Origin: Rhodococcus oxybenzonivorans
Lineage (GTDB): Bacteria > Actinomycetota > Actinomycetes > Mycobacteriales > Mycobacteriaceae
Length of the DNA stretch: 64,000 nucleotides
Direction: 5' to 3'
NCBI RefSeq assembly: GCF_003130705.1
Contig: NZ_CP021354.1
Coordinates: 6,262,001-6,326,000, forward strand
Shown: positions 1 through 64,000 of the stretch, one piece after another
Position numbering within the stretch: position 1 is the first letter of the stretch
Layout of the letters: each line of letters starts with the position of its first letter
Notes under the pieces: model-generated
The model's input: only the letters and a program-made list of their open reading frames with translations
What the model was told of the DNA's origin: nothing
The model's database searches: none
Position numbers and translations under genes: made by a program

Positions 1-625
1 GGTCTCGGATAGGAACCGCGACACCAGTCGTGTTGGGGTAGATGTAACCCGCACACAGGATGTAGCCGTGCTTGCGCACATCGGCCAGCGCGGTTCGCAA
101 CTGACGCTCGGTGTGGATCGTCTTGTCGGTGAACACCTTCAACGGCTCGCGCAGAATCCGCTCCTGTAGTTCGGCCGGCCCGTGCGCGAGCAGAACCAGG
201 CCCGACGACGACGCGTGCAGGGGCATGCGACCGGCGATGCGTGTGTAGTTGACCACGGCACCGGGCGCACTGAGTCGCTCGATGAACAGCACCTCGTCGC
301 CCTCGAGCACTCCCAGCTGTGTGTGTTGTCCGACCACCGAGTGCAGGTCTTCCATGAAAGGCATCGCCGCCTCCCTCAGTCCGAGAGTCGGCGATGCCCG
401 GGAGGCCACCTCCCACAGCCGCACCCCGATCCGCACCCGGCGATTCTCCCGCTCGAGCCAGCCGCACCCGACCAGCTCGTCGATCAACCGCGAGGTGGTG
501 GACAGGTGCAAGCCCGATCTGCGAGCTATCTCCGACACCGTCAGCAGGGAATCATCCGAGTGGAACGATTCCACGATCCGCACCGCCCGGGCCAGAACCG
601 ACTCACCGGTGTGCACACGCGCCAT
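1..625 (-). CDS. IclR-family transcriptional regulator (partial, 3' end outside window)
   Basis: The reverse strand is open from an ATG at 625 to the window edge. The N-terminal part reads as a winged helix-turn-helix (TVSEIARRSGLHLSTTSRLI), followed by the start of an IclR effector domain (GQHTQLGVLEGDEVLFIERL, then SSSGLVLLAHGP). This order is typical of IclR regulators of about 250 residues, so roughly 40-50 residues are missing. It is divergent from the L,D-transpeptidase gene, with 111 bp between the starts. The ligand cannot be read from the sequence. Many family members control aromatic or carboxylate catabolism, but the real target may lie outside the window. Confidence 0.85.
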   Translation of the reverse strand, partial: MARVHTGESVLARAVRIVESFHSDDSLLTVSEIARRSGLHLSTTSRLIDELVGCGWLERENRRVRIGVRLWEVASRASPTLGLREAAMPFMEDLHSVVGQHTQLGVLEGDEVLFIERLSAPGAVVNYTRIAGRMPLHASSSGLVLLAHGPAELQERILREPLKVFTDKTIHTERQLRTALADVRKHGYILCAGYIYPNTTGVAVPIRD

Positions 626-736
626 GTCACCAGTGTGCACCGAGAAGAATCCCGCGGAGGAAACTGCACCACGCCCGGCAGAGCGGCGAGATAGGTTTAG
701 TCTGCACAACCCACACGGATCGAGGGGGCCGCCGTC

Positions 737-1960
737 ATGCGCAATCACCGTTCCCACTGTCTGGCCGCACTTCTGACTCTGGTGCTGTGCACCGCGTTTC
801 TCACCGCCTGTGGCTCCACCTCCGCACCGTCCGCGCCCACCAGTGCGCAACCGTCGGCAGGGCCGCAGATCACCGTGGTCCCGGCCGACGGGGTGGCGGC
901 GGTGAAACCGCTCGATCCGGTGTCGGTAGACGCCACGGGTGGCACTCTCGAGTCGGTCAGGATGACCAACGACGAGGGCCGGGTCATCGACGGCATCTTC
1001 ACCCCGGACCGCGTGTCATGGAAGCCGGGCGTACCCCTCGGCTACGGCAAGACCTACACCCTGGTGATCACCGCGGTCGGCGATGACGGCGCCCGTAGCG
1101 ATCGAACGAGCACATTCACCACCGTGCGGCCCGGCAACCAGACCAAACCCTCGTTCCTGACGACCGGTGGCAACCTCCTCACCGACGGCGGCACCTTCGG
1201 CGTCGGCATCGTGATCGTCACCCATTTCGACGAGCCGATCACCGACCGCGCAGCCGCCGAACGGGCACTGAGCGTCGAAACGACGCCGCCGGTGTCGGGC
1301 TCCTGGTATTGGGCCGACGATCAGAATGTGCACTGGCGCCCGCAGAACTATTACGAACCCGGCACGAAAGTCACCGTCCGCGCGAATGTCTACGGAAAAC
1401 CTCTCGGCGAGGGTCTGTTCGGTCAGGAGGACGCGACCACCTCCTTCACCATCGGAGACGCCCACATTTCCGTGGCCGACGACACCACCAAACAGATCAC
1501 CGTCAGCGATAACGGCGAGGTGGTCCGCACCATGCCGACGTCGATGGGCATGGGCGGAAGTGAAGTCGTCGGCGGCCAGACCCTGACGTTCTGGACCCAG
1601 CCGGGCATCTACACCGTGATCGACAAGGCCAACCCCGTGGTGATGGATTCCTCCACCTATGGGCTGCCGGTGAACTCCCGCCTCGGCTACAAGGAGTCGA
1701 TCAACTTCGCAACCCGGATCAGCACCGACGGCATCTACCTCCACGAACTCGCGGACACCATCTGGGCTCAGGGCAACACCAACGTCTCGCACGGATGCCT
1801 GAACCTCAGCCCCGAGAACGCCCGCTGGTTCTACGACTTCTCCCGCCCCGGCGACATCGTCGAGGTGCGCAACACCGGCGGCGCCCCCCTGGAGCAATGG
1901 CAGAACGGTGACTGGAGCGTGCCCTGGGATCAGTGGCTGGCGGGCAGCGCGCTGCGCTGA
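737..1960 (+). CDS. L,D-transpeptidase lipoprotein (Ldt, YkuD domain)
   Basis: This 407-residue exported protein has a hydrophobic signal ending in a lipobox (LTAC), so it is probably lipid-anchored outside the membrane. Immunoglobulin-like domains follow, then a C-terminal YkuD catalytic domain carrying the SHGCLNLS motif with the nucleophilic Cys, and an upstream His in the YLHELADT region. The architecture matches mycobacterial LdtMt2-type enzymes, which make 3-3 cross-links in peptidoglycan and are inhibited by carbapenems. The ATG at 737 has a GAGGGGG ribosome site about 10 bases upstream. The gene is intact and monocistronic. Family assignment is firm; which Ldt paralogue it is remains unclear. 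Confidence 0.92.
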   Translation: MRNHRSHCLAALLTLVLCTAFLTACGSTSAPSAPTSAQPSAGPQITVVPADGVAAVKPLDPVSVDATGGTLESVRMTNDEGRVIDGIFTPDRVSWKPGVPLGYGKTYTLVITAVGDDGARSDRTSTFTTVRPGNQTKPSFLTTGGNLLTDGGTFGVGIVIVTHFDEPITDRAAAERALSVETTPPVSGSWYWADDQNVHWRPQNYYEPGTKVTVRANVYGKPLGEGLFGQEDATTSFTIGDAHISVADDTTKQITVSDNGEVVRTMPTSMGMGGSEVVGGQTLTFWTQPGIYTVIDKANPVVMDSSTYGLPVNSRLGYKESINFATRISTDGIYLHELADTIWAQGNTNVSHGCLNLSPENARWFYDFSRPGDIVEVRNTGGAPLEQWQNGDWSVPWDQWLAGSALR

Positions 1961-2358
1961 CGCTTCGACGTGGCAGTTCGTGCAGCGCCGCCGGCCGCCG
2001 GCGCCTCAGTCGCCGTTTTCGTGCTTTCCGGAGTCGTGTCGCCTGCCGTGCCGGGCTCCGCCGGTGCCTCAGTTTTTCCTTGGCCGGGCTTGAGTTGGTG
2101 CAATAACAGGGCGGTACCGCCGGCCGCGGCAACGAGAGGCCACTCCACCACGCCGGTCAGCGCGACCGCCCCCATCGTCACGACGGCTGCTGGAGTGGAA
2201 TGGCTGCCTCGACGAGCGCCCTCGACTGCCCCCTCCCCGACCCCCTTGACAGTGCCGACGACGCTACCGATCGCGGCACCACCGATCGCACCGAGAGTGG
2301 CCGTTGCAGCGTCACCGGCTCCGGAGACCACCCGAACGGTGCTGTGAACGATATTCAT
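1930..2358 (-). CDS. Small glycine/alanine-rich membrane-associated hypothetical protein
   Basis: A 142-residue protein. Its first half has glycine-zipper-like hydrophobic stretches (GAIGGAAIGSVVGTVKGVGEG; VVEWPLVAAAGGTALLL), which suggests membrane insertion. The second half is a polar Pro/Thr/Glu-rich tail. I prefer the ATG at 2358, preceded by GGTGA at good spacing, over the TTG at 2382, whose putative ribosome site abuts it. The 3' end overlaps the convergent transpeptidase gene by about 30 bases. No function is recognised. Similar glycine-rich stretches occur beside cation P-type ATPases in related actinomycetes, but no ATPase is present here. Confidence 0.55.
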   Translation of the reverse strand: MNIVHSTVRVVSGAGDAATATLGAIGGAAIGSVVGTVKGVGEGAVEGARRGSHSTPAAVVTMGAVALTGVVEWPLVAAAGGTALLLHQLKPGQGKTEAPAEPGTAGDTTPESTKTATEAPAAGGAARTATSKRQRSALPASH

Positions 2359-2470
2359 GACATTCACCAAGTTTCGCGACAATCCTCATGTCGCTGATCG
2401 ATCCGAATGGGACGTCCCCTGAGTACCCCGCTCCTGTTTCGGTGAACATGCTGACCGGCAGAAAGATGAC

Positions 2471-3030
2471 TCACTTCCGGATGTCAGGCGGTGATGACTT
2501 CGCGGGGAGAGCGCCGCGGCGGATGTCGCCAGGCGCGGGAAGCGGTGCCGGGTCGCGGATGCGTTGGGCGGAGTCCAGCAACCAAGGGATGCTGGTCACC
2601 ATCACACCGGGCGTATATAGCAATCGGCCCTCGAGGCGTAGTGCGCTCTGATTGTGCAGAAGGTTTTCCCACCAGTGCCCGACGTATTCGGGAATGTAAA
2701 TGGTGATCACCTTCCGGGGGTTGCGGTTGGCGACGTCGTAGGATCCGCCGCCGCTGGGGTACGCGAAGACCACCTGCCGGTAGGAGAGCACAAACACCGC
2801 GAGGAGCACCACCACCGCTGCACCCAGGTACGGCGTGAGGTAGAGGTACGCAAGCCCACCGAGCGACAGGATCAGCAGAATTTCCTGGGTCGCATACGCC
2901 ACGGACGACAGTGGGTCGGACGCGAAGATCGGCAGCGCTAGCGCTTGGACAGCGACTGCTCGCCGAGGCGTTCGCTGCGCAGCGCACGGCCGAGGACCAG
3001 CCGACGGGCCGCGTGTACAGCTTTGGACAC
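2471..3030 (-). pseudogene. APC-family amino acid permease, frameshifted and internally deleted
   Basis: A GTG at 3030 opens a frame reading VSKAVHAARRLVLG and SERLGEQSLSKR, then hits a stop. One missing C near 2939 shifts into the frame LPIFASDPLSSVAYATQEILL, which continues through two membrane segments to PSGGGSYDVA. There, near 2727, it jumps directly to a C-terminal segment (NPRKVITIYIPEYVGHWWENLL, ending near the stop). The intact family has 600-700 residues; about two thirds is deleted. This is therefore a remnant of a permease related to mycobacterial Rv2690c-type APC transporters, with at least one frameshift and one large internal deletion. Confidence 0.8.
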
Positions 3031-3129
3031 TGCCGAAGCGTTCGTCCTCGGCACACGGTTTCGGCGGCGGAGACGCGACATAGGGCAATAAACGGCGTCC
3101 CGGCGGCTTCGTGCGTTGTCGCTGCTCTT

Positions 3130-3582
3130 TTAGCCGAGTGGCTCGATCCGGAAGACGGCGCACTGGGGCGCGGCGGCTTCGAACGCTTCCGGCGACGCAT
3201 TCTCGACCGTTCCGGCCTTCAAGAACATCGAGACGCCATGAGGCATTCTGGCCGGAAATTCTCGCAGGATCGGTCCCCGCTCGGACACCGGCAGGGCCAC
3301 GAGCCGCACCTGCTCGCTGTGACGGCCGCGGGTCAACGTTCCACGGCCTGCCGCCTCCGCATTTCTTGCCCAATCCGATCGGGCATATCCGGCGACCACG
3401 TACCTCGAGCCGTCTACCTCGTACGGTGACACCGGCGTCGACCGCGGCTTACCGCTCTTTCGCCCGGGAACGGTGAGCGTCGGCATCGGCATGGCGATCC
3501 CCAGGTGATGCAGACCGATGATCACCTTGTTGACCCACGGCAGGTACCACGGGGGCTTCACGGTGTCGGGCGAGTGTTCCAT
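3130..3582 (-). CDS. Nitroreductase-family deazaflavin (F420)-dependent oxidoreductase, Ddn-like
   Basis: A 150-residue protein of the DUF385/Ddn family, split-barrel proteins that use coenzyme F420 in actinobacteria. Visible family features are the N-terminal helix (WVNKVIIGLHHLGIAMPMPTLTVPGRKSGKPRSTPV), the VVAGYARSDWARNAEAAG strand-turn and a PEAFEAAAPQCAVFRIE tail. The ATG at 3582 has GGAGG nine bases upstream; the longer open frame beyond it lacks family similarity. It is divergent from the small gene at 3743. Members reduce quinones, nitroimidazoles or other unsaturated substrates; the substrate here is unknown. Confidence 0.85.
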   Translation of the reverse strand: MEHSPDTVKPPWYLPWVNKVIIGLHHLGIAMPMPTLTVPGRKSGKPRSTPVSPYEVDGSRYVVAGYARSDWARNAEAAGRGTLTRGRHSEQVRLVALPVSERGPILREFPARMPHGVSMFLKAGTVENASPEAFEAAAPQCAVFRIEPLG

Positions 3583-3742
3583 GTCGTTCGGCCTCCACTG
3601 ATGGTGTATCGCGTGGGCAGAAAAGAAAACTGGACGGTTTGGTACTCGCAAGTAGTGCAAGATCAATCGTAACCTGCACGGCGCAATGCAATTCCCGGCG
3701 AGGTCGTGTGCTCCACAGCGACCAATAGCGAAGGAAGCTTTC

Positions 3743-4042
3743 ATGGGCGTGCGCGACACAGTCAATGGTGCACTCGCAGTAACGCGCCTCGCATTCGACG
3801 CAGCCGCTGCCGTCGCATCCGTTGTCGTTGCCATTCCCATCGCGTTCGCCATCGGCGAGGCCACCACCATGGCGCGGGCCGTCCGCGGTGACATCACCCC
3901 CGCCCCGGCCGATCGGTCGGCCGACGGCAGTGCACGTTTGCACAGCGCATCGGACATCGGCCCCGCTCCACTCGTCCTCCGAGGCGGCGCCTACCGCGAG
4001 AACCGACCGGCACGCGCCCTCTCCGTTCGGCGAGACAGCTGA
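3743..4042 (+). CDS. Small hypothetical protein with one hydrophobic segment
   Basis: A 99-residue product whose first 45 residues contain a hydrophobic helix ([24 protein letters not shown]) that could span the membrane. The remainder is polar and disordered, with many Arg, Ala and Pro residues. The ATG at 3743 follows GAAGGAAG at good spacing, the main support for a real gene. It lies divergent to the Ddn-like gene and about 100 bases upstream of the SDR gene. No function is recognised, and the C-terminal half may be out of its ancestral frame. Confidence 0.45.
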
Positions 4043-4148
4043 CTCGTCGTCACTCCTTCGCGCGCTACGGCGTGCAACCCTTGAGTGCCCACAATCGACA
4101 GTGCTTGCCTTCTCTGTGAGGACGATCACTATCGAGAGGAGCTCAGGG

Positions 4149-4928
4149 ATGAGTATCGAAGGCAAAGTCGCTCTGGTCACAGGAGCAGGGCAGGGTATCG
4201 GGCGGGCAATCGCGTTGCGTTTAGCAGCGGACGGCGCAGACATCGCACTCGTCGATGTCAACGGCGACCGTCTGCACGCGGTGGCCGATGAGATCCGCGC
4301 CGTGGGTTCGAAGGCGATATCCGTAGTTGCCGATGTGACCGACCGAAGCCAAGTCCAGTCCGCTGTCGATCAGGCCGAGCACGAATTGGACGGCTTCGAC
4401 ATCATCGTCAACAATGCGGGAATCGCGCAGGTGAATCCCCTCGCAGACGTGCAGCCCGAGGAAGTGTCGCGAATTCTGGCGGTCAACGTCGAGGGCGTGT
4501 TGTGGGGTATTCAGGTCGCGGCAGCCAAGTTTCGGGCGCGGGGGCATGGCGGCAAGATCATCAACGCATCGTCGATCGCCGGTCATGAGGGCTTCGCGAT
4601 GCTCGGCGTCTACTCGGCGACGAAGTTCGCGGTCCGCGGGCTGACGCAGGCGGCGGCCAAGGAGTATGCGGCCGACGGCATCACCGTCAACGCGTACTGT
4701 CCCGGTGTCGTCGGTACCGACATGTGGGTCACCATCGACGAGCGGTTCGCGGCCCTCACCGGCGCTCCGAAGGGTGCGACGTTCGAGAAGTTCGTCGGCG
4801 GTATCGCTCTCGGGCGTGCCCAGACGCCTGAGGACGTCGCGGCCTACGTCTCCTATCTGGCGGGGCCTGATTCGGACTACATGACCGGGCAGGCGGGCCT
4901 GATCGACGGCGGGCTGGTGTACCGCTAG
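4149..4928 (+). CDS. Short-chain dehydrogenase/reductase, acetoin/diacetyl reductase-like
   Basis: A 259-residue classical SDR. The Rossmann motif is [12 protein letters not shown] follows, and the catalytic Ser/Tyr/Lys are in [11 protein letters not shown]...YSATKFAV. The segments [33 protein letters not shown] and [10 protein letters not shown] are characteristic of acetoin (diacetyl) reductases/2,3-butanediol dehydrogenases, which interconvert diacetyl, acetoin and butanediol with NAD(H). The ATG at 4149 follows GAGGAGCTCAGGG, a strong ribosome site; the longer upstream frame is not supported. Downstream lies the left half of a palindromic repeat, now interrupted by an IS element. SDR membership is certain; the precise substrate is an inference. 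Confidence 0.85.
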
Positions 4929-4955
4929 ACCACCACCCCTGTGAGTACTTATTAA

Positions 4956-5821
4956 GAGGTTGTCTCATGTGGGGAGTTTCTTGAAGCAAGTGAGCGCGGC
5001 CGCGAGATGGAGGAATCCGGCAAAGTGCTCGGCGCGGCGTTCATAGCGGATGGTCAGGCGTCGGTAGCCGGTGAGCCAGGCGATGGTGCGTTCGATCTTC
5101 CACCGGTACCGGCCCAGCCGGTCGTTCCTCTCGATTCCGCGACGAGCGATGCGCGGGACAATGCCCTCTTCGCGCAGCCACCGGCGGTGCTTGTCGTAGT
5201 CGTAGCCCTTATCGGCGCGAAGCTTTCCGGGTTTGCGACGGCGCGGCCCACGTCGGGACTTCACCGCCGGGATCGCGCTGACCATCGGTTGCAGCAAGGT
5301 GCTGTCGTGGGTGTTCGCCGCGGACACATCGACGACCAGCGGGATTCCATTCGACTCGGACAGGACGTGGATCTTCGACCCCTTCTTGCCGCGATCGACC
5401 GGACTCGGCCCGGTCAGCGATCCCCTTTTTTCGCCCGCACGCTCGCGGCGTCCAGGATCGCTGCCGTCCAGTCGAGTTCACCGGCGCTACCGAGCCGGTC
5501 GAGCACCTCACGGTGCAGTCTCTCGAACACCCCTGCCGCCGCCCAGACGGTAAATCTTCGGTGCGCGGTAGGAACTGTGACCCCGAACGAGGGCGGCAGA
5601 TGCCGCCACGCACATCCACTGGTCAGCACGTACACGATCGCGGTGAACACCGCCCGATCATCCACCGGCGCACTGCCACCTCCCTGCGGCCGTGCGGCGA
5701 ATCGCGGAATCAACGGTTCGACGATCTCCCACAACGCATCCGGCACCAACCGCAGTGACAACCCATCTAACACGCGTCACATTATGCCCCACACGCCACT
5801 TCATCCACATGAGACACGCTC
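4956..5821. mobile_element. Complete IS5-family insertion sequence (IS427-like group) with TAA target duplication
   Basis: An 866-bp element. Its ends are imperfect inverted repeats: the left end begins GAGGTTGTCTCATGTGG and the reverse complement of the right end begins GAGCGTGTCTCATGTGG. It is flanked by TAA at 4953-4955 and 5822-5824, which fits a 3-bp target duplication. It carries one transposase gene on the minus strand in two overlapping frames, as is usual in IS427-like IS5 elements. The insertion lies in a palindromic intergenic repeat whose left arm is at 4941-4955 and whose decayed right arm appears to follow 5825. It looks intact and potentially mobile. Confidence 0.88.
4965..5773 (-). 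CDS. IS5-family DDE transposase, two frames joined by probable -1 frameshift
   Basis: The upstream frame (5414-5773, 119 residues) carries the N-terminal domain (ALWEIVEPLIP, GCAWRHLPPSFG) and the first catalytic Asp region (TAAILDAASVRAKKG). It stops just after an A6G run (T run at 5426-5431). The downstream frame runs to 4965 and supplies AANTHDSTLLQPM with the second Asp and RYRWKIERTIAWL with the catalytic Glu. Slippage by one base on AAAAAAG would give a fusion of about 270 residues, the usual size. Reading it as programmed frameshifting rather than mutation rests on the slippery run and the known habit of this IS group. Confidence 0.82.
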
Positions 5822-5874
5822 TAAGTTAGCTACGGTTGGGAAGCCGCCAAGATTGGCCGCTGCCATCGGCCCCA

Positions 5875-6387
5875 TCACAGGATGATGCTGAGCTTGCCGT
5901 GCTCGTACAACGTCTCGTGGTCGAGCACCACGACCCGTCTCCGGATTCGGAACGACTCGCCCTGAGGGACGAGTTCGAACCGATATTTTCCGACGTAGGC
6001 GTCAGAGCGCCCGTGCCCGAAGCGGTATGCGATGACATGTGCCGCCACCTCAAGGTAGCTGCCCTGATCAGCCAGGATTTCCACGTTGCTGATCATGCGA
6101 TTCGTTCGCGACCGAGGGTTCTCGCACCACACCTCACCATTGAGGATTTGCTCGATCCGCTGGCGAAGCCGGGCAGCATCGTCGTCGATGAGCCCGAGCG
6201 CGCCGGCCGACTCGTCGCGGACGTCGGTAGCCGGCACCATGTAGCGGATGTCGTCGGTCAGCATCTCGTCGTACCACTCGATCAGACGCCACTCGTCGAG
6301 CAGCCGAGCCTCACGGAAAATGAACTGGCTCACCCGGTGCCACAGCCCCACCTGGGCTGCATCGTCGACTGTCAGTACGCTGGTCAT
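5875..6387 (-). CDS. Aromatic-ring-hydroxylating dioxygenase, beta subunit
   Basis: A 170-residue protein of the small-subunit family (cone-shaped NTF2-like fold). Typical segments include FIFREARLLDEWRLIEWYDEMLTDDIRYMVP, ENPRSRTNRMISNVEI and a C-terminal FRIRRRVVVLDHE. The start codon overlaps the stop of the alpha subunit (TAATG), so the two are translationally coupled and should assemble as an alpha3beta3 oxygenase. The beta subunit is mainly structural. No ferredoxin or reductase gene is adjacent, so electron-transfer partners must be encoded elsewhere. The substrate cannot be assigned. Confidence 0.92.
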   Translation of the reverse strand: MTSVLTVDDAAQVGLWHRVSQFIFREARLLDEWRLIEWYDEMLTDDIRYMVPATDVRDESAGALGLIDDDAARLRQRIEQILNGEVWCENPRSRTNRMISNVEILADQGSYLEVAAHVIAYRFGHGRSDAYVGKYRFELVPQGESFRIRRRVVVLDHETLYEHGKLSIIL

Positions 6388-7703
6388 TATTTTTCTGCCC
6401 CTTGCAACTCGGCCTGGTGAGCGACCTCAAAGTGACCGTCGCCGCCGTGCATCATCCGGTCCCACTGCCGCCAGAATTCGCGGGCAGGAAGCTCGTCGGT
6501 CGTCTCGGGGATCTCCTTGTTCATACCGCGTGACAGATCCGAGTAGCGCACCGTGCGGTTGAGATAACCTCGCTGGCACGACTCGACGATCTCGATGTCG
6601 TCGGGAGTCGCGAAGCCAGCGGGACCGAGAAACGTGAGGTAGAAACTCTTGCGGAGTTCCCGGATCTCCGGATCTTCGTCCTTGGGGGCCAGCGCAACCG
6701 AGGTGATCGACATCCGGTCGGCGCCGATCGGGTCAATCTTGCGAATCGTGATCGCCTGCCCATCGATAATCATCAAGTTGGGGAAGATCAGCAACGCGCG
6801 ATTGGTGCTGGTGATCCGTTCGGCGTGTTCGGCGCCGAACCGGTCGACGAAACGTGCGGCGGTCGCCTCGATTTTCGGCCGGACCTCGGGACCGAACATC
6901 GGCGTCCAGTAGGCGAGCGGGCGGGCTGCGGCCGGCGGCAGCTCGTTGGCTCCATGACCCAGGCCGAGGGCGCGGCCGAAGCCACCTCGTCGTCGTGGTG
7001 CCTCCCCCCCGAGCGACTGCATGTAGCCGACGTAGCGCTTGTGCAGTGCACGGAAGTGGTAGATGTCGACGCTGTTCTCCATCATAAGCTTCCAGTTAGC
7101 TCGAGCCCCGTGCAGTTGCGCGCCTTGGATCACCTCCATTCCGACCTCGGACTGGTCATCGATCAGATCGAGGTACTCCGTGGCTCCCGCCAGGTACTCG
7201 GTCAAGGTGCGCGGCTGCTCCGGATCGAAGGTGAGGAAGACAAAACCGCGGTAACTGCCACTACGGTGCTGCGCCAGGCCGAAGTCCGCCTTCCGAAAGT
7301 CCGGCCCGTACCCATCCGGCATCGGGACCCCGACCAGGTCGCCCTGGTTGGAGAACGTCCAGTCGTGATAAGGGCACCGGAACGATTTGGCCTGCCCGGC
7401 CGGCTGCGAACAGACCAGAGCCCCGCGGTGAGTGCAGGCGTTGGCAAACACCCGGATCACCCCATCGGACCCGCGCGCCATGACCACCGGGCGCCCGCCG
7501 ACGTCGCGTGACACGTAGGAACCCGGCTCGGGTACCTCCGATTCGTGCCCGACGTACAACCAGCAGCGATCGAAGATCCTGGCCATCTCCCGGGCGGCCA
7601 GGTCGTCGTCGGTGTAGGCGCGGTGATCCACCCGGAACGAGAGGCGGTCGAAATCATCGAATACGATTGGGTCATCCACCGGCCGCTGCAGTTCGATCGT
7701 CAC
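6387..7703 (-). CDS. Aromatic-ring-hydroxylating dioxygenase, alpha subunit (Rieske oxygenase)
   Basis: A 438-residue catalytic subunit. The N-terminal Rieske [2Fe-2S] site is CTHRGALVC...FRCPYHDW (Cys-X-His and Cys-X2-His), near residues 85-110. The mononuclear iron site is in NSVDIYHFRALHKRYV, which supplies the bridging Asp and two His; the third acidic ligand lies in the C-terminal part. Such enzymes add O2 to aromatic rings to give cis-dihydrodiols or to hydroxylate aromatic acids. The start is a GTG at 7703 with GAGG a few bases upstream. Two near-identical direct repeats about 100 bp upstream are likely regulatory. Family certain; substrate unknown. Confidence 0.93.
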   Translation of the reverse strand: MTIELQRPVDDPIVFDDFDRLSFRVDHRAYTDDDLAAREMARIFDRCWLYVGHESEVPEPGSYVSRDVGGRPVVMARGSDGVIRVFANACTHRGALVCSQPAGQAKSFRCPYHDWTFSNQGDLVGVPMPDGYGPDFRKADFGLAQHRSGSYRGFVFLTFDPEQPRTLTEYLAGATEYLDLIDDQSEVGMEVIQGAQLHGARANWKLMMENSVDIYHFRALHKRYVGYMQSLGGEAPRRRGGFGRALGLGHGANELPPAAARPLAYWTPMFGPEVRPKIEATAARFVDRFGAEHAERITSTNRALLIFPNLMIIDGQAITIRKIDPIGADRMSITSVALAPKDEDPEIRELRKSFYLTFLGPAGFATPDDIEIVESCQRGYLNRTVRYSDLSRGMNKEIPETTDELPAREFWRQWDRMMHGGDGHFEVAHQAELQGAEK

Positions 7704-7805
7704 TGCTCCCTCTTTTCTTTCTCTTGGAGCGTTCCCGCTTCCGTTGACACCTTCAATGTATTTGAGGGTTTCACACCGGCCAACGACGGAACTCGATTAA
7801 TTGCA

Positions 7806-7856
7806 TTCATGAAACTCCCCTGAACCAATTGTCTTTCATGAAATTCCCCTGAACCG
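7806..7856. promoter_or_regulatory. Direct-repeat operator candidate upstream of the dioxygenase genes
   Basis: Two 22-bp copies, 7806-7827 and 7835-7856, start 29 bp apart and differ at two positions. Each begins with the palindrome TTCATGAA and continues CTCCCCTGAACC or TTCCCCTGAACC. They sit about 100 bp upstream of the dioxygenase alpha start, a usual place for an activator or repressor site. No regulator gene is adjacent, so the binding protein is unknown. Confidence 0.5.
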
Positions 7857-8396
7857 ATGGTGATAGTCGAGAGGCTATGATTAGGTGTTGTTGTTTCGCA
7901 ACCCTGATCCACGCGACCTCGACCGCGATACCTCAGCCGTTGTGGTCAATCGCTATCCAACGATTGCCCGATTGAACATTCCAACTCAGATGACGAGTCG
8001 GACCGCCACTGTCGGCGGTGGCTATCGACGGACAAGACACCGAGGAAGGCGAGGTGGCTATCGCGTGCAAATGCATATTCGGGGCGAACCATCGCCTCGC
8101 CGGCTAAGGCCCGCTGCAATGGATACGAACGGATCCAGGTGGCAGTGATGCTGGGTACCAACCAACTCGGTCGGGTGCGGAATCTCCGCACCCGACCGAC
8201 GAAATATGGCGATGAGAAGCGCGCCGTGATCTTGACCACGTGCGGATGGACATTCACTGTAACCACGCAGCGTGGACTCAATCCTGGGTCAAAGGTGACG
8301 CGCACAGTGGTACCGACCTAGGTCGCGGTGATTTAACCTTCAGGTTTCGAGTAACCATCACCACGTCTGCCACCTACCAGACAGGACCCGTAATCC
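7857..8396. other. Intergenic stretch, no convincing gene
   Basis: Between the repeats upstream of the dioxygenase and the MFS gene there are several short open frames on both strands (for example 7885-8148 plus and 7946-8305 minus). None shows a recognisable domain or a good ribosome site. I treat this as a divergent promoter region that may contain decayed sequence. Confidence 0.5.
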
Positions 8397-9875
8397 ATGT
8401 CAAGTCAACGTAGTCCGTGGTTTGCGCTGTACGCGCTGGTCGTCGGGTCCTTCATGATCCTGCTGGATATGACCATTGTCGCAGTGGCCAATCCGGCGAT
8501 CATGGACGACCTCCACGCCGATATTTCCAATGTAATCTGGGTCACCAGCGCTTACCTGCTCAGCTACGCTGTGCCACTGCTGATCACCGGACGGCTCGGA
8601 GACCGGTTCGGCCCCAAGAACATCTATCTGCTCGGTCTCGCCGTCTTCACCGCATCCTCGCTGTGGTGCGCGATGTCTAGCAGCATCGAGATTCTGATTG
8701 CAGCGCGCGCCGTCCAAGGTCTCGGTGCGGCGCTGATGACACCGCAGACTATGGCCATCATCACCCGCACCTTCCCGTCGAATAGGCGGGGCGCGGCCAT
8801 GGGTCTTTGGGGTGGCGTCTCAGGTCTCGCCACGCTCGTCGGCCCGATCCTGGGCGGCTTTCTGGTCGACTCCGAGGGCTGGGAGTGGATCTTCTACATC
8901 AATGTGCCGATCGGCGTCATCGCATTCGCCCTTGCCGTGTGGCTGGTGCCGGCCCTGGAAACCCATGAGCACAAGTTCGATCTGGTCGGCATGGCGCTGT
9001 CCGCGGCCGGGATGTTTCTACTGGTGTTCGGTATCCAGGAGGGCAATTCCCGCGACTGGGACGGCCTCATCTGGGCGTTGATCATTGCCGGGGTCGTGGT
9101 GATGGGCCTGTTTATGTATAACCAGTCCCGAAACTCCGAGGAACCGCTGGTGCCGCTGAGTCTGTTCAAGGATCGCAACTTCGCGATGTCCAACATCGCG
9201 CTCGGGGCCGTAAATGCCGCCGTGACAGCCCTGTTCGTGCCATTCTACTTCTACCTCCAACAGGTACAAGACATGTCGTCTACCGGATCGGCACTCGTGC
9301 TCGCTCCCATGGCCATCCTGGCGGGGATCCTCGCCCCGGTAGTCGGCAAGCTGTCGGACAGGATGGCGCCGCGTACCCTGCCCACCATCGGCTTCGCTGT
9401 GTTCGCTGCGACGATGTTCGGGTTCGCAACACTGATGCGGCCGGATACTCCGATCGTCCTTTTCCTGGTAATCGGCGGGATCGCCGGTGTCGCCAATGCC
9501 TGCATCTGGGCTCCGCTAGCCACCAGCGCCACTACCAACCTGCCGATGCAGCTGGCCGGTGCCGGTTCCGGTGTCTATTACGCCACTCGCCAGGTCGCCG
9601 CAGTGCTCGGATCCGCTACCGTTGGCGCATTGCTGTCGGCGCGAATCGCGGCCCAGCATCTGCCCACCGACAGCCCAATCGGTGAGGGCATGGCAGATTC
9701 GGCGAAGATGTCAGAACCGCTACTCGACAAGCTCAGCACAGCACTCGGCGAAGCCATGTATTTGCCCGCCGTCATCCTGCTGATCGGCCTCATCGCATCC
9801 GCCCTGCTGATTGGAGATCGAAGTGCGGCAGAGTCCAAAACGCTGCCGCCCGAGAAGGCAGATATCGCGGTGTAA
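8397..9875 (+). CDS. MFS transporter, DHA2 family (EmrB/QacA-type drug exporter)
   Basis: A 492-residue polytopic membrane protein with about 14 predicted helices. Diagnostic motifs include LDMTIVAVANPAI in helix 1 (motif D1), GRLGDRFGPK between helices 2 and 3 (motif A) and GGVSGLATLVGPILGG (motif C, typical of antiporter exporters). It probably exports a small molecule in exchange for protons. It lies about 400 bp upstream of, and in the same direction as, the unusual biosynthetic operon starting at 10273, so it could be the exporter of that product. Alternatively it may belong with the divergent dioxygenase. Family firm; link inferred. Confidence 0.9.
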   Translation: MSSQRSPWFALYALVVGSFMILLDMTIVAVANPAIMDDLHADISNVIWVTSAYLLSYAVPLLITGRLGDRFGPKNIYLLGLAVFTASSLWCAMSSSIEILIAARAVQGLGAALMTPQTMAIITRTFPSNRRGAAMGLWGGVSGLATLVGPILGGFLVDSEGWEWIFYINVPIGVIAFALAVWLVPALETHEHKFDLVGMALSAAGMFLLVFGIQEGNSRDWDGLIWALIIAGVVVMGLFMYNQSRNSEEPLVPLSLFKDRNFAMSNIALGAVNAAVTALFVPFYFYLQQVQDMSSTGSALVLAPMAILAGILAPVVGKLSDRMAPRTLPTIGFAVFAATMFGFATLMRPDTPIVLFLVIGGIAGVANACIWAPLATSATTNLPMQLAGAGSGVYYATRQVAAVLGSATVGALLSARIAAQHLPTDSPIGEGMADSAKMSEPLLDKLSTALGEAMYLPAVILLIGLIASALLIGDRSAAESKTLPPEKADIAV

Positions 9876-10272
9876 TCCAACTGAGGCTGGCCTTTGAAAA
9901 AGCGGTTCAACATGCCACGTTCCAGCTCGTCGAAATCGGTCGGCTTGGTAACGACTGTTGAAGCGCTGGGCTCGCTGAAGGATTTCACTGAACCTTCACT
10001 CGGAAAGGTCGGCACCGACCTAAGGGCACCAACAGGTCCGCGAAGTCCTGCTCCGACTGGCCAAATTACTCGATGAGGGCTTCGCGGAAACCACCTTTCA
10101 CATGTGGTGATTAGACTCGTCTCGAGAGCGTTAAACGGCCAGTTCAGCAACCGATTACGACGGATGCCGGGCCCCACTCCGCGGACAGCAATCCAGGAAT
10201 TGTGGGGCCCTGTCACGGACGAGACAGGACAACTGCTGCTCGCGCCGTCATATACAGAGAGTTAACGTACCG
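9876..10272. other. Intergenic leader region upstream of the 10.3-17.0 kb operon
   Basis: No gene is supported here. A short plus-strand frame near 9894-10076 has no recognisable product. One out-of-frame stretch just before 10110 (HQQVREVLLRLAKLLDEG) looks like the tail of a decayed protein. A perfect 9-bp inverted repeat at 10169-10210 is listed separately. The region probably contains the promoter of the operon. Confidence 0.5.
10169..10210. promoter_or_regulatory. Inverted repeat (hairpin or operator) in the operon leader
   Basis: GGGCCCCAC at 10169-10177 is exactly complementary to GTGGGGCCC at 10202-10210, with 24 bases between. It ends 62 bp before the ATG of the first operon gene. 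There is no following T run, so a simple terminator is unlikely. It could be an operator, an attenuator hairpin or an mRNA-stabilising structure. Confidence 0.45.
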
Positions 10273-11370
10273 ATGAGGATCCTCATAGCTCCCGTTACGA
10301 TCACTCCGACGAAGCCGCTGACTCCGACGCATATAAAGGGGTTTCTCTGGGTTGACGTCCTACGGAAGGCAACCAGCTTGTTACACGCGGAGGTGGACTG
10401 CATATGGAATCCCCGAACGCCGAACCTCAGCGGTCAAACGATTGGATTCTGGAACTTCCTCGACCAGAGCCACGCCGCCAAGAATTTCTCACAACTGGAC
10501 GAGATAGAAATCGGGTCCTTGTATGTGGATTACCATGCGTCGGGTATCAATACGCCGGTAGCAGCACAGGACCGCTATCGAAGTGCAATCGAAGAAGACG
10601 GCTGGATTCACCCAGCCACTGCTCGGATGGTCGAGTTATGGTGTCGACAGCTCGACACTCTCGGCATCAAGAACCCCGGTCTCCGGTGGGATCAGCGGCA
10701 TCTTTCATCTGTCAACGAGATCGTCGGAATTCTGCAATCGGAAAAGCTGTGTCTAGATCATCGATCCATCGGCGGTCCGGTCTATCTGGATGGCACACGA
10801 TGGGGTGTTCCATTGAGGATCGTGGTCGGCACCGACGGGCATCCCAATTATGTGATCACTGCGTTGCGCGATATTATTCCGATTGTCCGCAAATATGACC
10901 ATGTAGTCCTTGTGCACGACGATGAAATCACGCCAGATTTTGTACTCCTGCAAAAGGTGATCACACACTTTGGTGTGACTGTGTCCAGGTTGCCACTCGG
11001 CCGAGTTCCAGTGGGTGGTCAGGTTCAATCGAGTCGGCGCGGCGGCTGGACGGGGTCGACGCTCGGTGAACTGTCGGCGGAAGTGCTCGGATCCGTGCCG
11101 CTCGACGAGTACAGGCTCGGGATGCGACTTTACTTCACGGCCGTGTTGGGGCGTGGTGTCGGCGCGTCTCTGGATCGGGCAGTTCTTTATAGAACAATGT
11201 CGCGCGCCCGCAGACTCCTCAGGTCGTCGAATGCGGATGCGATCGACGCGGCGTGTTACGTGGCAGGTCATACGTCAGTCTACGGGTGGGTCGATCCTTA
11301 CCGACTGACATCGTCACTGTTGGGGCGGAATGCCCCGTCTACGCGGCTACTGGACGCAGTTTATCTGTAG
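10273..11370 (+). CDS. Class I aminoacyl-tRNA synthetase-like protein (ArgRS-like catalytic core)
   Basis: A 365-residue protein that resembles the catalytic core of class I synthetases, closest by eye to ArgRS. PTHIKGFLWVDVLR (residues 18-31) takes the place of the HIGH element. TDGHPNYVITALRDII (187-202) followed by KYDHVVLVHDD matches the ArgRS segment before the catalytic loop. SSRRGGWTGSTLGEL (253-267) resembles the ArgRS KMSKS-equivalent region. A short helical tail follows, but there is no full anticodon-binding domain and the length is about 60% of normal ArgRS. It probably activates an amino acid, or transfers one, for biosynthesis rather than translation. First gene of the operon; the ribosome site is weak. 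Confidence 0.6.
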   Translation: MRILIAPVTITPTKPLTPTHIKGFLWVDVLRKATSLLHAEVDCIWNPRTPNLSGQTIGFWNFLDQSHAAKNFSQLDEIEIGSLYVDYHASGINTPVAAQDRYRSAIEEDGWIHPATARMVELWCRQLDTLGIKNPGLRWDQRHLSSVNEIVGILQSEKLCLDHRSIGGPVYLDGTRWGVPLRIVVGTDGHPNYVITALRDIIPIVRKYDHVVLVHDDEITPDFVLLQKVITHFGVTVSRLPLGRVPVGGQVQSSRRGGWTGSTLGELSAEVLGSVPLDEYRLGMRLYFTAVLGRGVGASLDRAVLYRTMSRARRLLRSSNADAIDAACYVAGHTSVYGWVDPYRLTSSLLGRNAPSTRLLDAVYL

Positions 11371-11400
11371 ATTTGTTATGAGTTCATTTGGAGTGGAAGT

Positions 11401-13056
11401 ATGAAGACAGAGGTTTCGCAGCGCCGAGCGCACATCATTGCGCGCGCCGAGCATGAAAAGTCAGTGCTGCTATCGGTCATGGGAAAGGCGCCCCAAGTGC
11501 AGGCGAACCTTCTTCTCGAAATACTTCGCCGCAATGCGGATTCCAGCTTCGGCCACTCTCATCGTTTTCCGTCACTCCGAGGAATAGACGATTTTCGAGC
11601 CGCAGTTCCGGTGCGCGTTCACGAAGACTTCAGACCGTGGCTGGAGGCGGCGATAGCCGGAGAGCCTGGCGTGCTGGCCGATGAGGATCCGTTTGCGTAT
11701 TTTTCAAGCAGCGGAACCACAGGCGTCGAAAAGCGCATCCCGGTCACGAAGTCGTATTTGAAGGAAAGCTTCCTCCCTTTCTACTTCGCCGGACTCTCAA
11801 CGATCCTGAAGAGAGCCCCGGGCGCCTTGCGTGACGACAATTCCGTTCTCAACCTGTGGCAGGACCCGTTTTCCCCGATCGACCGCACCTCTGGCGGCCA
11901 TCCGCATATAGGACCAAGTCAGATCGACTACAAGAGCCTCGGCGAGGATATCGCTGTCGGCCTGGGCAATCGCGCCGCGTGGAGCAATCTGCCAGATATT
12001 TTCGCCGATGAAAATCCGCTACGCCGGACCTACCTTCGTTTGCGGATAGCGGCAGAGCATGATATCCGCTGCGTGTTCGCGATAAATCCAGCCATTGCCC
12101 ATGCCCTCCCCGAAGAACTGGCACAGTGGTGGCCAGAAATCGCGAAGGAAATTCACGACGGCACCCTGGGCGGCCAACCGTACAGTTCACCGAATCCGGA
12201 GCGAGCGAACCAGATCGAAGCCTTAGCTCGATGGTTCGGGACGGTCCGGCCTACTCACCTCTGGCCGAACCTGCGCAGCCTTGTCGTCTGGACGAGCTAC
12301 ATCGGCAGCCTGTACCTACCAGGTCTGGCACAGGACTTCGGTCCGGACGTAGAGGTCCTGTCTGCCCCGCTCGGATCCTGCGAGGGACCCTTGACGACGC
12401 CGATCGACCGTCACCCGACAGCTGCGCCTCTTGTGACACCCTCCGCCTTCTACGAATTCATCCCCGCGGATGACGCCATCTCCCCAGACAGCCCTACGCT
12501 GCTGGCCCACGAACTGGAAGTCGGCAATGACTACCACGTCGTCCTCACCAGGCTGGGAGGAATTCACCGGTGTGCTACCCGCGACATCATGCGGGTGGTC
12601 GACTACATCGGTACTACCCCGCGGCTCGAATACGGTGGGCGGCAGGGCGATCTCGTGGCAGGCACATCGAGGCTCCGCGAAGACCAGGTGGTCCGCGCTG
12701 TCCGCCGGACCGCTATCGAAGCCGGAATGCCGATCCACAATCTCTGCCTCAGGCTCAACGACGGCGGCGCCGCCCCGACTGCGGGTTACGAAATCGCCGT
12801 GGCGTTTCGGTCCTCCATTGACCAGCCCGACACTCACCGGTTCGAGCGTCTGCTCGACATCCATCTCAGCACCGAATGTAGCTCCTACGCTGCTGCGCGG
12901 CGCAACGACGAACTCGACAGCATCCGGCTCCGATCCGCACCTGCCTCCCTCTTCTTCGACAGATGGACCGACAGGGTCCGCGCGGGTCAACGTCCACCAC
13001 GAGTGAAGGACAGGGTCTTCGACGACAACCCGTCTATCTGGTCGGCGTTGGCATGA
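11401..13056 (+). CDS. GH3-family acyl-adenylating enzyme (acyl acid-amido synthetase-like)
   Basis: A 551-residue protein of the GH3 auxin-responsive promoter family. The adenylate-binding loop YFSSSGTTGVEKRIPVTKS lies near residues 100-118; LGSCEGPL, FYEFIP and YHVVLTRLGGIHRCATRD are the usual later motifs. Plant GH3 enzymes adenylate a carboxylic acid and couple it to an amino acid; bacterial ones occur in secondary metabolism. The ATG follows GGAGTGG, 30 bp after the ArgRS-like gene. The 3' end overlaps the next start by four bases (ATGA), so the genes are coupled. Combined with an amino-acid-activating homologue next door, amide formation is a reasonable inference; the substrates are unknown. 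Confidence 0.85.
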   Translation: MKTEVSQRRAHIIARAEHEKSVLLSVMGKAPQVQANLLLEILRRNADSSFGHSHRFPSLRGIDDFRAAVPVRVHEDFRPWLEAAIAGEPGVLADEDPFAYFSSSGTTGVEKRIPVTKSYLKESFLPFYFAGLSTILKRAPGALRDDNSVLNLWQDPFSPIDRTSGGHPHIGPSQIDYKSLGEDIAVGLGNRAAWSNLPDIFADENPLRRTYLRLRIAAEHDIRCVFAINPAIAHALPEELAQWWPEIAKEIHDGTLGGQPYSSPNPERANQIEALARWFGTVRPTHLWPNLRSLVVWTSYIGSLYLPGLAQDFGPDVEVLSAPLGSCEGPLTTPIDRHPTAAPLVTPSAFYEFIPADDAISPDSPTLLAHELEVGNDYHVVLTRLGGIHRCATRDIMRVVDYIGTTPRLEYGGRQGDLVAGTSRLREDQVVRAVRRTAIEAGMPIHNLCLRLNDGGAAPTAGYEIAVAFRSSIDQPDTHRFERLLDIHLSTECSSYAAARRNDELDSIRLRSAPASLFFDRWTDRVRAGQRPPRVKDRVFDDNPSIWSALA

Positions 13057-15419
13057 CCGCGTATACCAACGAGGATGAGGTCCCCTGCCGTGGTGACTAC
13101 ACCGAGGACGCTCGGCATCGAAGGCTCGCCTGGCTTCGTCAACAGTCCGGCGCCCCGTTGCTTTCGCTGCAGGAGTCCCGAATCGAGGCCAAGACGCTGA
13201 GAGGCAACCTCGAGAATTTTGTCGCCTCCATCGAGGTACCGGTTGGACTCGCAGGGCCGATGCTCTTCCGAGGAGGAGCTGTCCAAGGCATGGTCGCGGC
13301 CCCGCTCGCGACGACTGAAGGCGCGCTGGTCGCCTCAGTGACCCGCGGCGCCCGGGCGATCACCCGCGCCGGCGGGGTCTCCACCCACGTCATATGGCAG
13401 CGAATGGTGCGCGCTCCCGTGTTCGAGTTCAACGGAATCTCGCAGGCCGCGGAATTCGCGCTATGGGTATCCGCTCAACGGGTACCGCTGGCCGCCGAAG
13501 TGCTTGCTGTGTCACAGCACTCGAATCTGGTCGACGTGGATCCGGTGCAGTTGGGGCGAGTCGTACACGTGCGGCTTGTTTACGAGACCGGCGATGCGGC
13601 TGGGCAGAACATGACCACGATCGCGACCTGGCGGGCATGTCAGTGGCTGCAGGATCGCCTGTCCGAACCGGGTCTGCCTGCGCCGGTGTGGTTCGCAATC
13701 GAAGGCAATCTCAGCGGAGACAAGAAGCTATCGGTCTTGAACAGGATCGGCGGGCGTGGATCGCGGGTGGTTGCGGAATGCCTAATCGACCATGACACTC
13801 TCCGACACGTTCTGAAGACGACGGCGCGGTCAATCGACAAGACGTGGCGTGCGGCCGAGCACGCCGCACAATTCGGCGGGATGTCCCTCGCGGATGTCGA
13901 CGTCGCAAACGTCGTCGCCGCGATGTTCCTGACGACCGGTCAAGATGTCGCCTGCGTCCACGAATCCAGCGCCGCGATGTTTACCACCGAAGAACGCGAA
14001 GAGGGCCTGCTGACCACCCTGGTTATGCCGAATCTGGTCGTCGGCACGGTAGGCGGAGGCACCCGCCTACCGCAGCAGAATGACTATCTGGCCGCGATGG
14101 GCTGTGTCGGTGAGGGAAGCTCGCGTCGGCTGGCGGAGATCATCTGCGGGTTCGCGCTCGCCCTCGACGTGTCGACCGCGGCCGCAATCGCGGCCGGTCA
14201 TTTTGCTGACGCTCACGAACGTCTGGGTCGGCCCAATCGTGTCGACTGGCTTCGCCCGGATTCCATCAACGCTGAACTGCTGACACCTCTCCTCGCCGAG
14301 CGGTTCGAACAACCCACGTTGGTTATCGATGAGCTCGTCGTTCTCGGCGACGAGGTCAGATCGAGCCTGCTCACCGAGGCTGTCGGTGCCGCCGAGAATC
14401 GGAAACTCACCGGCCTCGTGCCGCTTCGTATCGCCTACTCGGTCCCCGGCGCAGACATGACCGTGGTGGACCTGATGTTGAAGGTCAAGCCGCTCGACAG
14501 CGAGGTGATCATCGAAGTAGGGAAGATCGCTTCACTCCTCGGTGGTGATGTGGCCGAGCAGTATTCGCAGTGGCGCCAGAGCACTGGTTTCAAGGACACG
14601 CACACTCGCGAACTCGCTGTGTATCGAAACGCGAACAAAGCAATGCTGCAGGTGATGCCCGAGCTCTACGGCCTAGCGGAGGACCCATCCCGCGAAATCT
14701 ATGCGGTTCTGTTGGAACGCCTGGGAACCGACGTGATCTTGGCCGACAGCAGGCGTCCGTCCGAAGACTGGAAACCACACCACCTGCACTCGGCTATCGA
14801 GGGGATCGCGTCCGTCCACGCAGCGTGGCTGGGACGCGAAGAAGAGTTGATTTCAGCCGGCTGGCTGGGAGAGATTCAAACGGCACACCGGGCAGGACTC
14901 ATGCGGCCCCTATGGAAGGCCCTGATCGAGCACAACAGCGAGGTGTACCCGGCGTGGATCGCCGCGGATGATTCGAGGCGGCTCACCGAGATTGTCGACA
15001 CGATTCCGCACTGGTGGCCACAGATCGAACAGGCGCCACGGACTCTCGTGCACGGGGACTTCAATCCGCGAAACATCGCCCTGCGCGCCGCAGATCTGTC
15101 CCTTGTCGCCTACGACTGGGAGTTGGCGACGCTGCATTTGCCCCAGCGCGACCTTGTGGAACTCATGGCTTTTGTCCTGACACCAGAGGCTACGGCCGAC
15201 GAAGTAGTCGAGCTGGTCGAGCGACATCGGCATGCAGTCGGATACGACGTCGACACTGGGGTCGACTCATGGTTCGAGGGTTACCGACTGGCGCTCTGGG
15301 ACTTCACGACCACGAGACTGCAGCTGTACATGATGGCAAACACACATCAGGAACTGCCGTTCCTGGACGAAGTTGTTCGGACCTCCATGCATCTTCTCGC
15401 CCTGGAGGCCCAGTCGTGA
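13053..15419 (+). CDS. HMG-CoA reductase-like domain fused to an APH/choline-kinase-type phosphotransferase
   Basis: A 788-residue two-domain protein. Residues about 15-400 align with class I HMG-CoA reductase: ENFVASIEVPVGLAGP, ATTEGALVAS with catalytic Glu89, the DAAGQNM cofactor segment, GDKKLS with Lys225, TGQD with Asp298, GTVGGGTRLPQQ and AGHFADAHE with His388. All four catalytic residues are present. Residues about 450-788 form an aminoglycoside-phosphotransferase-like kinase with LVHGDFNPRN (catalytic Asp669) and VAYDWE (metal-binding Asp688). The ATG at 13053 overlaps the GH3 stop (ATGA); a longer frame from 12963 is possible but unlikely. I know of no characterised enzyme with this fusion. 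The obvious reading is a reductase product phosphorylated by the same polypeptide. Confidence 0.88.
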   Translation: MTAYTNEDEVPCRGDYTEDARHRRLAWLRQQSGAPLLSLQESRIEAKTLRGNLENFVASIEVPVGLAGPMLFRGGAVQGMVAAPLATTEGALVASVTRGARAITRAGGVSTHVIWQRMVRAPVFEFNGISQAAEFALWVSAQRVPLAAEVLAVSQHSNLVDVDPVQLGRVVHVRLVYETGDAAGQNMTTIATWRACQWLQDRLSEPGLPAPVWFAIEGNLSGDKKLSVLNRIGGRGSRVVAECLIDHDTLRHVLKTTARSIDKTWRAAEHAAQFGGMSLADVDVANVVAAMFLTTGQDVACVHESSAAMFTTEEREEGLLTTLVMPNLVVGTVGGGTRLPQQNDYLAAMGCVGEGSSRRLAEIICGFALALDVSTAAAIAAGHFADAHERLGRPNRVDWLRPDSINAELLTPLLAERFEQPTLVIDELVVLGDEVRSSLLTEAVGAAENRKLTGLVPLRIAYSVPGADMTVVDLMLKVKPLDSEVIIEVGKIASLLGGDVAEQYSQWRQSTGFKDTHTRELAVYRNANKAMLQVMPELYGLAEDPSREIYAVLLERLGTDVILADSRRPSEDWKPHHLHSAIEGIASVHAAWLGREEELISAGWLGEIQTAHRAGLMRPLWKALIEHNSEVYPAWIAADDSRRLTEIVDTIPHWWPQIEQAPRTLVHGDFNPRNIALRAADLSLVAYDWELATLHLPQRDLVELMAFVLTPEATADEVVELVERHRHAVGYDVDTGVDSWFEGYRLALWDFTTTRLQLYMMANTHQELPFLDEVVRTSMHLLALEAQS

Positions 15420-16261
15420 TGCCGCGTCTCGAACCGCCGGTCGTAGCACTCGTGGGTATTGATGGCTCAGGCAAGTCCACCGTCCTGAGTCTCATCGGCG
15501 ACCGAGTCCCCACGTGCGTGACCTTGTCATCGATGCGCAACCACGACGTTGCGGATGCGCCGTTGCGTGACTTATCCGAAGCTCTGGATAGGTTACGTAC
15601 GAAGGCTCATTCGCTGAACAGCTCTAGACTTGTCCTCGCGACCATGTTTCTTCAGATGTGCATGTTCGGCCCTACCGAACGGTTTTTCTCTGGAGCGACC
15701 TCGCCCGCCTTCGTACTGGCGGATCGCCACCCAGTAGTCGATGCCGCAGTCCATCTACCCACATTTAAGAAGATCATCGACAGCGATGAGGCGCACAATT
15801 CGACTCCTGATCTTCGCACCGTTCTCGGACCTAAAGACGCGAAGCTGGTAGTCCGCTGGTTGGAAGCGCAAGGAAGACGGCTCGGTGAGGCATGGAGTAT
15901 CGACGACCTCTGCGAGTATTTGCTTTCTCTGACCAGCATTCCGGACAGTGTGCTCCTGGAAAACCTGGCGGTCATGCTGCAGACACCCCTGCCTCAACTC
16001 ATCATATGGCTCGACATCGATATTGACGTTGCCACGGACCGACTGGCCGGCCGATCCGGTCTACGCGAGATTCACGAGAGTCGCAACCACCTGACCAGGA
16101 TCCGCGCCAGGTATCAATATGTACTGAATACCCTGCCGCCAGAGGTGCAGGTTTTCCCGATCGCCGTCGACGAGCGCTCCCCAGACCAAGTTGCCGACTC
16201 GATTATGACCGCCGTAACAGAGAGGCAGAGCCATGTACTCGCAGGAGTTTCTGCAGAGTGA
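15419..16261 (+). CDS. Thymidylate-kinase-like P-loop kinase
   Basis: A 280-residue protein starting with a Walker A loop, VVALVGIDGSGKST (Gly13-Thr21). A later FVLADRHPVVDAAVHL resembles the DR(Y/H) motif of the TMPK branch, and LIIWLDIDIDVATDRLAGR is the usual TMPK-type strand plus Arg lid. It is longer than a normal TMPK and its central part (residues 60-160) is divergent, so dTMP is unlikely to be the substrate. The start overlaps the stop of the fusion gene (TGATG). In this operon it may add a second phosphate to the product of the APH-type kinase; animal phosphomevalonate kinases also belong to the P-loop NMP-kinase group. That link is inference. Confidence 0.75.
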   Translation: MPRLEPPVVALVGIDGSGKSTVLSLIGDRVPTCVTLSSMRNHDVADAPLRDLSEALDRLRTKAHSLNSSRLVLATMFLQMCMFGPTERFFSGATSPAFVLADRHPVVDAAVHLPTFKKIIDSDEAHNSTPDLRTVLGPKDAKLVVRWLEAQGRRLGEAWSIDDLCEYLLSLTSIPDSVLLENLAVMLQTPLPQLIIWLDIDIDVATDRLAGRSGLREIHESRNHLTRIRARYQYVLNTLPPEVQVFPIAVDERSPDQVADSIMTAVTERQSHVLAGVSAE

Positions 16262-16979
16262 AGCCGAGCGCCGAGCTCAATGGACCCAGAAGTGCGGGGA
16301 AATTGCTCCCAGCAACGACTTCTGCGCTGTAGCCGTCGTATCAAGGTTTAATCCTACCGAATTTGTGGAATCGAGTTACGGCTTTACCGCCGGCATACCG
16401 CCGGAGATACGTACGAAGTGGTGCGCCAACTATACGCGAACCTTTTACCTTGCCGGGGATCCGGGCAATATTTCCGCCCGCTTCCCGCCAGCCTATATTT
16501 CCACCGACGGGTCCGTCGCGTGGTATGGCCCGGACATCATCGCGGCGACAACGAACCTGCGGAAGCTATTGCGACCACTAGTAGGCACATCCGAGATAGT
16601 AAACACCGTCGAAGTAGTTCGATCGGACAACAATGAAACGTTGTCCCCTTCCGCCGCAGTACTGGCCGTCGAGATGAATGAGACAACCGCCGAGCGATAC
16701 TTAATCCATTCGAATCATATCGTCTCAGAGGCGCTGACAATGGGGCTTTTGGATGGCACGGATTCTATCAAACTCAGGCTCGTCGACAGGATCGATTCCG
16801 AGGAGGGTCCGTACGATTACCTTAGAATCGCAGCGGATTACGATCGGCCCGAACTTCTTCGTTGCTACGCTGCTCTGAAGCTGAGTCCGCAGCATCGGGT
16901 GTTCGCAAATTCCATCACGGTCGATATCGGATCTGCGGAGTTGAGGTCATCTGCGGTCGCCGCACGGGAGGGGCGATAG
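16233..16979 (+). CDS. Orphan protein, last gene of the biosynthetic operon
   Basis: A 248-residue soluble protein without signal or membrane segment and without a family I recognise. It begins MYSQEFLQSEAERRAQW and contains NYTRTFYLAGDPGNISARFPPAYISTDG in the middle. The ATG at 16233 overlaps the kinase gene by 29 bases, so co-translation is likely. Base composition is somewhat less GC-rich than in neighbouring housekeeping genes, like the first gene of the operon, which hints at acquisition. It may be the tailoring or condensing enzyme that completes the pathway; nothing in the sequence proves this. Confidence 0.7.
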   Translation: MYSQEFLQSEAERRAQWTQKCGEIAPSNDFCAVAVVSRFNPTEFVESSYGFTAGIPPEIRTKWCANYTRTFYLAGDPGNISARFPPAYISTDGSVAWYGPDIIAATTNLRKLLRPLVGTSEIVNTVEVVRSDNNETLSPSAAVLAVEMNETTAERYLIHSNHIVSEALTMGLLDGTDSIKLRLVDRIDSEEGPYDYLRIAADYDRPELLRCYAALKLSPQHRVFANSITVDIGSAELRSSAVAAREGR

Positions 16980-17040
16980 GGGTGGAGGCGCCAAGCGGCG
17001 ACATCCTATAGCGAGGCCAACCGACGGCGCTATGGTCGCG

Positions 17041-17136
17041 TTAAGTGCAGCCGTACGTAGTCGCTCCGCTGAAATTTACGCCGGGCTCGATGGTACCGGT
17101 GTCGTCGTTTCCCCCTGTGTTCCACATGTCATGCAT
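17041..17136 (-). CDS. Candidate 31-residue precursor-like peptide
   Basis: A short frame opening with MHDMWNTGGNDD and ending SGATTYGCT. The ATG at 17136 has AAGGGAG eight bases upstream, and a 27-bp inverted repeat lies 31 bp before the start. The peptide is acidic in its first half and Ser/Thr/Cys/Gly-rich at its C-terminus, a layout seen in some ribosomally made, modified peptides. It is convergent with, and 61 bp from, the last operon gene. It also overlaps the decayed exonuclease frame, so it could be fortuitous. No modification enzyme of a known RiPP class is adjacent. Confidence 0.4.
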   Translation of the reverse strand: MHDMWNTGGNDDTGTIEPGVNFSGATTYGCT

Positions 17137-17402
17137 CGGGTTGTCTCCCTTCTCAATAACGTCAATTGCGTAGTACAGCGGGACTGCACTACGCGATTTA
17201 CTGGGTTCTTTCCGTGTCGGGGCTGCGCGGTCACGGCGATCTCGAGGATCGCGCCGTCGAAGTCGGTGGATTCGACATCGCAGACCACCGCCCGGCCGGG
17301 CCGCAGCATCGCCTGCGCCCACTGGCGGGGACTGAGCGCATGCGGCACCTGCCCCACTCGCGGGCTCGGCGCTGGTGACTCGGGTGCGGTCATGGTGGCC
17401 AT
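17076..17402 (-). pseudogene. Truncated 3'-5' exonuclease-domain gene (DnaQ-like)
   Basis: An ATG at 17402, preceded by GGAGGGTG, opens a frame reading ESPAPSPRVGQVPHALSPRQWAQAMLRPGRAVVCDVESTDFDGAILEIAV. The CDVESTDFDG segment is the first acidic (DxE) motif of DnaQ-like exonucleases found on actinobacterial chromosomes and plasmids. After ILEIAV near 17230 the similarity ends and the remaining residues look random, so the catalytic domain is lost. It is probably an old breakpoint. The small peptide frame at 17041 lies in the non-homologous tail. Confidence 0.6.
17168..17194. promoter_or_regulatory. 27-bp inverted repeat upstream of the small peptide gene
   Basis: GCGTAGTACAG at 17168-17178 and CTGCACTACGC at 17184-17194 match at 10 of 11 positions around a 5-base centre. 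It sits 31 bp before the peptide start on the minus strand, where a repressor operator would be expected. No cognate regulator is identified nearby. Confidence 0.45.
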
Positions 17403-17479
17403 CGTGACCGCACCCTCCGACACACTCAGCCGCACACCGGCGCCAACAGCATCACCAGCTGGCATCGGCCTTACCGGCC

Positions 17480-17590
17480 TCACTGGGCGAGCTTCGCGTC
17501 GAGCCATCCGTCGACGAAGGCGGTCATGATCTTCCGGCCGCTCCCGTCGACGACGGCCAACCCGCATGGACTGAGCAATTCCCACAGCAT
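17480..17590 (-). CDS. 36-residue hypothetical protein
   Basis: A short frame beginning MLWELLSPCGLAVVDGSG and ending DGWLDAKLAQ. Its ATG at 17590 has a perfect GAGGAGG ribosome site five bases upstream, better than most genes in the window. It lies 77 bp upstream of the truncated exonuclease gene in the same direction and was probably the first gene of that former operon. No known family; the strong start is the only support. Confidence 0.4.
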   Translation of the reverse strand: MLWELLSPCGLAVVDGSGRKIMTAFVDGWLDAKLAQ

Positions 17591-17793
17591 GAGACCTCCT
17601 CGTGTTGGTGTTCTCAGACGCGAACGGCTGCGGGAAGAACGCAAGGTCGAGCAGGAACTCGACGCCACCCAGTACTTCCAAAGCCGAAGCAACTGGCCGA
17701 CGGGCGCCGCAACCGGGCCGACCACCCAACGGTCCGTGCCCACACCCGCCGAGCGGCAACAGCAGCCGCCACCGGACTGGTCGTTCGCGCCGC

Positions 17794-18390
17794 TCAGCGG
17801 CGCAGCGCGGCCGCGGAAATCGGAAGGCCCGCCGCCGCAAGGCGGTCACACACATCAGCCGGGGTCCCGGGTGGATGACGCCAGGCCGCGGCCGTCGCGC
17901 TGACCGCTTGATGGTCCCGCACCCCGTCGAGGTGGAACAGATCCATCACGAACTCGTCCGGATACTTGGCCTCGATGCCGAACTACGCCAGCTCCGCATC
18001 GGGGAAGTCCCGCAGGTTCGCAGAGACGATCACCTACGACCCGGCGCGGATCGCCGCGGCCAGCACATGGCGGTCGTCCTCATCCGGCAGCGTGAGCGCG
18101 GGGATGAGTGTCTCGTAGCCGGTGACCAGGGGAGTCCCGAACCGCCGGCGTTCATCAGCTCCCGCAGCTTCGTCAACGTCGCTGTCGGGATGTCCGGGCG
18201 ATCCTCGGCCAAGTTCTCGAACGTCTCGCCGGAGGATGCGATCCGTCCACCGGGCATGCACCAGGCCGGTCTGCGCTAGCCGAATCAGCACGTCTCGTAA
18301 CACATTCTCACCGGCCTGCTGCAGAAGCTGGCCACCGCAAAAGATCAGGACGAGATCAAACGACGCTGACCGCCTACGAGCGGAAAATCT
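17794..18390 (-). pseudogene. PIN-domain ribonuclease toxin (VapC50-like), degraded
   Basis: Reading across frames on the minus strand gives DVLIRLAQTGLVHARWTDRIL, then ETFENLAEDRPDIPTATLTKLRELMNA, then LVTGYETLIPALTLPDEDDRHVLAAAIRAGS, VIVSANLRDFPDAELA and FGIEAKYPDEFVMDLFHLDGV. Together these match the PIN_3 toxins of the mycobacterial VapC50 type. Two frameshifts (near 18270 and 18130) and two in-frame TAG codons, each one base from CAG, inactivate it. The N-terminal start is not clear, and no antitoxin gene is visible upstream. The toxin function is therefore lost. Confidence 0.72.
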
Positions 18391-18587
18391 GCTCCCGAAC
18401 CGCTGTCCCCATCGCTCGGTGCACGTCGTCATCGGAACAAAACACGTTCCGGCGCAGGATGCGTTTCGCTTATGTGTGCACACATCGCGATGTGAGGTAT
18501 CGGGGCATCTCGGACGGACATGCCGCCTTCCTGTTGCCATCACGATCAACGCGTAAACAATTCGATCAACCCCTTGATTAAATGAAA

Positions 18588-18642
18588 ATGGTCTGGCATA
18601 GTTGTGCTTCGGGTCACATTCGACCATCTGTTCAGTTTGGTC
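18588..18642. promoter_or_regulatory. Candidate TetR-type half-sites upstream of the MoaF-like operon
   Basis: ATGGTC at 18588-18593, GACCAT at 18622-18627 and GTTTGGTC at 18635-18642 lie within 110 bp of the MoaF-like start. The last two form an inverted pair. The same elements, GTTTGGTC and GACCATNTG, occur together at 24164-24186 before the TetR gene. They may be operators of one regulon. Confidence 0.4.
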
Positions 18643-18698
18643 CGTTTCCGCACGCCGGTACCCTGCGCCACGTGTCATCAACCATCGAAGGGCATCAA

Positions 18699-19541
18699 AT
18701 GTTGAGTGCAACAACACCATTCAGCTGGAACAAGGAAAACTGGGCCCCTCTCACCGAAATGGCCGACGGCTTCGACGAGTACCTACCTGACCTCAGCAGG
18801 GCGCTCGACGGCCGGGAGATCGTGCTCGACGCTCGATACGTCGACAGCGGTAACTCGTTCACCCTCTCCCAGAAGTTCTCCAATTCTGCAGTCGAGTGGG
18901 CTGTGATCGAGAACGGCACCGAAACCGCGCACGGCAGCGACAGCTACGAGCTGTTCGAGATGCAGCCCGGACTGTTTTACCTTCACTACCTGCGTGCCGG
19001 AGAGGATCACCCCGTCGCGCTCAGCGCCGCAATCGATACCGTCAGCGGGCAGGTCACCGGAGCGGTCGGGGAGCTCGGACTCGACCCGAACCCGGCAGCC
19101 GCTCGGCAGAGCTGGTTCCAGGGCCAAATTGCGGGATCCGGTGCCGTCCCGGAAGCGGCGCATATCGCCACAGACGAACTGATCGGACGCCGCGTTCGTT
19201 ACGCATACAGCAGCGAGGACGTCTACGACCACGTCTATCTGAACGAGAACATCTTTACGTGGCTGTGCGTCGGCGGTACCGAGCTCGGTGTCGGTGACAC
19301 CGAACATTGCACCTACTACAAGCTGCGTGAGAACACGTACCTGTTCTCTTGGCTCGAGAAGAACCTCGGTGTCGAAGGCATGGTGCTCATCGACCTGGCT
19401 GCGCACCGCACCGTCGGCATCCAATTCGCCCTCGATCAATACAGCGGAGAACTGGTCAACCTCACGATGGGCTCGTACGCGCAGGAATTCGAGCGCACGC
19501 CGGCGATCGACGCTGCACGGCCCGGCCCCTCGACCAAGTAG
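18699..19541 (+). CDS. MoaF-domain protein
   Basis: A 280-residue protein with two lipocalin-like MoaF halves. The C-terminal half contains RVRYAYSSEDVYDHVYLNENIFTWLCV, GDTEHCTYYKLRENTYLFSWLEKNLGVEG and TVGIQFALDQYSGELVNLTMGSY, the conserved MoaF pattern. MoaF was named from the Klebsiella moa operon, but it is not required for molybdopterin synthesis and its role is unsettled. The ATG at 18699 has GAAGGG upstream; longer frames lack support. It heads a same-strand group with an APC permease and an SDR, which suggests catabolism or sensing of an amine or amino-alcohol. Function unproven. Confidence 0.8.
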   Translation: MLSATTPFSWNKENWAPLTEMADGFDEYLPDLSRALDGREIVLDARYVDSGNSFTLSQKFSNSAVEWAVIENGTETAHGSDSYELFEMQPGLFYLHYLRAGEDHPVALSAAIDTVSGQVTGAVGELGLDPNPAAARQSWFQGQIAGSGAVPEAAHIATDELIGRRVRYAYSSEDVYDHVYLNENIFTWLCVGGTELGVGDTEHCTYYKLRENTYLFSWLEKNLGVEGMVLIDLAAHRTVGIQFALDQYSGELVNLTMGSYAQEFERTPAIDAARPGPSTK

Positions 19542-19613
19542 CTCGAGCCGTACGCATTCTGCCGAACACCACCTACTCGATCCTGCACCACCCGCCCACC
19601 CCGGAGACGCCCC

Positions 19614-21065
19614 ATGTCCACCACGCCACCCATATCTTCGAGCGCAGCACCCCAGCCCGGTTTCACCGAACGATCCGGATTGCGTCCGGGCACGTTGGGC
19701 GTCGGGGCCATCATCTTCTTCGTGGTCGCGGCCGTGGCGCCCATGGCCGCGATCATCGGGGCCTCGCCGGTCGTGTTCTCCGCCAACGGAGCAACGGCCC
19801 CACTGGTTTATCTGCTTGCCGCTGCCCTGTTCGTAATCTTCTCCTCCGGGTACGTCGCCATGAGTCGGCACATACGTAACGCCGGTGGATTCGTGGCCTA
19901 CATCGCACACGGATTGGGCCCGCGCGTGGCCACAACAGGTGCAGGATTGGCCATCCTGTTCTACGGCAGCCTGCAATCGGCACTGTGGTCGCAGTTCTCG
20001 GTATTCGCCAACGCACTGATTGCAGACAAGCTCGGAGTCGACATTCCACCGCTGGTCATCGTCTTCGTGGTGCTGGCGGTCGTAACTACTCTGACCGTTC
20101 TCGGTGTCGACCTCAGCCTCAAAGTTCTCGGCGTTCTGGTCGCCCTCGAAATCGCGGTGCTCGTCGTCCTCGACGCTACGATCATCTTCGGCGGAGGCGG
20201 ATCGTCGGGCAACTCACTGGCTGCCTTCGATCCTTCAGCGCTGGTCGGCCCAGGTCTCGGAGTAGCTTTCCTGTTCGCGTTCGCGTGCTTCACCGGTTTC
20301 GAGGCGACAGTGGTGTTCTCCGAGGAGGCCAAGAACCCCCGTCGCACTATTCCTCGGGCCGTCTACGGATCCATCGCCTTCATCGGCCTGTTCTACGCCC
20401 TGACCGTCTGGGCGCTCGGCAATTCGGTCGGATCGGATTCGGTACAGGCTGCGGCCACCGACGACCCTGCCGGATTCGTCTTCGCCATTGCCGAGAAGGA
20501 AGTCGGCCCCTGGCTCGCGACCTCCCTCGAAGTTCTCGTCGTCACCAGTTTCGTTGCGATGCTCATCGGATTTCAGAACATGTTCGCTCGCTACCTGTAC
20601 GCGCTGAGCCGAGCGGGAGTCCTGCCCGCTCGATTGGGTACCGTCACCGCCAAGTCCGGAACACCCGCTACCGCTGCGCTCTGCGTAGGTGTGTTCATTG
20701 CCGTCGTCGTCGCCGGCTTCGGAATGGCCGGTGCAGATCCGATCACGGTCACCTTCAGCTGGCTCCTCTCGCTGGGCACCGTGGCTCTGATCGTGATCCT
20801 GATCCTCACGTCCATAGCGATCATCGCGTTCTTCCTCCGGAACAAGCTCGAAACGAACCTGTGGACGACGAAGATCGCACCAGTACTGTCGGTCGCCGGC
20901 TTCGGCTCCGTGGCATACATCGCGATCACCAACTACGACGTCCTGCTCGGTGGCCAAGGCGGGGTAGCTCAATGGCTGCTGTTGTTGATCCCCGCGGTTT
21001 CGATAGCTGGGTTCGCTTGGGCCACGCTGCGCCCCGCAGTCAACTACGAAGCGGAATTGGTCTGA
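19614..21065 (+). CDS. APC-family amino acid/amine permease
   Basis: A 483-residue membrane protein with about 12 helices. The N-terminal TLGVGAIIFFVVAAVAPMAAIIGA replaces the usual glycine-rich unwound helix 1. ACFTGFEATVVFSEEAKNPRRTIPRA is the conserved helix 6/loop signature, and NMFARYLYALSRAGVLP belongs to helix 8. It probably imports an amino acid or amine by proton symport. It lies 72 bp after the MoaF-like gene and 37 bp before an SDR gene, so they are likely one transcript. The substrate is unknown. Confidence 0.9.
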   Translation: MSTTPPISSSAAPQPGFTERSGLRPGTLGVGAIIFFVVAAVAPMAAIIGASPVVFSANGATAPLVYLLAAALFVIFSSGYVAMSRHIRNAGGFVAYIAHGLGPRVATTGAGLAILFYGSLQSALWSQFSVFANALIADKLGVDIPPLVIVFVVLAVVTTLTVLGVDLSLKVLGVLVALEIAVLVVLDATIIFGGGGSSGNSLAAFDPSALVGPGLGVAFLFAFACFTGFEATVVFSEEAKNPRRTIPRAVYGSIAFIGLFYALTVWALGNSVGSDSVQAAATDDPAGFVFAIAEKEVGPWLATSLEVLVVTSFVAMLIGFQNMFARYLYALSRAGVLPARLGTVTAKSGTPATAALCVGVFIAVVVAGFGMAGADPITVTFSWLLSLGTVALIVILILTSIAIIAFFLRNKLETNLWTTKIAPVLSVAGFGSVAYIAITNYDVLLGGQGGVAQWLLLLIPAVSIAGFAWATLRPAVNYEAELV

Positions 21066-21102
21066 TCTTCATCGCGTCAACCCTGAATGATCGGATCAGA
21101 AC

Positions 21103-21873
21103 ATGAATCTGGGCCTGAATGACCGAGTCGCGCTGATCACGGGAGGCGCGTCCGGGATCGGCCGCGCTGTCACCGAAGCGCTCACGCGGGAGGGGGCCCG
21201 AGTTGTCATCGTCGACCGAGATGCGGCAGGGCAACAGGTAGCGGACGAGTTACGCGCTGCGGGGCACGAAGCGGTATTCGTCCGGGCTGACATCACGGAC
21301 GAGACAGACGTGGCATCTGTTGTTCGCTACACCCTCGAGACCTACGGCAGTCTCGACACCGTGTGCGGATGCGCAGGAATATCGGGCCCGGTGGGCCGCA
21401 GGGTCGACGAAATCGACGCCGCAGACTGGGATCAGGTCCAGTCGGTGAACGTCCGGGGAAATTTTTTACTGGCCAATCACACCGTGGCAGCACTGTCCGC
21501 CAGCGACATCGGCACACTGGTGTTCGTGGCCTCGGACTCGGCGTTCATTGCGTTCGAGGGAATGACACCGTACAGCGTGTCCAAAGCCGCGCTGGTGATG
21601 CTCGCAAGATCTCTGTCGGTCGACCACCCGCGCATGCGGGTCAACGCCGTATGTCCGGGCATCGTCGACACTCCGATGTCGCGCGCCGACCTCGATGCCG
21701 CGGAGGGTTTCGACATCGCATCGTTCCCGGTGGTGTCCGCCGATCAGATTGCTCGTCACGTTTTGTTTCTCGCGTCTCCGATCAGCGAACCTGCCAATGG
21801 AACCAGCCCGATCGTCGATTTCGGAATGCACTGCAGAGCCGCGATCGGAACCCTCGATTTCGGATCGTCGTGA
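21103..21873 (+). CDS. Short-chain dehydrogenase/reductase (classical SDR)
   Basis: A 256-residue SDR. The cofactor motif is TGGASGIG; the NNAG equivalent is CGCAGISG; the catalytic Ser and YSVSKAA lie at about residues 147 and 160. VDRDAAGQQ after strand 2 has an Asp that favours NAD(H). It follows the permease by 37 bp and is probably co-transcribed, perhaps oxidising an imported alcohol or amino-alcohol. The C-terminus (GTSPIVDFGMHCRAAIG) is unusual, lacking the common SDR ending IDGG. After it the coding sequence decays into pseudogenes. Confidence 0.87.
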   Translation: MNLGLNDRVALITGGASGIGRAVTEALTREGARVVIVDRDAAGQQVADELRAAGHEAVFVRADITDETDVASVVRYTLETYGSLDTVCGCAGISGPVGRRVDEIDAADWDQVQSVNVRGNFLLANHTVAALSASDIGTLVFVASDSAFIAFEGMTPYSVSKAALVMLARSLSVDHPRMRVNAVCPGIVDTPMSRADLDAAEGFDIASFPVVSADQIARHVLFLASPISEPANGTSPIVDFGMHCRAAIGTLDFGSS

Positions 21874-21954
21874 CCGGCCGACTCGCCGCGTCGGCGGATC
21901 ACTGCTCGTACCCAGAATCACTCCCATCGAACTCCACTCGAGAACATCATCTCT

Positions 21955-22630
21955 CACGACGAATACGGCGACTCGATTGGATATCTACACACCAATGCCA
22001 CGATCTGGACGGCCGACGCAGATCGACCTACCGCCACGAGCATGCTGGTCCGCGGTGGCGTGATTCGCCTCTATCGACCCGACAACCGAGCAACTGACCG
22101 GTGACGAGTAGGTCGTGGACCACGGCGGTGCTTTCCTGATGTCGGGGCTTCGGGGACGTGCACAATCACCACCTACTGGCCGTTCCGGCTTGGCGAATTG
22201 CAACTCGACGGCAACGCCGATCTCGACGCGGTGCTCGCATCCATTGCCGCCTGGTCCGAACAACTCGACGAGGACGCCTGGGTGGTGGGCGGCAGATGGG
22301 GAAGCCATCTGCTCGACGAGGTGGCATCCCTCGACGCAAGCACTGGCTGGGCGTTGCAGCCGGCGGTCGAGCGGTGATGCTCAGAGACGACAGTTGTCAC
22401 AACCGGTGGCTCAGCACACGAGCCATGTCCCTGGCGGGACTCGGCATGGGCACAGACGATCCCGACGGTGGCCGCATCGCGCGAGACGTGGCAACCTCAT
22501 AGCCGGTGGGCGTACTGGTCGAGGCCGCTCTTATCCTGGTCGAGGCCGCTCTTATCCCCGTCGAACGCGCCTATGCCGCACCACATGCGGACTCGACCGA
22601 TCTCCACGCGGCAAGCTGCACCCACGCCAT
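21955..22630 (+). pseudogene. Amidohydrolase family 3 (YtcJ-like), multiply frameshifted
   Basis: Pieces in all three frames assemble in the right order: LHTNATIWTADADRPTATSMLVRGG (N-terminal beta sandwich), VVDHGGAFLMSG, then LDGNADLDAVLASIAAWSEQLDEDAWVVGGRWGSHLLDE, VMLRDDSCHNRWLSTRAMSLAGLG and VGVLVEAALIPVERAYA. The order matches YtcJ-like amidohydrolases of about 550 residues, of which less than half remains. The metal-binding HNHH-like motif is broken by a frameshift. A 21-bp perfect tandem duplication (22515-22535 and 22536-22556) lies within it. It is clearly dead. Confidence 0.75.
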
Positions 22631-22639
22631 CGAGACCCT

Positions 22640-23086
22640 GCAGAGTTTCGGAATCCGCGGTGTCCGTCGCCACAGTCGCGGGTATCGCGTCGGCGCTGAT
22701 CGCCACCTGGATCGGCGAGACACCACGCCGACGGGCAATTCTCGCCGCCGGCTACGTAGTGATGGCAACGAGCGACGAGCGTGCTCCTTCTCCTGGGTGG
22801 CCCGTCACTAGTCCAGTTCGTCACCGCTGCAATCGTATTCAATTTCGCCTGGACGTTAATCCAGCCTTATCTTCTCTCGACCCTGTCCAGGGTAGGAAGC
22901 GGCGGCCAGGTCATGAACACCGTGAACCTCATGATCGGAGGCGGATTCGCACTGGGACCTTTCATCGCCGGTGTATTCATCGATTCATCCGGGTTCGGCG
23001 GAATACTGATCTTCTCCGCCGTCTGCTTGATTGCCTCGTTCGCCTTCATCGCAGCAGCGACCTCCGGACGACGACAAGTTCTGTAG
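22640..23086 (+). pseudogene. MFS transporter remnant (C-terminal helices)
   Basis: A first piece reads VSVATVAGIASALIATWIGETPRRRAIL and then shifts frame. The piece at 22781-23086 reads FVTAAIVFNFAWTLIQPYLLSTLSRVGSGGQVMNTVNLMIGGGFALGPFIAGVFID with the last helices and a natural stop. This is the C-terminal third of a 12-helix MFS permease. The N-terminal part is absent; the amidohydrolase remnant abuts it instead. The last piece could still encode a 101-residue membrane protein, but that is unlikely to be functional. Confidence 0.68.
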
Positions 23087-23172
23087 AGCCACGCGAAGAA
23101 CCCACGCCCAGTGGCGGTGGCAGCCGACACCGGCTGTCACCGCACAACAGTTTTCGAAACCTGCGATACCAA

Positions 23173-23997
23173 TCAGGACGGATCGACGGACTGCAGGGTG
23201 TCGACGAATGGGGCAGTGCCTGGATCGACGGCCTGTAGTCCGCCGTCGATTGGAATGACCGCTGCGTTTACATAAGACGCTGCCGGGGACACAAGCCAGG
23301 CGATGGTGGCCGCGACCTCGGACGCGTGCGCCGGACGGTACAACGGCACAAGCGCAGTAGCGATTCGGTAGGCCTGTTCGGGGTCGATCTTTCTGGCCTC
23401 GGCATATTCGGCCATCTCCGCGTCCGCCATTTCGGTGCGCGTCCAGCCTGGGCAGACAACGTTGGCCCGGACCCCTTGCGGGCCGTAGTCGACCGCCACC
23501 GACTGCACGAGCATCGTCAAAGCTGCTTTGGTGGCGTTGTAGCCTGCGGTCCCGGCCGACGCACGTAGCGCGCTCACCGACGAGACACCGACAACTGATC
23601 CGCGGCTGCGGATCAGGTGGGGCAGGGCGTGGTGCAGCAATCGGTAGGGGGCAGTGAGGTTGGTGTCCACCACCGACGCCCAATCCTGCTCCGACAATTC
23701 CGCAACCGGGCCGGGCCGCACGATACCGGCGTTGAGGACCACGGCGTCAAAGCGGCCGAACTGGTTGGCAGTGCCCTCGACCAGCCGCCGTGTCGCATCG
23801 GGGTCGGTGATGTCGACGATTGCCGGATGCGCGCCGGTCGCATGTGCAACCTGATCCAACTGCTCGCGGCGGCGGCCGCAGATCACTACCGTCCACCCGA
23901 GCGCACGAAGAGCCTCACAGGTCGCTGCACCAATGCCGCTGCCACCGCCCGTGATCAGGACGACCGGGCTAGTGTGCCGAGTGTCAGAAAATGTCAT
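23173..23997 (-). CDS. Short-chain dehydrogenase/reductase (classical SDR)
   Basis: A 274-residue SDR with TGGGSGIG in the cofactor site, VLNAGIV for the NAG motif, and catalytic VSSVSAL and YNATKAA. ICGRRREQL after strand 2 carries Arg residues, which favour NADP(H). PGWTRTEM and a regular IDGG ending are present. It is divergent from the TetR gene at 24295, and the shared spacer holds a TGGTC/GACCA inverted repeat, so the regulator probably controls it. The substrate is unknown. Confidence 0.9.
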   Translation of the reverse strand: MTFSDTRHTSPVVLITGGGSGIGAATCEALRALGWTVVICGRRREQLDQVAHATGAHPAIVDITDPDATRRLVEGTANQFGRFDAVVLNAGIVRPGPVAELSEQDWASVVDTNLTAPYRLLHHALPHLIRSRGSVVGVSSVSALRASAGTAGYNATKAALTMLVQSVAVDYGPQGVRANVVCPGWTRTEMADAEMAEYAEARKIDPEQAYRIATALVPLYRPAHASEVAATIAWLVSPAASYVNAAVIPIDGGLQAVDPGTAPFVDTLQSVDPS

Positions 23998-24163
23998 CTC
24001 GCGTCTCTTCTTGTGGATTCTCGAACCAATGTCGGCCTACAGCGCGGTTCGGCTGCGCCGGGAGTGCCGGGAGTGCCGGAGGGAAGAATCCGTGTGCACC
24101 GGAGTCGTAACCGCTTCGTCTCGGCGCTGACGTAGCTCGTGTTCCAGTCGCGCCAACTTGAAC

Positions 24164-24186
24164 GTTTGGTCTAATGTGACCATTTG
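24164..24186. promoter_or_regulatory. TetR operator candidate between divergent SDR and TetR genes
   Basis: GTTTGGTC at 24164-24171 and GACCATTTG at 24178-24186 give the inverted repeat TGGTC-N6-GACCA. It lies between the divergent SDR (start 23997) and the TetR gene (start 24295), the expected place for an autoregulatory TetR site. The same words recur upstream of the MoaF-like gene at 18622-18642. Confidence 0.5.
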
Positions 24187-24294
24187 TACGAGAATGCACT
24201 ACTCCCACGCAATAATCAATGCTTTGATCGTAAGTCGGACTTGGAGCTGTGTGCGGTTGCTAGCCCGATTCCAACCAGTAGAGGCGATGTCGAT

Positions 24295-24909
24295 ATGGTC
24301 GATTACGGCGTAACCGAGTCGCGGTACGGTAAGGGCCGCGATGCCCTCCTCGACGCAGCCATTCGCGCGGTCGCTGATGACGGACTTCGTCGCCTCACCT
24401 ATCGGCGGGTCGCGTCCGAGGCCGGTGTCGGCCACACGTTGGTTGCACACCACTTCGGCTCGATCGACACACTCGTAGAGCAGGCGCTGCAACGTTCTTT
24501 CGCGCGAAGTGTGGCAACGATCAGTACCCGGCCCGGTAGCGGTGATCTGAACGCCCTGTTCGCAGGTCTGTCGACATTCGCAGAAGTAGACGCGGTAGAT
24601 CAGGCTTTTCAATTCGAGCTGATGCTGGAGTCGCGGCGACGTCCCGGACTCAGGCCCCACGTGCGGCGAGTGCGCGATGCCTACGTCGATGCCATCGGCA
24701 CGGAACTGACGCTGGCCGGCCTCGAGCCTGACCCGGCCTTGAGCCACCTCATCTACTCAGCAGCCGAAGGTCTGATACTCGAACAGATCACCGGCGACGA
24801 TCGGGAACCGACCGACGCTGCACTGAACCATCTCCGAGGACTACTGCGGCGAACTGCCCGTCCCACTGAAGGTACTGACACCGAATGTATGAGACTGCAG
24901 GGGTTGTGA
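24295..24909 (+). CDS. TetR-family transcriptional regulator
   Basis: A 204-residue regulator. The N-terminal helix-turn-helix is RDALLDAAIRAVADDGLRRLTYRRVASEAGVGHTLVAHHFGS, typical of TetR. The C-terminal ligand domain is all helical and variable. The ATG at 24295 has GAGGCG about nine bases upstream; longer frames back to 24184 are less likely. It is divergent from the SDR at 23997 with a candidate operator between. It probably represses the SDR and perhaps the MoaF-permease-SDR group. Confidence 0.85.
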   Translation: MVDYGVTESRYGKGRDALLDAAIRAVADDGLRRLTYRRVASEAGVGHTLVAHHFGSIDTLVEQALQRSFARSVATISTRPGSGDLNALFAGLSTFAEVDAVDQAFQFELMLESRRRPGLRPHVRRVRDAYVDAIGTELTLAGLEPDPALSHLIYSAAEGLILEQITGDDREPTDAALNHLRGLLRRTARPTEGTDTECMRLQGL

Positions 24910-25454
24910 GGCACCGCATGAGGAAACAGCTTCGGGCCACCGGTGAGATCGAGGCGCGTGTGAGACCACGACGTGGGTAACATCGGCAGGATTGAACCCG
25001 TAAGAGGCGATCTGCACGTCAACCCTGTCGCTATGGCGAAAATCCATTCCGAAAGCATCCGCGACCGCGCCGTAGACGGCCGTGGGGTGTCTTCAGCTGC
25101 CGTCGGATCGAGCCAGTGCGGAACAAGACCAAAGGGTTTCGACGCTGGGCCAGACCCGCCATTCAAAGGGCGCTTCGGTCGGGTACCGCACCGTCACGAA
25201 TTCATCCAGACGGCGCAGGCTGCCGGTAACTCGGTCTTACCCGTCAAGCCACGAACCGTCAGGTAACCCTGACGGCATGGCGCCCGCCAGGGTAGTCGCC
25301 GAGGATCGGGGAATACGACCAATCTTGATATACAGGGTTACCAGTAGCAAGTGCAGTGTCCGGGTAGCGCAGGCCAATTTGGCGCAGCGCGATGATGTCG
25401 ATGTCTGCGCGGCCACTCCCCAATGCTGCGGGGCGTCCACCTCCGTGCTTGTCA
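24905..25454 (-). pseudogene. Metallo-beta-lactamase-fold hydrolase (lactonase-like), decayed
   Basis: An ATG at 25454 with GGAGG upstream opens MTSTEVDAPQ and soon loses frame. Further pieces follow: IIALRQIGLRYPDTALATG, VTVRYPTEAPFEW, AFGMDFRHSDRVDVQIASYGFNPADVTHVVVSHA and then LDLTGGPKLFPHA. The last two together match the PADVTHVVVSHxHxDHxGG region of quorum-quenching-type lactonases. The metal-binding motif is damaged (HTRLDLTGG in one frame) and several frameshifts are present, so it is non-functional. Confidence 0.6.
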
Positions 25455-25686
25455 TGTACGTGCCTCCAGACGTTCTGGGGGACTGATCGATCGCTGAAGC
25501 GGCAAGCACCTGGTCAAAGCCGTGGTACATAGTCCGTTTCTCTAACACACAGTCCATTGAGTTCAGTATGGGACTCGCTTCACGCGATTGGGCAACTGCC
25601 CAATTCTGATCCCTCATGTGCATCGACCCCTTTCTTGTACGCCCCGTCACACGTAGCGTCATGACCGGGAGAGCTGGCCCGAGACA

Positions 25687-26083
25687 GTGGCCGTGTTCGG
25701 GCAGACCGAAAGCACGGGATTCGCCTGCTACCTCGACGGTGCCCACAGTCTGAGCAAGCTCGGATCGGTAGGCATCCCGACCTCATCGGTCGAGGTGAAG
25801 ATCGTCGACGACCAGATGCACGAGGTCGCTACCGGAGAGGTCGGAGAGATCGTTTTCAGAGGTCCGACCGTGATGGCCGGTTACTGGCAGCGCCCCGATG
25901 CCTCCGCGCGGAGGTGTTCGCCGGGGGTGGCTCCACTCCGGCGACCTTGGACGACAAGCCGAGGATGGCTTCTTTCACATCGTCGACCGCAAGAAGGACA
26001 TGATCATCTCCTGTGGAGAGAACATCTACTGCGCCGAGGTCGACCCACCGGTCGATCTTGGGGGGTCAGATCGATCCGTCTAG
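25687..26083 (+). pseudogene. AMP-binding acyl-CoA ligase fragment, frameshifted
   Basis: The first frame reads FGQTESTGFACYLDGA (A5-like motif), LGSVGIPTSSVEVKIVD and [23 protein letters not shown]. It then shifts to [40 protein letters not shown], the hinge region of acyl-CoA synthetases. The N-terminal 300 residues and the C-terminal domain are missing. It is a fragment of a fatty- or aromatic-acid CoA ligase in the pseudogene-rich tract. Confidence 0.75.
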
Positions 26084-26196
26084 TGCATCAATGGTTGAAG
26101 TTCATCGGGGCCGACCGGGCAGGCTCACGTCATCAGGGTGCGAGGAACGCTGATCGGCCAACGTCACGATTGATTATCCGGGGCCTGCTGTAGAGA

Positions 26197-26841
26197 CTAG
26201 GCGTCCCGGCGGCTGTGCACGGTCAGCAGCAGGTGATCGACGCGGCGGCGGAGCCCGGCCTCGTCAGGGTCGAGGTCGGCAAGACCGGCGACGAACGATT
26301 CGGCGATCGCGCGCAGCCGGGTGTTGGTGTCCTGGGATCGCCAGGCGAGGATATCGAACGCCCGATCCGCGGAAATGCCGTAGACCAGCATCAGCGCCCC
26401 CTTGGCCTGCTCGATCACCGCCCGTGACTGCGCGAGTTCGGCGACCACTTCGTCGACGGAGTCCTTCACATCACTGGTGTGCGAATCGGTGATGTCGATG
26501 TAGAACCCGGTCGTGCCGATCACCTGGCCGGTGTCGTCGTGCAGACGGTCACCGACGACGACGACGTGGCGGACCTTGCCGGCGGTATCGACAATGCGGT
26601 GTTTACTGCTGAACGGTTCGGCATCGGTGACCATCCGATCGAGAACCCGGGCGACCTGCGGGTGGTCCTCGGGATGCTTGTGCGCGAGCAACAACTCGGT
26701 GGTCGGGTCGACTTCACCCGGCTGGTATCCGTGCATGCGGGCGACGATGTCGGACCACTCCCACCGCTGGCCGGCGAGAAGGAACCGGAAACTGCCCACC
26801 CGCTGCGGCTCACCGCCACCGACCACCTGCTCGGAATTCAC
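26197..26841 (-). CDS. PAS-ANTAR RNA-binding antiterminator regulator
   Basis: A protein of about 214 residues. The N-terminal half is a PAS domain (WEWSDIVARMHGYQPGEVDPTTELLLAHKHPEDHPQV, then VRHVVVVGDRLHDDTGQVIGTTGFYIDIT). The C-terminal half is an ANTAR domain (VEELAQSR-like VAELAQSRAVIEQAKGALMLVYGISADRAFDILAWRSQDTNTRLRAIAE). ANTAR proteins bind paired RNA hairpins and prevent termination. I take the GTG at 26841, which leaves room for promoters; the frame continues to a GTG at 26919, but that would nearly abut the divergent GAF-ANTAR start. Signal and RNA targets unknown. Confidence 0.85.
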   Translation of the reverse strand: MNSEQVVGGGEPQRVGSFRFLLAGQRWEWSDIVARMHGYQPGEVDPTTELLLAHKHPEDHPQVARVLDRMVTDAEPFSSKHRIVDTAGKVRHVVVVGDRLHDDTGQVIGTTGFYIDITDSHTSDVKDSVDEVVAELAQSRAVIEQAKGALMLVYGISADRAFDILAWRSQDTNTRLRAIAESFVAGLADLDPDEAGLRRRVDHLLLTVHSRRDA

Positions 26842-26938
26842 GCCTATTTCTAGCGCATCGGTTGCGGGAGGGTTGCGGGAGTCCCCGCCGGGTGTCGCCG
26901 GCCGAGGTAGCGAGTGCACCCATACGGAGGTTCGTGGC

Positions 26939-27698
26939 GTGAGCCGCGGGCTGTTTGCGGTCGCGCTGCCGGGGACAGTAGGGGAAATGAGCGACGAACA
27001 AAACCCAGCTCAGCCCGACGGCGATCACACGGTGTCCCTTCTCGCCCGCACTCGCACCCTGTGCGGGCAATGCTCGAACGACGTCGGTGTCGACGGCATA
27101 GCCATCGCGGTATTCGCCAGCGACACCAGTCGGGACCTGGTGTACGCAACCGACATCACCGCCGAACGGATCGGCGAGCTCGAATTCACCCTGGGCGAGG
27201 GCCCCGGCCTTACCGCGTATCGCTCCTCGGTGCCCGAACTACACCCAGATGTGGCGGATCCCGCCGCAGCGAACCCGGTGGCCGATGCTCGTCCCCGAAA
27301 TAGCCGACCTCGGTGTTCGCGCCGTCTTCGCCTTCCCCCTCTGCCTGTTCCACGGCGCCCGCATCGGGGTCCTCGAGCTCTACCGCACCCAGCCCGGCCG
27401 GCTCGATACCCAGCGCTGTCGGGCCGCGGCCGGCTACGCCGCCGCGCTCCGCCCGATCGTGGTCGAGGAACTCGATCCCTCGCGCAACCCGACGATGGTC
27501 GACCCCGCCCTGTCTCCGCGCGGCACAGTGCACGTAGCCGCCGGAATGATGGCCGCCCAGCTTCGGGTCTCTCCCGCCGACGCCCTCACCCGACTACGGG
27601 CTGTGGCGTTCGCGCAACACCGCAGGATCACGGTGATCGCCCAGGACATCATCGCCGCCCGACTCAGATTCCGGCCCGAGGATTCCGACAGCACCTGA
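26939..27698 (+). pseudogene. GAF-ANTAR regulator with a one-base frameshift
   Basis: The first frame gives a GAF domain start (LARTRTLCGQCSNDVGVDGIAIAVF, ERIGELEFTLGEGPGLTAYRS, ADPAAAN). At 27274-27276 three Cs stand where two would give the expected AANRWPMLVPEI. The second frame continues ADLGVRAVFAFPLCLFHGARIGVLELYR and a C-terminal ANTAR-like helix set (HVAAGMMAAQLRVSPADALTRLRAVAFAQHR). The whole would be about 250 residues. The GTG at 26939 has GGAGG at good spacing. The single extra C may be a mutation or a sequencing error; all else looks intact. Divergent from the PAS-ANTAR gene. Confidence 0.8.
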
Positions 27699-28035
27699 TC
27701 TTCACCGACAGCATTTGCAGATCCTGAGCGACCCTTGCCGAGTTGTGATCGGACGCGCGGTTCTCGATCGAAATCCTGGAGCCTGCCAAGAGTAAATCCG
27801 CAACGTCCGGTACAGCCCATAGGTTATGCAACCGAGATGACGTGCAGATGAGATGTGCGTTAGCCGGGGCGGTAGATGACCGACAGGGTTGACCGATCCG
27901 TTGCTGTTGCCGCGGCCCTACGGATTCGCAACGGGGCGAACCCCGCCCTATGCAAGCACTCTCTTCGCTGTACGACGGGGGCCGTGGCTGCCTTCGCCTC
28001 CTTCCGTGAAATTTGCTCGGGCCCGGGGGGTCCGG
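27699..28035. other. Intergenic stretch, no gene seen
   Basis: This interval between the GAF-ANTAR gene and the sortase remnant contains only short open frames without ribosome sites or family features. No clear terminator or repeat was recognised. Confidence 0.5.
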
Positions 28036-28537
28036 TCATTTCTGGTTGGTGGCCGCCGGAGTGATATCGACCAAGGAGGTGTAGGCCACCACGTTGGATA
28101 GGTAGCTACAGGCGTGCGGGTCGAATTCCCCTCCACAGGTGACGAGTTGGAGAGTGTGGTCGCCGTGTGTGCCGTAGACCTGCTCGGCGGGGAGCTCTTT
28201 CTTCGGATATGTCTCCACCTTGGTAACGGAGAAATGGGCGACGTTGCCGTCTGTCAAGCTCACCTCGACCGAGTCTCCCGCCTTCAGGTTTTTGACTCGG
28301 TGGAACACCGCCGGCCCCTCGTGTGAGTCGACATGCCCCAGGATCACGGCCGAACCCAGTTGCCCCGGAGCCGGACCGAACTTGTACCAACCCGGCTTGT
28401 GCCGGCACGGTATCGGTCGCCGTGGGCGGTGTCAGCTGCGGATCAGTCGAATTCTGGTAACTGCGCAGGGCGAAGAAAGCCGTCGCGACCAGCAACAGGA
28501 CTGCCGCCAATACCCACCAGCGTTTCGCCCTGCCCAT
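28036..28537 (-). pseudogene. Class E/F-type sortase with internal deletion and frameshift
   Basis: An N-terminal membrane anchor (WWVLAAVLLLVATAFFALRSY) starts at the ATG near 28537. After TDTVPAQ the frame shifts and the product jumps into GWYKFGPAPGQLGSAVILGHVDSHEGPAVF, then LQLVTCGGEFD, carrying the catalytic His and Cys. About 60-100 residues between anchor and catalytic barrel are missing compared with intact sortases of about 200 residues. Sortases join surface proteins to the cell wall or pili. With both an internal deletion and a frameshift this copy is probably dead, although the catalytic part is still readable from an ATG at 28347. Confidence 0.72.
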
Positions 28538-28716
28538 CGTCCCCTCGGTGCCTGGCCACTCGGGGCCCGGGCCGGACTCCGACCAGTCGGCGTTCGGGTC
28601 CGGCTGCCCCGCGTCACCGGAGCGGAATGAGTGGGTGCATCCTCTGCACCCTCAGCGTCGGCAACTCAGAATGATCGCAGTAACACTCCCGTCGATTCTC
28701 CCGATCTTGCCACTGA

Positions 28717-28762
28717 CCCGTGAGTACTTATTAACAACCCGTGGTTGAGAAGTACTCACGGG
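28717..28762. repeat. 46-bp palindromic intergenic repeat
   Basis: CCCGTGAGTACTT at 28717-28729 and AAGTACTCACGGG at 28750-28762 are perfect 13-bp arms around 20 bases. The half GTGAGTACTTATTAA also occurs at 4941-4955, where an IS element has split a second copy. It lies between the sortase remnant and the response regulator. It may act as a bidirectional terminator or be a dispersed mobile palindrome. Confidence 0.7.
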
Positions 28763-28793
28763 CGGCGAAGCCGCAGGAGGGAGGGGCCCACCG

Positions 28794-29576
28794 ATGTACT
28801 CCTTTGCCGATCACGGCGCCGTTCCGGGAACGGTTGTCCTCCTTCCGAGCGCCGAACCATGGCTCCTCGGGTACCTACGCTCGGCGGGAATGCACGTGCA
28901 GCCCGGTTCCGCCACGCTCGATGGAGCAGATGTCGTGCGGCGTGCCGACGTGGTGATCGTCGACGCCCGTTCACGAAACCTCGAGGCGCTGGACACCATC
29001 CGAGTCTTGCGTGTTTTCGGAGCGAGAACGGGCATCCTCGTCGTCGACGAGTTCGCGAACGAGGAAACCCGGTGTTCCTACTTCGAGGCGGGCGCAGACG
29101 ACGTGATGTGTGTTCCCGTCAACGTCGACGAGGTTATCGCGAGGCTTCGCGCTCTCCTCCGACGACTGGGGCCAGCTCGCTCGTCGTCGAATTCGTCCAC
29201 CTCGTCCGGCGTCTCCGTGGACACCGACAACGCAGTGCTCAACGTCGGCACTGCCCGCATCGCGCTGAGTAGAACCGAACTCGACGTGCTCGTCGCTCTC
29301 GCGGGCAATGCCGGCCGCGTAGTCCGCCGGGGACAACTGTTGCAGGAAGTGTGGGGGCTGCCGGCGGGAACCAAGTCGAACGTCCTCAACACGTGTGTCT
29401 ATCTACTACGCCGCAAATTCGAATCTCACGGGGCACCGGACATCATCGATACGGTGCGCGGCGTCGGTTTCAGACTGAAATCCGAGACCGACGAGCACCC
29501 GGTTTCGGCACTCCTTGCCCGAAGCAGCCGAAACACCTGTGCTGACGCGGGATACACCTTGTCGGATGCGGTGTGA
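28794..29576 (+). CDS. OmpR/PhoB-type response regulator with atypical receiver domain
   Basis: A 260-residue protein. Residues about 1-125 form a receiver-like domain with VVIVDARSRNLEALDTIRVLR (possible phospho-Asp) and YFEAGADDVMCVPVNVDEVIARLRALLRR. The usual acidic pair near the N-terminus is absent (VVLLPSAEPWLL), so magnesium binding and phosphorylation are doubtful. Residues about 140-230 are a winged helix (LSRTELDVLVALAGNAGRVVRRGQLLQEVWG, NVLNTCVYLLRRKFE, IDTVRGVGFRL). No histidine kinase is adjacent. A long polar tail follows. It may act without phosphorylation. Start ATG follows GGAGGGAGGGG. Confidence 0.85.
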   Translation: MYSFADHGAVPGTVVLLPSAEPWLLGYLRSAGMHVQPGSATLDGADVVRRADVVIVDARSRNLEALDTIRVLRVFGARTGILVVDEFANEETRCSYFEAGADDVMCVPVNVDEVIARLRALLRRLGPARSSSNSSTSSGVSVDTDNAVLNVGTARIALSRTELDVLVALAGNAGRVVRRGQLLQEVWGLPAGTKSNVLNTCVYLLRRKFESHGAPDIIDTVRGVGFRLKSETDEHPVSALLARSSRNTCADAGYTLSDAV

Positions 29577-29622
29577 GTTGCGGCGCCGTCGTGCGTTGAG
29601 TATTCGGTGCGGGCCACCTGAC

Positions 29623-29862
29623 TCACGGCATCCAGCGTTCGATCTTATTGCGGCGTCCGTCCGCGAGTTCTCGCCGGAGAAGGTTCATCGCGGCGTGCTG
29701 GGTGAGCAGCACAGTCTCGGTCGAGGTGCCGAGAACCCGGGCCACCTGCTCGACCGGCAACCGATGAGCGAGCCGCAGGCGCAGCACCGTCCGATACCGC
29801 TCGGGTAGCGCGTCGAGGAGCGTCGACGGCCGCGTTGCGCTCTTGTCATCGATGGTCACCAC
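29623..29862 (-). CDS. Sigma-70 region 4-like helix-turn-helix protein
   Basis: A 79-residue protein that resembles only region 4 of sigma factors: LLDALPERYRTVLRLRLAHRLPVEQVARVLGTSTETVLLTQHAAMNLLRREL. Region 2 is missing and the upstream frame has none, so it is not a complete sigma factor. It may be a truncated ECF sigma or a small DNA-binding regulator. Start: GTG at 29862, with AAAGGCGAG just upstream. It faces the response regulator gene tail to tail. Confidence 0.65.
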   Translation of the reverse strand: MVTIDDKSATRPSTLLDALPERYRTVLRLRLAHRLPVEQVARVLGTSTETVLLTQHAAMNLLRRELADGRRNKIERWMP

Positions 29863-30025
29863 GGCTCGCCTTTCGCTCGTCGAAGTCGCTTCACTGTGCC
29901 GGGCCCGATGTCCCGTGAGGAAGGGACCGGCGTCCCGATCAGCCGGGATGTTGCGCGGGCGAGCATGGGTGACACCCGTCGAACAGAGCACGGTAAGGGG
30001 CCACAGTGGCGAACTGCGGACGAAC

Positions 30026-32395
30026 TCAGGACAGGTGGTGGGGTTCCGGGTCGGCCTTGTGTGTCCAGTCAGCGCCCACCTCGTCTTGGTCGCCGGTCTG
30101 ATTGCCGTCCCGCCCCTTCGCTCGGGCGAGCGAGATGACGACAGACTTGGAGGTAGGGCAATTGCTGCCCAGCGCCGTCGAATCCAGCGGCACCAGCGGA
30201 TTGGTTTCCGGATAGTAGGCGGCGGCGGAGCCGCGCGGGGTGTCGTAGTCGACGATGCGGAAGTTCTGCGCGCACCGGACCCGCTCGTCGGCGTCCCAGC
30301 GTGTGAAGAGATCGACCATGTCGCCGTTATCAAATCCGAGCGCCGCGATGTCGTCGCGGTGCATGAAGATGACGCGGCGGCCACCCTCGATGCCCCGGTA
30401 GCGGTCGCTGTACCCGTAGATCGTGGTGTTGAATTGGTCGTGACTTCGCAGGGTCTGCAAGATCAGATGCCCCGGCGGCACCTGCAGGACCTCGATCGGG
30501 GACACCGCGAACTCTGCACGACCTGAACGAGTTTCGAAGGTTCGGGAGTCACGCGGCGGGTGCGGAAGGATGAAACCGCCCGGACGGCGGACGTTCACCT
30601 CGTACCCCTCGCATCCAGGCACGACGCGGGAGATGTGCAGCCGGATGTTCGCGTAATCGTCCCGCATCCCCTTCCAGTCGATTCCGTAGCGGTCACCGAT
30701 GGTGGCTTCGGCAATGCGCGTCACGATGCCCACTTCCGACTCCAGGTGTGGACTGGCCGGGTCCAGCGGACCCCGCGACGCGTGAACCGCGCACGTCGAA
30801 TCCTCGACCGATACGAATTGCGGACCGGACGCTTGAACGTCCTTCTCGGTGCGTCCCTTCGTCGGCAGAATGAGCGCCGTCTCCCCGCACACCAGGTGCG
30901 AACGATTGATCTTGGTGGAGATGTGCACGGTCATGCGCGTCTCGCGGAGCGCCGCCGCGGTCACCTCGGTGTCCGGGGCGGCCTGAACGAAGTTGCCGCC
31001 CAGCCCGAGGAAGAAGTGCGCCTTGCCGTCGCGCATGGCACGGATCGAGTCGACGGTGTCGTACCCGTTCGCGCGCGGCGGATCGAAACGGAATTCCTTC
31101 TGCAGGGCATCGAGAAAATGCCCGGGCGGACGCTCCCAGATACCCATCGTCCGGTCACCCTGCACGTTGGAGTGCCCGCGAACCGGAAACAACCCTGCAC
31201 CACGCTTCCCGATATTGCCCTGGGCCAGTGCGAGATTGGCGATCTCCTTGATGATGGCCACGGAGTTTCGATGCTGGGTGAGTCCCATCGCCCAGCAGAA
31301 CACGGTGGCGTCGGAGTCCCGAAGCAACGTGGCGGCGTCGGTGATCTGCTCCCGGGACAGCCCCGTCGTCTCGGTGACGACGTCCCAGTCGACTGCGGCG
31401 ACATGCTGTTTCCACGACTCGAAGCCGATCGTGTACTGGTCGATGAAAGCGTGATCGAGAGCATCCCATTCGACGAGCAGCGAACCGAATGCCTGAAGCA
31501 GGGCGAGGTCCCCGTTCAGCGCGATCGGCAGGTGCATGTCGGACAGGTCGGTACCCGATCCCACCATGCCGCGTGGGGTCTGCGGATTCTTGAAGTTGAC
31601 CAGACCGGCCTCACAGAGCGGATTGATCGACAGGATCGTCGCACCGTTCTGCTTGGCCTTCTCCAGCGCCGACAGCATCCTCGGATGATTCGTGCCCGGG
31701 TTCTGGCCCTGTAGCACAATCAGTTTCGCGTCGTACACGTCCTCCATCACGACACTTGCCTTGCCGATGCCGATCGACTCCTGAAGGGCGATGCTGGTGG
31801 ATTCGTGGCACATGTTGGAACAGTCGGGCAGATTGTTCGTACCGAAAGCGCGAACGAAGAGCTGGTACGCGAACGCCGCCTCATTGGACGCCCGACCGGA
31901 CGTATAGAAAATGGCCTCGTCCGGGCTGTCGAGCGCCTTCAACTGGCCGCCGATCAGGGCAAACGCGTCGTCCCAGTCGATCGGTTCGTAATGCGTCGCC
32001 CCGGGCCGCTTCACCATGGGGTGGGTGATCCGCCCCTGCTGCCCCAGCCAGTGTTCGCTGTGACTGTCGAGGTCGGCGATACTGTGCCGGGCGAAGAACT
32101 CCGGAGTGGCGCGGGACCGGGTCGCTTCCTCCGCAACCGCCTTCGCGCCGTTCTCACAGAATTCGGCTTTGTGCCGATGACCCGGGTCGGGGTCCGGCCA
32201 GGCGCAGCTCATGCAGTCGAATCCCTCGGCCTGATTGAGGCGCAGCAGAGTCTCGGCCGTCCGCCTCATGCCCATATGCTCGAGAGAACGTTTCATCGAC
32301 ACTGCGACTGCAGTGGGGCCGGCGGCATGATCTTCTTGGGGTCGGATCTCGAGGTCGGCCTCGTCGTGATCGCGGCCCTCATCGTGGTGACGCAT
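30026..32395 (-). CDS. FdhF/YdeP-family molybdopterin oxidoreductase
   Basis: A 789-residue protein of the bis-MGD oxidoreductase superfamily. An N-terminal GFDCMSCAWPDP carries the Cys-X2-Cys typical of the YdeP branch (probable Fe-S site). YTSGRASNEAAF, CHESTSIALQESIG, GQNPGTNHPRM and GNIGKRGAGLFPVRGHSNVQGDR are cofactor-binding motifs, and the C-terminal dinucleotide domain begins near LILQTLRSHDQFNTTIYG. YdeP in E. coli is linked to acid resistance; related proteins are often annotated as formate dehydrogenase alpha. I take the ATG at 32395 (GGGAG seven bases upstream) over 32509, which has none. No FdhD or electron partner is adjacent. Divergent from the Clp-N gene. Confidence 0.88.
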   Translation of the reverse strand: MRHHDEGRDHDEADLEIRPQEDHAAGPTAVAVSMKRSLEHMGMRRTAETLLRLNQAEGFDCMSCAWPDPDPGHRHKAEFCENGAKAVAEEATRSRATPEFFARHSIADLDSHSEHWLGQQGRITHPMVKRPGATHYEPIDWDDAFALIGGQLKALDSPDEAIFYTSGRASNEAAFAYQLFVRAFGTNNLPDCSNMCHESTSIALQESIGIGKASVVMEDVYDAKLIVLQGQNPGTNHPRMLSALEKAKQNGATILSINPLCEAGLVNFKNPQTPRGMVGSGTDLSDMHLPIALNGDLALLQAFGSLLVEWDALDHAFIDQYTIGFESWKQHVAAVDWDVVTETTGLSREQITDAATLLRDSDATVFCWAMGLTQHRNSVAIIKEIANLALAQGNIGKRGAGLFPVRGHSNVQGDRTMGIWERPPGHFLDALQKEFRFDPPRANGYDTVDSIRAMRDGKAHFFLGLGGNFVQAAPDTEVTAAALRETRMTVHISTKINRSHLVCGETALILPTKGRTEKDVQASGPQFVSVEDSTCAVHASRGPLDPASPHLESEVGIVTRIAEATIGDRYGIDWKGMRDDYANIRLHISRVVPGCEGYEVNVRRPGGFILPHPPRDSRTFETRSGRAEFAVSPIEVLQVPPGHLILQTLRSHDQFNTTIYGYSDRYRGIEGGRRVIFMHRDDIAALGFDNGDMVDLFTRWDADERVRCAQNFRIVDYDTPRGSAAAYYPETNPLVPLDSTALGSNCPTSKSVVISLARAKGRDGNQTGDQDEVGADWTHKADPEPHHLS

Positions 32396-32523
32396 GATCA
32401 GTCTCCCGTCCGGCTCGACGTTCTTCCTGACATCGTATTCGCGCGGCGCGGCGTCGGCTGGAGAAAAATGCGCATCGTCAATCCGGCCTTGACGGCCATC
32501 ATGCGTCAATCTACCGTTGACGC

Positions 32524-33222
32524 ATGATGAAAATACGACTCGACGACCTCATCGACGGAATCCGCTCCGGATATCCCGATCAACCCCTCGAACAGTTGAC
32601 GGCTGCGGTCTTGACCGCCGAGCACCTCAACGAAATTTCCGACCACCTGATCGGCCACTTCGTCGATCAAGCGCGGCGTAGCGGTGCGTCGTGGACGGAG
32701 ATCGGTGGCTGTATCGGTGTCACGAAGCAGGCCGCCCAGCAGCGGTTCACACCCAAGGGCAGTGCCAACATGTTCGCGCGTTTCACCGAGAAGGCCCGGC
32801 AGGCGGTGGTCCAATCGCAGGAGGAAGCGCGGGCGCAGCGACTGTCCGAGATTCAGTCGGCCCATCTGCTGCTCGGCATGCTGTGCGCGCCCGACAGCCT
32901 CGCGATGCGGGCGCTCGCCGACCAGGGCTTTACACCGCAGGCAATCCGGGAAGCCGCGGAGGCAAACCTCGCTGCCGGGCCGGCCGACGCCGAATCCCCC
33001 GCTCTGATCCCCTATGCGGCAGGCGCGAAGAAGGTGCTCGAATTATCCACCCGCGAGGCTCTGCGATTGGGGCACAACTACATCGGAACGGAACACATGC
33101 TGCTCGCGTTGATGGCCGACGAAACAGACAACCCGGGTCCCCTCCGCCGCCTCGGCGCCGACACCGATGCCGCCGAAAGATTCCTGCTGACGGCGCTCGG
33201 CGCAGCGGAAACGAAGGAATAG
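32524..33222 (+). CDS. Clp N-terminal (double Clp-repeat) protein with HTH-like N-terminus
   Basis: A 232-residue protein. Residues 1-75 look like a small helix-turn-helix (ARRSGASWTEIGGCIGVTKQAAQQRF). The rest is a double Clp repeat domain (RFTEKARQAVVQSQEEARAQRLSEIQSAHLLLGML; KVLELSTREALRLGHNYIGTEHMLLALM) like the substrate/adaptor-binding N-domain of ClpC. No AAA+ ATPase follows. Such stand-alone proteins may act as adaptors or decoys for Clp proteases or as regulators. Divergent from the molybdoenzyme with a short shared promoter region. Confidence 0.87.
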   Translation: MMKIRLDDLIDGIRSGYPDQPLEQLTAAVLTAEHLNEISDHLIGHFVDQARRSGASWTEIGGCIGVTKQAAQQRFTPKGSANMFARFTEKARQAVVQSQEEARAQRLSEIQSAHLLLGMLCAPDSLAMRALADQGFTPQAIREAAEANLAAGPADAESPALIPYAAGAKKVLELSTREALRLGHNYIGTEHMLLALMADETDNPGPLRRLGADTDAAERFLLTALGAAETKE

Positions 33223-33275
33223 TGCCGCTTCCGGTCAGCAGTCAGTCGGCCGGGGATTCCACCCACCGCCGGTGC

Positions 33276-33488
33276 TCACTCGACGAAGGCGAGTCCGCTT
33301 TCCTCGAGAGCGCCTTCAAGGATTCGAACAGCTTTGGGACCCACGCCATGCATGGCGAGCAGTTCTCGACGACTGCGAGCAGCCACCTGCGCCAGGGTGG
33401 TGATGCCCGCCTCGAGCAGGGCGCTGTTCGCCGGACGCCCGATCGGAGGAAGGTCGCCAATCTGTGCCGGAACATCGCGGGTGCTCAT
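33276..33488 (-). CDS. Small helix-hairpin-helix protein
   Basis: A 70-residue protein containing IGRPANSALLEAGITTLAQVAARSRRELLAMHGVGPKAVRILEGALEESG. This is the helix-hairpin-helix pattern with the GVGPKA turn that also occurs at the C-terminus of RNA polymerase alpha and in small DNA-binding proteins. The ATG at 33488 has a poor ribosome site; the frame starts further upstream at 33533. It probably binds nucleic acid non-specifically; its role is unknown. Confidence 0.75.
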   Translation of the reverse strand: MSTRDVPAQIGDLPPIGRPANSALLEAGITTLAQVAARSRRELLAMHGVGPKAVRILEGALEESGLAFVE

Positions 33489-33580
33489 TCCGACACGGTA
33501 CCGAAGCCATTCCGTCCGACACGGGCATCGCATCGACGAGTGCGCGCCTGACTCGAAGCATCCCGGCTGTGGGCCGCGTG

Positions 33581-34801
<1,221 letters not shown>

Positions 34802-34908
34802 TCATGGGCCGGTAAGCCGGACTGTCGCCTGCGTCACCACGAAAACCCACTCCGCCGTCATAGGCAACCGAGCCAGGAGTTCCTAGCCGCAGTGCCACTT
34901 TCGAGGAG

Positions 34909-34924
34909 CAAATCACGCGATTTG
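34909..34924. promoter_or_regulatory. Palindromic operator candidate between hpd and the Lrp gene
   Basis: CAAATC and GATTTG flank ACGC in a 16-bp near-perfect palindrome. It lies in the 182-bp spacer between the divergent hpd gene and the Lrp/AsnC gene, 45 bp before the latter's ATG. Lrp-type regulators commonly bind such AT-rich palindromes and regulate themselves and the divergent gene. Confidence 0.5.
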
Positions 34925-34968
34925 TTATACAGTCGGACTAGCTGTTCGACCTCGGAGGTGGTGTTCGC

Positions 34969-35499
34969 ATGAAGGATGCCGTGCAGCTGGACGAGCTCGA
35001 TTTCGCGCTGCTCGACGCCATGCACGCCGACCCGAAGGCGGGAGTGCTGGAGTTGTCGCGTCGAATCAAGGTGGCCCGAGCCACCGTTCAGGCGCGGGTA
35101 CGCAAGCTCGAGGAATCGGGCATCATCGCCGGTTACGAGCCGCATATCGACATTTCGGCTGCCGGTTTCGACGTGCAGGCATTCGTCACCCTCGAGACGG
35201 CGCAGGGCGCACTCGACTCGGTGACGTCGGAGCTCGAGTCGATTCCCGGTGTGCTCGAAGCCTTCGCGACCACCGGTTCGGGCGACATCCTCTGCCGGGT
35301 CGCGGCCCAATCACATCTCGGCTTGCAGCAGACGTTGATCGATCTGAACAAATCGAGCGTCGTCGCGCGGTCCACGAGCGTGATGGTGCTCTCCGTGATC
35401 GTTCCGTATCGGTCGATGCCGCTGTTGCGCACCCTCGACCGTCGCGGTTCGGCGAAGGCTCCCGCGTACCGGGCCACCGATCAGCACGTCGATCGCTGA
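34969..35499 (+). CDS. Lrp/AsnC-family transcriptional regulator
   Basis: A 176-residue regulator. The N-terminal winged helix is LDELDFALLDAMHADPKAGVLELSRRIKVARATVQARVRKLEESGII. The C-terminal RAM (ligand) domain includes FVTLETAQGALDSVTSELESIPGVLEAFATTGSGDILCRVAA. The ATG at 34969 has GGAGG ten bases upstream. It is divergent from hpd and upstream of the amino acid dehydrogenase and permease, so it likely senses an aromatic amino acid and controls this locus. Confidence 0.92.
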   Translation: MKDAVQLDELDFALLDAMHADPKAGVLELSRRIKVARATVQARVRKLEESGIIAGYEPHIDISAAGFDVQAFVTLETAQGALDSVTSELESIPGVLEAFATTGSGDILCRVAAQSHLGLQQTLIDLNKSSVVARSTSVMVLSVIVPYRSMPLLRTLDRRGSAKAPAYRATDQHVDR

Positions 35500-35689
35500 G
35501 TTTGCTGGGCACGTTGCCTAGAAAAACACCGAAAACCTGTCGTGGTGATGTTCATCCTGGCTACGTGCTGCAGGGCTGCTTGCGGCATGGGAGTGGCGCC
35601 CGCCACAGTGATCGCCGTAACAGCGGGTGCTGATCGAGGGAACGGTTCGATCGCACTGCTGCCCGGCCGCCCGACTCCCGAAAGAAGCC

Positions 35690-36915
35690 ATGAAGAACCT
35701 GCTCACCCGATTCGAAGAAAAGGCCCCCGAGATCGTCTTCGAGTGGCACGACACCGAGACGTCCGCCCGCGGATGGACAGTGATCAACTCGCTGCGTGGG
35801 GGCGCTGCCGGCGGTGGAACACGGATGCGGCGCGGCCTGGACCGCCGGGAAGTGGAGTCCCTGGCCAAGACCATGGAAGTGAAATTCACCGTCTCCGGGC
35901 CCGCCATCGGCGGCGCCAAGTCGGGCATCGACTTCGATCCGACGGACCCCCGCAAGGACGAGGTGTTGCGACGCTGGTTCAGGGCCGTCACCCCGCTGCT
36001 GAAGGCGTACTACGGCACCGGCGGCGACCTGAACGTGGACGAGATGGCCGAGGTCGTCCCGATCACCGAGAGCTACGGGCTCTGGCACCCGCAGGAAGGC
36101 GTCGTCAACGGACACTTCGCGGCCAGCGACCGGGAACGGGTGCAGCGGGTGGGGCAACTCCGGCTCGGTGTCGCGAAGGTGGTCGAGGATCCGCGCTTCA
36201 CCCCCGATCCGCAGGCCAAGTACACGGTGTCCGACTGATCACCGGCTGGGGCGTCGCGGAGTCGGTGCGCCACTACTACCGCGTCTACGGCGGTGAACTC
36301 ACCGGCAAGCGGGTGATCATGCAGGGCTGGGGCAACGTCGGGGCCACCGCCGCCTACTACCTGGCCCAGTCCGGCGCCCGCATCGTCGGAATCATCGACC
36401 GCAACGGCGGGGTGTCGAACACCGACGGCTACGACTTCGACCAGATCCGCGATCTGTTCCTCACCAGGTCGGGCAACGAGCTGAACGCTCCCGGCGCAGT
36501 GCCTTTCGCGGACATCAACGAGACGATCTGGAGCGTCGGTGCGGAGGTGTTCCTTCCTTGCGCGGCGTCCCGCCTGGTGACACGCCACCAGGTGGACCGG
36601 TTGATCGACGGCGGCCTCGAAGTGGTGGCGAGCGGGGCCAACGTGCCCTTCGCCGACGACGAGATCTTCTACGGCCCCACCTACGAGTACGCCGACAAGA
36701 GTGTGGCGGTGGTGCCCGACTTCATCGCCAACTGCGGCATGGCCCGAGCGTTCGCTTTGCTGATGGAGGGCGACATCGAGGTGTCCGACGACGCCATCTT
36801 CGGTGATGTGTCCACCACCGTGGCGACTGCCCTCGAGCGGTGCCACGCGCGATCACAGCAGCCGACCGGGATTGCCGGTACCGCCTTCGAGATCGCTCTC
36901 GATCAGCTCGTCTGA
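35690..36915 (+). pseudogene. Glu/Leu/Phe/Val dehydrogenase-type amino acid dehydrogenase, single-base frameshift
   Basis: The first frame reads GWTVINSLRGGAAGGGTRMRRGLDRREVESLA and SGPAIGGAKSGIDFDP (catalytic Lys), then GTGGDLNVDEMAEVVP and KYTVSD followed by a stop. One missing C at about 36235 would restore SDLITGWGVAESV. The second frame then gives the Rossmann domain (GKRVIMQGWGNVGATAAYYLAQSGARIVGIID) and normal C-terminus. Restored, it would have about 408 residues. The enzyme deaminates an amino acid, plausibly phenylalanine in this locus. The rest is intact, so either a recent mutation or a sequencing error. Confidence 0.85.
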
Positions 36916-36931
36916 CGTCCTGGGAGACCCC

Positions 36932-38377
36932 ATGAACACAGTTCACGACACAGTGGTGAAGACACCGCCTGCACCCACGAAAGACATTGTCACCCGCGGA
37001 CTTCAGCAGGCGATGAAGCCACGACAGCTGGTGATGATGAGCTTGGGCGGCGCGATCGGGGCCGGGTTGTTCGTCGGTTCCGGCGCCGGGATCGCCGTCG
37101 CCGGTCCGGCAGTGCTCGTGTCCTTCCTGATCGCCGGCTTTCTCGTCGTGTTGGTGATGCGCATGATGGGCGAAATGGTGGCAGCCGACCCCGACAGCGG
37201 CGCCTTCTCGGTCCACGCCGAGAAGGCGATGGGGCCGATCGCGGGGCGCACGATCGGCTGGCTCTACTGGGTGCAGGTGGTCATCGTGGTGGCCGCCGAG
37301 GCGACCGCTGCGGCGGCCATCACCGCGGCGTCGATACCGGCGGTGCCGCAATGGGCGGCGGCGCTCTTCTACATGAGTGTGCTGACCGCCGTGAACCTGG
37401 CGGGTGTCTCCCGATTCGGTGAGTTCGAATTCTGGTTCGCTGCACTGAAAATCGCGGCGATCGTCGGGTTCCTGGGCATCGGCTCCGCGATGATCTTCGG
37501 TTGGATTCCGAGCTTCGATGCTCCCGCGCTGGCCAACCTCACGGGTCACGGTGGATTCGCCCCCAACGGGGTCACCGGCATCGCTGCCGGACTACTCATC
37601 GTGGTGTTCGCGTTCGGCGGAACCGAAGTAATGGCCATCGCGGCCGCAGAGACGTCCGAGCCGCGCCGCAACGTGAGCCGGGCGGTGCGCTCCATCGTGT
37701 GGCGAATCCTGGTGTTCTACATCGGTTCCGTCCTCATCATGGTGACGGTACTGCCGTGGACTGCCGAGGAACTCTCCTCGGGCCCCTTCGTCGCGGTGCT
37801 GAACGCCGCGCACGTGCCCGGGGCCGGCGCGGTGATGACCGTCGTCGTGGTGATCGCTCTACTGTCCTCGCTCAACGCCATGCTGTTCAGTGGTTCACGG
37901 ATGATCTACTCGCTGTCCGAGCGCGGCGCCGCGGCCAGGATTTTCGGGCGGGTATCGAGCAACGGCGTACCCCGCCTCGCGGTGCTCGCGTCCGTGGCCT
38001 TCGGCTTTTTGACGGTGGTTCTCAACTACCTCGCACCCGATCGGGTACTTCCTCTGCTGCTCAACGCAGTCGGGTCGACGATTCTGGTGTTGTGGACATT
38101 CGTCACGGTGTCGCAGATCGTGTTACGCCGCCGCGCCGAGAAAGAAGGCCGCAACGATCTGCCGCTGAAGATGTGGGGTTTCCCGTATCTGTCCTACGTC
38201 GCTCTCGCCCTGCTCGCCGCCGTGGCGGTTCTGGCCCTGTTCGACGACGCAGCGCGGAACCAGCTCATCGCGACCCTCACCTTCACGTGCGCGATCACCC
38301 TGGCTTGCTGGGTCCTCGGACGTCGGCAGCGGAGGACGAGCAGCGACACTCGGTCGACCATCGAGCACGCCCATTGA
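36932..38377 (+). CDS. Amino acid permease, AAT/GABA-permease type of the APC superfamily
   Basis: A 481-residue protein with 12 predicted helices. The N-terminal RQLVMMSLGGAIGAGLFVGSGAGIAVAGPAV is the AAT-family signature of helix 1. FAFGGTEVMAIAAAETSEPRRNVSRAVRSI is helix 6 with its following loop. It imports amino acids by proton symport. The ATG at 36932 follows GGGAGA, 16 bp after the dehydrogenase stop, so the two are one operon. In this context an aromatic amino acid is the likely substrate, by inference. Confidence 0.92.
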   Translation: MNTVHDTVVKTPPAPTKDIVTRGLQQAMKPRQLVMMSLGGAIGAGLFVGSGAGIAVAGPAVLVSFLIAGFLVVLVMRMMGEMVAADPDSGAFSVHAEKAMGPIAGRTIGWLYWVQVVIVVAAEATAAAAITAASIPAVPQWAAALFYMSVLTAVNLAGVSRFGEFEFWFAALKIAAIVGFLGIGSAMIFGWIPSFDAPALANLTGHGGFAPNGVTGIAAGLLIVVFAFGGTEVMAIAAAETSEPRRNVSRAVRSIVWRILVFYIGSVLIMVTVLPWTAEELSSGPFVAVLNAAHVPGAGAVMTVVVVIALLSSLNAMLFSGSRMIYSLSERGAAARIFGRVSSNGVPRLAVLASVAFGFLTVVLNYLAPDRVLPLLLNAVGSTILVLWTFVTVSQIVLRRRAEKEGRNDLPLKMWGFPYLSYVALALLAAVAVLALFDDAARNQLIATLTFTCAITLACWVLGRRQRRTSSDTRSTIEHAH

Positions 38378-38427
38378 GAGGTCGACCTGCGGCCGGAGGA
38401 CCGAGGCCGGTCAAGCGACCGGCGAGA

Positions 38428-38916
38428 TCACCACGTCGACTGCGCCAGAACCGCGTCGAGGGCGGCGTAACTCTCGTTCATGCCACCTTCCATACCGGAT
38501 TGCAGCATGCCATCGCGCTCTTCGGGCGTGTGGAACTGGCTGACCACCGTCAGTTTTGTGCGACCGTCGCCCAGATCGGTGTAGGTGTTGTGGTCGACCG
38601 TAACGTGCCCGGGCATACCGTCCCATTCGAAGGTGTACACGAGGCGCTCCATGGGAATGATTTCACGGAACCGGCCCTCGAATCCATGGGTGTCTCCCTC
38701 GGAGTGTTCGACGAAACGCCAGTGGCCACCGCGCTCGAATTCCCAGCGCTCGATGTCGAGCCGATTTCCGCGGCCCCACCACTGTGCCAGCAGGTCGGGG
38801 GTGGTGAAAGCTGCCCACACCCGTTCGCGCGGGGCATTGAAAATGCGCTCGACGCGGATTTCGCGGTCCTCCGGGGTGGTGAGCGTCGCAGCCGTGGGGG
38901 GAGTGGAGGTGCTCAT
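38428..38916 (-). CDS. SRPBCC/AHSA1-family protein
   Basis: A 162-residue START-like protein of the activator-of-Hsp90-homologue family: REIRVERIFNAPRERVWAAFTTPDLLAQWWG at the start and a long C-terminal helix (MLQSGMEGGMNESYAALDAVLA). Such proteins bind hydrophobic ligands. The start overlaps the end of the upstream ArsR gene by four bases, a very common pair in actinomycetes, so they are co-expressed and the regulator probably controls both. Ligand unknown. Confidence 0.92.
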   Translation of the reverse strand: MSTSTPPTAATLTTPEDREIRVERIFNAPRERVWAAFTTPDLLAQWWGRGNRLDIERWEFERGGHWRFVEHSEGDTHGFEGRFREIIPMERLVYTFEWDGMPGHVTVDHNTYTDLGDGRTKLTVVSQFHTPEERDGMLQSGMEGGMNESYAALDAVLAQSTW

Positions 38917-39245
38917 GAGGTGCCTTCCGTTCGTGTGAGGAATTCATCCAGACGGTCCAGTCGGCTCTGGAGGGACGTTTGGTAGTCCCGTATCCAGGCC
39001 ACCTCGCGCTCGAGGGGATTTGCGCCGAGCATGCAGTACCGCACCCGCCCGCGCTTTTCCGTCACGACCATTCCCGCAACCTCGAGCAGGTGCACGTGCT
39101 TCTTGATGCCGGTAAGGGTCATCTCGAAGTGCTCTGCCAAATCGCTGATCGTGCTGGCGCCCCTGCCGAGCCTCTGCAGAATTCCGCGTCGCGTGGGGTC
39201 GGCCAGTGCGGCGAACGAAGTGTCGAGAGCTGAATGCTGAACCAT
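38913..39245 (-). CDS. ArsR-family transcriptional regulator
   Basis: A 110-residue winged-helix protein: FAALADPTRRGILQRLGRGASTISDLAEHFEMTLTGIKKHVHLLEVAGMVVTEKRGRVRYCML. No metal-binding Cys pair (ELCVCDL) is seen, so it is unlikely to be a metal sensor. The partner gene is the overlapping SRPBCC protein, the usual arrangement for the ArsR-AHSA1 pair. It probably represses its own operon. Confidence 0.93.
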   Translation of the reverse strand: MVQHSALDTSFAALADPTRRGILQRLGRGASTISDLAEHFEMTLTGIKKHVHLLEVAGMVVTEKRGRVRYCMLGANPLEREVAWIRDYQTSLQSRLDRLDEFLTRTEGTS

Positions 39246-39429
39246 CTAGTTCAGTGTTTCACTCGCTGGGGGTGCCGTCAACCCCCCGGCCTGCGCGCAG
39301 CTCGGGTCACGGCGTCTCGGAGCCGATACGGATGGATAACGAATCCGGTTGCCCCGCCCGCCCTACCGAAGCCGCCGACCCTCGCCGGTTAGCGTGTACC
39401 TCGGGGCGGGAGAAGAAAAGGGGACGCGC

Positions 39430-40725
39430 ATGGCCGGGTCGGAGGCAGGCGACCGTGTTCCCTTACCTCGCAGCCTGACACTCGTGATCGGGTTGGTGGT
39501 GAGCGCAACTGTGGCCGCCGCCTTGGTGCTCGGCCCCATCGATCCGTGGACCCCGGACATCGGGTTGTTCGCCGGGGGCGCCGACCTCCACGTGTACCGG
39601 GACGGTGGGTGGCGGGTGCAGCACGACCTGCCGCTCTACGGTGGCCCCGTCGTACTCGGATTGCTGTACACCTACACCCCGTTCTCGGCACTCGCCTTCG
39701 TCCCGCTCGAGCGGATCCCCGGCGCCTACGTCGACAACCTGTGGATGGCACTGAATCTGTTCGTGCTCGCCGCGTGCATCGTGCTGTGCTGCCGCATCCT
39801 CGGCTACCGGATCACCCCCTACCTGCTGCTCGTCACGGCTCTGGGGACCCTCACGTGCACTTTCCTCGAGCCGGTACGGACAACCCTGTTCTACGGCCAG
39901 ATCAATCTGGTGCTGATGCTGCTAGTGCTGTGGGATTTCTCCCGGCCGAATTCCAGCCGGCTGCGGGGAATGGGGACGGGGATCGGCGCCGGAATCAAGC
40001 TGACTCCTGCGTATTTCGTGCTGGTGTTCCTGGCCTTGCGCCAGTGGCGTACGGCTGCCGTCGCCATATCGGCCTTCCTCGCGACGGTGGGTGTGGCCTG
40101 GGCGGTAATCCCCGGTGATTCGCGGCAGTATTGGACCGGCACGTTCTTCGACTCGACCCGCATCGCCGACAACAGACATCCGTCGAACCAGTCTCTGCGT
40201 GGCACCCTGGCCCGGCTGACCGACGGACAGGCGCCGCTGTGGGTGTGGTTCGTCCTGGCCGCGACCGTCACCGTTGTCAGCATTCTGGTGTCGGTGCGGT
40301 TGTACGAGCGCGGCGAGCACCTCCTCGCGGTTGCCCTCAGCGGCCTCACCATGGCCGTGGTGTCGCCGTATTCCTGGAGTCATCACTGGGTGTGGTTGAT
40401 TCCCCTGCTCGTCTGGTTGGTGCACCGCGCGCTGACCGTGAGCCGGCTCTGGTGGTGCGCCGTGGCTGGATTGTTCGCCGCGACCGCGGCGTGGCCGTAC
40501 TGGTGGAGCACGGACTTCATCGTGATCGGCCTGTTCCTGTACCCGCCCTCGTGGCCCGTCGCCCCGGTATTGCAGAACATCTACCTCGTCGTCTACGTCC
40601 CGGTCCTTGTCGCGTCGGCCGTTTTCGCCGGCAGAACGCGACCCCCCGCCCTGGCCACGGTGCCGTCCGAGCCCGTCGATCCGGTGCTCGAGGATCCCCC
40701 GCACCTGCCGTTGCGGAGCGCCTGA
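39430..40725 (+). CDS. Polyprenol-phosphate-mannose-dependent mannosyltransferase-like protein (GT87, DUF2029)
   Basis: A 431-residue integral membrane protein with about 10 helices. The first external loop contains ADLHVYRDGGWRVQHDLPLYG, with the acidic residue typical of GT-C enzymes. YGQINLVLMLLVLWD and GIGAGIKLTPAYFVLVFLALRQWR are conserved in GT87. Mycobacterial relatives (PimE and its paralogues) add mannose to lipoglycans from a polyprenol donor on the outer face of the membrane. The ATG at 39430 has AAGGGG upstream; a longer frame is not supported. Acceptor unknown. Confidence 0.85.
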   Translation: MAGSEAGDRVPLPRSLTLVIGLVVSATVAAALVLGPIDPWTPDIGLFAGGADLHVYRDGGWRVQHDLPLYGGPVVLGLLYTYTPFSALAFVPLERIPGAYVDNLWMALNLFVLAACIVLCCRILGYRITPYLLLVTALGTLTCTFLEPVRTTLFYGQINLVLMLLVLWDFSRPNSSRLRGMGTGIGAGIKLTPAYFVLVFLALRQWRTAAVAISAFLATVGVAWAVIPGDSRQYWTGTFFDSTRIADNRHPSNQSLRGTLARLTDGQAPLWVWFVLAATVTVVSILVSVRLYERGEHLLAVALSGLTMAVVSPYSWSHHWVWLIPLLVWLVHRALTVSRLWWCAVAGLFAATAAWPYWWSTDFIVIGLFLYPPSWPVAPVLQNIYLVVYVPVLVASAVFAGRTRPPALATVPSEPVDPVLEDPPHLPLRSA

Positions 40726-40816
40726 CCGGCTTTCGCCACCGGCCGGACTCGACCGGAATATCCTGAGAGTAGTCACGTTGCCGTGGCTCCCCGCCCCGTG
40801 TCCCGAATCGAACACC

Positions 40817-43120
40817 ATGAACGATCGCCCGCCGAGTGACGTGACGGTCGCGACCGGCCCACCCACCGAACTGGGACCGGACACGGCCGTCGCGTCTTCG
40901 CCCGTCACTGCGTCGGACAGCGGATTCGTCGTGGACAGTGGCGTCGAACAACTGGTCGCCGACTGGGAGTCGTCCGGTTCCCCGGCTGCCCTCAGCGAAT
41001 ATCTTCCCGATACGGCAGCCATTCGACGGGCAGCACTGGTCGAACTGATCAAGGTGGATCTCGAATACCGCTGGCTGCGCTCGGGGCAGCCGAAACGGCT
41101 CGCCGACTATTGCCTCGAATTTCCCGAACTCCTGGCCGAACCGCTGCCGGCAGGTCTCCTCTACGAGGAATTCCGGGTCCGACGCGACAGCGGCGACAAG
41201 GTGGAGGCCGACGACTATTTGAAGACGTACCCCACTCAGGCGAACCGCTTCGAGGGCCTACTCACACTGGATTCGCATCGGCAGCCGCGCACGTCGGAGC
41301 CGACGGTGGGCGACGCATTCGATGTCGGAGCCCGGCTCGAGGATTTCGAACTCGTCCGGGAGCTGGGCCGGGGAGCGTTCGCGCGGGTATTCCTCGCCCG
41401 GCAACACTCGATGCAACGATGGGTAGCACTCAAGATCTCGCGCAACGTCGGCACCGAGCCGCAGACGATGGCCCAACTCGACCATCCGTACATCGTGCGC
41501 GTTTTCGATCAGCGACTCTTGGAAGAGCGCCAACTCCGGTTGCTCTTCATGGAGTACGTCCCGGGCGGCACCTTGCTGGACGTCGTCCGGTTGGTGCGCG
41601 CCACACCCCCCGACAAACGCTCAGGGCAACTTCTCCTCGATTCGATCGACCGTGTCCTCGACGAGAAAGGAGAGATGCGGCCCGAAGATTCCAGCGTGCG
41701 CAGCGAGATCGCCGCCCTGTCCTGGCCTGAGACCGTCGCCTGGATCGGATTACGCCTCGCCGACGCCCTCGAATACGCGTGCAAACACGGAGTGCTGCAC
41801 CGAGACATCAAACCGGCAAATGTCCTGCTCGGTGTCGAGGGCGTGCCCAAACTGGCCGACTTCAATGTAAGTTCCAGCGACAATGTGGCAACGCCCGGCG
41901 CTGCCGGATTCGTCGGCGGTTCGGTGGCATACATGTCACCCGAACAGCTAGAGGCCTGCGACCCCGATGCGGCACGAACCGCTGGTGATCTCGACACCCG
42001 GAGCGACATCTACGCACTGGGCGTCCTGCTGTGGGAACTACTGACCGGAAGCAGGCCGTTCTCCGACGGCGAGGCGGGAGAGGCGACGCCGTCACCGCAC
42101 GTGCTCCTCGAATCGCGACGCCGTGGTGTGGACCTCGAACAGAACCCGTTGCCCGACGGTTGTCCGGCGGCGCTGCGCCGCGTCCTGGTGAAGTCACTGG
42201 CACCCGACCGGGAGGATCGGTGGTCGAGTGGACGCAAGCTCGCCCGCCAGTTCGCGCTGTGCCTCGACCCGCACGCACGCGATCTCGTCGACCCGACGCC
42301 GGGAAGCCGGCGCGCGACGATGTGGCGCTATGCCCCGGCCATCGGGCTCGCGGCGATCGGAATCCCGAACCTGCTGGCGGCGGGGTACAACTACTACTAC
42401 AACAAGGTCCTGATCATCTCCGCGCTTCCCGCGGAGGCACAGGAGAATCTCGAGCAGGTCCACCTGATCATCGGCGGTGTCGCCTTTCCGCTCGGCGCGG
42501 TTCTCATCCTCTACTGGTGTCGGCTGTCGATCACGGTGCCGCGTGGTCTCAGCCAGGGCCGCACCTACAGTTCCGGCATTCTCGGCAAAGCCCGCGCCGC
42601 CACGCTGACCCTCGGCCATCGTGCCGTCGTAGTCAGCTTCGCGTTGTGGCTGGTGGCCGGGGTCGCCTACCCGATCGCCCTGCAGATCACCGCCGGCGGC
42701 ATACCGCTCCGCGCCTACACGCAAGTGTTGGCCTCACTTGCGGTGTGCGGCGCAGTGGCGGTGGCGTACCCGTTCTTCATCCTCACGTTCTACGCCGTCC
42801 GATGCTTGTTGCCGATCCTCCTGTCGCACGGCGAGTTGCGCAGCTCCGACTGCCGCGGCATCCGAAGCCTCGCCCGCAGCATGCCGCGCTACCTCGCGGT
42901 CGCGGCGGCGGTGCCGTTGATCGGAGTCGCCGGACTCAGTTTCGTCGGCGGCGATCCCAGCGACGCCGTCAATGCGACGGTTCGAGCATTGTGCTTGGGC
43001 GGAATCTTCGCGTTCATCGGCGTGTACCAGCTGTTCCGCCGGATCGAGAGCGATCTGCGGGCGCTGGAGCGAGTCGTTCGGATAGAGGTGCCCGGTGCAC
43101 CTGCCGGGCGGCGTCGGTAG
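40817..43120 (+). CDS. Membrane serine/threonine protein kinase of planctomycete-like architecture
   Basis: A 767-residue protein. Residues 45-150 form an N-terminal domain (LSEYLPDTAAIRRAALVELIKVDLEYRW, ADYCLEFPELL, ADDYLKTYPTQANRFEGLL) typical of large planctomycete kinases. The kinase domain runs from about 178: GRGAFARVFLARQ, VALK206, HRDIKPAN (328-335), then DFN (348-350) instead of DFG and YMSPEQLE. The C-terminal third has several membrane segments (MWRYAPAIGLAAIGIPNLLAAGYNYYY onward). PASTA or other sensor repeats are absent. It is not among the conserved Pkn kinases of this order. Start: ATG at 40817, without a strong ribosome site. It is followed by a convincing terminator hairpin. 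Confidence 0.88.
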   Translation: MNDRPPSDVTVATGPPTELGPDTAVASSPVTASDSGFVVDSGVEQLVADWESSGSPAALSEYLPDTAAIRRAALVELIKVDLEYRWLRSGQPKRLADYCLEFPELLAEPLPAGLLYEEFRVRRDSGDKVEADDYLKTYPTQANRFEGLLTLDSHRQPRTSEPTVGDAFDVGARLEDFELVRELGRGAFARVFLARQHSMQRWVALKISRNVGTEPQTMAQLDHPYIVRVFDQRLLEERQLRLLFMEYVPGGTLLDVVRLVRATPPDKRSGQLLLDSIDRVLDEKGEMRPEDSSVRSEIAALSWPETVAWIGLRLADALEYACKHGVLHRDIKPANVLLGVEGVPKLADFNVSSSDNVATPGAAGFVGGSVAYMSPEQLEACDPDAARTAGDLDTRSDIYALGVLLWELLTGSRPFSDGEAGEATPSPHVLLESRRRGVDLEQNPLPDGCPAALRRVLVKSLAPDREDRWSSGRKLARQFALCLDPHARDLVDPTPGSRRATMWRYAPAIGLAAIGIPNLLAAGYNYYYNKVLIISALPAEAQENLEQVHLIIGGVAFPLGAVLILYWCRLSITVPRGLSQGRTYSSGILGKARAATLTLGHRAVVVSFALWLVAGVAYPIALQITAGGIPLRAYTQVLASLAVCGAVAVAYPFFILTFYAVRCLLPILLSHGELRSSDCRGIRSLARSMPRYLAVAAAVPLIGVAGLSFVGGDPSDAVNATVRALCLGGIFAFIGVYQLFRRIESDLRALERVVRIEVPGAPAGRRR

Positions 43121-43168
43121 TCGTTCGACGTGCGGCTGCGGTTGCGGCTGCGGCTGCGGCAAGGAGAA

Positions 43169-43213
43169 AGCCCCTGGCGCTGCCGGGTCGGGGTCCGACA
43201 GCGCCACGGGGCT
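43169..43213. terminator. Hairpin terminator between convergent kinase and TetR genes
   Basis: AGCCCCTGGCGCTG at 43169-43182 pairs with CAGCGCCACGGGGCT at 43199-43213 with one bulged base, giving a stem of 14 pairs and a 16-base loop. It sits between convergent genes and can serve both. No strong T run follows, as is common in actinomycetes. Confidence 0.75.
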
Positions 43214-43245
43214 CAACTGGTATTTCTCTCGAGGGCCCCTTTGTG

Positions 43246-43869
43246 TTACAGCCCGCCGAGTTTTCCGCCTGCCAGGCCGCCCATCGTCATGTCGTACAAC
43301 ACCGCCGCCAGCTCGTTGCGGCGCTCCCGGAGGTCTCGGCGCAGGTACTCGACGCTCACCGCTCGGTAGCTGACCGTGAGAACCAGCAGCAGCGATTCGA
43401 GATCCACGCCGGGAGCAATCGCCGACGGATTGAGCGTGACGTACGTGCGCAGCAGGTCCCGGCAGCGCTCCTCGAGGCGTGCCGAACGGTGCGTCAGTCC
43501 GAGGTGCGGAGCGTCGTTGAGCAGAGGCGCGAGTATCCCGCGATAGCGGTCCAGCACGGCCAGGAGTTGCCCTTGGAGAGCGGGATCTCGCAGGAAGGTG
43601 CCCTGCCCGACGGATCGGTCGAGGTGCTCCCCGAAGGTGCGCGTCGTCTCGTCGAGAATTCCGTCGAGGAGAACCTCGATGATCTCGTCCTTGTTGGCGA
43701 AGTATTGGTATACCGAGCCCTTCGAGATACCGGCCGCCTCTGCGATGGCGCCGGTGCTGCACCCGGCGTAACCCTTGGCTTCCAAAACCTGACCAGTGGC
43801 CGACAAGATGCGTGCCACCGTCGCCTGTGAACGCTGCTGGGAAGGACCTTTCCGCTGGCCAGTGCCCAT
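43246..43869 (-). CDS. TetR-family transcriptional regulator
   Basis: A 207-residue regulator with a standard HTH: ILSATGQVLEAKGYAGCSTGAIAEAAGISKGSVYQYFANKDEI, followed by a ligand domain of TetR C-terminal type with PHLGLTHRSARLEERCRDLL. It is divergent from the MpaB-type oxygenase gene at 43997, with about 130 bp between, which is the likely target. Ligand unknown. Confidence 0.92.
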   Translation of the reverse strand: MGTGQRKGPSQQRSQATVARILSATGQVLEAKGYAGCSTGAIAEAAGISKGSVYQYFANKDEIIEVLLDGILDETTRTFGEHLDRSVGQGTFLRDPALQGQLLAVLDRYRGILAPLLNDAPHLGLTHRSARLEERCRDLLRTYVTLNPSAIAPGVDLESLLLVLTVSYRAVSVEYLRRDLRERRNELAAVLYDMTMGGLAGGKLGGL

Positions 43870-43996
43870 TGCCTAAACCGGTCCCTTCTGCGCCTCAATG
43901 CGACTTGTACCCGTCCAATTTGGTGGTGTGCACTGTAACTCAGCAGCCGTCAGGGCTGGTCGGAAGTACTACGCGCCCCGAATCGAGTTCATCGAC

Positions 43997-45223
43997 ATGA
44001 CAGGAATGCAGACCCGGGAATCCGTGTCCGAGTTCGTCCCGCCCCGCCGATTCGCCCGTGATGTCGAGTGGGGTCGCCGGTCGATGCGGGCACTGTCACT
44101 GCTCACCCACGGAGATACGACACCGACTCCCGTCGAGGTGGACCGTCACGCCCGGGCGGTGGCAAGTCAGGACGAGCTCGGTGCGGCGCTCGCGCAGGCC
44201 ATCCTCGTCGACAAGACGGTGACGATGGCGCAGTTCACCACCGCTCTGTCCCGCGGAATCACCAACGTGGAGGACCCCGCGGCGCCCCTCACCGCCTTCT
44301 TCGACTCGGTGGATCACCGGCCCTCTTGGGTGGACGACGCACGACTCGAGCGAGGAGCCGCCGTCTGCCTCCGTAGCGGCATGACAGGGCTCGATCTTCT
44401 CGCCACGGGCTCGTTGATGAACGGGTACCGGAGTTCGGCGACCACCCGACAGCTCGTGTCCACAGGCAGGCTCGTCGGCGATCAAGCGGGTGCGCGTGTC
44501 GCCGAAACGGTCCGGTGGTGGTACGAGTGCGTCCTCCCCGGCGGGATGGACCGCGACCGGCAGGGCTGGCAGCTGTCAGTGCACGTCCGGTTGATGCATG
44601 CGTTCGTCAACCACAGCTTGCTGCGGGACGAGGACTGGGATGTCGCCGAATTGGGCATGCCGATCAATCAGTCGGATCAGGCCGGCACCCTCGCGCTCTT
44701 CTCGACGACCTTCCTCATCGGCCTGCGGTCGCTCGGCGTGTGGGTCTCCGCAGACGAGGGCCGCGACGTCATGCACCTGTGGCGGTACATCGGGTGGCTG
44801 ATGGGCATCGACGACCACTGGCTGGTCGACGACGAAAACAGCGGGCGGCGGAACATGTGCCAGATCGGGATGTTCGCGCCCGGGCCGGACGACAACTCGC
44901 GGATTCTGGCAGACGCACTACAGAGGTCCTGGGCCAAATTCTCCTACGACCGTGCGCAATCGTTGCGACGCCGAATCAACCGGCAGCGCCTCCTCAGCAT
45001 CCAGCGCCTGTTCTCCGGCAAGGCCGGGATGCGGGAGCTGGGACTGCCAGCCACACTGGCCTGGTATGTACCGTTGGCTCTCGTCGGAAACGGTGCGCTG
45101 CACGGTGCGGCGAGACTGAGCCCGGCGGTCCGGCAGCGGGTGAGCCGGCGCTCACGGCGGCGAGTGGAGAATTGGCTCGCCGACAACGAACCGAAGCGTG
45201 GGCCGGGTCAGCGCCGTTCGTAG
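43997..45223 (+). CDS. MpaB-like (DUF2236) oxygenase-family protein
   Basis: A 408-residue protein of the DUF2236 family, which includes the haem-containing latex-clearing protein (Lcp) and fungal MpaB. Conserved parts are RWWYECVLPGGMDRDRQGWQLSVHVRLMHAFVNHSLL, with Arg and two His residues near the predicted haem site, MPINQSDQAGTLALFSTTFLIGLRSLGV and DVMHLWRYIGWLMGIDD. Lcp cleaves polyisoprene oxidatively, but this protein lacks a visible signal peptide. The ATG at 43997 is my choice; the frame opens at 43898. Divergent from a TetR gene, likely its repressor. Confidence 0.82.
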   Translation: MTGMQTRESVSEFVPPRRFARDVEWGRRSMRALSLLTHGDTTPTPVEVDRHARAVASQDELGAALAQAILVDKTVTMAQFTTALSRGITNVEDPAAPLTAFFDSVDHRPSWVDDARLERGAAVCLRSGMTGLDLLATGSLMNGYRSSATTRQLVSTGRLVGDQAGARVAETVRWWYECVLPGGMDRDRQGWQLSVHVRLMHAFVNHSLLRDEDWDVAELGMPINQSDQAGTLALFSTTFLIGLRSLGVWVSADEGRDVMHLWRYIGWLMGIDDHWLVDDENSGRRNMCQIGMFAPGPDDNSRILADALQRSWAKFSYDRAQSLRRRINRQRLLSIQRLFSGKAGMRELGLPATLAWYVPLALVGNGALHGAARLSPAVRQRVSRRSRRRVENWLADNEPKRGPGQRRS

Positions 45224-45714
45224 AGTCCGCGGATGTACGCGGCCTGCCCGGCGTGCTGCAGATCGTCGGAGATCACGCTGATCAGCCGCACGCCGAGAGT
45301 GACCGGCGGATCCCAGTTCTCGTCGACGATGCGATCGAGGTCGTCCGTACCGATCGACTGGACGTAGTCGACGGTTCGGTCGTGGACCGCATCGTGGTAT
45401 CCGAGCAGAAGTCCGGCTGCGGTCGTCACCCTCGCCACCTCGGCGGACGACTGCCCGTACCCGATCGCGGCCACCGGGAAAGGCAGGTCGAATCGTTCAC
45501 ACCACCCGCCCGACGTCCACACCTGCTCGGTGCCCGCGACCCCGGCAACGTGGTCGTCCTGCACCCGGGTGAGATGCCAGACCAACCAGGCGATGGTGTT
45601 CGCGTCCTCGTCCACCCGATAGGTCAGTGCGTCAGACGGTAATTCGGACAGCGCCTCGTGCACGGTCTCCTGGATACGGTCGAAAGCGTCGGTCAACAGC
45701 GCACTGTGATCCAC
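45208..45714 (-). CDS. DinB/mycothiol-type maleylpyruvate-isomerase-like protein
   Basis: A 168-residue four-helix-bundle protein of the DinB superfamily: LTDAFDRIQETVHEALSEL, NTIAWLVWHLTRVQDDHVAGVAG (metal-binding His), GYHDAVHDRTVDYVQSI and ISVISDDLQHAGQAAYIRGL with the third His. Such proteins use mycothiol or bacillithiol with a divalent metal. The GTG at 45714 has GAGGGGAG upstream. The 3' end overlaps the convergent MpaB gene by 16 bases. Substrate unknown. Confidence 0.88.
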   Translation of the reverse strand: MDHSALLTDAFDRIQETVHEALSELPSDALTYRVDEDANTIAWLVWHLTRVQDDHVAGVAGTEQVWTSGGWCERFDLPFPVAAIGYGQSSAEVARVTTAAGLLLGYHDAVHDRTVDYVQSIGTDDLDRIVDENWDPPVTLGVRLISVISDDLQHAGQAAYIRGLYERR

Positions 45715-46030
45715 AATGCTCCCCTCGTCGCGTATTCGTTTTCCCTGTCCACTATGACCGTTCGCGTACCCGGGTGGGCAGAGATGTGACACCGGACGGG
45801 CATATCGCCTACGTCACCGACCACCCTGTGCCGCGTTCCTTGCCACACCGGCCGCGCCGGCGCCACGCCGCGGTCCGCTCGACGCATCGTGGATTACCCA
45901 CGACGACGAACCGGACCGACGACGTGTCACCCGCGACGGCGCACAACAATTACCCGTCAGTCGAGCGGTGCCCACATCGATCCCACCAACAGGCGCCGAT
46001 AAGTCCGCTCAATGGCGGACACCACCCGTT

Positions 46031-47542
46031 TCAGCCGACCGCAACTGGCACCTGCGCCTGAGCGTCATGGAAGGCTTGCTTGATCTCGGCCGAAATCCGG
46101 CCACGGGAAGACACGTCTTTGCCCTGCCCGATCGCCCACTCACGAATCTCCTTGATCATGTTCTTCGCCGGCGCCACCTTCCCCGTAGCCGTCGTCTTCG
46201 CGACCATCATCTTGGTGGGCGTCGTCTTCGCGGGAGACTTCTTCACAGCCGTCGTTCGCGGACCCTTGGTCTTGGCGGCCGTCGTCCTCGAGGGAACCTT
46301 CCTCGCGGCCGGCTTCCTCGCAGGCGCCGCTTTTACCTGAACCTTCTTTGCCGCAGCGTCATGAAACGCTCGCTCGACCTCGGCCGAAATCCGGCCACGA
46401 GAGGACACTTCAAGACCCTCCCCGATCGCCCACTCACGAATCTCCTTGGTCATCTTTTTCGCGGGAGCTACCTTCTCCGTGGCCGCTGTTTTCGTGGCCG
46501 TGGTTTTCGCTACCGTCGTTTTCACGGCCGTTGTTTTTGCGGGAGCCTTCTTCGCAGCTGCCTTATTCACCCGCGCCGCTTTTACCTGAACCTTCTTTGC
46601 CGCAGCGTCATGAAACGCTCGCTCGATCTCGGCCGAAATGCGGCCACGGGAGGACACATCGAGACCCTGCCCGATCGCCCACTCACGAATCTCCTTGGTC
46701 ATCTTCTTCGCTGGCGTCGTCTCCGTCGCCGTCGTTTTCGCAGCGGCCGCTTTCGCCGCCGTCTTCTTCGCTGGAGCCTTTGCCGGAGCCGTCTTCACGC
46801 CCGCTGTTTCCGGAGCCGTCTTCTTCGCGGCCGCCTTCTTCGCAGCTGCCTTATTCACCCGCGCCGCTTTTACCTGAACCTTCTTTGCCGCAGCGTCATG
46901 AAACGCTCGCTCGACCTCGGCCGAAATCCGGCCACGAGAGGACACATCGAGACCCTGCCCGATCGCCCACTCACGAATCTCCTTGGTCATCTTCTTCGCT
47001 GGCGTCGCCTCCGCGACTGCCTTCTCCACATTCGCCGTCTTCTTCGCCGGCACCTTGCTCACCGTCGTCTTCGCGACCGTCGTTTTCACGGCCGTCGTCT
47101 TCGCCGCTGACTTTCTCACCCGCGCCGGTTTTACCTGAACCTTCTTTGCCGCAGCGTCATAAAACGCTCGCTCGACCTCGGCCGAAATCCGGCCACGAGA
47201 GGACACATCGAGACCCTCCCCGATCGCCCACTCACGAATCTCCTTGGTCATCTTCTTCGCTGGCGTCGCCTCCGCGACTGCCTTCTCCACATCCGCCGTC
47301 TTCTTCGCCGGCACCTTGTTCGCCGTGGCCCTCTTCACTGGCGACTTCTTCGAAACAACCTTCTTCACCGGCGCCGCTTCTATCCGAACCTTCTTTGCCG
47401 CAGCGTCATGAAAGGCTCGCTCGACCTCGGCCGAAATACGGCCACGAGAGGAAACTTCGAGACCCTCCCCGATCGCCCACTCACGAATCGCCTTCGTCCT
47501 GTTCTTCGCCGATCCTTCGGAGCTTCTCGGTGATACCGCCAT
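46031..47542 (-). CDS. Hexa-repeat Lsr2-C-terminal-like, histone H1-like DNA-binding protein
   Basis: A 503-residue, extremely basic protein with six near-identical modules whose core is IREWAIGEGLEVSSRGRI followed by SAEVERAFHDAAAKK, starting at residues 19, 102, 189, 285, 368 and 466. This is the Lsr2 C-terminal DNA-binding domain, in which the RGR loop enters the minor groove of AT-rich DNA. The N-terminal Lsr2 oligomerisation domain is absent. Modules are joined by 45-60-residue Lys/Ala/Thr/Pro-rich linkers like histone H1 tails. The ATG at 47542 has GAGAG upstream; the frame extends further. It could bridge or coat AT-rich DNA as a covalent multimer. Tandem-repeat origin is also clear in the DNA. 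Confidence 0.9.
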   Translation of the reverse strand: MAVSPRSSEGSAKNRTKAIREWAIGEGLEVSSRGRISAEVERAFHDAAAKKVRIEAAPVKKVVSKKSPVKRATANKVPAKKTADVEKAVAEATPAKKMTKEIREWAIGEGLDVSSRGRISAEVERAFYDAAAKKVQVKPARVRKSAAKTTAVKTTVAKTTVSKVPAKKTANVEKAVAEATPAKKMTKEIREWAIGQGLDVSSRGRISAEVERAFHDAAAKKVQVKAARVNKAAAKKAAAKKTAPETAGVKTAPAKAPAKKTAAKAAAAKTTATETTPAKKMTKEIREWAIGQGLDVSSRGRISAEIERAFHDAAAKKVQVKAARVNKAAAKKAPAKTTAVKTTVAKTTATKTAATEKVAPAKKMTKEIREWAIGEGLEVSSRGRISAEVERAFHDAAAKKVQVKAAPARKPAARKVPSRTTAAKTKGPRTTAVKKSPAKTTPTKMMVAKTTATGKVAPAKNMIKEIREWAIGQGKDVSSRGRISAEIKQAFHDAQAQVPVAVG

Positions 47543-48304
47543 CGTGCTCTCTTTCTTCGCCGGGCAATCGTCCAACGCACACAATAACCGCAGGCGTCTC
47601 CCGGTGATCAGGAAGCTCACCCAAACGGACCTTGTGACGTTTACGACGTCGCCCATCTGGGCAGATCAAACACGACATCGTTCGAGCTCCACACTAACCG
47701 CGCGATGAACTTCACACATTCGAATAGCGCACGCCGACAACCTGATTCCCGAATTCATCCACGAGCATACTTCGATGACTGCTTCACGTTCATCCGAATT
47801 AGCACCGACGGGATTCAAAATGCCGGGCACGCGACCCCATTGCGCATAGAAAATTACCAGACCGACCAGCGTCCGCCGGCCGATCGGCAGGCGGACTGGC
47901 CATCAGCTCGCCCGTCGCGGTGCGGTTCCGTGCAGTGGATCGCACGCCCAGCACTATGCGAAGGTCTCGCACCGCCCAATCACACAATTCGTCGAAGGTG
48001 TGCGTCCTTCACTTCCCACTCGCCTCGCCGAGCCGGTCGTGTGACTGGCAGACATCCCGGTGCGCCACGCCCACCCCGACGAATGTCATCAAACCCCGGC
48101 TGTGTTCGCTAGCGTCCTCGTTCTCCTCCAAGCCGCGATGACTCCGCGACCACCGGACCTCGCGCGCCTGAGGATTCTCAAGACGTCCCTCTGCGACGAC
48201 CTCGTCCGTGCGTGGAACGGATCGCCGACACACAACTGAACATCACCCCCACATTGTCACTACTCATGCCATCGGGCCAGACTTCGCCGGACTCCTCGAT
48301 CGGA
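47543..48304. other. Intergenic stretch, no convincing gene
   Basis: About 760 bp upstream of the Lsr2-repeat gene. Short frames exist (47705-48112 plus; 47799-47987 and 48009-48233 minus), but none has both a plausible ribosome site and family features. It is less GC-rich than the surrounding genes near 47700-47850, which fits a promoter region for the repeat gene. Confidence 0.5.
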
Positions 48305-49213
48305 TTATTGGAAGTAGGACGCATAGTCCCTGAAAGGAACCTGGCCGGTGGGGCTCGACTGTATGGCGTCGGCAACTGCCGACGGAATGGGCGCCCAGTG
48401 GGCAGGCATCGCGGCGGCCAGGGACGGATTCAGTATGTAGAGCAGGGCGAAGTTCACTATCCAGAGTGGCGGTGCCATCGACATGCCAACTTCCGACCGC
48501 ACACCCCCCTTGGTGTTGGTCACCAATTGAGCTGCGCCCGACATCTGTTGCGATGCGAAGCCGTAGATCGCTTGCACCGTGTATGCCGACCGATGGAGCG
48601 CTATCAGGGTGTGTGTCGCACCGTTGTTCCTCAACCATGTGCCCACGTAACCACCGGGGGCGATCAAAGAATTCACTTGCCTCGTCGGCGCATCCGCGTT
48701 GGCCGGACTCTCCAGCAATCCGCTGGTGTTCACGTAGAGGCCGTAGCTGGCCAGGACCGACGGTGTGGGGTGACCGTCGATGTCGGAATAGAGGGGACGA
48801 CCGTTCGTATTGGTGAGGATTCGGGCGCATGCCTCGATCACCTCGGCAGCGTCGCGGCTGCCGCCGACTCCGCCGCCGGTAACGAGGTCGCGATACTGCT
48901 GCTCCGATAGAGCATCAGCCCTGCCGAGCCCTATCTGATCGGCGATCTCGTCGGCCGCTTGCTGGCCGAGTGGCTCGTTGAGCTGACCCGGACTGGTCAC
49001 CTGCGTCGGTGCGAGGCGTTCATAGCCAGGCGCTCCGGCGAAGGGGATCGAGAATCCGGTGTCGACAGTTTCTGCCGCTGGTTGGCCGTAGGCTTCCTGC
49101 GTCGTTGCCAGTGGGAAAAGGCATGCACCCAGCAGTGCCAGTACCGAGAGTGTCCTGCGGCGGAGGGTTGCTCCGCGTCGATGACCCGGACCCGATATTC
49201 TCATGCCGCGCAT
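48305..49213 (-). CDS. Secreted hypothetical protein
   Basis: A protein of about 302 residues with an Arg-rich N-terminus and a hydrophobic signal (TLSVLALLGACLFPLATTQEAYGQ) that ends in a probable signal peptidase I site. The mature part contains LGRADALSEQQYRDLVTGGGVGGSRDAAEVIEACARILTNTNG and YGLYVNTSGLLESPANADAPTRQ. Near the C-terminus a hydrophobic stretch (PLWIVNFALLYILNPSLAAAM) is present. I do not recognise the family. An alternative ATG lies four codons downstream, at 49201. The arginines upstream of the signal hint at possible Tat export but no clear RR motif is seen. Confidence 0.7.
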   Translation of the reverse strand: MRGMRISGPGHRRGATLRRRTLSVLALLGACLFPLATTQEAYGQPAAETVDTGFSIPFAGAPGYERLAPTQVTSPGQLNEPLGQQAADEIADQIGLGRADALSEQQYRDLVTGGGVGGSRDAAEVIEACARILTNTNGRPLYSDIDGHPTPSVLASYGLYVNTSGLLESPANADAPTRQVNSLIAPGGYVGTWLRNNGATHTLIALHRSAYTVQAIYGFASQQMSGAAQLVTNTKGGVRSEVGMSMAPPLWIVNFALLYILNPSLAAAMPAHWAPIPSAVADAIQSSPTGQVPFRDYASYFQ

Positions 49214-49689
49214 ACGTCAACCTCCCAGAACACCGTCGGGCGAGCCGGAACAAGCTTCAATCCCAAGTCAAACGCCGTGACAGTGGTGCGTCAAGACTCG
49301 CGGCATGTACCTCCTGCGAGTGCCCGGGGTGAAGTTCGTCGAGTGTCCCCCGTGGACAAGGGGGTTTCAAGCCATCGACGACGTTGCGGCGGAATCGCAT
49401 CCGTATAGGGGTGTGGACAGCCTGTAGTTTTTATTGCAGTAGCCGCGACATGACGCATCGCGCAATGCTGACGGCTCCGCCGGTCGAGGCTCGCCACCCG
49501 CACCCTCGACGCCACGTACAGCCGTGGTTTGGTGCCGATGCCGACTTCACCGGCCCGGGGCAATCCCCACCCAGGCACGACAACATCCCGGGTTCATTCG
49601 AACCGCAATCCTAATTTCGCCGCGAACACACCACACGGCGGCAGATAATTGTGGTACCGGCAAGAACCGAAGCTCGGGAAGGGTCAGCC
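49214..49689. other. Intergenic stretch, no gene seen
   Basis: Region between the divergent secreted protein and the DUF7144 membrane protein. Short frames (49384-49614 plus, 49291-49578 minus) lack support. It probably holds both promoters; no repeat or hairpin stands out. Confidence 0.5.
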
Positions 49690-50163
49690 ATGTCCGATCG
49701 TAGCTCGGGAGTGAATCCAGCGAGTTCCGAGTATCCCTCCGGCAAACAGGCTTTCGCGGCCGGCACGTCGATGGGGGCCGCCGTCATCATGGTCACCGTC
49801 GGCATCATCCAGCTCTTCCAAGGCATCGCGGCGGTCGCCGAAAACGAAGTATTCGTCAGCGGCATCAATTACGTCTACAAATTCGACCTCACCACCTGGG
49901 GCTGGATCCACGTCATCCTCGGCGTCCTCGTCGCGATCGTCGGCCTGGCCCTGTTCACCGGCGCCGGGTGGGCCCGCGTGTCGGCCATCGTCGTCGCCGC
50001 CATCTCGATCTTGGCGAACTTCCTCTGGCTGCCCTATTACCCGGGTTGGTCACTGCTGATCATCGCCCTCGACGTCGTCGTCATCTGGGCTGTCTCGACG
50101 TGGAATCCGGAACCAAATGTCAGAAACGCGAACCTTCGCGGTACCGGCACTCCCGCTCGGTAA
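49690..50163 (+). CDS. DUF7144-type four-helix membrane protein
   Basis: A 157-residue protein with four predicted membrane helices (AAVIMVTVGIIQLFQGIAAV; WGWIHVILGVLVAIVGLALFTG; WARVSAIVVAAISILANFLWL; WSLLIIALDVVVIWAVS). The TTWGWIHVILG and PYYPGWSLLIIALDVVVIWA segments are typical of the actinobacterial DUF7144 family, of unknown function. The ATG at 49690 has GGAAGGG upstream. N- and C-termini are polar and probably cytoplasmic. Confidence 0.8.
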   Translation: MSDRSSGVNPASSEYPSGKQAFAAGTSMGAAVIMVTVGIIQLFQGIAAVAENEVFVSGINYVYKFDLTTWGWIHVILGVLVAIVGLALFTGAGWARVSAIVVAAISILANFLWLPYYPGWSLLIIALDVVVIWAVSTWNPEPNVRNANLRGTGTPAR

Positions 50164-50309
50164 CTCGGCCGAAAATCGCGGGCACCGGGGACAAAACGAG
50201 CGGAGAACGGGTGACGACCCGGGAAGCACCTCATCTCGACGTTCACCCGTTCTGGTGAACATCCGCGACTATCCCCGAGAGCACAGTGAAACGAACGGGA
50301 GCGACAACA

Positions 50310-50510
50310 GTGACATACACATACAAGGTCGTCGAGGTCCGCGAGAAAATGATCGGCGGCAAAATGTCCGGCGGCAAACTCGAAGACCTGCTCAACCAGT
50401 ACGCCCAGCAAGGATGGCGTCTCAAAGCGATAACCTCGTCCGATGTCAAGGGCAGAATCGGCCCTGGCAGCGTGGAGGGACTGCTGATCACCTTCGAACG
50501 CGAAAGCTGA
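50310..50510 (+). CDS. DUF4177-like small protein
   Basis: A 66-residue protein: YTYKVVEVREKMIGGKMSGGKLEDLLNQYAQQGWRLKAIT, then LLITFERE. This is the DUF4177 pattern (YKVV...LLNxxxxxGWxLxxI...LLIxFER), of unknown function. I take the GTG at 50310, which has GGGAG nine bases upstream and matches the usual family start; the GTG at 50286 would add eight residues. Confidence 0.75.
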   Translation: MTYTYKVVEVREKMIGGKMSGGKLEDLLNQYAQQGWRLKAITSSDVKGRIGPGSVEGLLITFERES

Positions 50511-50526
50511 GCAGCTCCGGACACGA

Positions 50527-50910
50527 TCAGCCGACGTGTTCGAGATCCTCGGTGCCATCGAGGCCGACATCGACGCCTAGCTCGCCCAACTCGGAGCGGT
50601 TACAGGTGCTCGATGGTGCGCTTACCGATCGAGGTGTCAGGGCGTCGATGATCTTCTCGTCGGCGGAGTTGCTGCGCGGCCGGGCGATGTCCCGCCAGTA
50701 GACCGGAAGTTCGGCCAGTGCGCGGGCAGAGTCCTGCGCAGCCTCGCTGGAGACGATCGCGGCGCGGGCGACGTACTCGACGAACCCGTCGGCATCCCCC
50801 GCTCGGTAGCGGGTCAGGTGGTCGAAGTAGCGGCGGGTGTCGGCGAGCATCACCGACGCCAACGGGACGGTGACCCGGTGGGTCAGGCCGCGACAGGGCA
50901 CGGCAACGTG
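50527..50910 (-). pseudogene. Fic-family AMPylase C-terminal fragment
   Basis: The minus-strand frame reads VTVPLASVMLADTRRYFDHLTRYRAGDADGFVEYVARAAIVSSEAAQDSARALAELPVYWRDI and ends with ARPRSNSADEKIIDALT and a broken helix-turn-helix. This is the portion of Fic proteins after the HPFxxGNGR motif, with the usual C-terminal winged helix damaged. The catalytic Fic motif itself is absent, so the gene has lost its 5' two thirds. Confidence 0.7.
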
Positions 50911-50915
50911 TCCGG

Positions 50916-51719
50916 TCACGCATTTACCGGCAGCGCCAGCACGACCTCCTGCTCGTTCGCGGGAAGGTAGTGGACGTCGAGCACCCGTCCCACCTGCACG
51001 TGCGCGACGCTGCGTGAGGGCAGGAACTTCTCGACGCGGGTGGTGAACGTCGATCCGTCGGGTCGGCTGACTACCAGGCCGAGGTGCACCTTGGGATGCC
51101 CGTTGCGAATTTCCCCCGGAACGCTGAGCGACTGCACCACCGCCTGGGCCGCGACTCCCCGCGCGGCGATGTCGAGCTTGTCCACAGAGGTGATGCCCTG
51201 CCGGATCATGGTGTGATTCCACGCTTCGGTGGCCGCGGCGGTGTCGCCGGAGCGGTCGATCTCGACCTTGTCCGTGCGCCCCGGCACGTACCGCACGGGT
51301 AACACGACACCAGGCCGGAGCAGCGCCAGTTCAGTAAGCGGCACAATCATTTTCGCGTGCGACTCGAATGTCTTGCCGTCGGCATCCTCGACACCGAGAT
51401 CGATTCGGACCTCCGGCTGATCGTTGAGGGTCATCCCGGTCTGCCGCACTGCGCGCACGGTACCGATCCCAACCGACCCGTTGCGGAACGCTGCGCTGTT
51501 CGTGCCGGTCAGTGCCGCCATCACGCTGTCGCCGGTGAAGGCGAAAACCATGATGAGGAGGGTCGTCGCGAGGATCGGCCAGATCATCTGCGGCCCGACC
51601 CAGGCGAGACCTTCGATCCCGTAGTCCGTTGCCCCCCGGTTACCGAGGCCGTACCAGAGGTAGTAGCCGACGGAACCGACGAAGAACGAGAGTGCTGTGA
51701 TGCGCAGGATCTTGTTCAT
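50916..51719 (-). CDS. Membrane-anchored hypothetical protein
   Basis: A 267-residue protein with two N-terminal membrane helices (ITALSFFVGSVGYYLWYGL; MIWPILATTLLIMVFAFTGDSVM) and a soluble C-terminal part. That part has two similar beta-rich halves, each with VP(L/S)...LRPG...(V)RYVPG-like or VGRVLDVHYLPA segments (GVVLPVRYVPGRTDKVEID; VGRVLDVHYLPANEQEVVL), which suggests an internal duplication. No family is recognised. It lies upstream of the Fic remnant and downstream of the lipoprotein gene in the same direction, about 115 bp apart. Confidence 0.75.
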   Translation of the reverse strand: MNKILRITALSFFVGSVGYYLWYGLGNRGATDYGIEGLAWVGPQMIWPILATTLLIMVFAFTGDSVMAALTGTNSAAFRNGSVGIGTVRAVRQTGMTLNDQPEVRIDLGVEDADGKTFESHAKMIVPLTELALLRPGVVLPVRYVPGRTDKVEIDRSGDTAAATEAWNHTMIRQGITSVDKLDIAARGVAAQAVVQSLSVPGEIRNGHPKVHLGLVVSRPDGSTFTTRVEKFLPSRSVAHVQVGRVLDVHYLPANEQEVVLALPVNA

Positions 51720-51834
51720 GATGTTCCCATTCGATACGTGTGGTTGGTGAGGGCAGTGCCCCGGCGCGCGCGAATCCCGCTGTTGCAGAATCTGTCCGAG
51801 ACTCGCGCGCGCCGTGGTGATTGCGGTGTGCGGC

Positions 51835-52389
51835 TCAGCCGCCGACGATGGTGGAGCACGCGAAGGTGAGGTCGAACTTCGCCGTGGTCGGCGCGGTCGG
51901 ATTGCTCATGTCGGGAGCGCCGACGCCTTCCCCCGTCACCTTGTACACGTCACCGTCCTTCACAACCGTCGCGGTGCCGCCGGGCATTCCCTGTCCGAAT
52001 CCGAGGGCGTAGGGCAGCCCGTTGGACCCGCCCTTGCTGCCGGCGATTCCGACGGCCTGCACGGTGTCGGTGCCGGTGATGGTCGCGCTCACGGCCAGGT
52101 CCCCGTACGTGGCATTGCCGGTGTCGGCGAGAGCCAGCGCCAGGGTGTCACCCTGCTTGGCGCAGGTGGCGTCGAACTTGGCGTCCAACGCCTTCCCGTC
52201 GATGACGGCCGCGGACGCCCCGGCCGGACTCGCGGCGTTCGACGTCTCCGAGGCGACCGTGGGGGCGTCGGAGCTGTCATTGGACCCTTCGCTGTCACTG
52301 CAACCCGAGAGCAGCAGGGCTGCAGCCGCAACCGCGACGACGCCCGCGGTGTATGCGCGCTTCGGCTGAGTCCGAACGATCTTGTTCAT
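51835..52389 (-). CDS. LpqH-like (19-kDa antigen family) lipoprotein
   Basis: A 184-residue lipoprotein: a Lys/Arg-containing start, hydrophobic VVAVAAAALLLSGC with lipobox Cys, a Ser/Asp/Ala-rich linker, and a beta-rich domain with VIDGKALDAKFDATCAKQGDTLALAL and a terminal FDLTFACSTIVGG. The two Cys residues in the mature part match the disulphide of the 19-kDa antigen family. Such lipoproteins are surface-exposed and their function is uncertain. Divergent from the four-gene CHAT operon. Confidence 0.85.
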   Translation of the reverse strand: MNKIVRTQPKRAYTAGVVAVAAAALLLSGCSDSEGSNDSSDAPTVASETSNAASPAGASAAVIDGKALDAKFDATCAKQGDTLALALADTGNATYGDLAVSATITGTDTVQAVGIAGSKGGSNGLPYALGFGQGMPGGTATVVKDGDVYKVTGEGVGAPDMSNPTAPTTAKFDLTFACSTIVGG

Positions 52390-52549
52390 GATCCGTCCTT
52401 CACATGTCGTGAGGGGCGCTCGGCGCCCGTCTCCGATCTCTTCGGCCCGCGGTGTGGGGCCGATGGCTAAAAGGTATGGACGGCCCGCGCCCTACCGATC
52501 CCAGATTTCTGCCGACCTCCGCCGAGCGCACCTGCGGTAGCCTGCTCGA

Positions 52550-53929
52550 ATGCGGACGGGAGCGAGGGGGGCGACGGCTACTCGGCGACCCCGCGCCATG
52601 GTCCTGGACGAGGTGTGGCGGGAACTGGACGGCGTCGAACCGCTCAGCGGCCCGGACGGCGGGCCGCTCAGCCGCACAGTCAAACTCATCCTCGATCCGC
52701 TGGTGATTCGCCCCGTGCAGAACCCGGCGTGCGCCGGTCCGGTCGTCTCCTCCGACGGCGCGGAGCTTCTGGCCACACGCCTGCATGCCTCCGCTGATCT
52801 GCTGCGTGCCACGGCAGCATGGTTCACTCTGCTCAAGCGGGTCCGCCGTGCACTACGGGTCACCGAGGGCAATCCGCAGGACCTGTACTTTCAGCGCTGT
52901 TTCGAGCTGGCCACCACGGCCGGTCCGCCGGATCCTGACCGCGGCGAGTCGATCGCGGCAGACACCCTGCGCGACGTGCACGAATACTCGGCCGGACGCA
53001 CCACCCAGGCGTTGAAAGCCCATATCACCGACCCATCGCGGGCCCGGCAACTCACGGCACTCATCGATCTCGCCTGGGGCCGGCGACCGCTCTCGCGCGT
53101 CGCTCTCGAGGACGACACCTGGAAGATCAAGGCACTTCTCGACGCCTGCCCCGGCGCACGGCTCGATGAATCGGACGACTCCGGTCAGTGCGTGTTCGAC
53201 GGGTTGGTCTCCGGTTCCGCCGGAACCCACTTCGGAATTGCGCTGTGGACACCCGCCCATGCGTACACGGCTCACGAGCTGGGATTGACCACACATCCGG
53301 TGCCTGGGGCGCCCGTCCTGGGAATGTCTGCATCCACCGCGGCACTGGGGCTTCCCTTCGACCGCACCGTCCACGAACGTGTTTTCACAGTGCTGCGCGC
53401 CTCGAGTGAGCGAGCCGAACTTCCGCCCGTCGCCGAGTTGGTCACGACCGAGATCGCGCGGAGTTGCTCGCCGTGGGCTCTGCTCGACGAGTCGTTGCGG
53501 GTGATTGCGACCGCGGGGGCCACGCTGGCCGTAGATTTACGGCCGATCGGGGCCGGTGATCGTGGTCCTGCGGCAGACACGGCCTCGAGCCGGGTGATCA
53601 ACGGCCGCTGGCAGCGCGAGGCGTATGTGCTGCAGGCCCGCCGGCTCGCGCTGAGCACCGACGACCAGTCTCTGCCCGACACCAATCCGCTTGCCGCCAT
53701 CGCCGCCGAACTCCGGAAGCCGTGGCAGCCGTACCTGCGGCGCCTGTGGGTGCGCTTGCACGGCCGCGATGCCCGGGAGTTGTCGGTGCACACACTCGAC
53801 GAGGTGTGGGACCTCCTCGACGGCGTCGCCCGATCGGTCATCCTCGACCACCGGATGCGGGTCAAGCAGGCACTGAGCGTGCTGCCGCTCGCCGACTCCA
53901 CCGATTCGTCCCGATCGCGGGCAAGCTGA
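52550..53929 (+). CDS. Conflict-system helical protein, first gene of the CHAT/TPR operon
   Basis: A 459-residue soluble protein with no signal, membrane segment or catalytic motif I can name. The first half is predicted helical (VLDEVWRELDGVEPLSGPDGGPLSRTVKLILDPLVI; LLATRLHASADLLRATAAWFTLLKRVRRALRV). VWRELDG and VWDLLDG appear near both ends of the protein, which may reflect a repeated module. It resembles in context the CATRA-type (caspase and TPR repeat associated) proteins predicted in actinobacterial conflict systems, but I cannot confirm homology. Start could also be the ATG at 52598; neither has a strong ribosome site. Stop overlaps the next start (TGATG). Confidence 0.72.
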   Translation: MRTGARGATATRRPRAMVLDEVWRELDGVEPLSGPDGGPLSRTVKLILDPLVIRPVQNPACAGPVVSSDGAELLATRLHASADLLRATAAWFTLLKRVRRALRVTEGNPQDLYFQRCFELATTAGPPDPDRGESIAADTLRDVHEYSAGRTTQALKAHITDPSRARQLTALIDLAWGRRPLSRVALEDDTWKIKALLDACPGARLDESDDSGQCVFDGLVSGSAGTHFGIALWTPAHAYTAHELGLTTHPVPGAPVLGMSASTAALGLPFDRTVHERVFTVLRASSERAELPPVAELVTTEIARSCSPWALLDESLRVIATAGATLAVDLRPIGAGDRGPAADTASSRVINGRWQREAYVLQARRLALSTDDQSLPDTNPLAAIAAELRKPWQPYLRRLWVRLHGRDARELSVHTLDEVWDLLDGVARSVILDHRMRVKQALSVLPLADSTDSSRSRAS

Positions 53930-54999
53930 TGCCCGACTCGGTGACGGTACGGGCGGTAGCGGGAGACCTCTGGGTAATCACTCCTGGCGACGCCCCCAGT
54001 GTTCTGGACGACGACCCGGGTATCGACGTTGCCGTCCTGGAGGTCGCCGGTGGTCATCTCAGCTGGAGTGTGCTCACCGAGCCCGCCCCGCCCACCGCCG
54101 TGATCGACGACGTCACCTCCGCGCAGGACTGGGTGTGGGCGCTGTACGGCGAGGCAGTCGCCCTGGCGCTGGCCGAGCCCGCAGTCGCCCTGGCGCCGGC
54201 CGAGCCCGGTGGGTCTGTGCACGAGGTCGAATACAGGCCGGCACGCCCGCGTCTGGCCGCGAATGTTCGGCGACTCGCCTTCGCGCTGTGGGCCGCACGC
54301 TGGTGGCCGGCCTCGACGATCGATGCCATACCAGCCCTCGACGACGCCCTGCTGGACCGTGACATCGCCGGACTTGTCGACGACTGCGAGTCGGTGGTCG
54401 CCGGCGCCGACGCAGTCCTCATGGCCGTGCCACCGCGGTCGGCAGGAAACTCCGCGCGCGCGGAGGATTACGCACTCGCGGCCGGCACTGCGACGGCGGT
54501 CCGGGCCGGCACCCTCGTGCTGGCGCGGGGGACGGGCGGAACCGATTGGCGCCGTTGCCCTCCCGGCCTGATCGACGCATCCGAACGGGCAGTGTCCTGG
54601 GAGGTGCAGCGGGTCGCCGGCACCACCAGCGTGCGCGTGGCAGTGGTGGGAGCGCCGAATCTGGCCGGGGCCGTGGCCACACACCTACGGCCACGCGCGA
54701 CCGTGGCCGGCGCCGATCCAGTCCACACCGCCGACGTCGAACTACACCTGATCGGCGACACCTGGGTCGGCGACACCGACGCCCCACCAGGATCGGAACA
54801 AGGGGTCACCGTGAACGTCTACCTGCCTGGCTTCGGCGGAAACCTCCACCCGGCACTCGGCGGGCGCGACGTCCGCGATCGAATCCGCGACCTCGCGCGA
54901 CAGCGACTCCAGCGCGCCGCGGCACCGGATTCGGACGACGACAGCGACGTGCCCCTGCTCGCCGAGATCGACGCCGCTGCCTCGGAATCGGATTTCTGA
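53929..54999 (+). CDS. Conflict-system protein of unknown fold, second gene of the CHAT/TPR operon
   Basis: A 356-residue soluble protein, rich in Ala, Val and Asp. The N-terminal part is beta-rich (VTVRAVAGDLWVITPG, DVAVLEVAGGHLSWSVL). The middle is helical and contains an imperfect repeat, ALALAEPAVALAPAEPGG. The C-terminal part is again mixed, with DVELHLIGDTWVGD and VTVNVYLPGFGGNLHPALGGRDVRDRI. No known family is recognised. The start overlaps the first gene's stop and the next start follows one base after its own stop, so stoichiometric expression with its neighbours is likely. Confidence 0.72.
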   Translation: MPDSVTVRAVAGDLWVITPGDAPSVLDDDPGIDVAVLEVAGGHLSWSVLTEPAPPTAVIDDVTSAQDWVWALYGEAVALALAEPAVALAPAEPGGSVHEVEYRPARPRLAANVRRLAFALWAARWWPASTIDAIPALDDALLDRDIAGLVDDCESVVAGADAVLMAVPPRSAGNSARAEDYALAAGTATAVRAGTLVLARGTGGTDWRRCPPGLIDASERAVSWEVQRVAGTTSVRVAVVGAPNLAGAVATHLRPRATVAGADPVHTADVELHLIGDTWVGDTDAPPGSEQGVTVNVYLPGFGGNLHPALGGRDVRDRIRDLARQRLQRAAAPDSDDDSDVPLLAEIDAAASESDF

Positions 55000-55000
55000 C

Positions 55001-56518
55001 ATGACGGATTCCTTGTCACCGGACGAAGCCCGTGAACTGCTCGCCGTAGGCGGCGCCGCCTACGGTCGCGGTGATCTCACGGCAGCGCTGGCGACCTTCG
55101 AGCAGGTTGCGCGCAGCACCACCGGTGATCTACGGATCAGCGCAATGATCAACGCCGCGAGCATGTCAGACGAGTTGGGTGACCACGCTTCGGCCGTCGA
55201 CCGCTATCACGAGGCCCTCGCTGCCATGCCGGCCGACGCCCGCAGGATTCGGCCCGCCGCGTTGATCAATCTGTCCCAGGCCCTCCAGCACGTGGGCGAC
55301 CTCGACGGTGCGCAGACGGCCCTCGAGCAAGCGCGCTCCCTGCTCACGGACGCCGCCGACGACTTCGAGGACCTCCGCGTCCCGTGCCTGTTGTCGTTGA
55401 CGGCCGTTGCCATCCACCGTCAGCAATGGGCCTACGCAGCCGACCTGGCCCACGAGTCACTGGAAGCCGCAGTACGTTCCGCGCCGAATCTCGCTGGTCA
55501 CCCGTTGATGAATCTGGCGGCCGTCCATTTCGAGACCGGACGCTTCGACCTCGCCGACGACTTCGCCGGCCAGGCGCTTGCCGCCTTCGACGAGGCCGGT
55601 GACAGCAACGCCTTCGCCGAAACACAGCAGAATCTGGGGATCATGCGCGCCCGGTCGGGGCGTCACGAGGATGCCGAGCCACTGCTGCTGGAAAGCCAGA
55701 GGTACTTCGAGCAGGCCGGTGTCGGACATCGGGTGGGGATCGGGCTGAAGGTGCTGGCGTTTGTGGCGGAGGGACGCGACCAGACAGAACGTGCGAGCGC
55801 GCTCTACCGGCGCAGCGTCGAACACTTCGCGGAGTCCGGGGCCGTACTCGATGTCGCGGACGTCAACACTCGCCTGGCGACACTGGCTTTCAGCACCGGC
55901 CGCCGAGACGAGGGTGAGGCCCTGCTGGCTTCCGCTGTCGAAACCTATGCCGAACTGGGCCTCGGATTGCACTGCGCACAGGTCGACGTCTGGCACGCGA
56001 CGCTGTTGGAAGCGGCGCTGAACGTCGACCCCGACGGGGCGCTGCACAAACGAGCCGTCGACCTCGCGGTGCCCGCGGCCCTCACCATCGACGCCGTCCG
56101 CTACTCCCTTCCCAACGGGTTTCAGCGCGAGCAGTGGAACCGGCACGTCGCGGACCCGGCCATGGCGTTGGCCTTCCGCCTCTCCTACGGTTGCGGTGAC
56201 GCCCTTCTCGTCAGTGATCTCATCGAGGTGCACTGCGCGGGAACAGCACTCGACATCGGCCGCTCCACCGGCAGCGCGGCGCCGACGTTGCCACTCGTGA
56301 TGCCCGACCTTCCCGACCGCACTCCCGACGTGTCGACCGCACTCCACCTCGGTGCCGCGCTGGCCGGGGTCGCCGCGGGTGCCGGCCTTCCTGTTTCGCT
56401 GCCACCGCACCTCACGATGTCAGTCGGTGGCCGTGTTGCGCTCGAGCCGTACATCGCGGAGGCCGAGAAGCGGTACGGGCGGCCGATTCGCGACAGCCGA
56501 TCGGTTCCGGCGTGGTGA
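55001..56518 (+). CDS. TPR-repeat protein of the CHAT operon
   Basis: A 505-residue protein built largely of tetratricopeptide repeats across residues about 10-320 (for example AYGRGDLTAALATFEQVAR, GDHASAVDRYHEALAAMP, GDLDGAQTALEQARSLL, GRFDLADDFAGQALAAFDEAGDSNAFAETQQNLGIMRARSGRHEDAEPLLLESQRYFEQAG). The C-terminal 180 residues are non-TPR and rich in Ala and Pro. TPRs usually bind a partner, here probably the adjacent CHAT protease, whose start overlaps this stop (TGATG). It resembles substrates or scaffolds of TPR-CHAT systems such as the type III-E Craspase, where cleavage follows TPR contact; that parallel is inference. Confidence 0.85.
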   Translation: MTDSLSPDEARELLAVGGAAYGRGDLTAALATFEQVARSTTGDLRISAMINAASMSDELGDHASAVDRYHEALAAMPADARRIRPAALINLSQALQHVGDLDGAQTALEQARSLLTDAADDFEDLRVPCLLSLTAVAIHRQQWAYAADLAHESLEAAVRSAPNLAGHPLMNLAAVHFETGRFDLADDFAGQALAAFDEAGDSNAFAETQQNLGIMRARSGRHEDAEPLLLESQRYFEQAGVGHRVGIGLKVLAFVAEGRDQTERASALYRRSVEHFAESGAVLDVADVNTRLATLAFSTGRRDEGEALLASAVETYAELGLGLHCAQVDVWHATLLEAALNVDPDGALHKRAVDLAVPAALTIDAVRYSLPNGFQREQWNRHVADPAMALAFRLSYGCGDALLVSDLIEVHCAGTALDIGRSTGSAAPTLPLVMPDLPDRTPDVSTALHLGAALAGVAAGAGLPVSLPPHLTMSVGGRVALEPYIAEAEKRYGRPIRDSRSVPAW

Positions 56519-57798
56519 TGTCGGGGCGTCCCACCGTCTTCGTGCGGATGGCCGACGCGGGAGACCTGTATACGTCGTGGCGGTGGTCGAACGACACCTA
56601 TCCCGGTGGAGTCTCGGTCGTCACCGCGACACAAGTGGACGAGACTCTCGCCGCACTGACACCCGCGTTGCCCGATGCCGCTGATCCGAAGAGTCTCGAA
56701 CACGTTCTGACGGCCGGCGCCCTGGCCACATACGACGCGGAGCATGCACTGGCGCAGCAGCTTTCGCGAACATTTCTCCCATTCGGTCTCGCTGCCCAAC
56801 TGTACGAGTTGTACACCCGCGGGGTTCGGCCTCACATCCGGATCCAGCCGTCACCTCGCGTCGCGCAGGTTCCGTGGGAACTGATCGCGCCGGACGCCCA
56901 CCTGCGCCTGATCGATATTGCCGACGTCAGCCTGCTCGCACCACTGAGTATCGTCCACGCCCCCGGGCGCGTCCCGCGCTCTTGGCTCGACACGCGCCAG
57001 CTGCCCGTCGTCGCCGTCCTCGATCCACGGGTGCCGGGATATCGCGCGGATTCCGTGCTCGGCTCGGTGCTGGGCCGGATGTCCGGTGACGCTCCCCTGT
57101 CCCGTCAGGTCGGCGCCTATGCCGAGCAGAACAGGCTCCTACCGAACGTGACCGGCCCCGCCGACCTGTTCCGCCGAGAGGACGTAGACCGGGATTGGCT
57201 GGGCGACGCGCTCCGGGGCGGTGCCAGCCGCCTGATCTACGTCGGCCATGTGACCGCAGCGGCGCCCGAGTCGGGCCAGAGCGAGCACGCCGAACTGCAT
57301 CTGGCGTGCCGGGCGGAAACCATCGGGTTCGCGGAGGCGATGCGGGCACACCGACCGCTGTCGGCGAAGGATCTACTGCTGGGAACGCACACCCTGACCG
57401 ACGATCCCGTGGCGGGACCCGAGTTGTGGCCCATCCCGAGCAGGGTCGCCCTGATCGCCTGCGAGAGCGGCGGTGACCTCCGCTTCGGCGAGGCGCTGGG
57501 GCTGGTCTCGGCGATGATCAGCGGTGGTGCCGAACTGGTCACCGCCACTCGATGGGCTCTGCCCACCGACCTCGCCTTCGAACGCCTGGCCGGCGCAGAT
57601 CCGCGAGAGCGTCCCCTACAGTCGGCCATGTGTTCCGTCGATTCCGCGCACGAGAAACCGGACGCGGTGAGCGCGCTCTGCGACTGGCAACGGGAGCGGT
57701 CGGCGGCGTGGCGAGAAGAGCGGGCCATCGTCGACTCACCGGTGCTGTGGGGAGCGTTCGCGACGGTGTCCACCGAAACCGACCCACTGCTGCCCTGA
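56518..57798 (+). CDS. CHAT-domain caspase-like cysteine protease
   Basis: A 426-residue protein. Residues 110-345 form a CHAT peptidase: QVPWELIAP (115-125), then LIYVGHVTAAAPESG with catalytic His244, and RVALIACESGGDLRFGEALGLVSAMISGGAELVTATRWALPT with catalytic Cys315. These are the family's dyad and flanking pattern. About 110 N-terminal residues lack clear similarity. CHAT proteases, relatives of separase and caspase, commonly act in stress, cell-death or defence modules. The ATG at 56518 overlaps the TPR stop. It is the last gene of the operon and probably the effector. Confidence 0.9.
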   Translation: MSGRPTVFVRMADAGDLYTSWRWSNDTYPGGVSVVTATQVDETLAALTPALPDAADPKSLEHVLTAGALATYDAEHALAQQLSRTFLPFGLAAQLYELYTRGVRPHIRIQPSPRVAQVPWELIAPDAHLRLIDIADVSLLAPLSIVHAPGRVPRSWLDTRQLPVVAVLDPRVPGYRADSVLGSVLGRMSGDAPLSRQVGAYAEQNRLLPNVTGPADLFRREDVDRDWLGDALRGGASRLIYVGHVTAAAPESGQSEHAELHLACRAETIGFAEAMRAHRPLSAKDLLLGTHTLTDDPVAGPELWPIPSRVALIACESGGDLRFGEALGLVSAMISGGAELVTATRWALPTDLAFERLAGADPRERPLQSAMCSVDSAHEKPDAVSALCDWQRERSAAWREERAIVDSPVLWGAFATVSTETDPLLP

Positions 57799-57917
57799 TC
57801 GGTAGTGCCGTGATCCGGTGCTGCACGGATCCGGGGTCGAGGGACTGCTCTTCGCTGTACCGTCGGTGTGTCGGATCGCCACGAGAAACAATTTCTGCAC
57901 AAAGAAGGAGCTTCGCC

Positions 57918-58328
57918 ATGGCCTCACGTCTCAACCCGTACATCAGCTTCGGCGGCAACGCACGAGAGGCGATGGAATTCTACAAGGAGGTGTTCGGCGG
58001 TTCGCTGTCGATCAACACCTTCGGAGAATTCGGTGCCCCCGACACCGAAAGCAGCGACAAGATCATGCACTCGCTGCTCGAAGCCGACAACGGATTCGTG
58101 CTGATGGGCGCCGACACCCCTCCCGGGATGCCGCACAATCCCGGTGACAACATCGCGGTGAGTCTTTCCGGCGACGACGCCGACGAACTGCGCGGATACT
58201 GGACAAAGCTGTCGGAGAACGGCACGGTATCCGTCCCCCTCGAGAAGCAGATGTGGGGCGACGAGTTCGGCGCATGCGTAGACCGATTCGGCATCTCCTG
58301 GATGGTGAACATCACGCAGCCGCAGTGA
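57918..58328 (+). CDS. VOC-family protein, PhnB-like
   Basis: A 136-residue single-chain VOC (glyoxalase/bleomycin resistance fold) protein: RLNPYISFGGNAREAMEFYKEVFGGSL at the start and MWGDEFGACVDRFGISWMVNIT at the end, the PhnB-type signature. The ATG at 57918 has AAGGAG at good spacing. PhnB-like proteins have no settled function. It follows the CHAT gene by 119 bp with its own ribosome site and is probably a separate transcription unit. Confidence 0.9.
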   Translation: MASRLNPYISFGGNAREAMEFYKEVFGGSLSINTFGEFGAPDTESSDKIMHSLLEADNGFVLMGADTPPGMPHNPGDNIAVSLSGDDADELRGYWTKLSENGTVSVPLEKQMWGDEFGACVDRFGISWMVNITQPQ

Positions 58329-58476
58329 TGCGGAGGTGCGCAACCGTGGATTTTTTCCCCGCCAGGAAGCCGAACGTCCGCAAATGCACTCGTTCCGCGT
58401 CGGAGGATGGCAGTATGGGTGGTACGACCGGACCTCGATATGAGCGTTCGGCGGACAGTTGCAGGGAGTTAACGGT

Positions 58477-58680
58477 ATGGCGCAGGGTGTTGTGAAGTGG
58501 TTCAACAGCGAAAAGGGATTCGGGTTCATCGCACCGGATGACGGCAGCGCCGACCTTTTCGTTCACTACTCGGAGATCTCGGGCAGCGGCTACAAGTCGC
58601 TCGACGAGAACCAGCGTGTGGAGTTCGAGGTCGGCCAGGGACAGAAGGGCCCGCAAGCCCAGAACGTGCATCCCGTCTAA
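58477..58680 (+). CDS. Cold-shock protein, CspA family
   Basis: A 67-residue protein: [20 protein letters not shown] (RNP-1 motif) and [14 protein letters not shown] (RNP-2), the full single cold-shock domain. It binds single-stranded RNA/DNA and melts secondary structure as an RNA chaperone. The ATG at 58477 has CAGGGAG upstream. A strong terminator hairpin follows at 58698-58730. Confidence 0.97.
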
Positions 58681-58697
58681 GGATCCAGACGTAACGC

Positions 58698-58730
58698 AAG
58701 GCCGCATCCGATCGTTTCGGGTGCGGCCTT
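58698..58730 (+). terminator. Terminator hairpin after the cold-shock gene
   Basis: AAGGCCGCATCCG pairs with CGGGTGCGGCCTT, 13 pairs with one G-T, around a 7-base loop. It begins 18 bases after the cold-shock stop. It is typical of actinomycete terminators with only a weak T run. Confidence 0.85.
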
Positions 58731-58887
58731 CGCACGTTACGGCGAGGCCTCGAGACGCCTCCTTCCCGGTGCGGGGTGGGGTACCGAATCGTGATGCAGT
58801 GCACTCGTATGCCGGGCGGCAAGTGGGTACTCATCCGGTGGTCGTCGCACGATCACGAACGACCGGGCTCCCATGGAGGTGACAGCC

Positions 58888-58968
58888 GTGAACTTGTACT
58901 ATCCGCTGGTCATTGTGCTGTATGTAGTGTCGGCCCTGTTGCAGGGCAATCTCGGGACCATTTTCTGA
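58888..58968 (+). CDS. 26-residue predicted membrane peptide
   Basis: A very short frame that starts with a GTG at 58888 preceded by GGAGGTGA at ideal spacing, and reads NLYYPLVIVLYVVSALLQGN then LGTIF. About 15 residues form one hydrophobic helix. It is convergent with nuoN, 43 bp from its stop. Such mini-proteins often bind a membrane complex; a role with complex I is only a guess from position. The excellent ribosome site supports translation. Confidence 0.5.
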   Translation: MNLYYPLVIVLYVVSALLQGNLGTIF

Positions 58969-59011
58969 GCGCGACACATCCGTCGTTCCCGAGGCGGATC
59001 AGTGGCCCGGC

Positions 59012-60658
59012 TCAGCGCACGAACACTGCCGCCTTGTCTGCGATATCGAGCGCCGTCTGCGGAAGAATGCCCAGCACGATGGTGACCACCACGGAGACGG
59101 TGACGGCGGCGGTGGTCAGCACGCTGGGGATCACCACGGTGGGCGCGTCGTCCCCTGGCTCCGAGAAGAACATCAGCACGATGACGCGCACGTAGAAGAA
59201 TGCCGCAATGGCGCTGCTCACCACGCCGACGAGGACCAGCGGGGTGGCGCCGCCCTCGATCGCGGCCTGAAAGACCGCGAACTTGCCGACGAACCCACTG
59301 GTCAAGGGGATACCGGCGAAAGCGAGCAGGAACATCGCAAACACCACCCCGACGAGGGGTGAACGTCTACCCAATCCCGCCCAACGCGACATCTCTGTGA
59401 CCTCTCCGTCGGCGTCCCGGACGAGGGTGACCACCGCGAAGGCGCCCAGGGTGCTGAAACCGTAGGCGAGGAGGTAGAACATCGTCGACGACAACCCGGC
59501 GTCATTGGCGGCGATGAGACCCGTGAGGATGAAGCCGGCGTGCGTAATCGACGAGTACGCGAGCATGCGTTTCACGTCGGTCTGAGACACCGCCAGGACG
59601 GCACCGACGACCATGGTGAGGATCGCGACCACCCACAGCATGGGCCGCCAGTCGTCGCGGAGACCGGGGAGTGCGACATAGACGATGCGGAGCATCGCGC
59701 CGAAGGCCGCAATCTTGGTAGCAGCCGCCATGAACGCGGTGATCGAGGTAGGAGCACCCTGGTAAACGTCCGGTATCCACGAATGAAACGGCACCGCACC
59801 GACTTTGAACAACAAGCCGACCGCGAGCAGTCCGGTGCCGATCAGGGCCAGCCCCTCGTTTCCGGAACGGTCGGCGACGGCATCGGCGATTCCCGCCAGC
59901 TGGACGGTCCCGGCGTAGCCGTAGAGCAGTGCCACCCCGTAGAGAAAGAACGCCGAGGAGAAGGCGCCGAGGAGGAAGTACTTGAGCGCAGCCTCCTGGG
60001 ACAGCAGGCGACGGCGGCGGGCCAGTCCGCACAGCAGGTACAGCGGCAGCGACAGCACCTCCAGCGCGACGAACATGGTGAGAAGGTCGCCCGCAGCGGG
60101 AAAGAGCAGCATCCCGCCGATCGCGAGCAGCGTGAGGGGGAAGACCTCGGTCTGGGCGGCACCCGCCTCCTCGGCCTCCCGTTCGGCTGCGCTCCCGGGA
60201 AGGGCCGCCGCTTGAGGGGCGAAGGCATCCGCCACCACGTCGTCGTCGGCAGTAGACCGGCCGGCACTCACCGCCACACCGGCCGACATCCGCATCCGGT
60301 CGAGCCCTCGCTCGGCAATCAGCAGTATTGCCGGAATCGAGACCAGCAGAATGGTTCCTTGCAGGAACAGGGTGGGTCCGTCGATGATCACGGCGCCCAT
60401 GACCGCGGAGCTACGTGTTCCCGCGAGCAGGACGACAGCAACGAATGCCGCCGCGAGACCACCGAGGCTGAGAACGAGATGACTCGTGTACCGGGCCCGG
60501 CGCGGCAGGAAGGCCTCGACGAGCACGGCGGCCACGGCGACGCCGAACACGATGAGCATCGGGGAAAGCTGGCCGTACTCGATGTCCGGGGTGGGCAGCG
60601 CCGGACTCTGGGCGAGGAAGGCGTCGGAACGCCCGACCCAAGATGTACGAGCACTCAT
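59012..60658 (-). CDS. nuoN: NADH-quinone oxidoreductase subunit N
   Basis: A 548-residue antiporter-like subunit of proton-pumping complex I with about 14 helices. The key features FPLTLLAIGGMLLFPAAGDLLTMFVALEVLSLPLYLL (with the Glu of helix 5) and KYFLLGAFSSAFFLYG (Lys of helix 7) are present, as is AFMAAATKIAAFGAMLRI. A hydrophilic insert (GRSTADDDVVADAFAPQAAALPGSAAEREAEEAG), common in actinobacteria, is seen near residue 150. The start overlaps the nuoM stop by three bases (ATGA). Last gene of the nuo operon. Confidence 0.96.
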   Translation of the reverse strand: MSARTSWVGRSDAFLAQSPALPTPDIEYGQLSPMLIVFGVAVAAVLVEAFLPRRARYTSHLVLSLGGLAAAFVAVVLLAGTRSSAVMGAVIIDGPTLFLQGTILLVSIPAILLIAERGLDRMRMSAGVAVSAGRSTADDDVVADAFAPQAAALPGSAAEREAEEAGAAQTEVFPLTLLAIGGMLLFPAAGDLLTMFVALEVLSLPLYLLCGLARRRRLLSQEAALKYFLLGAFSSAFFLYGVALLYGYAGTVQLAGIADAVADRSGNEGLALIGTGLLAVGLLFKVGAVPFHSWIPDVYQGAPTSITAFMAAATKIAAFGAMLRIVYVALPGLRDDWRPMLWVVAILTMVVGAVLAVSQTDVKRMLAYSSITHAGFILTGLIAANDAGLSSTMFYLLAYGFSTLGAFAVVTLVRDADGEVTEMSRWAGLGRRSPLVGVVFAMFLLAFAGIPLTSGFVGKFAVFQAAIEGGATPLVLVGVVSSAIAAFFYVRVIVLMFFSEPGDDAPTVVIPSVLTTAAVTVSVVVTIVLGILPQTALDIADKAAVFVR

Positions 60659-62259
60659 GGGTGAGTACCTCCGTCCGGTGCCTGCTCGGCTACAGAGCCG
60701 CTGCGGGGGTCGGTGGGAACAGTGGGCGCCGGGTCCTGCCGGTCGATCGTCGTGAGGATCTGACCGACGGCGGGGGTGATCACGTCCAGGGCGGGCTTGG
60801 GATACACACCGAGGATGATCAGGAGAGCGATGAGGGGTGCGACCACAGCGAGTTCACGGGGCACGAGGTCCCGAACCTTCTCATTGTCCTCGGTGATCGG
60901 CCCGGTCATCATCCGCTGGTACAGCCACAGCACGTAGACGGCGGAGAGGACGAGTGCACCGGCCGCGAATACGGCGGCAACCTGGTATCGCGGGTACGTG
61001 CCGACGAGGACGAGGAACTCACTGACGAACGGTGCCAGCCCGGGCAGAGACAGCGTCGCGAGGCCGGCGACGAGGAAGGTACCGGCCAGAACGGGTGCCA
61101 CCTTCTGTACGCCGCCGTAGGCGTCGATGAGGCGCGTGCCGCGGCGGGAGATCAGGAATCCGGCGATGAGGAACAATGCGGCAGTCGAGATTCCGTGGTT
61201 GACCATGTAGAGCGTCGAGCCGGCCTGACCCTGACTGGTCATGGCGAAGATGCCGAGGATGATGAACCCGAAATGCGAGATCGACGTGTACGCGATCAGC
61301 CGCATCATGTCGGTCTGGCCGATGGCGAGCACCGCACCGTAGAGGATGCCGATGACCGCCAGCGTGGCGATCAGTGGCGCGAACGTCGCGGACGCCTCGG
61401 GGAAGAGTTGGAGGCAGTACCGCAGCATCGCGAAGGTGCCCACCTTGTCGACGACGGCCATCATCAGCACCGCGCTCGCCGGTGTCGCCTCCACGGCCGC
61501 GTCGGGGAGCCAGGAGTGGAACGGCCACAGCGGCGCCTTGACGGCGAAGGCGAACATGAACCCGAGGAACAGGGCATTGAGCACGGCGGGGTCGGCACCG
61601 AGTTCCCCCGCGGATGCGGCTGCCACGACCTCTCTGAAGTCGAAGGTTCCGGTGCCCCCGTCGGCGGTCACGACATAGAGGCCGATCACTGCGGCGAGCA
61701 TGATCAGGCCACCGAACAGGTTGTACAACAGGAACTTCACCGCGGCATACGAGCGGCGTGCCCCGCCGAAACCCCCGATGAGGAAGTACATCGGGATGAG
61801 CATCGCCTCGAAGAACACGTAGAAGAGCAGGATGTCGAGGGCGGTGAACGACACCAGCACCATCGCCTCGACCATCAGGATCAGCGCCACATACGTATGG
61901 GCCACCCGCCGCTGCGTGTAGTCGGGGGCGTCGTGGCCGTCGTTCCAGCCCGCTAGGAGCAGCAGCGGTACCAGCACCGCGGTCAACAGCACCAACACAA
62001 GCGCGATGCCGTCCAGGCCCAGCGTGTATCCGGTACCGAATGCCGGTATCCACGAATGGGACTCGACGAACTGGTACTGCTCGCCGCCCGCATCGAATCC
62101 GACCGCGAGCCCGCACGCGAGGACGAGAACGGCCACCGAAACACCCAGTGCAATCGACTTCGCGAGGTGCCGTCTGGGCGCAGGCATTGCCAGAACCACA
62201 CCGGCGCCGACCATCGGCAGCAGCCACAGGACCGTCAGCCAGGGAAAGTTGTTCACCAC
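60655..62259 (-). CDS. nuoM: NADH-quinone oxidoreductase subunit M
   Basis: A 534-residue antiporter-like subunit of complex [22 protein letters not shown] carries the helix 5 Glu, [22 protein letters not shown] the helix 7 Lys, and [37 protein letters not shown] is the highly conserved helix 7-8 region. It pumps protons in complex I. The start is a GTG at 62259 (or 62256), overlapping the nuoL stop, and its own stop overlaps nuoN. A C-terminal [13 protein letters not shown] tail is polar and variable. Confidence 0.97.
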
Positions 62260-64000
62260 AGCCTCACCAGCATCATCGTGGCGACCACGAGTGCCGCACC
62301 TGTGAACATGGACAGTGCGTACGACCGGACGAACCCGGTCTGCAGACGCCTGATCAACCCCGACCCCCCACTCACTGCGGCGGCGAAGCCGTTGACCACC
62401 CCGTCGACGCCCTTGTTGTCGAAGTACAGCAGTAGCCGGGTCAGGTGCTGGCCGGGGCGCATCACCATCGCCTCGTTGACCGTGTCACCGTAGAGGTCGT
62501 TGCGTGCGGCGACGGTCAGCGGGGACACCGCCACCGGCGCGGTGTCGGGCACTTCTCTTGCGGCATATTGCCGATAGGCCGCGGCAACACCGGCGAGTAC
62601 GACCACCAGGATGAGGACGGTCATCATCCACACCGGGATCGCTGCTTCCTCGTGGTGAGCGCCGACGACCGGCTCCAGCCAATTCACCAACGACGACCCG
62701 ATGGCCAGCGCCGCACCGGAACCGACCGAACCGACCGCCAGGACGATCATCGGAATCGTCATGACCCGGGGTGACTCGTGCGGATGTGCGTCGGCCGCCC
62801 AGCGCCGATCCCCGAAGAAGGTCAGCAGCATGACTCGGGTCATGTAGAAGGCAGTGATTCCGGCGCCGAGCAGTGCGGCGGTCCCGAGGATCACGCCCTT
62901 GACACCCCCGGCAGCGAAGGCCACCTCGATGATCGGGTCCTTGGCGAAAAATCCGGCGAAAGGCGGAATTCCGATGATCGCCAGGTATCCGAGACCGAAC
63001 GTTGCGAAGGTGATCGGCATGACGGTGCGGAGTCCGCCGAAGCGGCGCATATCGGTCTCGTCGTTCATGGCGTGCATCACCGATCCGGCTCCGAGAAACA
63101 GTCCGGCCTTGAAGAAGCCGTGGGCCAGCAGCAGCATGATCGCGAATGCGTATCCGGCCGGACCGAGTCCGGCGGCCAGCACCATGTATCCGATTTGACT
63201 CATGGTGGAGGCGGCCAGCGCCTTCTTGATGTCATCCTTGGCGCAGCCGATGATCGCCCCGAACAGCAGGGTGGCGGCTCCGACGGTGACGACGGCCAAT
63301 TGAGCGGTGGGTGCCAGGTCGAAGATCGGCCCGGACCGGACGATGAGGTAGACACCGGCGGTGACCATGGTGGCAGCGTGGATGAGGGCCGACACGGGTG
63401 TGGGGCCCTCCATGGCGTCGCCGAGCCACGATTGCAGCGGCAGCTGCGCCGACTTGCCGCAGGCGGCGAGTAGAAGCGTCAATCCGATTGCTGTGCTGAT
63501 GTTCTGACCCGCAGCCTCCGCGCCGCCGAAGACCCCGGCGAAGGAGATCGTGCCGAAGGTCGCGAACATGATCATCATCGCGACGGCCAACCCCATGTCG
63601 CCCACCCGGTTGACCACGAAAGCCTTCTTCGCGGCGGTCGCTGCCGTCGGCTTGTACTGCCAGAAGCCGATGAGCAGATAGGAGGCGAGACCGACGCCCT
63701 CCCAGCCCACATACAGGCCGAGGTAATTGTCGGCGAGCACGAGCAGGAGCATCGCGGCGAGGAACAGGTTGAGGTAGGCGAAGAACAGGCGTCGACCAGG
63801 CGCGGAGCCGGCGGAGTGCCCGAGGTGATCAGGCGCGGAGCCGGCGGAGTGCCCGAGGTGATCAGGCGCGGAGCCGGCGGAGTGCCCGAGGTGATCAGGC
63901 GCGGAGCCGGCGGAGTGCCCGAGGTGATCAGGCGCGGGGCCGGTGGTGCGCCCGAGGTGATCAGGCGCGGGGCCGGTGGTGCGGCCGGCGGGGTCGGGGC
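62253..64000 (-). CDS. nuoL: NADH-quinone oxidoreductase subunit L (partial, 5' end outside window)
   Basis: The frame is open from the window edge to the stop at 62253; about 580 residues are visible. [26 protein letters not shown] is the helix 5 Glu region, [34 protein letters not shown] is the helix 7-8 signature, and the long lateral helix region (residues near the C-terminus) precedes the last membrane segment. Immediately before [17 protein letters not shown] the frame contains a repeat of [11 protein letters not shown] units, absent from typical NuoL, encoded by a 33-bp tandem repeat. Stop overlaps the nuoM start. N-terminal helices lie beyond the edge. Confidence 0.95.
63798..64000. 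repeat. 33-bp in-frame tandem repeat within nuoL
   Basis: Four identical 33-bp units occupy 63798-63830, 63831-63863, 63864-63896 and 63897-63929; a fifth with several changes is at 63930-63962 and a sixth partial one runs to the edge. Each unit begins CAGGCGCGG. As coding sequence each gives 11 residues ([11 protein letters not shown]; the variant is [11 protein letters not shown]). The extent beyond 64000 is not visible. Confidence 0.92.

What the first reader, a model, noticed from the sequence alone, without database searches (positions are those of the whole stretch)
10273..16979. Unusual five-gene biosynthetic operon combining ArgRS-like, GH3, HMGR-kinase and P-loop kinase proteins
The genes overlap or nearly abut (30-bp gap, ATGA, TGATG, 29-bp overlap), so they form one translation-coupled unit. 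The enzymes are an amino-acid-activating synthetase homologue, an acyl-adenylating GH3 amide synthetase, a CoA-thioester reductase fused to a kinase, a second kinase and an orphan. I recognise no named natural-product class with this set: there are no PKS, NRPS, terpene synthase or RiPP enzymes. A reasonable inference is a small amide- or phosphate-containing metabolite, exported by the MFS protein at 8397.
Basis: partly seen in the sequence, partly recalled or inferred. Interest (0 to 1): 0.88.

Follow-up and report, generated by a model that had tools for sequence, protein, structure and literature searches.

The report
Actinobacterial operon with repurposed arginyl-tRNA synthetase
Five overlapping genes form one version of a widespread but functionally unassigned actinobacterial gene cassette, probably for making a small molecule, and its most constant parts are a protein descended from the enzyme that loads arginine onto tRNA and a second protein of unknown function.

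Summary

Best reading: a specialised-metabolite cassette in which acyl-activation and kinase steps feed an A+E aminoacyl-transfer step. Chemistry and product are inferred. A nine-gene version was reported inside the rubiginone cluster as an unexplained insertion (PMC8487521).

The parts
10273..11370 (+). Gene A: ArgRS-derived class-I synthetase-like protein, 365 aa, no Pfam/NCBIfam model
10321..10332 (+). Position of the class-I HIGH motif in A: reads T-P-T-H (residues 17-20)
   Evidence: mostly [T/L]-P-[T/S]-H across 81 homologues, never HIGH
11026..11037 (+). Position of the KMSKS motif in A: QSSR here, RSSR the majority residues of the family (residues 252-255)
   Evidence: Alignment to MSKRAG of ArgRS; conservation
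11401..13056 (+). Gene B: GH3 acyl-adenylating amide synthetase, 551 aa
   Evidence: Pfam GH3, GH3_M, GH3_C over cut-off; JAR1 and GH3.12 among PDB matches; nucleotide-motif residues conserved in 55 of 55 aligned relatives
13053..15419 (+). Gene C: class-I HMG-CoA reductase fused to APH-type kinase, 788 aa
13113..14231 (+). HMG-CoA reductase domain of C
   Evidence: Pfam PF00368 E 1.5e-101; catalytic Glu, Lys, Asp, His conserved 23 of 23
14604..15218 (+). APH-type kinase domain of C (extent of the Pfam match)
   Evidence: Pfam PF01636 E 1.4e-7 over cut-off; His, Asp, Asn and the later Asp of the motifs conserved 23 of 23
15419..16261 (+). Gene D: P-loop kinase of thymidylate-kinase/deoxynucleoside-kinase type, 280 aa
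   Evidence: Pfam Thymidylate_kin 30.4 bits (cut-off 27); GIDGSGKST P-loop read directly
16233..16979 (+). Gene E: DUF6182 protein, 248 aa
   Evidence: Pfam PF19680 E 5.5e-52; same 6 of 394 genomes as A
16314..16580 (+). N-terminal domain of E with peptidyl-tRNA-hydrolase-2-like fold
8397..9875 (+). MFS DHA2/EmrB-type transporter upstream; not shown to belong
   Evidence: TIGR00711 over cut-off; MFS near 8 of 80 relatives

Best explanation
This is one version of a patchily distributed, probably horizontally spread, actinobacterial specialised-metabolite cassette. Its core is A (ArgRS-derived) plus E (DUF6182), nearly always with a GH3 amide synthetase and a thymidylate-kinase-like protein; HMGR-kinase is the version-specific supplier of the acyl part. 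Most likely scheme for this window: HMGR reduces HMG-CoA (or a close acyl-CoA) to a mevalonate-type hydroxy acid. HMG-CoA would come from leucine breakdown, because no HMG-CoA synthase was found in the genome. The APH half phosphorylates its hydroxyl. GH3 adenylates the carboxylate and joins it to an amino acid or amine. A and E together place an aminoacyl group, D adds or moves a phosphate, and the product is a small phosphorylated acyl-amino-acid conjugate. Shown by computation: operon, families, fold of A, conserved catalytic residues of GH3, HMGR and APH, co-occurrence. Inferred: every substrate, the order of steps, the product, and that A and E act together.
For: Gene order and overlaps. 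Recurrence: E 77, GH3 73, D or k3 72 of 80 A-loci; of the three without E, two are cut by a contig end. A and DUF6182 in the same 6 of 394 genomes, the window's included, side by side in the five others. Layout III is one side of a branch of the A tree (100/99), layout II another (96/90). ArgRS ancestry of A; five unrelated profiles gave E 0.14-0.42. GH3 motif residues 55 of 55 (14 of 69 cluster members dropped for length), HMGR and APH residues 23 of 23 (1 of 24 dropped). No HMG-CoA synthase, no mevalonate-diphosphate decarboxylase and only this HMGR found in the genome, so an isoprenoid role is unlikely. Cassettes stand beside an NRPS (Pfam-checked in L016, L018, L043, L079; L075 by motif), type I PKS motifs (L028, L082) or a type II PKS cluster.
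Against: No product or activity is known. Plain sequence searches do not call A an ArgRS (E 1.2; none; single-sequence hhalign failed). Two of the six sampled genomes with A+E, G018 (complete) and G260 (87% complete), show no GH3, and L027, L077 and L082 lack GH3 without a contig end nearby, L015 lacks E, so neither is strictly indispensable. An HMGR-APH fusion also occurs in G392, a genome without A, so C need not be tied to A. Layout I, window included, needs two changes on the A tree. k3 of layout III is only weakly thymidylate-kinase-like (16 of 26 members at E<=0.1, best 1.1e-4) and is alike D only around the P-loop.
Confidence: 0.5

Rival explanations
1. A is an ordinary ATP-dependent amino-acid ligase without tRNA, like MshC: it makes an aminoacyl adenylate and passes it to a small molecule; E is an accessory protein.
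Against: First His and Gly of HIGH are lost in the 81 aligned homologues and KMSK reads RSSR-like. MshC is recalled to keep both motifs.
Confidence: 0.3
2. The cassette is an alternative or regulated mevalonate/isoprenoid branch.
For: HMGR with intact catalytic residues and two kinases in the operon.
Against: No HMG-CoA synthase or mevalonate-diphosphate decarboxylase found in the genome; 51 of 80 relatives are layout III without HMGR-kinase.
Confidence: 0.05
3. The unit modifies tRNA, ribosome or another translation component, as immunity or regulation, and makes no secreted metabolite.
For: A and part of E resemble translation proteins in fold; E also matches mitoribosomal mL65 weakly (E 0.0014).
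Against: GH3, HMGR, methyltransferases, FAD oxidoreductase and hydrolase in the relatives are typical small-molecule enzymes; patchy distribution, 6 of 394 genomes.
Confidence: 0.1
4. The genes are a chance or merely local grouping of unrelated genes.
For: GH3 and HMGR also occur without A elsewhere.
Against: Same order in 12 of 80 loci and same core in most of the 80; layouts II and III track the A tree.
Confidence: 0.01

Closest known systems
rubM2-rubP4 segment of the rubiginone cluster, Streptomyces sp. CB02414 (PMC8487521; outline with abstract, sections 7 and 12, and passages read)
   Same: Same kind of cassette by order and size: RubP1 = DUF6182, RubP2 = A, RubP3 = GH3, RubP4 = k3; my locus L037 comes from that strain and has this order
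   Different: Layout III with methyltransferases, FAD oxidoreductase, LysR-like protein and hydrolase instead of HMGR-kinase. The authors call it a probable insertion and assign no function in what I read
Arginyl-tRNA synthetase
   Same: Fold over nearly the whole of A, and collinear motif positions
   Different: No N-terminal domain, shorter overall, HIGH and KMSKS replaced, arginine-binding acidic positions not kept (which positions these are is recalled)
SbzA, IleRS-like transferase of SB-203208 biosynthesis (PMC6331615; abstract start and passages seen)
   Same: Class-I synthetase-like protein in a Streptomyces metabolite cluster, transfers an aminoacyl group to a small molecule
   Different: SbzA keeps HIGH and KMSKS with slight changes, was modelled on an IleRS at 37.6% identity and uses Ile-tRNA; A is ArgRS-derived and has lost both motifs
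MshC, cyclodipeptide synthases, MetRS-like proteins of metabolite synthesis (PMC2922099 abstract and passages seen; details recalled)
   Same: Class-I synthetase fold reused outside translation
   Different: Derived from other synthetases; the words arginyl and ArgRS do not occur in that 2010 paper's main text
OlsH, bacterial GH3 (PMC12493201; abstract and passages seen)
   Same: GH3 family and three nucleotide motifs; makes N-acyl ornithine
   Different: B scores 53 bits against a cut-off of 620 for the OlsH model; different operon
Peptidyl-tRNA hydrolase 2 (Bit1/Pth2)
   Same: Fold of residues 28-116 of E
   Different: No sequence homology found, Pth2 motifs not seen in the family consensus, extra C-terminal domain

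Membership tests
Arginyl-tRNA synthetase (gene A) | ArgRS class-I catalytic fold | tested here: met
Arginyl-tRNA synthetase (gene A) | HIGH and KMSKS signature motifs | tested here: not met
   Mostly [T/L]P[T/S]H and RSSR-type in 81 homologues
Arginyl-tRNA synthetase (gene A) | Recognised by the ArgRS sequence profile | tested here: not met
   0 of 81 members match tRNA-synt_1d at E<=1; alignment-to-alignment hhalign does see it, prob 83%
Arginyl-tRNA synthetase (gene A) | N-terminal tRNA-contacting domain | tested here: not met
   A starts at ArgRS residue 113 in the structural alignment; role of that domain recalled
Arginyl-tRNA synthetase (gene A) | Charges tRNA-Arg | not testable with these tools
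   Needs an assay; the genome has its own normal ArgRS
GH3 amide synthetase (gene B) | GH3 domains over curated cut-off | tested here: met
   PF03321, PF23571, PF23572
GH3 amide synthetase (gene B) | Three nucleotide-binding motifs | tested here: met
   SSG of motif 1, E of motif 2, D of motif 3 in 55 of 55; motif definitions from PMC12493201 passages
Class-I HMG-CoA reductase (gene C, first half) | Pfam domain and catalytic Glu, Lys, Asp, His | tested here: met
   (roles of residues recalled)
Class-I HMG-CoA reductase (gene C, first half) | NADPH HMGR equivalog TIGR00533 cut-off | tested here: not met
   271.7 bits against 441.8
APH-type kinase (gene C, second half) | Pfam APH over cut-off, HxDxxxxN and D | tested here: met
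   32.0 bits against 23.2; residues 23 of 23 (roles recalled)
Thymidylate kinase (gene D) | Pfam Thymidylate_kin cut-off | tested here: met
   30.4 against 27 bits
Thymidylate kinase (gene D) | NCBIfam dTMP kinase equivalog cut-off | tested here: not met
   32.7 against 83.25 bits
Peptidyl-tRNA hydrolase 2 (gene E, N-terminal part) | Pth2 fold | tested here: met
Peptidyl-tRNA hydrolase 2 (gene E, N-terminal part) | Pth2 sequence profile and motifs GKxxAQxxH, DAGxT | tested here: not met
   hhalign against 21 actinobacterial Pth2: prob at most 1%; motifs not seen in the consensus of 57 members
Mevalonate pathway operon | HMG-CoA synthase and mevalonate-diphosphate decarboxylase in the genome | tested here: not met
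   0 matches each
rub-type (layout III) cassette | k3-GH3-LCM-(FAD)-A-E order | tested here: not met
   Window is A-B-C-D-E; A lies outside the layout III group

The most novel reading that the evidence does not exclude
A and DUF6182 form a two-part aminoacyl-transfer machine: an ArgRS-derived protein that has lost ATP activation takes the aminoacyl group from a charged tRNA (or tRNA-like carrier), and the Pth2-fold partner helps release or transfer it onto an acyl-phosphate or amide scaffold made by GH3 and the kinases. This would be an independent invention beside cyclodipeptide synthases and SbzA, spread through Actinomycetota.
Probability: 0.2. Interest if true: 0.82.

Novelty: new variant of a known kind. 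Interest (0 to 1): 0.66.

Why it matters
If right, it names a family of at least 104 loci in public species genomes whose product is unknown, whose key enzyme descends from ArgRS and whose partner DUF6182 is named in no paper of the held library. It turns an unexplained nine-gene block of a published antibiotic cluster into a testable biosynthetic module and adds an ArgRS-derived case to the synthetase-like enzymes used in metabolite assembly.

Tried and rejected
Mevalonate/isoprenoid pathway: rejected, no HMG-CoA synthase or mevalonate-diphosphate decarboxylase found in the genome. MFS export link: rejected as a conserved feature (8 of 80). MoaF (18582-19541), amino-acid permease (19614-21065) and Rieske dioxygenase (6387-7703) as cassette parts: 0, 3 and 0 of 80. 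E as a true Pth2 by sequence: not supported. mL65/PDCD9 relation of E: weak only (E 0.0014, 2 of 57 members, best E 0.16), left open; a paper search on it gave seven listings, none read. tRNA gene as a cassette part: ARAGORN found 4 in 86 loci, no pattern. ArgRS ancestry of A by plain searches failed and needed structure and alignment-to-alignment comparison; for the latter 14 of 21 ArgRS sources were used (13 distinct genes), chosen by a HIGH-region pattern, 7 dropped, which favours canonical ArgRS. Homologue search with E found only 4 proteins; that search needs shared words, so the E family was built mainly from the loci. The AfsA-type protein of L155 had no PDB match. The plasmid collection gave one hit, without annotation.

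Literature: DUF6182 none; 'GH3 auxin-responsive promoter' with Streptomyces and biosynthetic gene cluster, one paper, found again beside an unrelated Bacillus listing; none; led to the OlsH paper, to the two papers on synthetase-like proteins.

The C-terminal domain of E got no confident fold match among the rows shown; it was not searched alone.

Limits: loci are the best 80 of 104 found through conserved peptides of A, so presence of A is by construction. ORFs in loci were called by a simple GC-position script; layouts rest on tblastn at E 1e-5. In one search, 14 of 69 GH3 and 1 of 24 HMGR-kinase cluster members were dropped for length. The kinase-half search admits only proteins of 0.55-1.75 times C's length, so free-standing kinases could not appear. 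Residue roles in ArgRS, HMGR and APH are recalled, not from a call.
Full report
OBSERVATION. The five genes are present and open at the stated coordinates with the stated spacings: A 10273-11370, B 11401-13056, C 13053-15419, D 15419-16261, E 16233-16979. The open frame given for C from 12963 begins inside B; the start at 13053 makes the ATGA overlap. Base composition is lower around A (58.6% G+C in 8001-12000) than in the other 4-kb blocks of the window (61.5-69.0%), which fits acquisition from elsewhere but does not prove it. The window lies at G000:C1:6262001-6326000. The closest named A homologue is from Rhodococcus (79%), so the genus is probably Rhodococcus; this is inference.

FAMILIES. 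B has all three GH3 domains over cut-off, C is a class-I HMG-CoA reductase followed by an APH kinase, D is a thymidylate-kinase-like P-loop kinase, E is DUF6182, A matches nothing in Pfam or NCBIfam. Solved relatives: HMGR 6hr7 for C (E 2.9e-72), plant JAR1 for B (E 2.5e-17). Catalytic positions are kept: GH3 nucleotide motifs in 55 of 55 aligned (14 of 69 cluster members left out for length), HMGR Glu, Lys, Asp, His and APH His, Asp, Asn, Asp in 23 of 23 (1 of 24 left out). The enzymes are therefore probably active. HMGR-kinase fusions are a wider family: the 120 listed of 281 matches to the kinase half all carry an HMGR domain and include proteins from Moraxellaceae and Thermoleophilaceae (free-standing kinases are too short for that search). 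Among 29 HMGR loci of the class sample other than the window's, one (L136, genome G392) is such a fusion, and that genome has no A. This gene is therefore not private to the cassette.

RECURRENCE. The search for related loci returned the best 80 of 104 confirmed A loci in named species genomes. Among these 80: E 77, GH3 73, D 28 or k3 44 (72 together), HMGR-kinase 27, MFS 8, MoaF 0, amino-acid permease 3, Rieske 0. k3, the layout III counterpart of D, is a P-loop protein with only weak likeness to thymidylate kinase (16 of 26 members at E<=0.1, best 1.1e-4; PDB best E 0.0051) and resembles D around the P-loop only. Of the 3 loci without E, two end just after A at a contig end and L015 lacks it; of the 7 without GH3, four are cut (L046, L052, L070, L086) and L027, L077, L082 are not. 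Layouts: I, the window's order A-B-C-D-E, 12 loci; II, A-E-B-C-D, 15 (one without B); III, k3-GH3-methyltransferase-(FAD enzyme)-A-E-(LysR-like, hydrolase, methyltransferase), 51 including partial ones; other 2. On a tree of A, layout III is one side of a branch (100/99) and II is another (96/90); layout I needs two changes, because the window's A sits on a long branch (0.84) apart from the 12 others, so its exact place is unsure.

UNBIASED SAMPLE. In 394 genomes of the class, the window's included, A is found in 6 and DUF6182 in 6, the same six; in the five others E lies beside A. GH3 passes its cut-off in 6 genomes, of which 4 have A; G018 and G260 have A+E without a GH3 match. HMGR is found in 33, of which only the window's genome has A. 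So A+E is the strict pair, GH3 the usual third member, HMGR-kinase optional. G018, a complete single-contig genome, has A+E near a PPDK-type phosphotransferase, an AfsA-type enzyme, an ACP, a ketosynthase and a HAD-family hydrolase. A phosphotransferase and acyl-supply genes thus accompany A+E even there. In the genus, the window's genome is the only one of 28 with A.

CONTEXT AND PRIOR WORK. Some cassettes lie beside an NRPS (L016, L018, L043, L079 by Pfam; L075 by cluster and motif) or type I PKS motifs (L028, L082). Streptomyces sp. CB02414 (my L037) carries a layout III cassette; the rubiginone paper lists nine ORFs rubM2-rubP4 in that order, notes the same order in S. hundungensis outside a recognised cluster, and suggests an insertion (PMC8487521, sections 7 and 12 read). 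I found no paper with the word DUF6182 or with 'arginyl-tRNA synthetase-like' and 'biosynthetic gene cluster' in the held library. Precedents for the idea: class-I synthetase-like proteins in metabolite synthesis (PMC2922099, abstract and passages), SbzA using Ile-tRNA (PMC6331615, passages), GH3 enzyme OlsH making N-acyl ornithine (PMC12493201, abstract and passages).

HOW IT LIKELY WORKS. No HMG-CoA synthase or mevalonate-diphosphate decarboxylase was found in the genome, and it has one HMGR, this one. The HMGR product is therefore probably a building block and not an isoprenoid precursor; HMG-CoA could come from leucine catabolism (established pathway, not tested here). APH would phosphorylate the new hydroxyl, GH3 would activate the carboxylate and form an amide, and D would act on a hydroxyl or phosphate. 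A+E would add or transfer an aminoacyl group. Loss of the ATP signatures in A suggests that it does not make aminoacyl adenylates in the normal way; either it uses charged tRNA, as CDPS (recalled) and SbzA do, or it binds ATP differently. None of these steps has been shown.

VERDICT. Observation confirmed. Interpretation partly supported: the unit and its recurrence hold, the exporter does not, and the centre of the system is A+E rather than the enzyme mix as such. New variant of a known kind (synthetase-like enzymes in specialised metabolism).

Noticed in passing
L155 (G018:C1:141001-161000): A+E without GH3 in the genome, near a PPDK-type phosphotransferase, AfsA-type hotdog protein, ACP, ketosynthase, HAD-family hydrolase and two aldo-keto reductases: possibly a fourth layout.
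   Followed up: partly
L024, L026, L032, L040, L042, L045: In these six Streptomyces loci an AfsA-type gene (cluster c25, Pfam-checked in L024) lies upstream of the layout III cassette; four of them share the P450 cluster c11 and four the YcaO/SagD-type cluster c35.
   Followed up: partly
window 16233-16979: A profile of DUF6182 matches mitoribosomal protein mL65/MRPS30 (E 0.0014) in one segment, W..FT+TVFL.G.P.
   Followed up: partly
window 13053-15419: HMGR-APH fusions form a larger family, many about 900 aa, also outside Actinomycetota; one listed member of 1331 aa carries PF11899 instead of a named kinase domain.
   Followed up: no
L010, L058, L084: Actinomadura fibrosa carries three cassettes, two of layout I and one of layout III, suggesting different products.
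   Followed up: no
L016:4639-5715 and 16802-17830: SbnA-type gene and an ornithine-cyclodeaminase-family gene flank a layout I cassette beside an NRPS: probable 2,3-diaminopropionate supply.
   Followed up: no
L082:2990-5953: Gene fusing a 3-phosphoshikimate carboxyvinyltransferase domain and a CoA-ligase-like domain next to a layout II cassette and type I PKS motifs.
   Followed up: no
window 5875-7703 and 18582-21065: Ring-hydroxylating dioxygenase genes (nearest models benzoate/anthranilate type, below cut-off) upstream, and MoaF plus amino-acid permease genes downstream; Rieske and MoaF near 0 of 80 and the permease near 3 of 80 relatives.
   Followed up: partly
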